From NCBI RefSeq assembly GCF_041260155.1, contig NC_091944.1:11597272-11661271 (forward strand): a DNA stretch of 64,000 nt, written 5' to 3'. A model generated the notes under the pieces. That model worked only from the letters and a program-made list of their open reading frames with translations. It had not been told where the DNA came from and ran no database searches. Positions 1 through 64,000 of the stretch are shown piece after piece. The translations under genes and the position numbers were made by a program. The stretch is from Ptychodera flava (Eukaryota; Hemichordata; Enteropneusta; Ptychoderidae). How positions within the stretch are numbered: the stretch's first letter is position 1; every line of letters begins with the position of its first letter.

Positions 1-572
1 GGTTTATTTGCCATTCGACTACGAGTTCAAAGGTTAAACTTTCCTGTTTACTAGATGTGAAATCGTATCACTGGGGACACTCAATGGAGAAACAAAGTAG
101 CTATACACTCGTCACGTCATATACCGGGCCTCGTCTATCAATTGCTACCCAAGGAATGAAATGACAGTGATGCTTATGCGAAGAAGTGCAACTCGAATAC
201 TTGTGAATATCAAAGCCGAATCATCTAAGCCTCTATAGGGCATTCCATACTGCATATATCATAAAAATTAGTGAACAATTAGTTTGTGCAAAAAATATAG
301 CCAGGTCAGACATAAATTGTCGGGATATTTTAATGTCAACCGCAGTTGAACTACTATTAGGCCTAGGTTTTTACCCGAACTAGCCTACTTGTTCAACGTA
401 ACCGTAAATCATCTCTTGTAAATGCAATGCATTTGATTTGTGCAAAAACATCCTAGTATCAGCAATACAATGTTTGGGATAAATAGCAATAATAACATGA
501 TAAGCAGTTCAACAAACGATGTATGTCACTAACGTACATTTCTCTGTTGTATTTCACTGGGGACCAAAGTAG
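1..572 (+). other. Intron 1 (3' part) of transporter copy A
   Basis: The window opens inside intron 1 of copy A. The sequence from base 1 matches the intron of copy C from about 18413 and of copy E from about 45058, so the first exon and promoter of copy A lie to the left of the window. I see no other gene here. Confidence 0.7.
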
Positions 573-1467
573 TCAACAAGCTGGCGAACCAAAAATCTTG
601 AAGAACATTACGAATAACATTAAGAATATTATCAGCATTTCGCACTTCTTTGTTGCAATGTTCGGAGTCGGAATGAATTACGGCATTTGGTGGACACTGG
701 GTGATTGAAGTCATTCTACGATGAATATAACTTTTATGAGGAAGGCAAAGATGTAAGATGTATGGTTTACATCAACATTTGTATTACATTTTTAATGGGT
801 AAGCGTTATTCAAACTTCTCAGTTGACCAACTTTCAGATATTTAACCGCAATTCTGATTCAACCAACCCTGTGACTTGACTGATAATGCTGCTCATTAAC
901 AAAGACCATGGACATCTTCAACCCACTTCGGCAATTTTCGTTTACTGCCGTACTCTTGAGATAATGATTTTTCTTGTGATGTGGAGACCTGGTTAATGCG
1001 GAGTGATGAAACGGGTTTATCGCGGCTTTTGCCTTTGCGCTGTGATCACGTCATTCTCACAAGAAGTAAAAGGAATGACTAGAACTTTCCTCAATCTAGG
1101 TTAAGTAGCTACCATCGTGCCAAAAGAAGATCGTGCGTTTTATTTGAATATTTTCTCTCCATAACTTTTACAGGTCTAGTTAGCACAAACTTTACGGATA
1201 TCAGAGATAAATGTCTCCAATATTTGGTCAGTATCGGCGGTATCATATCCATGTTCGGGCTCATTTTGTCCTGCTATGCAAATAACGCCACTGTCCTCTA
1301 TGTAACCTATGGATTTATAACAGGTAGGAATTTCAGGGTTTAAAACTTAATCGCATAGTCCCGTGTTACAACGTTAAAACTGATTTCTCAAGGTCAAATG
1401 CATATGCATATCGTATCTCGTAATCCATTTATGGCATATGTTGAAAGATTCCTCTGCTATTAATTAA

Positions 1468-1810
1468 AGCCCCAGTAATGCTAACTTTCGATGAATTTTT
1501 CATTATTCTTATTTTATAAATCAATTGCAACTTTTATTCTACCCCCCAAAGATTGTTGAAACACACATTATTTAGCTTGCCAACTTAGTGTCTATATGTG
1601 TAAAATGTATTGTTATTGTTTGCATTTGAATTCTAGTCCGGACCAGAAGTCGCTTTTCAACAATAACAATGCAGTTTACAACCATAGGGGCTGAGTTGAC
1701 AAGCTGGATACTGTGTATATCAACATTCTTGGGGAGAGAACAAGGAATTATGTTCACATTCAAAATAAAAATGGTGAAATTATCATCAAAAGTTAGCAAT
1801 ACAGGGGCTG
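1468..1810. mobile_element. MITE with TAA target duplication in intron 3 of copy A
   Basis: A 343-bp element with imperfect ~34-bp terminal inverted repeats: the left end starts AGCCCCAGTAATGCTAAC and the right end is its complement with a few changes. TAA lies on both sides (1465-1467 and 1811-1813). Copy C has the empty site, reading ATTAATGAACAATATG. A 3-bp TAA/TTA duplication is typical of PIF/Harbinger MITEs; the family name is inference. It has no coding capacity. Confidence 0.75.
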
Positions 1811-3039
1811 TAACAATATGCTATACCCTCTGCCGTCCGCAAAGTTGATGTTGAGAATAAATTGAGTCTGATGTTTGCTGATAATGTCACAAATAAACAA
1901 TTCTCTGTTTCATCTTAGGCGTTGGATTTGGACTGATGCTTCCACCTAGCCTGGGTTTGATCCTCAAACATTTCAAAGGATTGGCATTGGAAGCAGCTCT
2001 TGCTATTGCGTTTATGGTGGCAAGCATTTGCTTATTATTAGTACCACCTTTATTTGAGTACTGCCAAAGTAATTTATGGGACAAGAAGCGTGTTTGCCAT
2101 TCTGGCGTGTCTATATGGCCAGTTAATATGCATTCTTCTCTCCCTATCTCTTCTCCTCTTATTAAAACCTCCTCGTTGTGAGAAATCATGTAAGAAAAAC
2201 AAGGTCAAATGCTTGAAATTTTCTTTGCTGACAAAACCAATAATATTCGACATGGTGATTGCTGCTCTCTTGATCGGTATGGGTCAAAACATCATGGTTT
2301 TACATCTAAAGCAGATTGCAATACAAAAGGGAGCTGGTGAAAGAGATCTACAAATGTCACCCATCTATTACGGAAGCGCTACGATATTTGGATTATTGTG
2401 CTACGTAATATTTCCTCCGAGATGCAAAGAAAGAGAAGAAGATAACATTATAAATCTGTGGAAATTCGGTGTGTCCCTCGTTGCAGCCGGTGTTGCCGTC
2501 ATCGGTAGCGTTCAAAGTAATTCGTTTGGTGCATTTATTGGAATAAATATCATCAGTGCTGCTGGAAGCGGATTTTACCTGCCCTTGATGTTCGTTCTTC
2601 TCAAAGCGTTCTGCAAGGAACAAGACGATGGAAACCAGGGACAAACTCGGACTGAGATCGAAGCTCTTAGATTTGTTCTCCCGGCATTCGGAATAGGAGC
2701 TTTAATCGGACTACCCATTGGAGGTAATCGTAAATTTCATATCACGGTTAAAATCACAAGGATTTCTTCATAAATTTGTTGCACTGTTTAACGTTTTAGA
2801 ATCATTTTCAAATGTTAACATATTAGATTATGATATATTTTGTTATCCGGTGCCAAATTCTTTTTCCTCGATACACTCGAAATAGAATAATGCGGAGAAA
2901 TATCTTAATGTTGTAATATATGGGTCAGATTGACTTTTATATTTCGGCTATTTAACTTTGCAGAAAAATCGGTACTCCATTTCATTTGGAGATTCGACCC
3001 TGAATCTGAATACAGAGATTATTCAAATTATAATAGATA

Positions 3040-3170
3040 TATTTAATTACCAAATAAATTGCTGTTTAGGTACAAACCTTATGGTACAAGGGTACGTCAT
3101 GCACCAAATACGCATGCGTACCCTTGCACTATAAGGTGTGTACCAAAGCAGCAATTTATTCGGTAATTAA
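3040..3170. repeat. Hairpin repeat in intron 4 of copy A
   Basis: Arms of about 50 bases (from about 3040 and ending about 3170) pair around a short loop containing ACGCATGCGT. The left arm includes AAATTGCTG and AAGGGTACG; the right arm includes their complements. The same hairpin is at 21380-21513 in copy C, and a partly deleted form at 48133-48228 in copy E. It looks like a small MITE or fold-back. Confidence 0.6.
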
Positions 3171-3239
3171 ATGTATTTGCCATAATTTCGTGCTTGGCGA
3201 AGTTTGCGAAGCCACAAGGTTGCGTGGACACAGCCTCAA

Positions 3240-3478
3240 GTTTCAGGTTATATCTCTCAATCTTACAAAAATGTATTTTACGATATTTTTTGCTGCTTTC
3301 TTGCGTTTTACGCTGAATAAGTCACAGGACAGATCTTCCTGCCCCAACACGTCTCTGTGATGGGAAACGTTGTCATGAGGTCAGAAAGGTCTGTTCTGAC
3401 CGAAATTGCGCAAAAAAGCAGCAAAAAATGTGAGTAAAATATTTTTTTTGGCAAAGCTGATAGATTGGAAAGAGTGAC
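3240..3478. repeat. Second inverted-repeat element in intron 4 of copy A
   Basis: The left arm (about 3240-3312) reads TCTCAATCTTAC then TTTTTTGCTGCTTTCTTGCG. The right arm (about 3400-3478) carries the complements, ending GATAGATTGGAAAGAG. Equivalent sequence lies at about 21592-21835 (copy C) and 48310-48515 (copy E). MITE-like, non-coding, older than the type I duplications. Confidence 0.5.
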
Positions 3479-4343
3479 AACACCGACGTAGCTTCTTTTG
3501 GAAAGTACCGTGTGTTGTGCCCCCTCCCACACGCTCACATCAGAGCGCCGCTAGCCTAATGCTAGGGGACGAGTGCGAAGGCATCAGGCAAAACGTTCGA
3601 GCTGCAATGATCAATGGTACTGACTAAAGCGGCTATCGATTGTTACCATGGATATGCAGACGTTTCGATCGATTGGTATTGGCAAGTTGATAATAGAACC
3701 TCGAAACATGGATATAGTCGCTGAATCTCTAGGAATGGTTTGGAGGTTACTATGTGAGAGGGGCCGTGGCCGTGTCTCAGTGTAGTCTCATTGATATCAT
3801 GAGCAATCATTTCGGGTTTTACATGTCATTTCGATGACCACTCAATCATGTCAATTTCTGACCGGAGTTCCAGGAGGCTGGAGTCAAACTTGGTCTTTGG
3901 CGGATTCCAGTCAGACGTAATTCAAAGGAAGTATATGGCAGTAGTTCCGTGTCATGATATTAACCGGGCCGTAGTTCCCTCCGCAAGCCTGGATGTAGTA
4001 GATTATTCAAAAGAGCTAACAAATCATTGAAATTCGTTCGCACTTCAGGTAACGGACAATTTGTCTAGTCTCAACTATCTCTACTTGAGACTTAAAAATT
4101 ACCCATTTCACCTGAAAGTTGCAAACGGATTCAGTGATTTGTTAGCTGCTTTTGAATAAGTTGAGTATATATGATTTTCAAACTCTCTTTGCAGACGTAT
4201 TGAATACAAACTTCGGTGATGGCAGCAGCTACTATCTCGCCGGTGTGACACTTATCTCAGCATGCCCTTTAGTTCTGGTGAGGGGCAATCTCAAATGGTG
4301 CAAAAGGGGTCGGGAACTGGCACAGGATAATCATGAACCATGA

Positions 4344-5510
4344 GGGAGTGAGAATCTTGGATGTCAAATGATGAGGCGACAAGATGATGAGGTACATGTT
4401 AGGATGACTGCCCTTAACCAAGAAGGCCTATAACTATAAATGCAGCTGGAAAGGTTTATAGAATAGTGAGCTCGAAGAAGATGAACATTTGGCCGATAGA
4501 GTACGCTATGGACAACAGTTTTTGCTTATGTCTATAATTTAGACGTTCTTAAAATAAAATTAAAAGTTACAAATGCGCATGCACTAACTTACTGTGGTGA
4601 ATATGTTAAAAATGTCCCAGGAGAACAGGTTCAAATATTGACTCATAACGTATTGAAAAAAGTGTGCCATTTGTTTCTTAGTCAGAAATAGGAGAAAATT
4701 TCACGGAAAATTCTTATTTGTTATTGCATAACTATGCAACCATACCTGTAGAGATAAGACGCATTGACTTGGTTGTATTGTTACATAGAGCTTACCTCAC
4801 TTGGTGTTGACTTTAATGATGTGAGTTTTTCTTTGAATTCGTTTCGGGAGTACATGAAGTAGTTTTACCAATAGATGAAACATGAGCTTCGTAGTGCATG
4901 TTCTTTACATTGAATCAATTAGAGGAAACTGTGTCTGTAACAGCTTTATTTTAACATTTAATCTTGATAAGACGCGTATATGCGTATAATTAGCAGTTTG
5001 TTACCGTTTGATTTGTACACTTCCCATAATTCAAGTGTTTGCACAGGGTGGTATGTAAGTGTATATACAAAACAAAATCCGCCAATACAAGTTCACGCTA
5101 TGGAACCAATGTCACCAGGGCCATATCAGCAGATGGTTATCACGAGTTTTACCAACTCCTTTGTTAGATTTCTTGCTCCGAAATGTTTTAGACGACTGAT
5201 CTACTTTTATGGAAAGACGGTGATTTGTTTCAGTACATTGGTCACGTTCAATATTTTGGAAACATATTTTTAAAGGAAAGAGTCTTTTTAAGGCCAAAAT
5301 CATATGTTGAGTTTAATTGATCTCGTCATTTTTCTTCATCGTGTTATTATACTTAAATATTTTCTTTAAAAAACACGATATGTTTTCAACGGTCTACGTT
5401 TTATTTAGAAATATGAAAATGAAATCGTTTTAGAAATATGAAAATCGGAACTGCTTTGGCTTGTCGATTGACTTTTCTCCTTCTTAAATGTATATATATT
5501 ATTGAGTGAC
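4344..5510. other. 3' flank of copy A
   Basis: Sequence conserved after every type I gene, and in part after type II genes (for example the GACGCATATATGCGTATAATTAG-like block near 4972, matched at 14837 in the B flank). An AATAAA lies at 4553-4558 about 210 bp after the stop and could be a polyadenylation signal. Short open frames here are not convincing as genes. Confidence 0.4.

Positions 5511-5582
<72 letters not shown>
5511..5582. repeat. (GATA)n microsatellite, A unit
   Basis: Pure tetranucleotide run. Equivalent runs lie at the same relative place in the other four units: about 15288-15354, 29398-29454, 42254-42292 and 50599-50715. Confidence 0.95.
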
Positions 5583-6225
5583 TAACGACACTTTATATTG
5601 TCAAAACTGTCATTAGACAAGGATTAAATTTTACTCTTTATGATTCTTTATGTGGAATGAGAGGATATTCTCGATGTCAAAAAACTATAAATGCGATGTT
5701 GGCCATTTTTCAGTCTCTTCGAATAATTTTAAATACTCAAAACTATGTATTTCAGAGAATTTGACCTATTAAAGTTTGTCTGTATTTTCTCTGTGTCTTT
5801 CTATTGTACTAACCTTGTGTCTGTATTTCTACTAACAGCCCTCGGTGATTTAGCATTGCGGTACGGTTGAAGTCATTATTAATAAATAAAACAAATTAAA
5901 AATAAACATGTACGTGTTCCCGTATGGCTTTGGAAATTATTTTTCAGGAAGGGTAACATTTTGAGCGAAGTTTTGTCTCTTAGATAGCGATGAGCTTAGT
6001 ATTTCATTTCTCTGTAACTTAAAAAGTACGATACCGTTGAACCAATACATACCACAGAAGTTGTCGACCTTTGAACTCATTATGGCATAACCGTACCAAT
6101 TTTTGTACAGAAACTAGGCTGAAACGAAACTGCATACAGTTTACTACAGTGGAAGTCTTGCTACACACCACACTATAATAGCGTACTCCATATCTGCCAA
6201 ATTTTATGAAGAAAATCTCTCTCGT

Positions 6226-6850
6226 TCACTGCCGCCACTGAAGTCTCCGAACAGCTTACTCTTAAAGCGACGACTAATAACGATAGAAGGGCACATGCAA
6301 ATTAGTTTTAGTAACATCTTTTAAAACGTGTATAGTTACAAATGCTAGCAGTAGGGATATCAAGGGATGGCAGCCAGCAGTAGTTGAGACACTGGCGCGT
6401 TGTGGTCGAAATGCTTGCCTAGATTTTGTAAACATAAATATCACCGTAAGAGGCCCACTATGTAAAAGGCCTTGGAGAGTCATACTGTGTTTTATTACTT
6501 CGGCTATTGAACAAACTTCCTCAACATTCACAATCAGTATGTTTACTGTTCATGCAGCAAAAGGCAACTAGAAGATGTAAAGTTAGTTTCTGAAGATCCA
6601 AAGTCCAATCTATCAAGTACGCGGCTATAATAATTTGACTCTCACTTCTGATGACCTGACCCAACCGGTTCAGGCTGATAAAAGTTTTCGGTAATGTGAT
6701 GAGAGTAGGTTTATAGTTAAATGGGCCTCAATGTTCTGTAGATGAATGTATGGACATGCAGGGAACTTAACGCGGGAACGCATAGGGCGCACTTCTAATC
6801 ATATCGTTCGGACCAATTTGTGTACAGAAAATAGGCTGAAACCAAAACGG
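6226..6850. repeat. ~600-bp segment, A-unit copy
   Basis: Begins near the CTCTCTCGTTCACTGCCGCC motif and ends near GGAACGCATAGGGCGCACTT. Related copies are at about 30115-30700 (C unit), 51636-52224 (E unit) and, outside the array, 55906-56526. No coding potential is clear on either strand. The isolated fourth copy marks it as an interspersed repeat or a transposed segment. Confidence 0.55.
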
Positions 6851-7096
6851 CTCTAAATTACAGTGGAAGTCTTCCTGAAGACCACACGAGAATAGCGGGT
6901 CTACATTACTGCAATATATTTTTACGATTCTCGCCAAACAACACACAACTTGATGATAAAGTGGTCAATAGATATTTGACGTGCCAAACAATTACGTTTA
7001 AGGTGAAATGAGGGACAAATGCGTCGAAAGAGGTTAAGTTTCGTATTAGTACAGAATTGATGTGTAAAACGGGCTGAGCTTCTGACTTTACCTTGG

Positions 7097-7420
7097 ATGC
7101 ATGATCAGTTGCCTATTCTTAGTCTCGTAGCACTCTCTCCTCAGTTTGGTGAAGTCATAACCGCAGCTGAGAAATGTAAGACTTCTAATGCTGTTGAGAC
7201 TCTCAGTTTAGATGTCAATATATTAGATTGTCGGATTATTCCCACAAAACATTTGCACACGACAGTCGGTCACAGTTGTCTGAAGTTCCTTATCCTGTAT
7301 GAACCATTTATGTTGAGTCAACCAGGACTGCGGAATGAGGTCGAGATCGACATACAATTGAGTGCTCACCTTAAAACTGCTTTTCGGACACGAACGGGTG
7401 TGTCTGCAGAATTGAAGTAA
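7097..7420 (+). pseudogene. Conserved ORF of unknown function, A-unit copy, truncated
   Basis: A 107-aa frame starting MHDQLPILSLVALSPQFGE. It matches the first ~100 codons of the longer 151-codon frame at 30984-31439. Here one base is missing at GGGTGTGTCTGC (GGGTGTTGTCTGC in the C unit and in the opposite palindrome arm), which ends the frame early. I do not recognise the family, and there is no signal peptide or clear membrane span. The last ~80 bases are in the left arm of the 7337-8231 palindrome. Confidence 0.3.
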
Positions 7421-8231
7421 TTGTTGGCAAAACTGACCAGTCAGGTGTATTTGATACACATGATACACTCTATTTATTCTGATCATTTGCACGAACTTGG
7501 TACACTGGTTACTGTGACCGGAAATTGTTCAACAGATAACACACAGTACCAGCACTGAGAGCATTATAGAGAATACAGTCCGCTTTGGCCTGCTATTGCT
7601 ACTGTTTTGCTGTAGCAAGTCCATATTTGTTAGTCAATGAAACCATACTTGCAGAGTCGATGCTTGTGGTGTCACACTGACAAAGAGCAAATCTGCGACC
7701 ATTGTCGTTGCAGTCTTGATATTGTCAGTAAATTCAATAAAACGGAACCATCTTTGACCTGTCAAATATAGTCTGATGCCTTGTACTGGCATCAGATATT
7801 TGACAGGTCAAAGATGGTTCCGTTTTTATTGAATTTACTGACAATATCAAGACTGCAACGACAATGGTCGCAGATTTGCTCTTTGTCAGTGTGACACCAA
7901 CAAGCATCGACTCTGCAAGTATGGTTTCATTGACTAACAAATATGGACTTGCTACAGCAAAACAGTAGCAATAGCAGGCCAAAGCGGACTGTATTCTCTA
8001 TAATGCTCTCAGTGCTGGTACTGTGTGTTATCTGTTGAACAATTTCCGGTCACAGTAACCAGTGTACCAAGTTCGTGCAAATGATCAGAATAAATAGAGT
8101 GTATCATGTGTATCAAATACACCAGACTGGTCAGTTTTGCCAACAATTACTTCAATTCTGCAGACAACACCCGTTCGTGTCCGAAAAGCAGTTTTAAGGT
8201 GAGCACTCAATTGTATGTCGATCTCGACCTC
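7337..8231. repeat. 0.9-kb near-perfect palindrome
   Basis: Arms of about 445 bases centred on 7784, where GATGCC-TTGTACT-GGCATC leaves almost no loop. The left end GAGGTCGAGATCGACATAC pairs with the right end GTATGTCGATCTCGACCTC. I count only a few single-base differences between arms. The left arm is the normal A-unit 3' flank (matched at about 31226-31670 in the C unit); the right arm is its inverted copy and joins directly to sequence matched at 35061 upstream of copy D. Confidence 0.9.
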
Positions 8232-9375
8232 GTCTGTCAGCGTGGAAGAACAGTGACTAAAGAATTCAACATTTGATTGACAATTCTGGCTCTATTGGTC
8301 AGATTCAGTCATACGCTTATTCCCTTTATTGACCACAACGGCCTTCATTGTGCACTTGGACAAGAAGGATTACAATTATTTTGTTGCCGTCTTTACTTCG
8401 ACGAGATTCGTGGTGTTTAGGATGGTGTAAGTCATACCCTTTTCCCGGAAACAATCGTCACGTGATTACCAGATCAAACGCCGATTTGATGCACTGTCAA
8501 CCTGTAATCAAGAAATGGATATTCAATGATAGAAAGCGTGACAACACTATACGCATGCTGTGTCATGATTTACTACCCAAACCAGAATCTAATAAACGCT
8601 AGCCTAAGTGTGTGTACAGTTCCGGCCAACGCCTGAACGCAGTTTGTTACTTGCGCATAAGTACAACGCAAGGACGCTGAGCGAAAGCCCTAAGCTGGAT
8701 ATCATTAGAATGAAACCAACACGGAACACAGAAATTCCACAACGATTGTAAAATATTCGATCCATAACATCAGTATCGGACAAATTTTATCGTTTCTCAG
8801 AGTACTGACAGATTTGTAATGTTCTATTTTCACGGAGTTGCAAAGCACCATAACATCAATGGTACATTTCTTGAAGCATGTCAGACCACGTAGATAAACT
8901 AAGTTCTTTTCATTGACAACTTTTAACGATACACTTATTGTGAAAGAAGTCGGTACTAGTAGCTGTATTATTACAAATTCGACTTTCGCAACCTTTGACT
9001 TTATCCTTTCCGACAACTAAGCTTACAATCTGTCCCAAAAGTAAACAGTAATTTAAATGTAGAAATGTTCACAACAAACACTTCCTTTGAAAACGTTTGC
9101 TACGAAATTGTTCAAATTTAAACAACGTGACATCCCATTCGTCATTGATATATTGTCCCATGGCACTAAAGGGAATAATCAATGAGAGAATTCGTTACAT
9201 GCAAGAACACAATATCCATTAATGTTTGAACAAATCAATCCCACCCTGGTTTTCTGACATTCCTAGAGTACAAGGGACGCCAGAGAAAGAAAGTCTGCCA
9301 ATGCATAGTCACATTTAATCCTCCTCACCAGACGCATATACGTCCCGACAAGCAATCTTTGCGACAACCTTCGAA
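8232..9375. other. Upstream region of the B unit
   Basis: Matches the D-unit upstream region from about 35061. It holds a promoter-like block (about 9060-9360) resembling the blocks before exon 1 of B-E, including ACAACGTGACATCCCATTCGTCA and a diverged CAATGAGAGAATTCG. No gene seen. Confidence 0.4.
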
Positions 9376-9497
9376 ATAGCCGATGCCAACAACAGTTCCA
9401 GTAAGGGTCCCGAAGATCTGCCAAACGAACTAGCTGAAGGAGACACATCGTTGAACAGATCAAATGTACCTCTGGACACGAACAAACCAACAACCAG
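9376..9497 (+). pseudogene. Start-less first-exon relic upstream of copy B
   Basis: A 122-bp frame beginning at ATA where ATG is expected. It reads I-A-D-A-N-N-S-S-S-K-G-P-E-D-L-P and ends ...KPTTR at an AG|GTAAAA donor in phase 2, exactly as the true first exons do. The leader GCGACAACC just before it matches the leader before the ATG of the other copies. There is no in-frame ATG upstream before a stop. Copy D has the same exon at 36410-36531, also with ATA, still open. It is either the first exon of a lost family member or an inactivated alternative first exon. Confidence 0.55.
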
Positions 9498-9844
9498 GTA
9501 AAAGGCATTTTCTCCTTTGCTTTAATCATGCTTTTATAAAGTTGGCTCTTTTCCTATGAATCATCAAAACTTACGCAGAAAATCTAGATTCTCTATAAAT
9601 TGACAATTTCCCCGCTCAAATCTGAATGTGAAACATCTTGATACAACTTATACAACTTATTGCAAATTCACCTAACAAATTTTTGCATGGTCCTTTTAAA
9701 CAGCTAACCTGTCCCCTTGTAAACCGTAGTTGTAAGTGTACAACACACTAAAATCTTGGGAGTAAATATTGCTCTTCCTTGAGACAACACGGTATCCTAT
9801 TCGTCAATAAATACTTACACACGTTTCAGGATACCTTAGATAGG

Positions 9845-10048
9845 GTGGACCAATGAGAGCTCATTATACGGAAAAAATACTTCATTTACGTCAGTACATT
9901 GTTTGAACAGAAGATCAAACCATAGTGTTCTCAAATTCCTATAGTGCCAAGGGCGTGAGAAAAGAAAACTGTGGCCATAGATAGCCACACTAATCCACCT
10001 TACCAGACTCACAGCCAACTATATTTGCGACAACCATCTGCCTGCAAA
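9845..10048 (+). promoter_or_regulatory. Promoter and 5' leader of copy B
   Basis: GACCAATGAGAGCTC (from 9848) lies about 200 bp before the ATG and is repeated at a similar distance before copies C, D and E. It contains a CCAAT box. Downstream the conserved blocks GAACAGAAGATCAAACC and GTTCTCAAATTCCTATAGTG follow. No clear TATA box. Promoter status is inferred from conservation. Confidence 0.45.
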
Positions 10049-13000
10049 ATGAGTCGAGAACGTCCAACCGAAATTGGCAAACTTAATGATCATGATCAAA
10101 CGGCTCCTGAGGCTCAATATCAACTGTTGCCAGAAGAACGACCAAATGGCTCGGATAGGAGGTACAAATTCAATTGTTCTCCTTAGAGTAAGTATGCTAT
10201 TCTAAATAAACAGGTTCCTTCAGTTCTGGTGAACAATTATGTATATATAACGACTGCCTTCATTTTTTCTTATTTTCGCATACAAATTGATCATTTTAGT
10301 AACACTAATGAAGTGTTGTTAGGAGTGAACAGAATCAAGTCTTCTCCGGTAGAATCTAACGTATTCAGGCATTCGCTTTTCTATTTTTCACCGGACGATC
10401 TCTTGGGCCATAAATTATGGGGTATGAATTCACTGAAGGAGAAGTAGACGTTTTAATGTTTGTGCAACCATCTATAGCTAGCTACGAAACTACTACAATG
10501 AAAACTAAGATTTCATGTCAAACATTGCTGGGAACTGGACGAACTCGCTGACCTTAATTCATAGGTTATGAATTAACTGTATTTGCGATTGTTTGAGCAA
10601 TCGAAACCAGACTACCAATTGAACTATTTCAATGTGATGATTTCAAAGCCTGACAGACACTCAACTGAACATGGCACAACACAACAGCTTCTAGTTAAGT
10701 TTCATACTCTCTCCAATAAAAATATCAAAGCACACAAGAAGTCCAAAGTTGTACCTTCATGGGGAGGTGGCCTATTAATTCTGGGCCTCGTCTATCAATT
10801 GCTGCACAATAAGTAAAATGACAATGTCACTTAAGCGAAGAAGTGCGACCAGTTTATTTATCAACACCGATGTCGAATTATCTAGCATGGCTCTACTTTC
10901 TTATTTCCAGGGATCTCCATACTGCATATGTCATAAAAGTAGTGAACGATTGGCTTGGCAAAAATATAGCCAGACAGGTTAGACAAAAATAGTCAAGATA
11001 TTTTCAAAGTCAAACGCACTTGAACGATTGGGACTTTACCTGTGCCAGCCTACTTGTTAAATGTCAGCGTATAAAATCACCGATCATCACTTGTTAAATG
11101 TGAGATATTTGAATTGTACAGAAAATCCTTGTGTCAACAATACATTATTGCGTATAATTGCAAAAATCCTAGATCAATATATAACACTGTACATTTAAGA
11201 ATTACATGATCAGCAATCTAACATGCGATGCATGCATCACGTTTTTCCCCTGAATTTTACTTACATACATTTCTCCATTTTATTTCACTCGAGACCTGAC
11301 ACATCAAAAAGCTTGGAGATCATGAGGAGAATAATTATCGTTTCGAGCTTCTTTGTTGCGATGTTCGGAGTAGGACTGAATTACAGCATTTGGTGGACAC
11401 TGGACGACTTGAAGTCATTCTACGATGTTTATAACTTCTATCAAGACAGCGCAGATATAAAATGGATAGTTTACATCAATATTTCCATTACATTTTTCAT
11501 GGGTAGGTTTATTTGAACTTCTCAGTCGACCAACTTTAAGATATGTAACCGCAATTCTGATTCAACCAACCCTATGGCTTGACAGATACTGCTGCTAAAT
11601 GACAAAGGCCATTACACCCCACCCCGGCACTTTTCGTTACCATAATAATGTCATACTCTTGAGATCAATGATTTCTCTTGTGTGATGTAGAGACCTGTTA
11701 AATACGGAGTGGTAACAACGGGTTTATCGTCGGCGGTCGCCTTAGCACTGTGACCATCACAACAGGTAACAGGAATTACTAGAACATTCTTCAATCGAGG
11801 TTAACTACACCGTTGTACCAAAAGAAGATCTTACGTTTTATTTGAATAGTTTCTCTCCATCACTTTTACAGGTTTAGTTACCACAAAATTTATGGATATC
11901 GAAAATAAACGTTATCATTATTTGGTTTGTATCGGCGGTGTCATATCGATGTTTGGCCTCTTTTCGTCCCGCTATGCAGGTGACGCCACCATCCTCTTTG
12001 TAACTATGGATTTATAACAGGTAGGAATCGTGAATTCCGTTTTAGTACTTTAAAACGTTTTCTCAAGGTTAAATTTATATGTATCTTGTAATTATTTTTG
12101 ACTTATGTTGAAAGCTTCCTGTGCTATCAATTCATATTATACCTTCAATTGATATGATACCTTCTCTCGTCCAGAAAGTTGACATTGGGAATAAATTGAG
12201 TCAGATGTTAGCTGATAATATCACGAATAAATAATTAATATATCTATTTCATCTTAGGTGCTGGATTTGGACTGATGCTTCCACCTAGCTTGGGTCTGAT
12301 CCTCAAACATTTCAACACAACGGTATTGGTTGCTGTAGTTATGGTAGCAAGCATTTGCTTGTTATTCGTACCACGTTTATTAGAGCACGTCAAAGAATTG
12401 TATGGGAAGAGAAGCATGTTTGCTATTCTGACATGTCTATATGGTCAGTTAACATGTATTCTTCTCTTCCTGTCTCTTCTTTTCTTAATCTTTACTCTGG
12501 AAATTGAATTTCCTCAACGTCCATCTAACGGAAACAATGTGAAATGCTTGAAATGTAATTTTAATTTGCTGATAAAACCTCTGATATTCAACATGGTGAT
12601 TGCTGCTCTCTTGATCGGTATGGGTCAAAACATCATGGTTTTACATCTAAAGCAGATTGCAATACAAAAGGGAGCTGGTGAAAGAGATCTACAAATGTCA
12701 CCCATCTATTACGGAAGCGCTATGATATTTGGATGTTTAAGCTTCATAATAATTCATTCAAGATGCAATGAAGGGAAAGAAGATAACACAATGATTATAA
12801 ATCTTTGGAAATTTGGTGTGTCCCTTATTGCAGTCGTGTTGCCGTCATCGGTAGCGTTCAAACTAATTCGTTTTCCGCATTTATTGGAATAAATATCATC
12901 AGTGCTGCTGGAAGCGGTTTTTACCTGCCCTAGATGTTCGTTCTTCTCAAAGCGTTTTGCAAGGAACGAGACGATGAGAACCAGGGACAATCTGAGACTG

Positions 13001-13639
13001 AGATCGAGGTTCTTAGATTTATTCTCCCAGCTTTCGGAATAGGAGCCCTTGTTGGACTACCCATTGGAGGTAATTGTAAATTCCATATTATGGTTTCTCT
13101 ACAAATCGACATACCTCGTCTGTAGTTTTGGTTAATGCTAATTTTTCGCTAATGTTACAATTTAAGGATGATAAAATGTTAACATATTAGATCGAGTTAC
13201 TTTGTTGTCTGGTATCACATGATTTTCCGTAATACTCGAAAAAGAATTGTACTATAAGAATATATTTCCGAACTCGTCAGTTGTATAAAACATTCGTATC
13301 CTTTCCGTTCGGAACTGGACGTTCTAAATCCCATTCCTGACTAATGAAGTTTTAAAGCGTTTAGAGATTCATAAAACTTATGTGAATAATTTCTTGCTAA
13401 TTATTTCATGGTTTTCAACCTCTCATTGCAGACATACTGAATACAACCTTCGGTAATGGCAGCAGCTACTATCTTGCTGGCGTAACATTAATTTTAGCAT
13501 GCCCTATTGTTCTGGTGAGAGGCCATCTCAAACCGTCCAATGGGGATCGCAAAGTGATACTAATAAACAAGAAGTTGATGTTACACAGCGAGAATCTTCA
13601 CTTTCAGATGATGAGGCGATAAGTCAAGTTCCGCGTTAA
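10049..13639 (+). pseudogene. Transporter copy B (type II, MCT/SLC16-like), five exons, broken
   Basis: Exons: 10049-10161, 11294-11502, 11872-12020, 12258-13069 and 13432-13639, with GT-AG borders and the same phases as copy C. Type II differs from type I by a different N-terminus (MSRERPTEIGK), a shorter start of exon 2 (RPDTSKSLEIM) and a longer C-terminus in exon 5. Frame breaks relative to copy D: one base lost in exon 3 near 12005, one in exon 4 near 12835, TAG at 12931-12933 in place of a leucine codon, and one base lost in exon 5 near 13567. Exons 1 and 2 are open. The family fold is as for copy C. It is probably not functional. Confidence 0.7.
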
Positions 13640-14842
13640 GATCACTGCCCTAGACCGAGAAGGCCTAAAGCTGCCCCATCAGTTTATAGAGGCTTGAAGA
13701 ATAGTGAGCAAGGGATGGCATCAATGATTGTTTACTTCATTGAAAATATGACAATATTAAGAGGGAAATCCTTGTCTAATGTCTATAAATGATTCTTCAA
13801 GTAATTAAAATGTTGCTATACTACAATATCCCGGTAAAACGAATACAGTTTTTACTCATAAACTATCATAACGAGTACCCCCTTTGCTTTCCTGTGCATT
13901 GAAAATATGACTATATTAAGAGGGAAATCCTTGTCTAAAGTTGCATTTGACGACCCTGCAATTACATTTTGCGGGTTAGCATTAGGATTAGTCGTAATGA
14001 CGTTCTTTTACTGCTTTATAAATTTGTATTGTACTCATGAGGTCTTTCATGATCTGATTGTCGCTTTCGTTTCATTGGAAAATGCAGCATTTTCACCAAA
14101 CATATTAAATACGACGCTTCTAATGGTATATTCTTTATATTGAGTCAAATCTGCAGATTAAATATTTTCTCAAATATTTGTGAAACTCTAAGTTGTGCTT
14201 CATTGCTAATTTGGAATAAAGGTCAATGATAAGCTTAGAAATTATTTTATAATTTTGTATAAGCGATCGTAAGTCATTATCAAAAAGAGATAAGATCTCT
14301 CGATCAGTATTTTTAACTTTTGCCTCTTTTTCCTTGAGTAGTGATGCACATCGTTCCACGGTTTGCTTTTGTTGTTGTTTAAGCTGAAACATACTTTGAC
14401 CGTAAAGCCCGATGGAGCTGCACATACCGAATCGGTCCACTAAAAGCAGCTCCGAGGCCTCAATCTCATTTCGGATATTTGCGATACCATCATTTAACTT
14501 CGCTTCGCCAACACCGAGAGAACAAAGTGTTAATGTGTGCAAACCTCCGTCATCTCATAATCATAGTGATTGTTCCTTGGTGATAAGTGTTTATGGCCAA
14601 AGTTTCCATTAATGGCCAACGCGATGGCAATTACCTACTTGTTTGATTTCTTACAGTTCGTATCGACCTGTGTCTTCCATAATTTGCTCGTAATTTTTGA
14701 GATTATCATTGACCTTTATGTCGAATTAGAAATGAAATACGAAAGGGAGGAAAACCGTATAAAGGAGAAAAATAACAAGGGATGTAATACAGTGTGTCTG
14801 TCTCAACTGCAAATTACATTCATCCTTTATTGATAGGACGCA
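13640..14842. other. 3' flank of copy B
   Basis: Contains a ~39-bp direct repeat (13740-13779 and 13899-13938) ending GGGAAATCCTTGTCTA. A 78-codon hydrophobic frame at 13907-14143 is nearly identical in the D flank (40912-41124), but so is the surrounding DNA, so this does not show selection. A 135-codon minus-strand frame (14135-14542) rich in Lys, Gln and Glu is degraded in the D flank. Neither is called as a gene. Confidence 0.35.
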
Positions 14843-15287
14843 TATATGCGTATAATTAGACGTTTGTGTCTGTTTGATTAATATTCGTTCAAGTGTTTAC
14901 ACAGGTTTATATTGTCTACATCAATTCTGCAAAACAATCCCACCATTTAAAGTTTACGCTATGGGACCAATATCACCAGAGCCAAATAAGCTGGCTATCG
15001 CTAGTTTTTTACCAAGTTTTTGATATATTTCTTACTTATACTCAACGGTTATTTTTTGACGTTTGCTTTACATTTATGGGCAAACTTTGACTTTGTTTCC
15101 GTCAACTGGTAATGTTCAACATATTGAAGATATTTCTTCGAAGACAAAAGTCTTTAATGACCAAAATTGTAGTTTGTATTTCGTTGATTTTGACACGGTT
15201 TTTGTCAGTTTTATACTTTTAAATACTGAATGTTTTCAACAGTCCTAATTTAGAAAAATGGAAATTAGAACTGCTCTTGCAGTGATG

Positions 15288-15354
15288 GATAGATAGATAG
15301 ATAGACAGATAGATAGATTCGTAGAATGATGGATAGGTGGAAAGATAGATAGAT
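15288..15354. repeat. (GATA)n microsatellite, B unit, interrupted
   Basis: Two GATA runs separated by about 20 bases, at the same relative place as in the other units. Confidence 0.9.
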
Positions 15355-15734
15355 AAATGACACTCCTTATTGTCATAACTGTGACCTTGAGAATGGTTGA
15401 AATTTTAATGTTTTTGTGACTCTTCACATGAATTTTGTAGTCAGAACTAGGAACCCGACTCAAACAGATGGTGGCGCTACTGTAAGAGCAGAACAATATT
15501 TCGACAGCGTGTACAACACGAGAGGATAGTTCACCAATACAGACTGAACTAACAATGCTCGATTTCTAAACACCATATATGCTTGTCCTCTCCATACGTT
15601 CTTTATTTGTTCGCTGTTATTCCATATCGGCGTACGTGACGAAATGGATTAGGAAACGGAAACTCGTACATTTCCTCAAATGCGGTAACCGCAATTCAGG
15701 GTGCGAGGTTAATAGCCATTGTATTAATAATACA

Positions 15735-16132
15735 TACGGCTAGTTTTCAATCGGGTTCGAACCCACAACATACGGCATCAGTCGCCTAGCGGAGAGGCCA
15801 CAGAGAGAACCGCACGGCTAAATCCCCACTCTCAAAAAAGAGTGGTTCAATAGCCGGCTAAGTTGTTACATTTTTCTGACTGAGACCGCTCCACACGTTG
15901 TAGAGTTCGTGAAGCACTTACTCACGCATGCTCACTATCACACATCGCACATACAAACTTTATCGAAGCGAAGAAACGAATTCATCGCTTTAACTGGGCG
16001 AACGATAACCTCGGGGACAATTCTGTCCACCAGCAGAGTAGGAGCCATTACGGCTAGTTTTCAATCGGGTTTGAACCCACAACATACGGCATCAGTCGCC
16101 TAGCGGAGAGGCCACAGAGAGAACCCCACGGC
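15735..16132 (-). mobile_element. SINE-like element with two tRNA-like heads
   Basis: Two 84-bp direct copies (15735-15818 and 16049-16132) differ at about two bases and flank a ~230-bp body. Read on the minus strand, each copy contains GTGGCCTCTCCGCTAGGCGA (possible A box) and GTGGGTTCGAACCCG, a perfect RNA polymerase III B box. The body contains a short stem GGGGACAATTCTGTCC. The equivalent D-flank site (about 42712) lacks the element, so it inserted after the B/D duplication or was lost from D. It is not a functional tRNA: no acceptor stem is evident. Confidence 0.65.
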
Positions 16133-17340
16133 GATCATGTTTAACGATCATGTTTTTGAAACGCTAAATATGTATACAAGAGTCCAACAGTTTAAAGTGT
16201 GTAGTTTAAATTGCTAACACTTTCCAACAAGAGAATTGCTAGTTTCTATTGTGATGACTGAAACTGTTTGTATAAGTTTGTTTATAATCTTCATAATTTC
16301 CTGTGTGACAAAAAATACTTAAGTATTTTTATTTCTTTATAAATGCAAGAAGTAAAATTTAATGTAAACCTTACAGCTACATTTTGTGGTCTACAAGTTA
16401 GTACCATTTTTTAACTCAACGTACAGTATTGTTTTATGTTCCTCATGGTAGAGTATTTTATGTAAGGGACGCAGAATCTTACGACAAATTAATTCGCTTA
16501 TTGACGGTATAGAGTGACGCTCAGTCTCTTCGAGTTATTGTAACTACTTAAAAACTAGTTTGCATTTTAGAGTATTTGAATTTTTAAAGTTTGTCTGTAT
16601 AGTCGCTAAGTCTTTATTTTTACAGATTCAACATGACTGTGGAAGTCATAATACATAAATAAATAAATAAATTTATAAACAAATAAATACATAAGTAATG
16701 AATAAATAAACATGAACCTGTTCCCGTGTGGCTTTAAAACCCATTACCATGAAGTGTAACATCTTAACTTGCTTGTTCCGCGGCATTATCACGATCAAAA
16801 AGCGAAGACATACCATGTACTTGCATTGATTTGTGCAAAGTCCTGGTCCACGCATGAACGCAGTCTGTCTCATGTAACACACTACCAACCAAGAATGCCG
16901 AGCATAATCCCTGGAGAATATTTCACTCGAACAATTTTTACAATGGGCTGAGAATCCGTAAAGGTTGTAAACTATTCAATAAGGGCCAGCACTCCTAAGT
17001 TGTTGCAGTATTTTAATGTTGTGTACACAGAATTGCGGTACAAGAAGCAAAGCACCATTACCATCATACCACGCAGATAATCTAGGTTCTACATCATTTG
17101 ACGATTTTTCGACAGAAATCTGAATGTGAAACATGTCGATACAACTAATGCCTCTATTATTACATATTCAACTTTTTGCAGGTCTATTGCGACGTCTATG
17201 CTCCCTGCCTGACCCCTAGTAAACCGTAATTCAAAGTGTACAACACACGCTCCCTTGAAAATCTTTGTTGCGAATATAGCTCTTCTTTCATACAACACGG
17301 TACCTCATTCGTCAATTCATACGTTTACACGTTTATGAAT
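16133..17340. other. Flank between copies B and C
   Basis: AT-rich sequence with short AATA runs near 16660-16710, and the CTGTTCCCGTGTGGCTTT block that follows the GATA/AATA runs in all units. From about 16770 it matches the region upstream of copy E (from about 43400). No gene seen. Confidence 0.4.
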
Positions 17341-17561
17341 GACCAATAGGAGCTCGTTTCACGGAAATATATTTCATTTACGTAAGTAGTCATATACATA
17401 TATAACGTTCAAACAAAGGATCAAACCCTAGTGTTCTCACATTCCTATAGTGCCAAGAGCGCGTAAGAAGTGGGAACTCTTGACAAAGATAGCCGCACTA
17501 ATTCACCTGGAGAAGCACATACGTAGAGAAAACTGTCTTTGCGACAACTATCTACTGCAAA
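17341..17561 (+). promoter_or_regulatory. Promoter and 5' leader of copy C
   Basis: GACCAATAGGAGCTCG at 17341 (CCAAT box) lies about 220 bp before the ATG. The conserved GTGTTCTCACATTCCTATAG and the leader GCGACAACTATCTACTGCAAA follow. The same order occurs before copies B, D and E. Confidence 0.45.
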
Positions 17562-20500
17562 ATGAGTGAACAGATTGAAATCGAAATGGCCGAAAGTGCA
17601 GAGGTTCAAAAGACGCAAGACACCCAACATTCACTGTTGAAAGGACAACAAGAAAAGGAATCAGATAAGAGGTAAAATTCAATGGTTCTGCTCTGAGTCT
17701 AGTATGCTTTTCTAAATAAGCGGGTTTGGTCTGTTGAATCATTACGTAAACTATGTTACGATTCCCTTCCTTTGTTCTTATTGTCTCCTGCTAATTGACA
17801 ATTTACCGCGAATTAGGTGTCGTTGTAAAAAGAATAAATCCTTGTCCGATAGCGTCTAACGTTTTCAGGCAGTGATCTCTAGGACCATAAATTATAGGAT
17901 ATACATCGAGTGTAGGAGGTTGCTTGTGCAACCGTCTATGACTACCCGCGCCGCCAACTACTATAGTGGAACGATTTCCATAACAAAACCATCCTAGGAA
18001 CTGAACTGGATGAACTCTTGGACTGTATTTGCGATTCCTTGAGCAACAGAAAGCGAACTACCTATTTAGAACTATTGCAATGAGATGGTTTTCATAACAA
18101 AGCAGGATTTACCTTATGTTCATGATATCTATGGCAAAACTCCGTTTCCAGCAGACATTAAACCGACAATTTGAAGCGTTACCTAGTAGAATACGGACAT
18201 ACAAAGATTTTAGACCCCGTTCAATGCGATTCGGCTTATCTGGCACATCGATCAACTTAACCTAAATTCTGCCGCATATCACTGACGGCTATGTTGCAGC
18301 CCACTTGAAACATATGCTCGCCCTCAGCAGTTGAGACGAACAAAGTTCAGGTAAGCGACATATATTGGCTTGCAAGGAGTAGTAAGATAGATTTACTTTA
18401 TAATAACCTGGTTTATTTGCCATTTGACTACGAGTTCAAAAGGTTAAACTTTCCTGTTTACTAGATACAGATTCGTATCACTGGGGACACTCAATGGAGA
18501 AACAAAGTAGCTATACACTCACCACGTCATATACCGGGCCTCGTCTATCAATTGCTACCCAAGGAGTGAAATGACAGTGATGCTTACGCGAAGAAGTGCA
18601 ACTCGTATACTTGTGACTGTCAGAGCCAAATCATCTAAGCTTCTAGGGCATTCCATACTGCATATGTCATAAAAATTAGTGAATAATTAGCTTGTGCAAA
18701 AATATAGCCAGGCAAGACATAAATAGTCGAGATATTTTAATGTCATTCGCAATTGAACTGCTATTAGGATTTTACCAGAGCTAGCCTACTTGTTCTACGT
18801 AAGCGTAAATCATCTCTTGTAAATGCAATGCATTAATTTGTGTAAAACATCCCAGTGTCAGCAGTACAATGTCGGGGATAAATAGCAATAATAACATGGT
18901 AAGCAGTTCAACAAACGATTTATGTCATCATGTAAATCAGTAATCAATCAATCAATCAATCAATCAAAAGCATTTATATAGCGCCAAAATCCATTACGAG
19001 GTAATGTTCTAAGGCGCTGAACAAGAACACAAAAATCAAAAAGCTCTCTCAAAGAGATGCGATTTCAAGCCCTTTTTAAAGGTGATCAACGTAGGCGACT
19101 GGCGAAGTTCCAACGGAAGACTGTTCCACAAATCGGGAGCACATCTTGAGAAGGAGCGTTTCCCATACGTTTGCAGGTTACACCGTGGCACACTAACTTA
19201 CATTTTCTGTTTTATTTCACTGGGGACCAAAGCAGTCAACAAGCTGGCGAACCAAAAATCTTGAAGAACATTATGAAGAACATTAAGAACATTATCAGCA
19301 TTTCGAACTTCTTTATTGCGATGTTCGGAGTCGGGCTGAATTACGGCATTTGGTGGACACTCGATGATTTGAAGTCATTCTACGATGAATATAACTTTTA
19401 TGAGGAAGGCAAAGATGTAAGATGTATGGTTTACATCAACATTTGTATTACATTTTTAATGGGTAAGCGTTATTCAAACTTCTCAGTTGACCAACTTTCA
19501 GATATTTAACCGCAATTCTGATTCAACCAACCCTGTGACTTGACTGATAATGCTGCTCATTAACAAAGACCATGGACATCTTCAACCCACTTCGGCAATT
19601 TTCGTTTTCTGCCGTACTCTTCAGATCAATGATTTCTCTTGTGATGTGGAGACCTGGTTAAAGCGGAGTGGTGAAACGGGTTTACCGTCGCGGCTTTCGC
19701 CTTGGCACGTAATCTCGTCATTCTCACAACAAGTAAACTAAATGACTAGAACTTTCCTCAATCGAGGTTAAGTAGCCACCATTGTGCAAAGAGAAGATCT
19801 TACGTTTTATTTGAATATTTCTCTCCATAACTTTTACAGGTTTAGTTACCACAAAATTTACGGATATTAGAAATAAATGTCTTCAATATTTGGTCTGTAT
19901 CGGCGGTATCATATCCATGTTCGGGCTCATTTTGTCCTGCTATGCAAATAACGCCACTGTCCTCTATGTAACCTATGGATTTATAACAGGTAGGAATTTC
20001 AGGGTTTAAAACTTAATCGCATAGTCCCGTGTTACAACGTTAAAACTGATTTCTCAAGGTCAAATGCATATGCATATCGTATTTCGTAATTTCTATATGG
20101 CCGATGTTGAAAGATTCCTCTGCTATTAATGAACAATATGCCATACCTTCTACCGTCCACAAAGTTGATGTTGAGAATAAATTGAGTCCGATGTTTGCTG
20201 ATAATGTCACAAATAAACAATTCTCTGTTTCATCTTAGGTATCGGATTTGGACTGATGCTTCCACCTAGCTTTGGTTTGATCCTCAAACATTTCAAAGGA
20301 TTTGCATTGGAAGCAGTTCTTGCTATTGCTTTTATGGTGGCAAGCATATGCTTATTATTAGTACCACCTTTATTTGAGTACTGCAAAGTAATTTATGGTA
20401 CAAGAAGCGTGTTTGCCATTCTGGCGTGTCTATACGGCCAGTTAATATGCATTCTTCTCTTACTATCTCTTCTTCTCTTGTTAAAACCTCCTCCATGTGA

Positions 20501-23500
20501 TACATCATGTATGGTAAACAAAATGAAATGCTTGAAATTTTCTTTGCTGATAAAACCAATAATATTCGACATGGTGATTGCTGCCCTCTTCATCGGTGTT
20601 GGCCAAAACATCATGGTTCTACATCTAAAGCAGCTCGCAACGGAAAAGGGAGCTAGTGAAAGAGATCTACAATTGTCACCCATCTATTACGGAAGCGCTA
20701 TGATATTTGGATTATTGTGCTACGTAATATTTCCTCCGAGGTGCAAAGGAGGTGAAAAAGATAATATTAAGCTTATGAACCTTTGGAAATTCGGTGTGTC
20801 CCTCGTTGCAGCTGGTGTTGCCGTCATCGTTAGCATTCAAACTAATTCGTTTGGCGCATTTTTCGGAATTAATATCATCAGTGCTGCTGGGAGCGGTTTT
20901 TACCTGCCCTTGATGTTCGTTCTTCTCAAAGCGTTCTGCAAGGAACAAGACGATGGAAACCAGGGACAAACTCGGACTGAGATCGAAGCTCTTAGATTTG
21001 TTCTCCCGGCATTTGGAATAGGAGCTTTAATCGGACTACCCATTGGAGGTAATCGTAAATTTCATATCACGGTTAAAATCACAAGGATTTCTTCATAAAT
21101 TTGTTGCACTGTTTTTTCTGATGTTAACTTTTTAGAATCATTTTCAAATATTAACATATTAGATTATATGATATATTTTGTTATTCGGTGCCAAATTTGT
21201 TTTTCCTCGATACACTTGAAATAGAATAATGCAAAGAAATATCCTAATGTTGTAATATATAGGTAAGGATTGACTTTTATATTTCGGCTATTTAATTTTG
21301 CAGAAAAATCGGTACTCCATTTCATTTGGAGATTCGACCCTGAATCTGAATACAGAGATGATTCCAATTATAATAGATATATTTGATTACCGAATAAATT
21401 GCTGTTTAGGTACATACCTTATGGTACGAGGGTACGTCATGCACCGAATACGCATGCGTACCCTCGCACTATAAGGTGTGTACCAAAGCAGCAATTTATT
21501 CGGTAATTAAATCTATTTGCCATAATTTCGTGCTTGGCGAAGTTTGCGAAGCCACAAGGTTGCGTGGACACGGCCTCAAGTTTCAGGTTATATCTCTCAA
21601 TCTTACAAAAAATGTATTTTACCGATATTTTTTGCTGCTTTCTTGCGTTTTACGCTGAATAAGTCACAGGACAGATCTTCCTGCCCCAACACGTCTCTGT
21701 GATGGGAAACGTTGTCATGAGGTCAGAAAGGTCTGTTCTGACCGAAATTGCGCAAAAAAGCAGCAAAAAATGTGAGTAAAATATTTTTTTTGGCAAAGCT
21801 GATAGATTGGAAAGAGTGACAACACCGACGTAGCTTCTTTTGGAAAGTACCGTGTGTTGTGCCCCCTCCCACACTCTCACATCAGAGCGCCGCTAGCCTA
21901 ATGCTATGGGACGAGTGCGAAGGCATCAGGCAAAACGTTCGAACTGCAATGATCAATGATACTGACTAAAGCGGCTATCGATAGTTACCATGGATATGCA
22001 GACGTTTCGATCGATTGGTATTGGCAAGTTGATAATAGAACCTCGAAACATGGATATAGTTGCTGAATCTGTAGGCATGGTTTGGAGGTTACATGTGAGA
22101 GGGGCCGTGGCCGTGTCTCAGTGTAGTCTCATTGATATCATGAGCAATCATTTCGGGTTTTTCATGTCATTTCCATGACCACTCAATCATGTCAATTTCT
22201 GACCGGAGTTCCAGGGATGGAGTCAAACTTGTAGTCCGTGGGCTGGAGGGGCCTACCGTTCACCCCCCCCCCCAATAAACCTACCACATGGGTATTTTTT
22301 TGTTTTTTTGGATCTGCTAAACTAGAAAAAAGATGTTAACATTGGATATTTTGGGATGCACTACCTGTCTGCACTGGTTTTTGATTTGTATGTACCGCAA
22401 AAAATGGCGAAAAATGGGTAGGGGTAGGGGGTACTATATCCTCCCCTAAATTGAGTAAACTAGCATGAAATAGCACAAACCTTACATTTTTTGAAAGCTC
22501 AGATACTGTTCTTTCTGAGGAATACCAACTTTAGCAAAATTAATTTGTGTACATAGAATAGGACGACTTTAAAATGATTTTTTTTGACAATTTTGAAATT
22601 TTTTACCCCAAATACCATGTAACAATTGTGATTTACTTTTTATTAAGCAAAATTTTCACAACTTTTTGTGTTTAAATTATTTATTCCGACATATTAAACA
22701 AGAAAAAAAGTGTTAACATCAGATATTTAACTATACACTACTTCTCTGGCGTCAATTTTGAATTGCGTGTATCTGTATGGGGTGTGCAAAAGCTAGGGGT
22801 AGGGGTACAACATTCTTTCCTTGATGAAGTAAACTGGCTTGAAATGCCATATACCTTATAGTTTTAGAAAGCTTAGATACTGGTCTTTCTAAAATACATA
22901 AGTTTTTAGAAAAAAAATATGACGTCATATAATTGGATGACTTTAAATCGATTTTTCTGGTAATTCAGCAATTTTAACAAGAAGAAAATACGATAACTAT
23001 TGTTTCCTCCAAATGAAGCAAATCAAACAGATGTATGGATGTTATTTAGTAGTTGCAATGTGCTGAAGAAGAAAATAAATGTCAAAATTGGGTATTTACA
23101 ATGCATTATTGTCTCTACTCACTAAATTGCAAGTTTTGCTACATTTGTATATCGTGAATGGGCATTTTTATTGTTATGCAATGAACTTCAGTAATGCACA
23201 GCCTTAAAAAGAAGACTTTAAAACGCACACACATAGTCATATTGCCATTTTCTCCTTAAAGTAAATAGATTGTTGTTGACTGTCATATTATGTAATTTAC
23301 TTTTTAATATCTTTTTATAAAATAATTTTGATGAGACGTATTTGGAAAATTGTCTTTTCCTCCTTGTCTTACTTATACAGCAAGCATTGTTAACAATCTA
23401 TTAGGCCGACGGCTAGAGGGGGCATCTACGTGCACCTCCCCCCCAACCGCACAGAATAACAAACCTGTATTTTTCAGAAGCCTTGGGATCCCTAGAATAA

Positions 23501-26500
23501 GAAATAGGATTTTAACAGACAAAATATAGGGACTCAATAGCTGTTACGGTCATGTTTGGAAGGGTACCGCAAAATCACGATTTTGTGACCCACATGGATT
23601 TTTGTCAAACCTGTCTTCATGTACGTCATCTGCTGAGCTTACTGTTTAACATGACCTGGCTTATGGGGTATCATTAGAAAGGTGATTTATTCTTCTTGAA
23701 AATAGTATATAGCAATATGCAATATCTTCTACACTTTTCATGGAATAGGGCCATAATTTACCCCATACCCCAAAGTTAATGTCGCAAAATTACTGTCAAA
23801 ACTAATCTAAATTCTACCAATTATTTACCTAGACATCATACAAAGGGCAATGCTGTGTATAAAATTTGTGTTATTTGCTGCAGGTACATGTTAGAAACCT
23901 GAAATAAACTTTTGAGAGAAAAAATATTGGGATCATGTAGCTGTAACAGTCATATTTTGAAGGGTTCCGCAAATCACAGTATTACTGAATCACGTTCGTT
24001 TTTGTTAAATCTGTCTTCTTGTAAGTCTTCTGCTGAGCTTATTTTGAACATAACGAGGCATATGCGGTATCATTTGAAAGTTAATTTACTTTTCTTTAAA
24101 ATGATATATTGCAATATGCAATATCTTCTATAGTTTTCATGAAGTGAGACCAAAACTTACCCCATACCCCAAAGTTTTATGTTGCAAGTTACAGTCAAAA
24201 CTAATGTCAAATTCTACCAATTATTTTCCTAGACACTTTACAAAAGGCAATGCTTTGTATAAAATATATTTTATTTGGTACAGGGACATGTCAAAAATAT
24301 GAGTTAGACTTTTAACAGACAAAATATTGGGATTGAATGACTGTTACTTGCATGTTTTGAAGGGTACCGTGAAGTCAGAGTATTACCGACTCGCATATGT
24401 TTTTGTTAAATGTGTCGTCTTGTAAGTCATCTGCTGAGCTTACTTTTTACCATAACCTAGCTTATGGGCTGCCATTGGAAAGACAATTTATTTGGCTTTA
24501 AAATGACATATTGTAATATACAATATCTTCTATAGTTTTCATGAAATAGGACCAAATCTTACCCCATACCCAAAAGTTTTATGTCGTAAATTACTGTCAA
24601 AACTAGCATTTAATTTTGAAAAATTCTATAAAAAAGACAAACTTTGTATGAAACCTATTTTATTTATAAAGTTAAAGAGACATTTCCAACTATGAAAGAT
24701 ACAATAACAGGATAATTATTGCGATTTAATAGCTGTTAGCATCATGGTTTGAAGGATAGCAGGATATGTTGCTGAAACCCGTGAAATTTTATTAAAGAGG
24801 TTTCCATGAAATTATCTGCCAACCTTTATTTTGTCCATAACCCAGATTGTAGGGTATCATTACAAAGATTTTATCACTCTTATTTTTAGCATATCATAAA
24901 GTGCATTATCATCTTAAGTTGTAATGAAATAGCAAAAACCTCATCACCCCAGCCCTTAGTTTGATTTGCAAACTACATCTGTTCTAAAACTTTGCAGTTT
25001 GCGAATTTGGGATATGGGGTAAGTTTTGGTCCTATTTCATGAAAACTATTGAAGATATTGCATATTACAATATGTCGGTCGCTTTCTGGCAAAAATTGTC
25101 TTTCCAATGATAGCCATAAGAAAGGTTAGAGTAAAAAGTAAGCTCAGCAGATGACTTACAAGATGACACATTTAACAAAAACACATACGAGTGGGCAAGA
25201 CTGTGACTTTACGGTACCCTTCAAAACATGACAGCAGCAACCATTCAATCCCAGTATTTTGTCTGTTAAAAGTCTATCTCATATTTGTGACATGTCTCTG
25301 TAGCAAATAAAACAGATTTCATACAAATCATTGTCTTTTGTAATATGTCTAGGTAAAAGTTTGGTAGAATTTGAAATCATAGTGACAGTAATTTGCAATA
25401 TAAACTTGGGGTATGGGGTAAGTTTTGGTCTTATTTCCTGAACACTAAAGAAGATATTGTATATTACAATATGTTATATCTAAGGAAAAAAAAACTTTTT
25501 TAATGATACCTCAATAGCCAACTTATGGTAAAAAATAAGCTCAGCAGATGACTTACAATAAGACAGGTTAAACAAAAACTTATGCGAGTTGGCAATACCA
25601 TGATTTTGTGGTACCCTTCAAAATATTACTGTTACAGCTACAGCATCCCAATATTTTGTCTAAAGTCTAATATTTTGACATGTTCTTGTACCAAATAAAA
25701 TATATTTTATGCAAAGCATTGCCTTTGTAAAGTGTCTAGGAAAATAATTGTAGAATTTGACATTAGTTTTGACTGTAACTTGCGACATAAAACTTTGGGG
25801 TATGGGGTAAGTTTTGGTCTCACGTCATGAAAACTATAGAAGATATTGCATATTGCAATATATCATTTTAAAGAAAAGTAAATTAACTTTCAAATGATAC
25901 CGCATATGCTTCGTTATGTTCACAATAAGCTCAGCAGAAGACTTACAAGAAGACAGATCTAACAAAAACGAATGTGATTCAGTAATACTGTGATTTTGCG
26001 GAACCCTTCAAAATATGACTGTTACAGCTACATGATCCCAATATTTTTTCTCTAAAAAGTTTATTTCAGGTTTCTAACATGTACCTGTAGCAAATAACAC
26101 AAAGTTTATACACAGCATTGCCCTTTGTATGATGTCTAGGTAAATAAATGGTAGAATTTAGATTAGTTTTGACAGTAATTTGCGAAATGAACTTTTGGGT
26201 GGGGTAAATTATGGCCCTATTCCATGAAAGTATAGAAGATATTGCATATTGCTATATACTATTTTCAAGAAGAATAAATCACCTTTCTAATGATACCCCA
26301 TAAGCCAGGTCATGTTAAACAGTAAGCTCAGCAGATGACGTACATGAAGACAGGTTTGATAAAAATCCATGTGGGTCACAAAATCGTGATTTTGCGGTAC
26401 CCTTCCAAACATGACCGTAACAGCTATTGAGTCCCTATATTTTGTCTGTTAAAATCCTATTTCTTATTCTAGGGATCCCAAGGCTTCTGAAAAATACAGA

Positions 26501-28189
26501 TTTGTTATCCTGTAAGGTTGGGGGGGGGGGGGGAGGTGCACGTAGACGTCCCCTCTAGCCCATGGCCTAATAGATTGTTATTAATGCTTGCTGTATAAGT
26601 AAGACAATGAGGCAAAGACAATTTTCCAAATACGTCTCATCAAAATTATTTTATAAAAAAATATTTAAAAAGTAAATTATAAAAATAGACAGTCAACATC
26701 AATCTATTACTTTAAGGAGAAAATGACAATATGACTATGTGTGTGCGTTTAAAAGTCTTCTTTTAAGGCTGTGCATTACTGAAGTTCATTGCATAACAAT
26801 AAAATGACCATTCACGATATACAAATGTAGCAAAACTTGCAATTTTAGTGAGTAGAGACAATAATGCATTGTAAATACCGAATTTTGACATTTATTTTCT
26901 TCTTCAGCACATTGCAATTACTAAATAACATCCATACATCTGTTTGATTTGCTTCATTTGGAGGAAACAATAGTTATCGTATTTTCTTCTTGTTAAAATT
27001 GCTGAATTACCAGAAAAAATCGATTTAAAGTCATCCAATTTATGACGTCATATTTTTTTTCTAAAAACTTATGTATTTTAGAAAGACCAGTATCTAAGCT
27101 TCCTAAAACTATAAGGTATATGGCATTTCAAGCCAGTTTACTTCATCAAGGAAAGAATGTTGTACCCCTACCCCTAGCTTTTGCACACCCCATACAGATA
27201 CACGCAATTCAAAATTGACGCCAGCGAAGTAGTGTATAGTTAAATATCTGATGTTATCACTTTTTTTCTTGTTTAATATGTCGGAATAATAATTTAAACA
27301 CAAAAAGTTGTGAAAATTTGCTTAATAAAAAGTAAATCACAATTGTTACATGGTATTTGGGGTAAAAAATTTCAAAATTGTCAAAAAAATCATTTTAAAG
27401 TCGTCCTATATTATGTACACAAATTAATTTTGCTAAAGTTGGTATTATTCAGAAAGAGCAGTATCTGAGCTTTCAAAAAATGTAAGGTTTGTGCTATTTT
27501 ATGCTAGTTTACTCAATTTAGGGGAGGATATAGTACCCCTACCCCTACCCATTTTTCGCCATTTTTTGAGGTACATACAAATCAAAAACCAGTGCAGACA
27601 GGTAGTGCATCCCAAAATATCCAATGTTAACATCTTTTTCTAGTTCAGCAGATCCAAAAAGAACAAAAAATACCCATGTGGTAGGTTTATTGGGGGGGGG
27701 GGGTGCACGTAGGCCCCTCCAGCCCACGGACTATTGGTCTCTGGCAGTTTCCAGTCAGATGTAATTCAAAGTTAAGTATATGGCGGTAGTTCCGTGTAAT
27801 GATATTAACCGGGCCGTAGTTCCCTGCACAAGCCTGGATGTAGTAGATTATTCAAAAGAGCTAACAAATCATTGAAATTCGTTCGCACTTCAGGTAACGG
27901 ACAATTTTTCTAGTCTCAACTATCTCTACTTGAGACTTAAAAAATTGCTCATTTCACCTGAAAGTTGCGCACGGATTCAGTGATTTGTTAGCTGCTTTTG
28001 AATAAGTTGAGTATATATGATTTTCAAACTCTCTTTGCAGACGTATTGAATACAAACTTCGGTGATGGCAGCAGCTACTATCTCGCCGGTGTGACACTTA
28101 TCTCAGCATGCCCTTTAGTTCTGGTGAGGGGCAATCTCAAATGGTGCAAAAGGGGTCGGGAACTGGCACAGGATAATCATGAACCATGA
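17562..28189 (+). CDS. Transporter copy C (type I), divergent MCT/SLC16-like carrier, intact
   Basis: Five exons: 17562-17671, 19236-19462 (a start at 19233 is also possible), 19840-19989, 20239-21048 and 28041-28189. All are open, giving 481 aa. The N-terminus is cytoplasmic and polar (MSEQIEIEMAES). About 12 membrane spans follow: span 1 near residues 55-77, spans 2-4 to ~176, spans 5-6 to ~250, a Cys-rich central loop, and spans 7-12 to ~460. YVTYGFITGIGFGLMLPPS in span 4 and the end of exon 4 with the start of exon 5 (GLPIGG, then DVLNTNFG and YYLAG) match MCT-family carriers. The usual MCT span-1 signature (DGGWGW) is absent, so substrate cannot be inferred. Intron 4 is ~7 kb because of a palindromic insertion. 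An unspliced exon 4 would end after NRKFHITVKITRISS. Confidence 0.72.
18930..19195. repeat. Interspersed repeat in intron 1 of copy C
   Basis: Starts with an ATCA run (18940-18966), then CATTTATATAGCGCC and, about 40 bp later, AAGGCGCTG. Copies A (near 530) and E (near 45585) lack it, so it is a recent insertion close to the exon 2 acceptor. The ATATAGCGCC motif is common in dispersed repeats of marine invertebrates; the family is not certain. Confidence 0.5.
21380..21835. repeat. Two hairpin elements in intron 4 of copy C
   Basis: Copies of the inverted repeats described for copy A: the first at 21380-21513, the second at about 21592-21835. Both are nearly identical to those of A. Confidence 0.55.
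22232..27733. mobile_element. 5.5-kb nested fold-back (palindromic) element
   Basis: The ends are TAGTCCGTGGGCTGGAGGGG and its complement; TTG lies on both sides (22229-22231 and 27734-27736). Copies A and E show the uninterrupted site CAAACTTGGTC. The arms are ~2.7 kb and meet at about 24985. A second, related terminus, TAGGCCGACGGCTAGAGGGG, sits inside at 23402 and mirrors at 26569, so one fold-back lies within another. Poly-C/poly-G tracts mark each terminus. No ORF suggests a transposase, so it is non-autonomous. A 3-bp duplication fits several DNA-transposon superfamilies. Confidence 0.85.
23521..26448. repeat. Inverted arrays of ~395-bp tandem units
   Basis: Within the fold-back, units start near 23521, 23921, 24322 and 24711 in the left arm and mirror near 26448, 26051, 25661 and 25262 in the right arm. 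Each carries a TATTGGGA...AGCTGTTAC...TTTGAAGGGTACC block, GTCATCTGCTGAGCTTA, and CTTACCCCATACCCCAAAG. The innermost left unit is clearly more diverged than the others. No frame stays open. Confidence 0.8.
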
Positions 28190-29399
28190 GGGAGTGAGAA
28201 TCTTGGATGTCAAATGATGAAGCGACAAGATGATGGGGTACATCTTAGGATGACTATCCTAAACCAAGGAGGCCTATAACTACCACGGCAGCTTGGAAAG
28301 GCTTATAGAATAATGAGCTCAAAGAAAATGAACATTTAGCAAATAGTGTACTCTATAGACAACAGTATTTGCTTATTCTATAATTTAGATGTTCTTAAAA
28401 TAATTATAAAAAGTTACAAATGCGCATGCACTGACTTACTATGGTGAATATGTTAAGAATGTCCCAGGAGAACAGGTTCAAATATTGACTCACAACCTAT
28501 CGAAAAAAGTGTGCCATTTGTTTCTTAGTCAGAAATAGGAGAAAACTTTACGGAAAATCCTAATTTGTTATTGCATTCGATAACCCTGCAACCATACCTG
28601 TAAAGATAAGACACATTAACTTGATTGTATTGTTACATAGAGCTTAACTTACTTTATGTTGACTTTAATGATCTGAGTTTTTCTTTGAATTTGTTACGTG
28701 AGCACATGAAGTAGTTTTACCAATATATGAAATATGAGCTTCGTAGTGCATGTTCTTTACATTGAATCAATTAGAGGAAAACTGTGTCTGTAACAGCTTT
28801 ATTTTAATATTTAATCTTGATAAGACGCGTATATGCGTGTAATTAGCAGTTTGTGTCCCTTTGATTTGTACACTTCCCATAATTCAATTGTTTGCACAGG
28901 TTGGTATGTAAGTGTGTATATATATATACAAAAAAAATACGCCAATACAAGTTCACGCTATGGAACCAATGTCACCAAAGCCATATCAGCAGATGGTTAT
29001 CACGAATTTTTACCAACTCCTTTGTTAGATTTCTTGCTCCGAAATTGTTTTAGACGACTGCTCTACTTTTATGGAAAGACAGTGATTTGTTTCAGTACAT
29101 TGGTCATGTTCAATATTTTGGAAATATATTTTTTAAAGGAAAGAGTTTTTCTAGGGCCAAAATCATATGTTGAGTTTAATTGATCTTGTCATTTTTCTTC
29201 GTCGTGTAATTATACTTAAATATTTTCTTAAAAGAAACACGATATGTTTTCAACGGTCTACTTTTATTTAGAAATATGAAAAATCGTTTTAGAAATATGA
29301 AAATCGGAACTGCTTTGGCTTGCGCGTTAACCATATATTTTTACATTATGTGTTTTGTCGATTGACTTATCTCCTTCTTGTATGTATATATTATTGAGT

Positions 29400-29454
<55 letters not shown>

Positions 29455-30114
29455 GACACTTTACATTGTCAAGGCTGTCATTAGACAAGGTTGAAATTTT
29501 ACTCTTTTATGATTCTCTATTTGGAATGAGAGGATAACTGACTAATATATATCAAACTAAGAATGCTCGATGTCAAAAAACCATAAATGCGATGTTGGCC
29601 ATTTTTCAGTCTCTTCGAATAATTTTAAATACTCAAAAACTATGTATTTCAGAGTATTTGACCATTAAGGCTTGTTCGTATTGTTTCTATGTCTCTCTAC
29701 TGTTGTAACCTTGTGTCTGTATTTCTACTAACAGCCCTCGGTGAATGACCATGGCTGTACATTGGAAGTCATTATTAATAAATAAATAATTAAAAAATAA
29801 ACATGTACGTGTTCCCGTATGGCTTTGGAAATTATTTTTCGGGAAGGGTAACATTTTGAGCGAATTTTTGTCTCTTAGATAGCGATGAGCTTAGTGTTTC
29901 ATTTCTCTGTAAACTTAAAAAGTACGATACCGTTGAACCAATACAATACCACAGAAGTTGTCGACCTTTGAACTAATTATGGCGTAACCGTACCAATTTT
30001 TGTACAGAAACTAGGCTGAAACCGAAACTACATACAGTTTACTACTGTTGAAGTCTTGCTACACACCACTCTATAATAGCGTACTCCATATCTGCCAAAT
30101 TTTATGAAGAAAAT
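28190..30114. other. 3' flank of copy C
   Basis: Parallel to the A flank (4344 onward), including the GATA run at 29398-29454 and an AATAAATAA stretch near 29780. The short frames, such as the one at 28833-29183, are not coding-like and shift between copies. Confidence 0.4.
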
Positions 30115-30700
30115 CTCTCTCGTTCACTGCCGCCACTGAAATCTCCGAACAGCTTACTCTTAAAGCGACGACGAATAACTACAGAAGGGCACGTGCGAAT
30201 TAGTTTTAGTAACATCATTTAAAATGTGTATAGTTACAAAAGCTAGCGGTAGGGATATCAAGGGATGGCAGCCAGCAGTAGTTGAGACACTGGCGCGTTG
30301 TGGTCGAAATGCTTGCCTAGATTTTGTAAACATAAATATCACCGTAAGAGGCACTATGTAAAAGGCCTTGGAAAGTCATACTATGTTTTATTACTTCGGC
30401 TATTGAACAACCTTCCTCAACATTCACAATCATTATGTTTACTGTACATGCAGCAAAAAGGCAACTAGAAGATGTAAAGCTAGTTTCTGAAGATCCAAAG
30501 TCCAGTCTATCAAGTACGCGGCTATAGTAATTTGACTCTCACTTCTGATGACCTGACCCCACCGGTTCAGGCCGATCAACGTTTTGGGTAATGTGATGAC
30601 AGTAGATTGAGTTAAAAGGCCTCAATGTTTTGTAAATACATGTATGGACATATTGAGAATTTGACGCGGGAAAGCGAAGGGCGCACTGCCAGTCACATCG
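30115..30700. repeat. ~600-bp segment, C-unit copy
   Basis: C-unit copy of the repeat at 6226-6850, with the same start and end motifs. Confidence 0.5.
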
Positions 30701-30983
30701 TTGGGACCAATTTGTGAAATTAGGATAAAACCAAAACGGCTCTTAACTACAATGGAAATCTTCCTTATCACCACACAAGAATAGCGTGCTACATTACTGC
30801 AAAATATTTTTACGATTCTCGCCAGACAACACACAACTTGATGATAAAATGCTCAATAGATATGTGACGTGCCAAAAAATTACGTTTAAGGTGAAATGAG
30901 GGACAAATGCGTCGAAAGAGGTAAGTTTCTTATTAGTACAGAATTGATGTGTAAAACGGGCAGAGCTTCTGACTTTACCTTGG

Positions 30984-31439
30984 ATGCATGATCAGCTGCC
31001 TATTCTAAGTCTCGTAGCACTCTCTCCTCAGTTTGGTGAAGTCATAACCGCAGCTGAGAAATGTAAGACCTCTAATGCTGTGGAGACTGTCAGTTTTGAT
31101 GTCAATGTATTAAATTGTCGGATTATTCCCACAAAACATTTGCACACAACAGTCGGTCACAGTTGTCGGAAGTACCTTGTCCTGTATGAATCATTTATGT
31201 TGAGTCAACCAGGACTGCGGAATGAGGTCGATATCGACACACAATTAAGTGCTCACCTTAAAACTGCTTTTCGGACACGATCGGGTGTTGTCTGCAGAAT
31301 TGAAGTAATTGTTGGCAAAACTGACCAGTTTGGTCTATTTGATACACACTCTGTTAATTCTGAGCATTTGCAGGAACTTGGTACACTGATTACTGTGGCC
31401 GGCCATTGTTCAGCAGATAACATACAGTACCAGCGCTGA
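30984..31439 (+). CDS. Conserved ORF of unknown function (151 aa)
   Basis: Starts MHDQLPILSLVALSPQFGE and ends ...SADNIQYQR. It has five or six Cys and a mixed, soluble-looking composition, with no signal peptide or membrane span. Partial copies exist at 7097-7420 and at about 52514-52640, where the array ends within it. I do not recognise the family. Its 3' end overlaps an open frame on the other strand (31410-31640), so at most one of the two is likely to be a real exon. It could be an exon of a gene caught in the duplications or part of an old element. Confidence 0.3.
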   Translation: MHDQLPILSLVALSPQFGEVITAAEKCKTSNAVETVSFDVNVLNCRIIPTKHLHTTVGHSCRKYLVLYESFMLSQPGLRNEVDIDTQLSAHLKTAFRTRSGVVCRIEVIVGKTDQFGLFDTHSVNSEHLQELGTLITVAGHCSADNIQYQR

Positions 31440-31640
31440 CAGCATAATAGAGAATACAGTCCGCTTTGACCTTCTATTGCTACGTTTTTGCTTAGCAAGT
31501 CCATATTTGTAAGTCAATGAAACCATACTTGCAGAGTCGATGCTTGTTGGTGTCACGCTGACAGGGAGCAGATCGTCGACTATTGCCATTGCATTCTTGA
31601 GATTGGCAGTAAATTCAATGAAAACAGAACCATATTTGAC
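31410..31640 (-). CDS. Possible terminal exon of an unknown gene (minus strand)
   Basis: After a plausible acceptor (TTTAACAG|GTC) the minus strand is open for 76 codons, starting VKYGSVFIEFTANLK, then PTSIDSASMVSLTYKYGLAK. It ends with a basic run NRRSKR followed by a hydrophobic tail (SIMLSALVLYVIC), as in a furin-type site followed by a membrane or anchor segment. The A-unit copy is inside the palindrome (about 7801-7968 on +) and stops earlier. Family unknown. It competes with the plus-strand ORF. Confidence 0.25.
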   Translation of the reverse strand, partial: VKYGSVFIEFTANLKNAMAIVDDLLPVSVTPTSIDSASMVSLTYKYGLAKQKRSNRRSKRTVFSIMLSALVLYVIC

Positions 31641-31679
31641 CTGTTAAATATAGTCTGACGCTAGTACGTACGCCATCTT

Positions 31680-32325
31680 TTCAATTTGGTGACTGATATG
31701 ATTGGACTACTTTTGTATTCAAAAAGCAATTGAAAAATAACATGACACAATCAAATGATGGCTCGAAAATACAGAGATCTAGTTTCATCCACTTAGAGTG
31801 TCTTTGTTTGTTTTTCAGTAGAAAAATAGTATACCAGTTTGTTTTATGCAGGTGATAGGTACTTTAGATTGTGGAATATAATCTGCAAGTCTAACAGTAC
31901 AATCTTTGTTCAAATTGGATTAAGTAACTAGACTGTGCTGACGTCCGTTTAATCTACACCTACTATACACCATAGCAGTAAATTGAAAGATCTAATCGGT
32001 TAGCCTATAAAACGGCTTGTAAATTTGTCAACATAGATGTGTATGATCTGTTCTTTTGTTTGTGACTCCCTGGCCTCTAACATCGAAAGAAGATCGTATT
32101 CTAGGTTCAGACTAGGAACATTGAATAGTTATCAACTGACAAAGTCTAAACATAGCTCCCCATTATCTTCTCAAAGCTGTGAATAAATAGTAGCGTTTAA
32201 TGTTTAAAAGCACTGGAATAAAACCAACATATCTACAAGGATGCTACCATAATGATGTCGCATAATAATAATGGATTTTCCAATATCGCTATATCTATAT
32301 TTGTGCTGTTGAAATTCAACGCATG
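31680..32325. other. Unassigned flank between unit C and remnant F
   Basis: Present in the C-D interval but missing from the A-B interval. AT-rich; I see no gene, hairpin or repeat in it. Confidence 0.3.
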
Positions 32326-32370
32326 TGTTTATAAGGAGTGTGGGTTAAAAATACCCTTTCCAGCCACCTT

Positions 32371-33616
32371 AAACAGTAGCCACCAGATTGGTGGAAGAGG
32401 ATCATCGTCATTTGCAACTTCCTTATTGTGATGTTCGCTGTAGGAGGGGCAGACAATAGTGAGCTGCTGATGATACCTATCTACTAAGGCACCTCTACGG
32501 TCATCGGCTGTCTTTTTTATTCTCATCAGAATGCTGTTGTTGTCGAGACAACAGATTCCTATTTACACCAACAAAGTCCGCCTCCTTAAATTCGACGTTT
32601 CCCTCGCTGTTGTCTGCCTTATTTGTATCTTTAGTTTTCTTGCCACATCATTCGCTGGATTTATTGCAGTCACCATAATAATTGGTCTTGGGAGCGGTTT
32701 TTACCTACCCTTGATTGTTGCTCTGGTGAAAGTGTTCGTTCATCCAGGAGAAGGCAGACAAAACCACGCAAGAAGTCGATGGTGAGTAACTGCGGCTCTT
32801 GGCTTTGCCTTCCCTGTACTGAGCCCTTGTTGGATTACCTGTTGCTGGTAGGTGTCACGATTTGACATAGCTATTATCGTGAGGTTCAGGATTATATTTT
32901 CTTAGGACAATAAATTCTGTGCTGTTACAGTTTGATATCTAGGGAAAAGTAAGAAATGAAGATAATTAACATGTGCTTAACGATCAATGCTTTGCGTACT
33001 ATCAATGAACGGCCACTGAACTCTTTATTGACAAAGATACATCCCAACAAAATGGCAAATAATTAAAACAAATCTACAAAACTTGGAATGTCTCAAGCGA
33101 ACTAACAAAATCGAAAAGCAGCTGGTCTGAAAAATAGTCATTTAACAAGAAAGAAGAGAAAAAAAAATCAATAAATTATGTCGTTATATTAATGCGTTCA
33201 GGTCACATCCTTCTCTTTAAAGTCTTATAAGGCTTGAAAACTTCATTATAAAATAATCAACTTTGCTCATCGTCTGAAAGTGAAATGCAATGTGTCACCC
33301 ATGAGGAAACACATAGGATTGGAGTTAAATTTAATCTCATTAAGAGTAGCTAAATTTCTTGTATTCCAAACTGTGTGAGCTCACTCAGCTAATGTTATGC
33401 AACGTGTATAAAGCACCCCATAGCACGTTACCATTATCTGTTTGTCTTTTCCTTTTATCCTCTGCAAATCCCCTTAATGAGAAGATGGGTAAGTACAACA
33501 CTTCTTACTTCCTGGCTGGCGTGGCGTTACTGTTGGCATGCTTCATTGGTATGATCAGAGGCACCGCAACCTTCTCTTTGATGCTGGACAAAGCCTGCAT
33601 AAGAGCACCAGAATAA
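32371..33616 (+). pseudogene. Old transporter remnant F
   Basis: 32371-32480 matches part of exon 2 (IIVICNFLIVMFAVGG-like, compare IIVSSFFVAMFGVGL in B) but is interrupted. 32531-32790 matches the late part of exon 4 (LKFDVSLAVVCLICIFS and GLGSGFYLPLIVALVKVF, compare SGFYLPLMFVLLKAF), with a diverged end of exon 4 to about 32850. 33482-33616 matches exon 5 (YNTSYFLAGVALLLACF). Exon 3 and the first two-thirds of exon 4 are missing. Divergence is far greater than among A-E, so it is an older paralog fossil. Confidence 0.65.
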
Positions 33617-35060
33617 AATCTGTGCAGTCAAAATACCATGAAGATATGCGGATGGAGACCTTAAATTAGCCTCAAACAGTCAATATTCTCAACGCTGTTC
33701 ACAATGAAACAAATATTCACACAAGCGGTGGTGAAGTAAAAGAGTCTACGAAACTGAAGATACAAAAGACAAAGTTTAACATCCGGCACTTTAGAGGGCT
33801 CAGTCTGCACCAGAGTATTTAGCAGCTCACCGGTAGTATAGGGTGCCTGCGGGATAATAGAATTTCAGTCAAAACTTATGTAGATAATCGTAAGAGGTTT
33901 CCTTTTGAGGAAATGAGGGTGGAAGATTATTTCAAAAGTCACTGACTGAAATTGTGCTAATAAATGTTTTAGACGTAATATATCTAAAAAACATATGATG
34001 AAAATTTATCGACTTCTTGTTACAAACCTGGTGTATTTACCTACCCGTAACCGGAACGAGACCGGCGGTCAAATTTCTTGCCAAGGTCAAGAGTTGGCCG
34101 TTCAAACGTGAGCAAGTTCAATGTTTAACTTATTCAAAGAGAAACTTTTGGACATATTAAGAGACTTACTCTGTTCGATGAATGGGCTCTGGTTTAGTGT
34201 ACAAAATGTAAAAAACCTCACACAATGATAAAGCTGTCAAGTTGTTTCCAAGCTTTGTGGAAACCGATTATCAATGACGTCGCATAATCTCTAGGATTGT
34301 TTTCGTCCACAAGTTACTAAAATCAAAATTAAACATTGTAAAATCTTTTTTTACAGGTTCTCCTGACCACTACAAATTCTCCTACTATACGATTTCATTA
34401 ATTTACTATTGCAAGGTATTGACCTGTAGCATTCATTGCCCCCTTATGAATAGAGAAAGATTGATATTAAAATGTACACTTAATCTCACTTTTTACTCAA
34501 TATTGCCATGGAAGGTTATGATGAAAATCATTCTTTTGTGAACTTTAGTTAAGTTTCTTATCAATGAACTTTTTTTGTGAGCTGATTTACGTATGACAGG
34601 AATGACAAGCAAACATTCACATTTATATTGTATTGGTAGCATTTCTGCCTTTTTCATTTAGTAAACATAAAGAGAGATAGCAATGGAGCATGCGCACTTC
34701 TATTTATTTATTGAGACTTACAGCCCGTGTGCAAGGGGCCAGAATGCATTCATCAAATATAGTCAACTTACCTATGACATCACATTTATAGAATAATTCA
34801 AAATAACAATTCAGCAATATGTATATTTGAAACCTTATACTGTATCTTCGACATGTCTTATGTTCCTTGCATCATCCTTCCACTGACGACACTAGATCAT
34901 GTTCATTATCATATGGTATGAATACGTCATTACAATTACGATTGTCACCTTGAGCGATAAGCTTCTCTTCAAAACCTTGATTTTGATAATTTGGCCCAAA
35001 CCCTCCCTCCTCGGACTATCCCGAAATCTTGCTGCCAAATCTTGCAATTGACCTAGCCAT
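33617..35060. other. Gene-free stretch after remnant F
   Basis: AT-rich, no supported gene. The last part is absent from the A-B interval. The match to the B-unit upstream region starts at about 35061. Confidence 0.35.
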
Positions 35061-35900
35061 CTGTCAGCGTTGAAGAAAGTATTAAAGAATTCAACATTTG
35101 ATTGACAAATTCTGACTCTACTGCCCTTCATTGTGCACTCGGACAAGAAGGATTACAATTATTTTGTCGCTGCCTTCACTTCGGTGAGATTCGTGGTGTT
35201 TAGGGTGGTGTAAGTCATACCCTTTTCCCCAAGAAACAATTGTCACGTGATCACCAGATCAAACGCCGATTTGATGCACTGTCAACCTGTAATCAAGAAA
35301 TGGATGGTCAATGATAGAAAGCGTGACAACGCTCCAGGTCACAAATCCAAACACTATACGCATGCTGTGTCATGATTTACTACCCAAGCCTGGATCTAAT
35401 AACCGCTAGCCTAAGTGTGTGTACAGTTCTGGCCAAAGCCTGAACGCAGTTTATTGCTTGCGCATAAGTACAACGCAAGGATGCTGAGCAAAAGCCCTAA
35501 GCTGGATATCATTTGAATGAAACCAACACGGAACAACAGAAATTCCACAACGATTGTAAAACTAAGCATATAATCTGTCCCAAAAGTAAACACTAATTTA
35601 AATTTGGAAATTTTCACAACAACACTTCAGTTGAAAACGTTAGCTACGAAATAGTTCAAATTTAAACAACGTGACATCCCATTCGCCATTGATATATTGT
35701 CCCATGGCACTAATGACCAATGAGAGAATTCGTTACATGCAAAAGCAAAATATCTATTAATGTTTGAACAAATCAATCCAACCCTGGTGTTCTGACATTC
35801 CTAGAGTAATAGGGACACCAGAGAAAGAATGTCTGCCCATGCATAGTCACATTTAATCCTCCTCACCAGACGCATATACGTCCCGACAAGCAATCTTTGT

Positions 35901-36408
35901 CAAGTAATATTCCATCTGCACCTGCTTATGGTGTGTACATGTCTCAACTTCTCAGGTATTGTAGGGCTTGTGATTCCTACGCTGATTTTCAACTGAGACA
36001 CAGCTCATTGGCATCAAAATTACTGAGACAAGGATACACAACAAAAAGACTCGTTAGGACTTTCAAAAAGTTCTACGGTCGATATGACGACATTGTGATC
36101 AAATATGACAACTCGGTCACTCAAATGATTAACGACAGCATTCCCGGATTTGACTTATTACAGTGATTCATATCCTGTATCATTTCATACAATATTTAGA
36201 CAATTTTGGGACCAATCCTGACGGGTGTGGCATGCTATCAGGGTACGCTTACCCGTTCCGGACACTGGTACCACCACTAATTATCAGTGGTTCAGGATGG
36301 TCCTACTTTAATTTGTAAATCACAATTGTCCCATGGGCCTGGTAATATATTACCTTGAATGGAAATGATAATTGGACTAGTTTAATGTCATATTGGGATA
36401 ACCTTCGA
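35901..36408 (+). mobile_element. Remnant of a reverse-transcriptase element (3' part)
   Basis: The frame at 35897-36166 reads SSNIPSAPAYGVYMSQLLRY then LRHSSLASKLLRQGY and TFKKFYGRYDDIVIKY, which I recognise as the usual C-terminal end of reverse-transcriptase proteins found in many marine invertebrate genomes. It is a 5'-truncated fossil. Its downstream tail includes GGGTGTGGCATGCTATCAGG. The B unit has no insertion at the equivalent place (near 9360), so it post-dates the B/D duplication. Likely a non-LTR family; not certain. Confidence 0.6.
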
Positions 36409-36409
36409 A

Positions 36410-36531
36410 ATAGCCGATGCCAACAACAGTGCCAATAAGGGTCCTGAAGACCTGCCAAACGACCTAGCTGAAGAAGACACATCGTTGAACAGATCAAATG
36501 TACCTCTGGACACGAACAAACCAACGACCAG
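36410..36531 (+). pseudogene. Start-less first-exon relic upstream of copy D
   Basis: Counterpart of 9376-9497: the same 122-bp length, ATA at the start position, open frame (IADANNSANKGPEDLPND) and phase-2 donor AG|GTAAAAG. The reverse-transcriptase remnant lies immediately before it and separates it from its promoter-like block (ATGACCAATGAGAGAATTCG near 35713). Confidence 0.55.
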
Positions 36532-36867
36532 GTAAAAGGCATTTTTCTCCTTTGCTTTCATCATGCTTCTATAAAAGTTGGCTCCTGTCCTATGAATCAT
36601 CAAAACTTATGCAGATAATCTAGGTTCTCCATAAATTGACAATTTTCCCACACAAATCTGAATGTGAAACATCTTGATCCTTTATTATTGCAAATTCACC
36701 TTTCAACTTTTTGCATGGTCCTTTGCGACAACTAACCTGTCCCCTTGTAAACCGTATAGTTGGAAGTGTACGACACACGAAAACCTTAGGTGCGAATATA
36801 GCTCTTCCTTTAGACAACACGGAATACTAATCGTCAATAAATACACATTTCAGGATACCTTAGGAAC

Positions 36868-37048
36868 GACCAATGAGAGCTCGTTATACGTCAGTACATT
36901 GTTTGAACAGAAGATCAAACCATAGTGTTCTCAAATTCCTATAGTGCCAAGGGCGTGAGAAAAGAAAACTGTGGCCATAGATAGCCACACTAATCCACCT
37001 TACCAGACTCACAGCCAACTATATTTGGGACAACTATCTGCCTGCAAA
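36868..37048 (+). promoter_or_regulatory. Promoter and 5' leader of copy D
   Basis: GACCAATGAGAGCTCG at 36868 (CCAAT box) about 180 bp before the ATG, then the same conserved blocks as in copy B. Confidence 0.45.
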
Positions 37049-40000
37049 ATGAGCCAAGGAAGTTCTATCAAAATGGGCAAAATTAATGATCATGGTCAAA
37101 CGGCTCCTGGCGCTCAAGATCAACTGTTGACAGAACAACAACCAAATGGCTCGGATAGGAGGTAAGAATCTATTGTTTTCCCTTGAGACAAATATGCTTG
37201 TCTAAATAAACGGGTTCCCTCTGGTGAACCATTAAGTATATGTTACGACTGCCTTCATTTGTTCTTATTTTCTCATACAAAGTGATCATTTCAGTACCAC
37301 TAATAAAGTGTTAATCGGAGTAAACAGAATCAACTCTTCTCCTATAGCGTCTAACGTATTCAGGCATTCACTTTTATTATTTTTCACCGGATGATCTCTT
37401 GGGCCATAAATTATGGGGTATGAATTGACTGTAGGAAAATAAGACGTTTTTATATATGTTTGTGCAACCATCTATGTACGGAACTACTATAACGGCATGA
37501 TTTTCATTTCAAAACATTGCTGGGAACTGGATGGACTCTGGGACCTTAATTTATAGGGTATGAATTAACTGTATTTGCCATTGTTTGAGCAAACGAAACG
37601 GGACTACCAATAGCACTATTACAATGTGATGATTTCCAAGCCTTACAGATACTCAACTGAGCATGGCACAACAAAACAGCTTCTAGTTATGTTTCATACT
37701 CTCTCAAATAAAAAATATCAAAGCACACAGTGGCAAGAAGTCCAAAGTTGTACCTTCACGGGGAAGTGGCCTATTCATGCCGGGCCTCGTCTATAAATTG
37801 CTGCACAATGAGTAAAATGACAATGTCACTTAAGCGAAGAAGTGCGACCAGTTTATTTATCAACACCGATGCCGAATTATCTAGCATGGCTCTACTTTCT
37901 TATTTCCAGGGATCTCCATACTGCATATGTCATAAAAAGTAGTGAACGATTGGCTTGGCAAAAATATAGCCAGACAGGTTAAACAAAAATAGTCAAGATC
38001 GATATTTTCAAAGTCAAACGCACTTGAACGATTGGGACTTACCTGTGCCAGCCTACTTGCTAAATGTCAGCGTGTAAAATCATCCCTTGTAAAATGTGAG
38101 ATATTTGAATTGTACAGAAACCCCTTGTGTCGACAATACAATATTGAGTTTAAATTGTAAAAATCCTAGATCAATATATACCACTTTACATGGAAGAATT
38201 ACATGATCAGCAGTCTAACATACGATGCATGCATCATGTATTTCCCTAGATTATACTATCATACATTTCTCCATTTTATTTCACTCGAGACCTGACATAC
38301 CAAAAAGCTTGGAGATCATAAAGAACATAATAATTATTTCGAGCTTCTTTGTTGCCATGTTCGGTTTCGGGCTGAATTATGGCATTTGGTGGACACTGGA
38401 CGACTTGAAGTCATTCTACGATGATTATAACTTCTCTCAAGATGGCAAAGATATAAGATGGATGGTTTACATCAATATTACCATAACATTTTTTCATGGG
38501 TAGGTTTATTTGAACTTCTCAGTCGACCAACTTTAAGATATGTAACCGCAATTCTGATTCAACCAACCCTATGGCTTGACAGATACTGCTGCTAAATGAC
38601 AAAGGTCATGGAAACCCACCCCGGCACTTTTCGTTACCATAATAATGTCATACTCTTGGGATCAATGATTCTGTTGTGTGATGTACAGACCTGTTAAATA
38701 CGGAGTGGTAACAATGGGTTATAGTCGGCGGTCGCCTTAGCACTGTGACCATCACAACAGGTAACAGGAATTACTAGAACATTCTTCAATCGAGGTTAAC
38801 TACACCGTTGTACCAAAAGAAGATCTTACGTTTTATTTGAATAGTTTCTCTCCATCACTTTTACAGGTTTAGTTACCACAAAATTTATGGATATCGAAAA
38901 TAAACGTTATCATTATTTGGTTTGTATCGGCGGTGTCATATCGATGTTTGGCCTCTTTTCGTCCCGCTATGCAGGTGACGCCACCATCCTCTTTGTAACC
39001 TACGGATTTATAACAGGTAGGAATCGTGGATTCCGTTTAACTACTTTAAAGCTGTTTTCTCATAGCAAATGCATATGTATATCGTATCTTGTAATTCTTT
39101 TTTTGGCTTATGTTGAAAGATTCCTGTGATATCAATTAATATTATTCGATTCCTTCTCTCGTCCCGAAAGTTGACATTGGGAATAAATTGAGTCAGATGT
39201 TAGCTGATAATATCACGAATAAATAATTAATATATCTATTTCATCTTAGGTGCTGGATTTGGACTGATGCTTCCACCTAGCTTGGGTCTGATCCTCAAAC
39301 ATTTCAACACAACGGTATTGGTTGCTGTAGTTATGGTAGCAAGCATTTGCTTGTTATTCGTACCACGTTTATTAGAGCACGTCAAAGAATTGTATGGGAA
39401 TTGAAGCATCTTTGCTATTCTTGCGTTTCTATATGGTCAGTTAACATGAATTCTTCTCTTCCTATCTCTTCTTCTGGTAATTAAATTTCCTCAACGTCCA
39501 TCTAACGGACACGATGTGAAATGCTTGAAATGTAATTTTAATTTGCTGATAAAACCTCTGATATTCAACATGGTGATTGCTGCTCTCTTGATCGGTATGG
39601 GTCAAAACATCATGGTTTTACATCTAAAGCAGATTGCAATGCAAAAGGGAGCTGGTGAAAGAGATCTACAATTGTCACCCATCTATTACGGAAGCGCTAT
39701 GATATTTGGATGCTTAAGCTTCATAATAATTCCTCCAAGATGCAATGAAGGGAAAGAAGATAACACCATGATTATAAATCTTCGGAAATTCGGTGTGTCC
39801 CTTATTGCAGTCGGTGTTGCCGTCATCTGTAGCGTTCAAACTAATTCGTTTGCCGCATTTATTGGAATTAATATCATCAGTGCTGCTGGGAGCGGTTTTT
39901 ACCTGCCCTTGATGTTCGTTCTCCTCAAAGCGTTTTGCAAGGAACGAGACGATGAGAACCAGGGACAATCTGAGACTGAGATCGAGGTTCTTAGATTTAT

Positions 40001-40621
40001 TCTCCCAGCTTTCGGATTAGGAGCCCTTATTGGACTACCCATTGGAGGTAATTGTAAATTCCATATTATGGTTTCTCTACAAATCGATATACCTCGTCTG
40101 TAGTTTTGGTTAATTCTAATTTTTTGCTAATGTTACAATTTAAGGATGATAAAATGTTAACATATTAGATCGAGTTACTTTGTTGTCTGGTATCACATGA
40201 TTTTCCGTAATACTCGAAAAAGAATTGTACTATAAGAATATATTTCCGAACTCGTCAGTTGTATAAAACATTCGTATCCTTTCCGTTCGGAACTGGACGT
40301 TCTAAATTCTATTCCTGACTAATTAAATTTTTAAGCGTTTAGAGATTTATTCATAACACTTATTTGAATAACTTCGTGCTAATTATTTCATGATTTTCAA
40401 CCTCTCATTGCAGACGTATTGAATACAATCTTCGGTAATGGCAGCAGCTACTATCTTGCTGGCGTAACACTAATTTTAGCATGCCTATTGTTCTGGTGAG
40501 AGGTCATCTCAAACCGTCCAATGGGGACGGCAAAGTGATACAGATAAACCAAGAAGTTGATGTTACACAGCGAGAATCCTCACTTTCAGATGATGAGGCG
40601 ATAAGTCAAGTTCCGCGTTAA
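37049..40621 (+). pseudogene. Transporter copy D (type II, MCT/SLC16-like), five exons, broken
   Basis: Exons: 37049-37161, 38290-38499, 38867-39016, 39250-40047 and 40414-40621. Exons 1 and 3 are open. Exon 2 has one extra T near its end (TTTTTTCATGGG). Exon 4 has TGA at 39402-39404 and at 39447-39449, plus an in-frame loss of 15 bases near 39478. Exon 5 has lost one base near 40488. The exon 5 C-terminus, read in the frame after that loss (QEVDVTQRESSLSDDEAIS), is acidic and Ser-rich and looks like the original type II tail. The second half of exon 4 is open (39516-40103) and keeps the family motifs. Probably non-functional. Confidence 0.7.
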
Positions 40622-42250
40622 GATCACTGCCCTAGACCGAGAAGGCCTAAGGCTGCCCCAGCAGTTTATAAAGGCTTGAAGAATAGTGAGCAAGGGATGG
40701 CATCAATGATTGTTTACTTCATTGAAAATATGACAATATTAAGAGGGAAATCCTTGTCTAATGTCTATAAATGATTCTTCAAGTAATTAAAATGTTGCTA
40801 TACTACAATATCCCGGTAAAACGAATACAGTTTTTACTCATAAACTATCATAACGAGTACCCCCTTTGCTTTCCTATGCATTGAAAATATGACAATATTA
40901 AGAGGGAAATCTTGTCTAAAGTTGCATTTGACGACCCTGCAATTACATTTTGCGGGTTAATATTAGGATTAGTCGTAATGACGTTCTTTTACTGCTTTAT
41001 AAATTTGTATTGTACTCATGAGGTCTTTCATGATCTGATTGTCGCTTTCGTTTCATTGGAAAATGCAGCATTTTCACCAAACATATTAAATACGACGCTT
41101 CTAATGGTATATTCTTTATATTGAGTCAAATCTGCAGATTAAATATTTTCTCAAATATTTGTGAAACTCTAAGTTGTGCTTCATTGCTAATTTGGAATAA
41201 AGGTCAATGATAAGCTTAGAAATTATTTTATAATTTTGTATAAGCGATCGTAAGTCATTATCAAAAAGGGGTCAGATCTCGATCATTTTTTAACTTTTGC
41301 CCCTTTCTCCTTTAGTAACGCTTCACATTGTTCCACGGGTTGGTTTTGTCGTTGTTTAAGATGAAACATACTTTGATCGTAAAAGCGCGATGGAGCTGCA
41401 CTTACAGAATCGGTCCAGTAAAAGCAGCTCCGAGGGCCTCCATCTGATTTCGGATATTTACGATACCATCATTTAACTTCGCTTCGCCAACACCAAGAAA
41501 ACAAAGTGTTAATGGTGCAAAACTCCGTCACCTAATAATCATAGTGATTGTCCCTTGGTGATGAAGTGTTTATGGCCAAGATTTCCATTAATGGCCAACG
41601 CCACGGCAATAACTTACTTGTTACGGTTCGTATCGAACCGTGTCTTCCATACTTTGCTCATAATTTCTGAGGTTATCATTGACTTTTATATCGAATTAGG
41701 AATGACATACGAAAGGGAGGAAAACCGTATAAAGGAGAAAAATAACAAGGGATGTAATACAGTGTGTCTGTCTCAACTGCAAATTACATTTATCCTTATT
41801 GATAGGACGCATATATGCGTATAATTAGACGTTTGTGTCTGTTTGATTAATATTCGTTCAAGTGTTTACACAGGTTTATATTGTCTACATCAAGTCTGCA
41901 AAAAATCCCACCATTTGAAGTTCACGCAATGGGAACAATGTCACCATAGTCAAATAAAGTGGTTATCGTTAGTTTCTTAGACTTTTTGATAGCTTTCTCA
42001 CTTATACTCAACGGTTATTTTTCGACGTTTGCTTTACATTATATGGTCAAACTTTGATTTTGTTTCCGTCAACTGGTCGTGTTCAACATATTGGAGATAT
42101 TTCTTAGAAGACAAAAGTCTTTAATGACCGAAAGTGTAGTTTGTATTTCGTTGATTTTGACATTTTTTCTTCGTCATTTTTGTACTTTTAAACACTGTAT
42201 GTTTTCAACAGTTCTAATTTTGAAAAATGGAAATTAGAACTGCTCTTGCA
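40622..42250. other. 3' flank of copy D
   Basis: Parallel to the B flank, with the same ~39-bp direct repeat and hydrophobic 70-codon frame at 40912-41124. Nothing convincingly coding. Confidence 0.35.
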
Positions 42251-42252
42251 GT

Positions 42253-42253
<1 letters not shown>

Positions 42254-42291
<38 letters not shown>

Positions 42292-42292
42292 T
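42254..42292. repeat. (GATA)n microsatellite, D unit
   Basis: Short GATA run at the position conserved in all units. Confidence 0.9.
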
Positions 42293-43255
42293 CATAGAAT
42301 GATGGATAGGTGGAAAGATAGATAAATGACACTCCTTATTGTCATAACTGTGACCTTGAGAATGGTTGAAATTTAATGTTTTTATGACTCTTCACATGAA
42401 TTTTGTAGTCAGAACTAGGAACCCGACTCAAACACATGGTGGCGCTACTGTAAGAGCAGAACAATATTTTGACAGCGTGTACAACATGAGAGGATAGATC
42501 ACCAATACAGACTGAACTAACAACGCTCGATTTCTAAAAACCATATGCTTCTCATCTTCACACGTTCTTTATTTGTTCGCTTTCATTCAATGTCGGTGTG
42601 ATGATCACTCTTGTTGAATGAATGGATTACAAATCGAAAAATCATTCAATGCATTTCCTCAAATACGGTAACAGCAATTCAGGGTGCGAGGTTAATAGCC
42701 ATTGGATTAATAACGATCATGTTTTGAAACGCTGTACTAGAGTGAAATATGCCTCTTCGATTTCGACTGTCATACGTATACAAGAGTCCAAGAGTTTAAA
42801 GAGTGTAGTATGAATTGTCAACATTTCCCAACAAGAGAATTGCTGGTTTCTATAGTGATGACCGAAACTGTTTGTATAATCTTCATAATTTGCTGTCTGA
42901 CACAAAAAATACTCAAGTATTTTAACGATGTATTTCATCTTTATAAATTCACAATGTAAAATTTAATGTAAACCTGACAGCCCCATTTTGTGGTCTACAA
43001 GTTAGCACCAATTTTTTTAACTCAACGTACTACATTATTTTATGTTCTTCTTGGTAGAGTCTTTTATGTTAGTGACGCAGAGTCTCACGACAAGTTAATT
43101 TGCTTATTGACGGTAAAAAGTGACGCTCAGTCTCTTCGAGTTATTGTAACTACGTAAAAACTAGTTTGCATTTTAGCATATTTGAATTTTTAAAGTTTGT
43201 CTGTATAGTCGCTAAGTCTTTATTTTTACAGATTCACCATGACTGTGGAAGTCAT

Positions 43256-43257
43256 TA

Positions 43258-43320
<63 letters not shown>

Positions 43321-43340
43321 ACAAATAAATAAATAAACAT
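43256..43340. repeat. (AATA)n microsatellite
   Basis: Long AATA tract, expanded relative to short runs at the same place in units A, B and C. It resembles an A-rich repeat tail. Confidence 0.9.
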
Positions 43341-43976
43341 GTACCTGTTCCCGTATGGCTTTAAATATCCATTACCATGAAGGGTAACATTTTAAGTTGC
43401 TCGTTCCATGGCATTATTACGATCAAAATGCGAGCACATACCAGTACTTGCAATGATGTGTACACAGTCCTGGTCCACGCATGAACGCAGTCTGTCTCAT
43501 GTAACACACTACCAACCAAGAATGCCGAGCATAATCCCTGGAGAATATTTCACTCGAACAATTTTTACAATGGGCTGAGAATCCGTAAAGGTTGTAAACT
43601 ATTCAATAAGGGCCAGCACTCCTAAGTTGTTGCAGTATTTTAATTTCTGTGCACAGAATTGCGGGAATGTAGCAACACACCGTTGCAATCAGTGGGAATA
43701 TCCTTCCTGTTTTTATGTCGTACCACGTAGATAATCTAGGTTTTACATCATTTGACAATTTTCCACACAAACCTGAATGTGAAACTTGTCGATACAACTA
43801 TTGCCTCTATTACTGCAGGTCTATTGCGACAACTGTGCTCCCAGCCTGACCCCTAGTAAACAGTCATTCAAAGTGTACAATACACGCTCCCTTGAAAACC
43901 TTTGTTGCGAACATAGCTCTTCTTTCAGACAACGCGACATCTCATTCGTCAATTCATACGTTTACGTGTTTAGGGA

Positions 43977-44194
43977 TGACCAATGGAAGCTGGTTACACG
44001 AAAGTATATTTCATTTACGTATGTAGACATATACGTGTATATTGTTTGAACAAAAGATCAAACCCAAGTGTTCTCACATACAGTGCCCACAACGCGTGAG
44101 AAAAGGAAACTCTGGCCAAAGATAGCCGCACTAATCCACCTGGAGAAGCACATACGTAGAGCAAACCGTCTTTGCGACAACTATCTACTGCAAA
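43977..44194 (+). promoter_or_regulatory. Promoter and 5' leader of copy E
   Basis: ATGACCAATGGAAGC near 43977 (CCAAT box) about 215 bp before the ATG, followed by AAGATCAAACCCAAGTGTTCTC and the GCGACAACTATCTACTGCAAA leader shared with copy C. Confidence 0.45.
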
Positions 44195-46535
44195 ATGAGT
44201 GGACAGATTGAAATCGAAATGGCCGAAAGTGCAGAGGTTCAAAAGGCGGAAGACACCCAACATTCAATGTTGAAAAGACCACAACAAAAGGACTCAGATA
44301 AGAGGTAAAATTCAATGTTTCTGCTCTGAGTTTAGTATGAATTTCTGAATAAACGAGTTCAGTTTGTTGAACCATTGCGTATATGTTACGATTGCCTTCA
44401 TTTGTTCTCATTTCTTCGCAATTGACAATTGACAATTTACCGCGATTTAGGTGTCGCTTCTAGTATAAACAGAATAAATCGATCTCCGATAGCGTCTAAC
44501 GTTTTCAGGCATTGATCTCTAGAACCATAAATTATGGGACACACATTGAGAGTAGAAGTCGACGTTTTTTATGCTTGTGCAACAGTCTGTGACTTCCTGA
44601 GCATGCATCTACCATAGTGGAACAATTTCCATAACAAAACACGGTAGGAACTGAATGAACTCTTGGACTGTATTTGCGATTGCTTGAGCAACAGAAACCG
44701 AATTTCCTATAGATCTATTACAATGTGATGGTTTTATTACAAAGCAGGTCTAGGAATATGGATTTACCTTATGTTCATGATATCTATGGCAAAACTCCGT
44801 TTCCAGCAGACATTAAACCGACAATTTGAAGCGTTACCTAGTAGAATACGGACATACAAAGATTTTAGACCCCGTTCAATGCGATTCGGCTTATCTGGCA
44901 CATCGACTCAACTTAACCTAAATTCTGCCGCATATCACTGACGGCTATGTTGCAGCCCACTTGAAACATATGCTCGCCCTCAGCAGTTGAGGCGAACAAA
45001 GTTCAGGTACGCGACACATCTTGGCTTGCAAGGAGTAGTAAGATAGATTTACTTTTTATTAACCTGCTTTATTTGCCATTTGACTACGAGTTCAAAAGGT
45101 TAAACTTTCCTGTTTACTAGATATGAAATCGTATCACTGTGGACACTCAACGGAGAAAAAAAGTAGCTATACACTCGTCACGTCATATACAGGGGCACGT
45201 CTATCAATTGCTACCCAAGGAGTGAAATGACAGTGATGCTTACGCGAAGAAGTGCAACTCGTATACTTGTGACTGTCAGAGCCAAATCATCTAAGCTTCT
45301 AGGGCATTCCATACTGCATATGTCATAAAAATTAGTGAATAATTAGCTTGTGCAAAAATATAGCCAGGCAAGACATAAATAGTCGAGATATTTTAATGTC
45401 ATTCGCAATTGAACTGCTATTAGGATTTTACCAGAGCTAGCCTACTTGTCCAACGTAAGCGTAAATCATCTCTTGTAAATGCAATGCATTTGATTTGTGC
45501 AAAACATCCCAGTATCAGCAATGCAATGTTGGGGATGAACAGCAATAATAACATGATAAGCAGTTCAGAAAACGATGTATGTCACTAACGTACATTTCTC
45601 TGTTGTATTCCACTGGGGACCAAAGCAGTCAACAAGCTGGCGAACCAAAAATCTTGAAGAACATTATGAAGAACATTAAGAACATTATCAGCATTTCGAA
45701 CTTCTTTATTGCGATGTTCGGAGTCGGGCTGAATTACGGCATTTGGTGGACACTCGATGATTTGAAGTCATTCTACGATGAATATAACTTTTATGAGGAA
45801 GGCAAAGATGTAAGATGTATGGTTTACATCAACATTTGTATTACATTTTTAATGGGTAAGCGTTATTTGAACTTCTTAGTTGACCAACTTTAAGATATTA
45901 GTCACATTTCTGATTCAACAAACCCTGTGAAATGACTGATACTGCTGCTCAATAACAAAGACCATGGACTTTCTTTAAACCACTCCCCCACCTCCGGCAG
46001 TTTTGTTTTCTGCCGTACTCTTGAGATCAATGATTTCTCTTATGATGTGGAGACCTGGTTAATGCGGAGTGGTGAAACGGGTTTATCGTCGCGGCTTTCG
46101 CCTTAGCACTGTGATCACGTCATTCTGACAACAAGTAAAATGAATGACTAGAACTTCCTCAATCGAGGTTAAGTAGCTACCATCGTGCCAAAAGAAGATC
46201 TTACGTTTTATTTGAATATTTTTTCTCCATAACGTTTACAGGATTAGTTACCACAACATTTACTGATATCAGAAGTAAATGTCTTCAATATTTGGTCAGT
46301 ATCGGCGGTATCATATCGATGTTTGGGCTTCTTTTGTCCTGCTATGCAAATAACGCCACTATCCTCTATGTAACCTATGGATTTATAACAGGTAGGAATT
46401 TCAGGGTTTAAAATTTGAATCCCAAATTCCGTGTTACAACGTTTAAACTGATTTCTCAAGGTCAAATGCATATGCATATCGTATCTCGCAATCCCTTTAT
46501 GGCATATGTTGAAAGATTCCTCTGCTATTAATTAA

Positions 46536-46882
46536 AGCCCCAGTAATGCTAACTTTCGATGAATTTTTCATTATTCATATTTTATAATCAATTGCAACTT
46601 TTATTCTACCCCCTCCAAAGATTGTTGAAACACCCATTATTTAGCTTGTCAACTTAGTGTCTATATGTGTAAAATGCATAGTTATTGTTTACATTTGAAT
46701 TCTAGTCCGGACCAGAAGTCGCTTTTCAACAATAACAATGCAGTTTACAACCATAGGGGCTGAGTTGACAAGCTGGATACTGTGTATATCAACATTCTTT
46801 GGGGAGAAGAACAAGGAATTATGGTTCACATTCAAAATAAAAATGGTGAAATTATCATCAAAAGTTAGCAATACAGGGGCTG
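46536..46882. mobile_element. MITE with TAA target duplication in intron 3 of copy E
   Basis: 347-bp counterpart of the element at 1468-1810, with the same terminal repeats and flanking TAA (46533-46535 and 46883-46885). Copy C is empty at this site. Confidence 0.75.
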
Positions 46883-48132
46883 TAACAATATGCTATACCC
46901 TCTGCCGTCCGCAAAGTTGATGTTGAGAATAAATTGAGTCCGATGTTTGCTGATAATGTCACAAATAAACAATTCTCTGTTTCATCTTAGGTATCGGATT
47001 TGGACTGATGCTTCCACCTAGCTTTGGTTTGATCCTCAAACATTTCAAAGGATTTGCATTGGAAGCAGTTCTTGCTATTGCTTTTATGGTGGCAAGCATA
47101 TGCTTATTATTAGTACCACCTTTATTTGAGTACTGCAAAGTAATTTATGGTACAAGAAGCGTGTTTGCCATTCTGGCGTGTCTATACGGCCAGTTAATAT
47201 GCATTCTTCTCTTACTATCTCTTCTTCTCTTGTTAAAACCTCCTCCATGTGATACATCATGTATGGTAAACAAAATGAAATGCTTGAAATTTTCTTTGCT
47301 GATAAAACCAATAATATTCGACATGGTGATTGCTGCCCTCTTCATCGGTGTTGGCCAAAACATCATGGTTCTACATCTAAAGCAGCTCGCAACGGAAAAG
47401 GGAGCTAGTGAAAGAGATCTACAATTGTCACCCATCTATTACGGAAGCGCTATGATATTTGGATTATTGTGCTACATAATATTTCCTCCGAGGTGCAAAG
47501 GAGGTGAAGAAGATAATATTAAGCTTATGAACCTTTGGAAATTCGGTGTGTCCCTCGTTTAGCCGGTATTGCCGTCATCGGTAGCGTTCAAAGTAATTCG
47601 TTTGGTGCATTTATTGGAATAAATATCATCAGTGCTGCTGGAAGCGGATTTTACCTGCCCTTGATGTTCGTTCTTCTCAAAGCGTTCTGCAAGGAACAAG
47701 AGAGAAGAAACGGAGGACAAACTGAGACTGATATCGAGGCTCTTAGATTTGTTATCATAGCGTTCGGAATAGGAGCTCTAATTGGACTATCCATTGGAGG
47801 TAATTAATCGTAAATTTCATATCATGATTAAAATCACAAGGATTTCTTCATAAATTTGTTGCATTGGGCTTTTTTCTGATGTTAACATTTTAGAATAATT
47901 TTCAAATGTTAACATATTAGAATCATGATACACTTCTGTTGTCCAGTGGCAAATGTTTTTTGACACATTCAAAATAGAATAATGCAAAGAATTATCTTAA
48001 TGTTTTAATGTATGGGTCATAATTGACTTTTCTATTTCGGCTATTTAACTTTGCAGAAAAATCGGTACTCCATTCCATTTGGAGATTCGACCATGAATCT
48101 GAATACAGGAATGATTCCAATTATAATAAATA

Positions 48133-48228
48133 GATTTAATTACCAAATAAATTGCTGTTTTTGTATATACCTTGTAGTGCGAGGGCATGCCATGCACCAA
48201 ATACGGTGCAATTTATTCGGTAATTAAA
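48133..48228. repeat. Partly deleted hairpin in intron 4 of copy E
   Basis: Left arm as in A and C, but most of the right arm is missing. Confidence 0.45.
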
Positions 48229-50535
48229 TCTATTTATATAATTTGGTGCATCCCGAGGTTTGCGAAGCCGCAACGTTGTGTTGGCACGGCTTCAAAGTTT
48301 TTGGTTATGTCTATCAATCTTGCGAAAAATATTTTGCCGATATTTTTGCTGCTTTCTTGCGTTTTACGCTGAATCAGTCAGGACAGACCTTCCTGACCCA
48401 CACGTCTAAATCTGTGTGGGGAAATGTTATCGTGATGAAAGGTTTGTTCTGAAAGCAGCAAAAATTTGTCGGCAAAATAAAATTTTTGGCAAGATTGATA
48501 GAAATTGGAAAGAGTGACAAGCGTCTACTACTCCATGTTGATGTAGATTGTCTACAGTCCCTCGCGAAAACATAGAAGTAGCTTCTTTTGGAAAGTACTG
48601 TGTGTGTGCCCCCTCCCACACACTCACATCCGAGGGCCGCTAGCCTAATGCTCTTTGGCAAGTGCGAAGCCACCAGGCAAAACGTTCAGGCTGCAATGAC
48701 CAATCGCATTGACTAAAGCGGCTATCGATAGTTACCATCGATATATCGACGTTTCAATTGATTGGTATTGGCAAGTTGAATAACAGACCCTGAGGAAACG
48801 TGGATATAGTTGCTGAATCTGTAAGCATGGCTTGGAGGTTACTATGTGAGAGGGGCTGTGGCCGTGTCTAGTGTAGTCTCATTGATTTTCTGAGCAAGCA
48901 TTTCGGGCTTAAAATGTCATTTCGATAAGCACTCAATCATGTCCGTTTCTGACCGGAGCTCTAGGACGCTAGACTCAAACTTGGTCTCCGGCAAATTCAG
49001 ACGTAATTCATAGTTTAGTGTAGTTCCGTGTAATGATATTAACAGGGCCGTAGTCCCACCGCAAGCCTGGATTTAGTAGATTACTCGAAAGAGCTAACAA
49101 ATCATTGAACTTCGCGCACTTTAGGTAAAATGGAAAATTTTTCAAGTCTCAATTATTTCTAGGTAGTTGAGACTTAGAAATTGCCCATTTTACATGGAGG
49201 TTGCGAACGGATTCAGTGATTTTGTTCTTTGGATTAAGTTAAATATGTATGATTTTCAACCTCTCTTTGCAGACGTTCTGAATACAAACTTCGGTGATGG
49301 CAGCAGCTACTATCTCGCCGGTGTGACACTAATCTTAGCATGCCCTTTGGTTCTGGTGAGGGGCAATCTTAAATGGTGCAAAAAGGATCGGGAACTTGCA
49401 CAGGATAATCATGAACCATGAGGGAGTGAGAATCTTGGATGTCAAATGATGAGTCGACAAGATGATGAGGTACATCTTAGGATGACTGCCCTTAACCAAG
49501 AGGGCCTATTACTACCAATGCAGCTTGGAAAGGCTCATGGAATAGAGAGCTAAAAGAAGATGAACATTTAGCAAATAGAGTACTCTATGGACAACAGTTT
49601 TTGCTTATGTCTATATAATTGAGACGTTCTTAAAGTAATTAGTAGAAGTTACACATGCGCATGCACTAACTTACTACATGATGGTGAATATGTTAAAAAT
49701 GTCCCAGGAGAACAGGTTCAAATATTGACTCACAACCTATCGAAAAAAGTGTGCCATTTCTTTCTTAGTCAGAAATAGGAGAAAATTTCACGGAAAATCC
49801 TAATTTGTAATTGCATTCAATAACCCTACAACCATACCTGTAGAGATAAGACGCATTGACTTGGTTGTATTGTTACATAGAGCTTAACTCACTTGGTGTT
49901 GACTTTAATGATGTGAGTTTTTCTTTGAATTCGTTTCGTGAGCACATGCAGTAGTTTCACCAATAGATGAAATATGAGCTTCGTAGTGCGTGTTCTTTAC
50001 ATTGAATAAATTAGAGGAAAACTGTGTCTGTAACAGCTGTACCGTAACATTTAATCTTGATAGGACTCATATATGCGTATAACTAACAGTTTGTGCCCCT
50101 TTGATTTGTACACTTCCCATAATTCAAGTGTTTGCACAGGTTGGTATGTAAGTGTATATACAAAACAAAATCCGCCAATACAAGTTCACGCTATGGGATC
50201 AATGTCACCAGGGCCATATAGTCAAGTGGTTATCATGAGTTTTTACAACTCCTTGTTAGATTTCTTGCTCCGACATTTTTTTCGACGATTGCTCTACTGT
50301 TATGGAAAGACGGTGATTTGTTTCCGTAAACTGGTCATGTTCAATATTTTGAAAATATACTTTTAAAGGAAAGAGTGTTTTAAAGACCCAAATCGTATGT
50401 TGAATTTAATTGATCTTGCCATTTTTCTTTGTAAGGTAATTATACTTAAATATTTCTTAAAGAAACACTATATGTTTTCAACGGTTTTTATCTAGAAATA
50501 TGAAAATCGGAACTGCTTTGGCTCGCGCATTACCA

Positions 50536-50646
50536 TTCATTTTTCATTATGTGTTTATCGATTGACTTATCTCCTTCTTGTATGTATATATTATTGAGTG
50601 ATAGATAGACAGACAGACAGACAGATAGACAAATAGACAGATAGAC

Positions 50647-50716
<70 letters not shown>

Positions 50717-50913
50717 TACATTTTACATTGTCAAGACTGTCATTGGGCAAGGTTGAAATATAATCTTTATGATTCTTTATGTGTAGATTTTATTTGATTT
50801 GATTTGATTTGATTTACATTATGTGTTTATCGATTGACTTTTCTCTTCTTGTATGTATATATTATTGAGTGATAGATAGACAGACAGACAGACAGACAGA
50901 TAGATAGATAGAT

Positions 50914-50980
<67 letters not shown>

Positions 50981-51050
50981 TACATTTTACATTGTCAAGA
51001 CTGTCATTGGGCAAGGTTGAAATATAATCTTTATGATTCTTTATGTGTGG
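50536..51050. repeat. Tandem duplication holding two GATA arrays
   Basis: A ~250-bp block is present twice (50536-50787 and about 50812-51050), each with GATA/GACA runs (50599-50715 and 50872-50981) and the same GATTACATTTTACATTGTCAA right flank. A (TTTGA)n stretch separates them. Only unit E has this duplication. Confidence 0.8.
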
Positions 51051-51635
51051 AATGAGAGGATAGCTGACCAATATATACAGAGCTGACAATGCTCGATGTC
51101 AAAAAATCATAAATTCGATGTTGGCCATTTTTCAGTCTCTTCGAATAACTTTAAATACTCAAAAACTAATCATTTCAGAGTATTTGACCTTTTAAGGTTT
51201 GTCCGTATTATCTCTGTGTCTTTCTACTGTAGTAGCCTTGTGTCTGTATTTCTACTGACAGCCCGGTGATTGACCGTGGCTTTACTTTTGAAGTCATTAA
51301 CAAAATAAAAATGCAATAACATATATAACAAAATAAAAAAGTAAACATGTACCTGTTCCCGTATTGCTTTGGAAATTCATTATCAGCAAGGGTAACCTTT
51401 TTGAGCGAATTTTGTCTCTGAGATAGCGATGAACTTTGTGTTTCACGTCTCTGTAAACTTAAAAAAACAAACCAATACAATACCACAGAAGTTGTCGACC
51501 ATTGAACTCATTGTGGCGTAACCAATTTGTGTACAGAAAATAGGCTGAAACCGAAACTACACTTTACTTCAGTGGAAGTCTTGCTACACACCACACTATT
51601 ATAGCGTACCCCATTACTGCCAAATTTTTGAAGAC

Positions 51636-52224
51636 ACTCTCTCTCGTTCACTGCCGCCACCGAAATCTCGGAACAGCTTACTCTTAAAGCGACGACTAAT
51701 AACGATAGAAGGGCACATGCGAATTAGTTCTAGTAACATCATTTAAAACGTATAGTTACAAATGTATGGCGGTAAGGGTATCAAGGGCTGGCACCCAACA
51801 GTAGTGAGACCGACTGGCGTGTTGTGGTCGTAATGCTTGCCTAGATTTTACATAAAAATCATCGTAAGAGGCACTATGTAAAAGGCCTTGGAAGGTCATA
51901 CTCTGTTTTACTACTTCGGCTATTGAACTATTAACCTTCCTCAACATTCACAATCAGTGTGTTTACTGTAAACGCGGCAAAAAGGCAATATGAAAATATA
52001 AATTTAGTTTCTAGAGATCCAAAGTCCAGGCCATCAAGTACGCGGCTATGGTAATTTGACTCTCACTTCTGATGACCTGACCTCACCGGTTCACGCTGAC
52101 CAAAGTTTTTGGGTAATGCGATGAGAGTAGATTGAGGTAGAGGGCCTCGATGTTTTGCAGATTTTTGCATGGACATGTAGGGAATTTAACGCGGGAACGC
52201 GTAGGGTGCACTTCTAATAACATC
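51636..52224. repeat. ~600-bp segment, E-unit copy
   Basis: E-unit copy of the repeat at 6226-6850. More diverged from the A and C copies than those are from each other. Confidence 0.5.
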
Positions 52225-52513
52225 GTTGGGACCAATTTGTGTAAATAAAATAGGATGAAACCAAAACGGCTCTTAATTACAGTGGAAATATTCCTTCACA
52301 CCAAACGAGACTTTGCTTACGGCATTACTGCCAAATTTTATGAAGTTCTTTCAAGACAACACACAACTTGATGATAAACTGTCTAATAGATATATGATGT
52401 ACCAGAAAATTAAGCATAGAGTGAAATAAGGGTCGAACTGCTCCGAAATAGGGTAACTTTTAGAACACAATTGATGTGTAAAACGTGCTGAGCTTCCGAC
52501 TGTACCTCGGATG

Positions 52514-52640
52514 AACAGGCAGCTGGGTCTTCCTAGTTTCGTAGCTCTCTCTCCTCAGTTTGGAGAAGTCATAACCGCAGCTGAGAAATGTAAGACTTCT
52601 AAAGCTGTCGAGACTGTCAGTTTAGATGTCAACGTGCTGT
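52514..52640 (+). pseudogene. Truncated copy of the unknown 151-aa ORF; end of the array
   Basis: Matches the first ~42 codons of the frame at 30984 (SLSPQFGEVI, AAEKCKTS), then stops at DVNVL-TAG. Similarity to the other units ends here, marking the right border of the tandem array. Confidence 0.45.
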
Positions 52641-54172
52641 AGCTTGTGATTTTCACTTTTCAAATGACCAAAAAACATTTCTCACTGGCTAAGCTGTAAG
52701 CCTTCTCATTTTAAGGTTCACGGACCGAGCAACAATCGTTGAGTTGTGCAAGGTTGTTCGTCTTTAGTTCTGCAACAATGGATTACGGTGTGCATTTCTC
52801 TGAATAATTCGTACTTTTGTCGCAAATCTGTTTTCTTTGTTGTTTCGTGAGAAAGTAACACGTAACCAAAAGAGTACTGACAAAACGAATCAATGACATA
52901 CGTATCAGTATTGAGTTGTGGCCGTTACAAGGACACACAGACACGTCTCGCTTTGGCAATGAAAGATTTCTTCAAATCATCATACACGCCACAGTAGATG
53001 ACAAAAGCGAAGGAAAGTTTGCTTGATTCTACAGGTGTATATTGAACAAAGATTACTACATTTGCCAAATCTGATTAAAAGGTCGGGATATCACAGTATG
53101 TCACGTTGTGACGTAGCAAAACATTAGTTTCCACTCTCTTTACCTGTCACATTGTCACGACACCAAGACAATTTCGCTGGATGGGAAAGTTTTTCTCAAG
53201 GCTCTGTCTGACTGCAAATTTGTATAGTGCAGTAGAAAATAAAAGGGAAGAATTTCAATGTCATCCATTATGTACAGGCTTTATAATCTCTAATCCCCAT
53301 ATCAGTCACCTGTACGATAGAATCTGTCTCGAGACACTAGGGAACACCAATGTGGGGCAGTACAGGAAACAATTACTTACACATGAATACTTTGCGGCGT
53401 ATGTGGCTTAAGAAGACTGCATCACAGTGAAAGATAATCGGATAGCATCCCATATCGTAACTTGAAATACTGTTATCAACTTTCACCATTTTTGTTTACC
53501 CAATGAACGGCTGGGGTCATTCTAAACATTTTTATTAATCATAGAATTACACTTTACGGCCATAACTAACGACAGATTTATTTAGCCATGACATCTTTGA
53601 TGAGCAGATCTATTGGCAAGAGATACCGAAGTTCATGGATTTTTATTGTTGCGTAGAGAATGCCTGCCTGTTTACATGGTTGGTAGGTTAAAACCTTGGC
53701 ACTGATAATAAAGTCATCTATAAAAATACTCTACGCTAAATAAGTACGTATACAGCCTTTGAATAGAAGCACTTGTCATCGCCGTGAACTGTTTTACGAA
53801 TGGACAGGTTACTTGTATACAAATCAATGGGTGACATCCGGTGATGTAACAACTGTGGAGTAGCACGCACGTTCTCTGTGAGATACCAGAACAAATATTT
53901 TAATCAGTTTGTCAATACCTTTGATTGTTCTCTGATTGGCCTTCGTGAAGGCCAAAGCAGGTGCAATTAGACCAGTTATTGTATCAAGATAAGGCAACCT
54001 TGAAACGTGCCGGGGAACTTAATCTGAATAATCCAACCCTGTGTAAGGACAGTGCTTCTTTTGAGCAGAAAACTCTTATTAAGTCACATCGGAGACGTTT
54101 TCAGTCACAAGATAAGACGACACGGGTGAAGATAGTCGATCACTACGGGATTGCAGAGCTACATACTCGACA
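52641..54172. other. Unique intergenic region before the BTB gene
   Basis: No supported gene. A 76-codon frame at 53181-53411 has no recognisable motif. The last ~250 bases are probably the promoter and 5' leader of the BTB gene; an upstream frame at 53961-54197 overlaps its start in another phase. Confidence 0.35.
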
Positions 54173-54799
54173 ATGGAGAACATTTGCCAGTTGCTGAGAC
54201 TGAAAGCGGGGAAATGGAGCCCACGTTGTGGTTTATCGGACGCAAAAACACCGACCCTCGAGAAAAGCTTCATCACGAAGGGTTATTCTTTCGTTCTCGA
54301 CGGTAAGAAGGTGCCACCAGACACGTGGATTTACGTTGGCAGTTTCTGCTTCAAGGTTCACAGGGACATGCTTTGCCAGTACGGTGAATATTTCAGAGCT
54401 CTGTTCTCGTTCGAAGGCTACGACGAAAACGAAGTGAAGGAACTTGAGTTCTCCGGCCGCACACCTACTTCGAACGCCTTTTCAACCTTTCTGGACTTTG
54501 TCTACGACAAGACGTTTTCGAGTTACGACAAGGGAGTTCTGGAGTTCCTACTTGCTGCCGATTTCTTACAGATCACGGAGCCATTCATAGACGACCTGAG
54601 TAAGAACATTAGTCCTGAAAACTGGGGTGCAATATTGGAAATCGCCATTACGTTTGAGTCCGATCGACTTGAAAATGCTGTCTACAAGTTTGTGGAAAAC
54701 AGCTACAGAAATGTACACAAGACCAAAGCATTCAAGAGGCTGAAGGCGAGACATCCAAAGTTACAGGACATTTCTACATTTGTTCAAAATAGCTGCTAA
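54173..54799 (+). CDS. BTB/POZ domain protein (208 aa)
   Basis: Single-exon frame. The BTB/POZ fold covers about residues 60-165: WIYVGSFCFKVHRDMLCQYG (strand and helix with the conserved buried His-Arg), EYFRALFSFEG, then FLDFVYDK and LEFLLAADFLQI. A short helical tail resembling the start of a BACK region (ENWGAILEIAITFES) follows and ends FVQNSC. There are no kelch or zinc-finger repeats, so it is a BTB-only protein. BTB domains dimerise and often bind cullin-3, so ubiquitin-ligase adaptor work is a family-level guess. The N-terminal ~40 residues are unlike the domain. AATAAA at 55542-55547 is a possible polyadenylation signal. Confidence 0.75.
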   Translation: MENICQLLRLKAGKWSPRCGLSDAKTPTLEKSFITKGYSFVLDGKKVPPDTWIYVGSFCFKVHRDMLCQYGEYFRALFSFEGYDENEVKELEFSGRTPTSNAFSTFLDFVYDKTFSSYDKGVLEFLLAADFLQITEPFIDDLSKNISPENWGAILEIAITFESDRLENAVYKFVENSYRNVHKTKAFKRLKARHPKLQDISTFVQNSC

Positions 54800-55905
54800 T
54801 ATACTTCAGTGACAGTGCACTCTTATTTTGAAGACCTGTGAGAGGCATATTGACATGAGTACGTCAACAGTCTGGTGAACAATTATTGTTCACTGAGAAA
54901 CGTCGACTTGAAGCGATGAAGTCTGCATCGTTGTTTTGGATGAAGGAAACTGTTTGCCACACTTTAAATCACTTTGTCCAGAAAACGAAGACGTGCATTT
55001 TACTCCATGGTCGCTCCGAGGCTCAACGTATATACCTTCTCTGAAACAAATTTTGCCGAGGTGGTTCAAGAGACACTATTTAAATATTATGTAAAATCCG
55101 TTGTTGGATGGTATTTTGTTACTGTACCCTAAAGAGATGTACATGAAAAACTAACAAATGTTATGCAAGCTATTTATTCAATGGGCGATAATTATGTTAT
55201 TTCCGTTATTATTTAAAACATCTACTGAATCAATATCATGGAAGAGACAAGCAATTAAGTTATTTTAGATAGCAGGGGATACGACAAATGCCATTATTAT
55301 TCCTCTATGTAATCGCCTGATTTAACAGGGACAGTGAAGGGACAATCTCATGAAGCGAAACGATTGGCCGACACACTAATTGTACACATTTACATTTGGC
55401 GGCAGAATATTAATCGGAGCCGCAATATCAAGTTATTATAATTTTCCGCATTTACATAAAATAATTATATCTTATATTGAGTATTGTTACAAGTGCTGCC
55501 AATAATTATCCAATGTCGTAAAGATTATCAGTATTTAAGAGAATAAAATACCTATTTATGTCCGAAGAGATTTCGTCCTGTATTTTTTCTCAACCTGTCA
55601 AGATTTCAGCATGATCAATAGGTTGGTATTTACCGGGCGCAGACAGTCGCATGGTGTGTGTGTCGCATGCGTTCTGCTGACCTTTGAACAGTGGAGGAGT
55701 TTATCCTATTTGATTTGGATATGTGCGGTGCAGTGTATAGACACGTGAATGCGGACACTCCAGTTGAGACACCGAGGTCATTTCCCATACAACAAATAGC
55801 ACTATTGATGTCCTTACAGCTAGCTCCGTAACAAAAAATCGATACACACTTGTTTTGTCAAATCAATTGAGTTGTCAGACTATTATATGATCTTCGTCAA
55901 TGTCA
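54800..55905. other. Probable 3' UTR of the BTB gene and intergenic DNA
   Basis: AATAAA at 55542 may end the transcript. No other gene seen. Confidence 0.35.
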
Positions 55906-56526
55906 GTCTCTCTCGTTCACTACGGCCACTGAAATCACGGGACAGCTTTTTCTTAAAACGACGACTAATTACGATTTGGGGACACACGAGATGTTGGTGT
56001 TTTGATAGTCAAATTCTAATTTTAGTAACGGCATTTGAAACGAATAGTTGCAAACTATAGCGGTAACGAGGGCTAGCGGCTAACTGTAGCTGAGACACTG
56101 GCGTGTTGTGGTCGTAATGCTTGCCTGGGCTTTGTAAACACAAAAATCACCGTAAGCGGCGCTGTGTAAAAGGCTTTGGTGCAGTCATACTCACGCTGTA
56201 GTGTATTTTAATACTTCGGCTGTTGAACTATTAACCTTCCTCAATATTCACCGTCAGTATGGTTACTGTAGACGCGGCAAAGAGGCAACTTAAAAATAAA
56301 AAAATAATTTCTAGAGATCCAAAATCCAGTCTATCAAGTATGTGGCTATGGTGATTTGACTCTCATTTCTGCTGACCTGGCCCCGCTGGTTCAGGCTGAT
56401 CAATGTTTTGGGTAATGCGATGAGAGTAAATTGAGTTAAAGGGGGACTCCGTGTTTTGTAGATTAATGTATCGACATGCAGGATATTTAACGCGGGAACG
56501 CTGGGGTGCACTTCAAATCACATTTT
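55906..56526. repeat. Dispersed copy of the ~600-bp segment, outside the array
   Basis: Colinear with 51636-52224: it starts CTCTCTCGTTCACTACGGCC, keeps GAGACACTGGCGTGTTGTGG and CGTAATGCTTGCC, and ends GGGGTGCACTTCAAATCACAT. It is the most diverged of the four copies and contains no transporter sequence, so it moved or was copied on its own. Confidence 0.6.
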
Positions 56527-58104
56527 TCGGAGCGAAAGAGACGAACTCTTGGGTCGATTATGTGTAGCGCGACAAAAGCGTAAACAAATTACATACTGTA
56601 GCAAATTCTTGTAGAAACATGGCATTTTGAACTTTGCCAGGGATTTAATGGATTGAAAGTTGCCATATCAAATCATTGATAATCGCAGCACCGCCACCAG
56701 GGTTCCAGTGGGAACAAAATACGGCAGAAACACACTGGTACTATTCTGTAGACGGTCTGTAAGAAATGACATGACCATTTGTCCTGTCAACTACGTAGGG
56801 CACATACCCTTCCCCATATTTTGTTTTCTAAAAACAAAAACTTTTAAAAAAACTTTTACCATACAGTCTCGGCTTCTACAGCATAGTACATACAATTGTC
56901 GAAACGTTGTTTACACCCTCATGTAAATTTATGCGTGGAGGTCATAGGTTGACAATGCCATGACCTCGATAAACTCAAAGAAAGTGTACACAGATCGGAG
57001 GTTTGTTGTTGGTTGAAGCACAGATTTTCTGTAATCTGTTTCGTATAAAACATGACGTAATCATTACATTGAAGCTTTTGTGGAGGTACGTACAGACAGT
57101 TCATATCATATAAAACCGTAGCAGTGTCTAGTTTTCACAACGGCAGTGTTCTGACACCGCAGGCTGAGTACCAAATGCGCATGTCACCCTAGAGTTTGAG
57201 GCCGTTTATCGAGGAACAATTAATTATTGTTTATAGCCTATGTTTGAATTGTTGAAGGTTCAATTTTATCTTGTACTCAATATTGGATGAACGATGATCA
57301 GAATAGATTCAGTGTCATACATTGTACCTATGTTGCCTATCAGTCGCTGACTTCGAAATGTTGATGAGCAATGACTGGTGGAGCGACAAACATATCCCTT
57401 GACATGTAAATGTCACGTGACACTTGAGCCAGTACAGGTAAACAAGTTGTGTCTCACATGAATACGCAAAGCCATTTTATGTCGTTCAATCGATATTTCA
57501 AGCGCAATAATACCTTTTACAATTTTCTCAAATTCAAAAGGCGATTGTAATCGATGATACACCCATGACTGGACTGACCTGCAGTCGATGCCCAACTGTT
57601 TTGAGGTCATGGTGACAGCTGCAGTTTACTGACAATTTGCATAGCCCTGACCCTTTTCCCCTGTCAGTAAAGAAAAAGTTGCAACGACTGCATGCATGTT
57701 TAAATGCCAAAGTAATATTAACTAAGGGAGAGTGTATCAAACTTTAGACTCACGAATGTGCTCTAAGGTTCTTATGTTATTTGTTAAATCGATACTTAAT
57801 AGTTGACAATGAGATAAAATGTCGTGGAAGTTAATACTTATCCATGTATGCCGCTTTCCATGAAATGTGTTAATAATGGCAGAAGCGGACGACAACAACA
57901 CATATTGAAAACAACTGAGTTCACCCTGAGGGTCACCCTGAAGAAAATTCAGAAAACAAATAATTTTGAACATGAATATGATTTTAATCAACAAAACTCT
58001 GTACATTTGATACCGAAATTGAACACAGACATTTTAAATGTAGTTGGTCAAGGGTAATTATTCGAAGATTCTTGTTATCCATAGGTCACATTGGTTTATC
58101 GAGT
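56527..58104. other. Intergenic region before the GNAT gene
   Basis: No supported gene. A possible acceptor (ATCCATAG|GTCAC) lies just before the GNAT start, so an upstream exon is possible. Confidence 0.3.
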
Positions 58105-58773
58105 ATGGCGGCAATACTCGGGACAGATCAACCGGATATAGTGTATTTGACACTGAAAGAAGAACATGTGAGCAAAGCCGGGAAGTTATTGGCGGACAGT
58201 TTCGTCCACGATGAAGTTCTGGCACAAGTTGTCGACATTCCCTACGACGAAAGACTAGAATACGACCAAGAGAATTGCAGGATGTCGGTTGACGATGGGA
58301 CGTCTCTCGTTGCCATCGACAATGCCACTGCTGAAATAGTCGGAGTTCTCGCTGGACAAATTTTACAAGGACAAGATTATTCTCAGTTTGACCAAGAAGA
58401 TCTTGAATGTTCTGTACCGAATACTGCTTTAATTTTGCAAGCCGAATCCCTTTTCTTTACGTCGCCGGATTTCAGGAAAAACCCAGAATGTAAAATACTC
58501 AATGTCTTTAAACTAGGTGTTCACAAAGATTACCGGCGATTGGGGATCGCCAAGAAACTGGTCGAAATGCACGAAGATATTGCAAGACAGAAAGGATGTA
58601 GCTGGATTCTGGCCACTCCTAGTGGTCAAGCAAGCCAAAATCTTTACTCAAAGTCAGGGTACCTGGAAATTGGAGAAATATTCTATCGAGATTTCGTCTT
58701 CAATGGTGAGAAGCCACTTTCAGTTATCACCGAGTGTCCTTCATTCAAAACCATGGTCAGGAAAATCAATTAA
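58105..58773 (+). CDS. GNAT-family N-acetyltransferase (222 aa)
   Basis: Single-exon frame beginning MAAILGTDQPDI; this ATG is preferred because the open frame upstream has only a TTG before it. The acetyl-CoA binding motif A is clear: FKLGVHKDYRRLGIAKKLVE (strand, then R-R-x-G-x-A loop and helix). It is followed by motif B, WILATPSGQASQNLYSKSGY, with the typical Tyr near the end. The N-terminal part (EEHVSKAGKLLADSFVHDEV and the long middle insertion) resembles arylalkylamine/dopamine N-acetyltransferase-like GNATs of invertebrates, so a small amine substrate is possible but unproven. The TATG microsatellite starts only ~30 bp after the stop. Confidence 0.8.
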   Translation: MAAILGTDQPDIVYLTLKEEHVSKAGKLLADSFVHDEVLAQVVDIPYDERLEYDQENCRMSVDDGTSLVAIDNATAEIVGVLAGQILQGQDYSQFDQEDLECSVPNTALILQAESLFFTSPDFRKNPECKILNVFKLGVHKDYRRLGIAKKLVEMHEDIARQKGCSWILATPSGQASQNLYSKSGYLEIGEIFYRDFVFNGEKPLSVITECPSFKTMVRKIN

Positions 58774-58802
58774 GTCAATGTCAATATAAATTTCTATTTT
58801 TT

Positions 58803-58971
58803 GTATGTATGTATGTATGTATGTATGTATGTATGTATGTATGTATGTATGTATGTATGTATGTATGTGTGTGTGTGTGTGTGTGTGTATGTGTGTATGT
58901 ATGTATGTATGTATGTATGTATGTATGTATGTATGTATGTATGTATGTATGTATGTATGTATGTATGTGCC
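58803..58971. repeat. (TATG)n microsatellite with (TG)n core
   Basis: About 170 bp of TATG units interrupted by a TG run at 58867-58888. It gives long meaningless frames on both strands. Confidence 0.97.
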
Positions 58972-59639
58972 TAGTAATTGTTTGATGATTATCCAACTAT
59001 CATATGCTTCTGTAAAATTCATGACTAAGATTTAGAAGAGACTTATTTGTGAGAAAAATGTATGAAGTGCTTATCTAGATATCAGACAAGATACATGTTG
59101 CTGTCTTTCTTTTTGTGAAGGATTACTTTAACACTTACATGGTGCATCTGAAGCAATACTCAACGTATATATGTGCGTTAAATTCTAGGGTTGCATTGCT
59201 ATTTACTTAAGTAGTTGATTTATTGCTAGTTGTGCCATGATGCATTATATGATGCAAATAGACTTAGCTTTCTATCTTCTGACAATTTTGTAATATTATA
59301 TCTCTTTTCATAGTCCACGTCTAAAATGATTTTTTACCGAAATAGTGTACGTACGGTGAACGGTTTGTTCGGTGTATTACTTCCATTATAATCAAAGGCC
59401 CTGTATCCTCAGGCTGCAATACCCCGCAACTCTGTCTTTTCTTGTAACACAATGTTTTTAAACAATGTTCTTTGTCCCTACTTTTGTGGAATACTGACGA
59501 TTTATTTGATGTATGTACTCTGTGCTTTTACCGAATAAGCTATTTTAAGTTGGCAAATAGAAAGCACGATTTACCGTGACTTTGTTTCATTGCTGATTTT
59601 AAGGGAACTTTTTTGTAACAGCGGATGATTTGTTGTTAT
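58972..59639. other. Intergenic DNA between convergent genes
   Basis: Lies between the 3' ends of the GNAT gene (+) and the kelch-like gene (-). TTTATT near 59500 reads AATAAA on the minus strand and may end the kelch-like transcript. No gene seen. Confidence 0.35.
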
Positions 59640-61465
59640 TTACACGACTGCACTTCGGCCACGAATACGTCGCCGTACTCTGCATGGAAAGCACAATAAA
59701 TTATGAACTACTCTGACAACTCGTCTGAAATCTGTAATTTTCAGTGGCCTGTGTTCGACGCAGTAGACGTAGAATGCCAGACACGGAAAGCAGCAACATA
59801 TTAATGGATAAATAAAACAAAAGCATGGATTGGTGGCGCTATCTTCTTCTCGTGTCTCATCAATTGCAAGTTCGGCAAATGCTTCTGGCTGTGTGCTCTC
59901 AATCATTTCAACCTCAGCTAACATTTTTCCCCGCTTTAGAAATTGCTCGGGTACGTCTAGCTTTGCTATCTTTACCACGTGCCAAGGCTTTGTGACGATT
60001 GAGGGAAGCTTGAGGGCGCCCGCGCTGTCCTCGCGGACGTCAAAGTAACGGAGACGACATGTCAGCGCATCAAAAGCGTACACAACATCCCCTATCATAG
60101 TCAGCAGACCGCGGGAGGACGTTGTTGGAAAGTCGTGGCATTGCCATATCGCTGTCACTTCTCATCGCGATATTTTGATAACGTTGCTTCGTCTTCTGCT
60201 ACGACTAACACATTCAAATCATCATTGCAGAGTATACGGAGCATTGGCTTCATCGACATCGAACTTGAGATGATAATCTCGCGATCAATTTTCACACCGA
60301 TGTCCGCATCTTCGCTACGAATAGAAGAAATTGATATCTCAACAAGGATACCTTGGAAGACGCTTCGGTTCATACCCTTTTTGATTATTTCTTGTTGAAC
60401 GAGCAAATACAAGGATTCGTTAAAACTGCATGCATCCACGACATTGTTTTTAATATTGTCACGGGCTTCACCGAAAACGAGGCTTTCTTTCGAGAAAGTC
60501 ACAGTAATAATCTGGCTATGCAGTGGGCTGGTATTGCTAGCATCGCCATATACCAATATGATAGGCAGTTTACCTTTGGTGATGCGAGATGCTATCTGGT
60601 AGAATTTGGACCCATCTGTAGACGTGATTCCATACCCCTGTAATATTTCTTCTGTGCTAGAGACGTAGGTTTTCAAGGAATTGGTTTTTGTATTAAACGA
60701 CTTGACAGTGACCGAACCATTCTGACTGCTCTCGGAATAACACATGATATGTTTATGTGTAGAAGCCCCGTAGAAAATGGGATCGCTGTTAAATCGCTCG
60801 CTATCAGAATGAAACCCCTTGCCAAGAAACAGCCAATCTTTAGCCTTTTCGTTATAGCAACACACAACATTCCCAGAATCCCATTCTCCGTCTTCCGTTC
60901 GATGAAGCAACACAGCCGACACTGTTGAATGCATGTATTTCCCTTTCGTCATGATTTTGCTAGTGATGTCAGCTTTCTCCGAGTCTTCCAAATGATTGTA
61001 TTCTGTCGTAGAACTCACTAAATAGAAATGATCCGAAGCGAACTGCCTGATGTCCTCCAGCATAGCCTCGAACTCGAATGCCCTACTTGCCTCAAGAAAT
61101 GTGTACCAATTTTCAAGATCGAGATAACCAATCATGGTGCTTTCAAATGACGGGTGGCGTAGATTTAGAAGTCTTGCGGTCTCCAAGATTTCTCTGACGG
61201 AGGAAGATGCTAATGTGATCTTCCCATCGTACAGAAAATTCAAGACCGTTTCCATGGCTGCAGGCGTTGGCTGCGCATCCGCGAACTCAAACGTTACAGG
61301 GCGCGCGTGTACATCTTTATTTGACGACGATAGGCGTGTCTTGAAATAATCACTGTTCTCTGACAACACTTCTGAGTGAGCCTTGAACACTTTGTTTCCA
61401 AGAATAATGTCAACGTCATGGTTGTCGCTGTTGTAGTTTTCGTTCTCACACTTGACGACCTCCAT
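59640..61465 (-). CDS. BTB-kelch-like protein, split by one frameshift
   Basis: Two abutting minus-strand frames: 61465-60155 (436 aa) and 60158-59640 (about 172 aa). The first has a BTB/POZ domain (residues ~16-115: DVDIILGNKVFKAHSEVLSE, YFKTRLSSS, TVLNFLYDGKI), a BACK-like helical part (ENWYTFLEASRAFEFEAMLE) and degenerate kelch-type blades. It ends KYRDEK-stop; the second frame continues directly with VTAIWQCHDFPTTS and another blade (YAFDALTCRLRYFDV). The domain flow implies a one-base loss at about 60158, either real or a sequence error. The C-terminus has an unusual Cys-rich hydrophobic segment (NPCFCFIYPLICCCFPCLAF) and a basic end. Intact relatives are often cullin-3 adaptors. Confidence 0.7.
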
Positions 61466-62092
61466 AACGGTTTAATGCCACCTAGGGGACTGAACGACAA
61501 CAGACTTGAGTTACCTGTAAAAGGGATATACAGTAAACTAGTAAACCCTCACAAATGCAAAACTAGCATTAGAGGTGTTGGCAAAGTCGTGACTCTTGGT
61601 AAACTGGTAAAACACGTAAACAGCATAATATTAAAAATAATCATAAAAATGTTTTTAATAGAATCATGTCAGTAATATAAAATTACTTGCAATGTTCAAA
61701 TGTGATTAGAATTATTGAAGATATAAAACATATCAACCATACATTTCAATATACTAATAACTCGAATTGCTACTGAAAACAACACCATGCGAATATTGTG
61801 ACAAGTCAGTGATATTTCAGTGTCGTAAATCACCGAATATCAATGACAAAAATACGAGCGTCTCTCTGCTTCAAATATGGTGACTTCGAAAGTTTGAGAA
61901 AATGCGTTGAAATGCAACATCGTACAGTAATTGACTATTTGTTTCTTGGCAATCCATGATAATGTTAATGAACCTAGAGAACGATATGACTCGAACTGAA
62001 CTACGGACATGTACATGCCTTCTATAACATTCTATAATTATATCAGCATTATTCTCCGACCTTTGACATCATGCACTGTCATTTAATATTTA

Positions 62093-62231
62093 AGCAATAA
62101 AGCACACCTAGCGATAGTATACTACGAGATTTTGACCAATTCACATGAGCACGAGCGATAGCGAGTGCATATATGAAATGAACTGGTCAAAATCAAGTGG
62201 TATACCTTCGCTGGGTGTAATTTATTGCTAT
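62093..62231. repeat. MITE-like hairpin
   Basis: Arms of ~53 bases: AGCAATAAAGCACACCTAGC ... TTTTGACCAATTC pairs with GAACTGGTCAAAA ... GCTGGGTGTAATTTATTGCT. The loop holds GCACGAGCGATAGCGAGTGC, itself partly self-complementary. Non-coding. Confidence 0.7.
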
Positions 62232-62320
62232 TATATCATAACAGTATATTGAAATTCTGGCATGGAACGTAAAAAAAAAAGAAAGAAAGAGAATTTTGGC
62301 TCTTGCCGAGAGCTCGCGCG

Positions 62321-62351
62321 TGTGCCAACCGTGGTATCGCGAATATACCAC
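62321..62351. repeat. Short perfect hairpin
   Basis: ACCGTGGTA-TCGCGAATA-TACCACGGT, in a GC-richer patch with GAGAGCTCGCGCGTGTG just before it. It may be the tip of another MITE. Confidence 0.5.
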
Positions 62352-64000
62352 GGTTCTTTTCTCGTCTCGACCAATCAGATCAATGCATATGCGCCATCAA
62401 TATACTGGTATGACATCATATCAATTTCTACACTATCACTGTCGTTTCATTACTGTATCATTAATGTGATTAAACTCAGTGAGGCTCATATTTGATGATA
62501 CTACGCATGCGTAATCGACGACATACTGGCTAGCAGTAATTGATTTCTCCAATACTACATTTGTTTAAAAAAGCAAGTGAATGGAAATTGGGGCTTGACG
62601 CAATGTCTATGATACCCTATCACGTGACTGCCATCGATAGGGTTTACGATAATATGATGTTCGATGTCTTTGGTTGTTTTAAAAAGAACGCGAGTTCTGG
62701 GTTTAAGCTTTGACACGTGCAGTATGTAATGGGATAGTGTCAAGTAATGAATGAAACTATGGAAGGTAATTCTGAATTTGTTGTACGGACTGACCCATTT
62801 CGTAGAAATTGTAAGTTGAATTACGTAATTAACCCAGTTAATAGTAATCTAGTCTTAATATACGGTTATTAATATTTTTGTTGTTTCGTTATGACGATTA
62901 TAAGATATATCATTCAGAACATGGCTGCAGTTTTTATTTCCTTACATACTGACCATTATCAATGCCTGCTGACAAAAATCATTAAGGTTAAAAAAATCCG
63001 ATTTCCCCCAAATCTTACTGTTTCATATAAACACTCTACAATGCTGCAATATATGTTAATCAATAAAGTTCAATGTTATGCAAAGGTTATATATGTAATG
63101 TCAATGACTGCTGGTAGTTCTAATGTAACGGCGCAAATCAAGCAGCTCGTGTGATTATATGTATAACAACTCTATAAATTTAGGTCATCGCATTTTTCTA
63201 TCTCACTCATTTAAATACTGATGAATTATTTAAGCTTTCGAATGCTGTATTTCCGTCGCAGGATTAATCCGAGTCGTCAAAGGATTTAGTTATCTTACAA
63301 TTACATTGAACTGACAACGCTGTTTGATGTACACTTGGTTGGGCCCCTTTCGTGATATAAGCTTAGTATTCAAACTAAAGACGCAAATCTGTACCAAATC
63401 GGCGTTTGCGTGAACATAATATTCGCATGAGAACTGTAAATGTAGACTGATAATTTCATATGGCTTCATATCATTTTAAATGAGAGTACTCGTCATACGC
63501 TACACAGTATTAGCTGGTGTTTGAAAAAGGGATGCCCCATATGCATACTTACCTCTGAGAACCGTTGAAATGCACTCTCACAGTGGCACACATTTTATCT
63601 GAAGGATATCATTTTCTTTCGATATCCTTTGTCTATACTTAATCAATTCCTAACCAGACACAACGAAAAGCTGAGTAACCGAGGTCTTACCGTCAGTACA
63701 GGTCTTGCGGTGTTTTCAAAGTAGACGTAACTCAATATGTCAGATAGCCCTTGTTTTTTCGATTTCTACGGCTGAGGTCATCGAGGTGTCATCTTCATGC
63801 AATGTAAATGAATAAAGTGGGAGTGACAGCGCCCTCAGAATTGTAATAAATTACCAGATTACGTGATTAGCTATACTCGCAGTATAGCGAAAACTAGTCA
63901 GAGTATTCCTAGACACAAACAATGTGAAACCATCGCAATACTGGCATATTTGAAAAAAACCCCTTGATATACATTATGATGTACTGGTATATATGCCATC

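Follow-up and report, generated by a model that had tools for sequence, protein, structure and literature searches.

It has long been asked how the long inverted arms of fold-back elements originate, how they lengthen and what keeps them alike, and this question is posed by a 5,502-bp near-palindrome at positions 22232-27733 of the window analyzed here (i.e., the whole 64-kb stretch of DNA). The near-palindrome is very probably a non-autonomous fold-back DNA transposon, and the question that it raises is how arms that carry two pairs of related termini, one inside the other, came about.

The window looks animal-like in its genes, which include BTB and GNAT genes and a major-facilitator gene repeated in an array of duplicated blocks (blocks A to E, about 1-8231, 9359-15730, 18410-31661, 36393-45584, and 45068-52635, respectively). 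Major-facilitator-like reading frames, one of which was scanned against Pfam, and many GATA-type microsatellites occur in the array. When one of the BTB proteins encoded in the window was compared with solved structures, it matched BTB domains only. The similarity among the blocks is patchy, as though copies exchanged sequence. Other inverted repeats are also found in the array. Block A contains a second, short palindrome at 7335-8231, whose ~449-bp arms align with 3 mismatches over 453 columns, 9 of which are gaps; it has a single match in block C (31224-31667) and may be an inverted duplication or an assembly fold. An inverted-repeat element of ~350 bp lies at the same place in A (1464-1813) and E (46532-46885), with 9/349 differences, and is missing from C near 20132, although C and E differ there at only 4/500 bases just to the right; its absence from C may be attributed to loss or to gene conversion among paralogs. 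MITE-like self-complementary stretches of ~140-165 bp are common to paralogous blocks (27848-28005, 4003-4159, and 49081-49222; 21366-21527 and 3025-3188).

The near-palindrome lies in block C and has no counterpart in blocks A and E. A sequence-only reading of this DNA had described a 5.5-kb palindrome with TTG on both sides and clean empty sites in A and E, and our analyses confirmed this description of a fold-back insertion with a 3-bp target duplication. The outer ends of the element are inverted, are identical over 20 bp and start with TAGTCC. TTG adjoins the element on both sides (22229..22231 and 27734..27736, neither assigned to a strand), so that the site in block C reads CAAACTTG, then the element from TAGTCCGTGGGCTGGAGGGG to CCCCTCCAGCCCACGGACTA, then TTGGTCT..., while the empty sites in A (near 3890) and E (near 48981) read CAAACTTGGTCT with a single TTG. 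When the two 300-bp flanks were joined, the resulting 600-bp query aligned unbroken to block A (603 columns, 94.9%) and to block E (613 columns, 81.7%); within the 64-kb window, this query found no match across the insertion site in blocks B and D. The bases immediately outside the inverted ends are not mirrored, which makes the ends exact and identifies TTG, within ACTTGGT, as the duplication. As a single copy of the element is seen in the window, its mobility is deduced from the empty sites and the target duplication.

Within 22000-28000 there are 52 inverted-repeat pairs, the outermost among those listed being 22232-22330 with 27635-27733. Self-alignment, the check proposed beforehand, recovered the inverted arms of 22232-27733, with 25215-27733 aligned to 24758-22232 at 91.5% over 2,556 columns. 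The earlier description of two ~2.7-kb arms that meet at about 24985 holds as a layout. It does not hold as a close match, which at ~97% extends only to near 24300; from this point to the center, 150-bp bins of a straight end-to-end alignment of the arms show 25-43% difference each, as the tandem units of this part are not aligned in register.

From end to center, each arm consists of a terminus, two tandem units of ~377 bp, ~350 bp of further sequence, an inner terminus and tandem units of ~400 bp, and can thus be described as an outer and an inner module, each headed by a terminus that is followed by tandem units. In the left arm (+ strand), the outer terminus at 22232..22299 comprises the 20-bp end, a short shared segment and a C run, and it matches the right end and aligns in a four-way alignment of the termini. 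The two ~377-bp units at 22300..23060 were identified by profile matches and by the alignment of 22300-22747 with 22677-23116 (65.7%, E 4e-47). In the remainder of the left outer module (23061..23401), a profile search of that module found no further full unit and returned a weak partial unit match of 4.1 bits. The inner terminus at 23402..23500 is related to the outer one, as 23402-23544 aligns with 27733-27598 (64%, E 8e-9), and is followed at 23501..24985 by the ~400-bp units, i.e., three full units (U1-U3) and a partial, strongly diverged fourth (U4), which were delimited by repeat alignments, the profile and the unit tree. The orientation of the units flips at the head-to-head arm junction, placed approximately at 24986..25005 without a strand (~24985-25005). 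In the right arm (- strand), the same types of evidence delimit V1-V3 and a partial V4 at 25006..26463. They are followed outwards by the inner terminus at 26464..26569, which was identified by the terminus alignment and by the match of 26569-26420 with 27733-27598 (66%, E 4e-10), by the outer module at 26570..27645 with two tandem units of ~372 bp (27645-27230 with 27273-26862, 65.2%, E 2e-42), and by the outer terminus at 27646..27733, which was placed by the terminus alignment. Folded as single-stranded DNA, the central 1,100 bases are predicted to form a long hairpin; this prediction, computed without shuffled sequences for comparison, is given no weight as evidence.

No transposase had been seen in the element before, and none became apparent here: the longest of the 24 open reading frames (ORFs) of at least 50 aa that overlap the element encodes 76 aa, and none of the 10 of these 24 ORFs that were scanned against Pfam reached the cut-off. 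One match to DACNV, which at 13 bits (E 0.12) stayed below the cut-off of 27, was not taken as real. Nothing in the 64-kb window reached the gathering score of an Rfam family. Patterns made from the termini and units had 0 matches in a collection of genome contigs and in three of four viral contig searches, and a search for distant DNA similarity in phage and plasmid collections found no match; as all of these collections consist of prokaryotic or viral DNA, little can be read from the absence of matches. The one viral contig that was matched aligns with the units of the element over no more than 24 bp, in a single place, and its other matches among the up to 10 listed per query are of 16-17 bp with E of 0.5 or more, so that it was taken as a chance match. 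In the literature search, no paper was found that joins fold-back elements with a 3-bp duplication, and among the matches listed for the terminus strings none was about transposons by its title.

That a second, related terminus starts at 23402 and is mirrored at 26569 was also pointed out previously, and it is indeed present on both sides. The right and left inner termini differ at 3/20 bases. All four termini have most of the 20 bases in common, followed by a short CTAC-containing stretch, which is altered in the left outer terminus, and by a C run. The similarity between outer and inner modules exceeds chance in 2/4 comparisons, right inner with right outer (150 bp, E 4e-10) and left inner with right outer (143 bp, E 8e-9); the other two comparisons gave no match at a limit of 1e-3. 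The tandem units of the two modules are a different matter, as a profile of either the ~377-bp or the ~400-bp family gives no significant match in the other. The 400-bp profile scores at best -1.8 bits on the outer module, and the 377-bp profile at best -1.9 bits on the inner one. Of 300 shuffled versions of the left outer module, 120 were matched by the 400-bp profile, at best with 1.1 bits. Three weak cross-matches are in phase at the unit starts, with scores no better than those of the shuffles.

Further analyses revealed that the element is layered in its divergence. The recent outer tract, which runs across both modules, differs between the arms at 71/2,061 aligned bases plus indels. Counted by module, the arms differ at 36/1,161 bases in the outer module and at 24/820 in the inner module to 24226. 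From 24226 to the center the straight end-to-end alignment gives 202/732 differences, and the unit tree indicates that in this region it compares units that are not closest relatives. The tree pairs U1 with V1, U2 with V2 and U3 with V4, each with 100% bootstrap in IQ-TREE and with support of 1.000, 1.000, and 0.985, respectively, in FastTree, and it supports no partner for V3 or U4; from this pairing it follows that the units had already multiplied when the arms were last made to match. In the same alignment, the identity is 98.0% for U1/V1, 97.5% for U2/V2, and 83.7% for U3/V4, and pairwise alignment of the U3/V4 core pair shows 39/279 differing bases. For comparison, C and A differ at 12/497 and 15/498 bases adjoining the insertion site (27/995 over ~1 kb of flanks) and at 98/2,077 and 256/3,836 bases over longer flanks (354/5,913 over 5.9 kb). 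The core pair is more diverged than the near flanks (p 2e-11) and than all flanks (p 2e-6), whereas the outer tract is about as diverged as the near flanks (Fisher p 0.32) and less diverged than the longer ones (p 5e-6). Judged from these counts, the core unit pair looks older than the outer arms; the fold-back core would then predate the insertion in C, and the outer tract would have been homogenized near the time of insertion or later. It should be noted that this clock is soft, because paralogous blocks exchange sequence: to the left of 20133, C and E differ at 44/499 bases, and to the right C and A differ at 37/499, against the 4/500 between C and E given above. Along the 2.1-kb tract, the positions at which the arms differ are clustered (dispersion 2.84; 0/2,000 random placements as high). 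The first 60 bases of each module are richer in differences than the rest of the tract (14/120 versus 57/1,941, p 3e-5), but 6 of those 14 form one run at the C tract, possibly a misplaced gap, and 8 of the 71 fall at 24297-24309, where the tract ends towards the center; we draw no strong conclusion on the clustering.

The sequence-only reading had interpreted the two pairs of termini as one fold-back built into another. As a history, this would mean that a 3.2-kb fold-back (23402-26569) was inserted at the exact center of a loop-less fold-back of ~2.3 kb with related ends. Such true nesting, which would leave the identity of the element as a fold-back transposon untouched and competes solely with the history proposed below, was not borne out, and we regard it as possible but on the whole unlikely. 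It would account for outer and inner parts that have the same kind of ends and different unit families. By eye, the outer arms would also form a perfect 20-bp palindrome if one AT were a 2-bp duplication, but any mirrored flank that ends in a self-complementary dinucleotide allows the same. The inner termini are flanked by mirror images (CTAT/TAGG and CCTA/ATAG), and the 3-bp direct repeat that was looked for at these flanks is absent; a repeat of odd length is impossible from a mirrored flank. A single tract of ~3% divergence spans both modules, and outer arms of 1,170 and 1,164 bp require insertion at the exact center or later homogenization.

A history in which one arm gained a terminal module, which was then copied from arm to arm, fits at least as well and is narrowly preferred to true nesting, as it needs no insertion at the exact center. 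In this proposed history, tandem units would have multiplied first, and a central fold-back would then have formed. One arm would next have gained the outer terminus, by duplication of a terminal module or by capture of a related end, and ~2.1 kb of this arm would finally have been copied onto the other by hairpin-primed repair or gene conversion, which would mirror both modules and erase any duplication at the inner ends. The mirrored inner flanks are the expected trace of such copying, whatever came first, and the sequence therefore does not demonstrate that a fold-back jumped into a fold-back. Duplication of a whole terminal module predicts that the unit families are alike, yet the profiles find no significant cross-match between them, which speaks against a simple duplication of this kind and leaves the capture of a related end. 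A transposase encoded elsewhere would bind the GC-rich terminus that both modules share, possibly also the tandem units, cut at the TAG/CTA ends and join the element to a target cut with a 3-bp stagger.

The palindrome might instead have been made in place, by inverted duplication of one half after an ordinary insertion. The divergence of the outer arms, which is near that of the closest C-A flanks, would be in line with this, but the 39/279 differences of U3/V4 against 27/995 (p 2e-11) and 354/5,913 (p 2e-6) in the flanks make at least the core appear older than the insertion, although by a soft clock, and formation in place is accordingly quite improbable. Long palindromes are hazardous for assembly, but a folded hairpin or chimeric read is a very unlikely, indeed barely credible, source of this one because the arms differ by ~3% (71/2,061) plus indels and the core pair at 39/279, V3 and U4 are unpartnered in the opposite arm, and the insertion has an exact target duplication and exact empty sites.

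Growth by gain and copying may have a wider bearing on the question raised at the outset. We suggest tentatively, as a doubtful proposition when taken in all its parts, that fold-back arms can grow outwards when one arm gains a related terminus and serves as the template from which the other acquires it. Both pairs of ends, at 5.5 kb and at 3.2 kb, would then be usable, and the element could be mobilized at either, by a 3-bp-duplicating transposase that would be new to fold-backs of such build. The locus is a layered record, with an older core, a recent outer tract and two generations of ends, beside two empty paralogous sites, and the order of events is thus testable once other copies are seen.

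Among known systems, the target duplication is TWA in PIF/Harbinger, 3 bp (TNA) in Tc4 and 7 bp in Galileo, and the ends of CACTA/EnSpm start with CACTA or CACTG. The element resembles Tc4 in the length of its duplication; TTG conforms to neither TWA nor TNA, 7 bp is longer than its 3 bp, and TAGTCC does not agree with the CACTA/EnSpm end motif, so that we rejected PIF/Harbinger, Tc4, and CACTA/EnSpm as assignments. The length alone would agree with PIF/Harbinger, for which the literature gives duplications of 2 or 3 bp. For Tc4 of nematodes and tardigrades, the target in the part of the source available is CTNAG, to which ACTTGGT does not conform, and the title of a reference cited there indicates a fold-back structure, which the element shares (PMC11071193). 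The Zator superfamily, as described in the excerpt available, also has 3-bp duplications, a likeness in length alone and in a feature that is not unique to Zator, and is defined by its transposase (PMC10045372); no Zator transposase is seen among the element's ORFs of at least 50 aa, with Pfam run on 10/24. Galileo, a fold-back-like member of the P superfamily, is similar to the element in build, with tandem repeats inside inverted arms that, according to the same partial source as for Tetris below, carry extra transposase binding sites, and differs from it in belonging to the P superfamily (PMC4079207). By analogy of its tandem-repeat arms, Tetris of Drosophila virilis is a close analogue. 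As far as the available text describes it, Tetris is a fold-back without a known transposase whose long inverted arms have an outer flanking domain followed by tandem repeats of ~220 bp that vary in number; unlike the element it has 8-10-bp duplications, for which its authors suggest Mutator, an assignment that we rejected for the element with its 3 bp, and no nested second terminus is mentioned in that text (PMC4079207). Long inverted arms with direct tandem repeats and a target duplication at insertion (TTG, with two empty sites), two features of the fold-back class, are both found here; the element is thus of an ordinary kind, a fold-back transposon, and its nested build is unusual.
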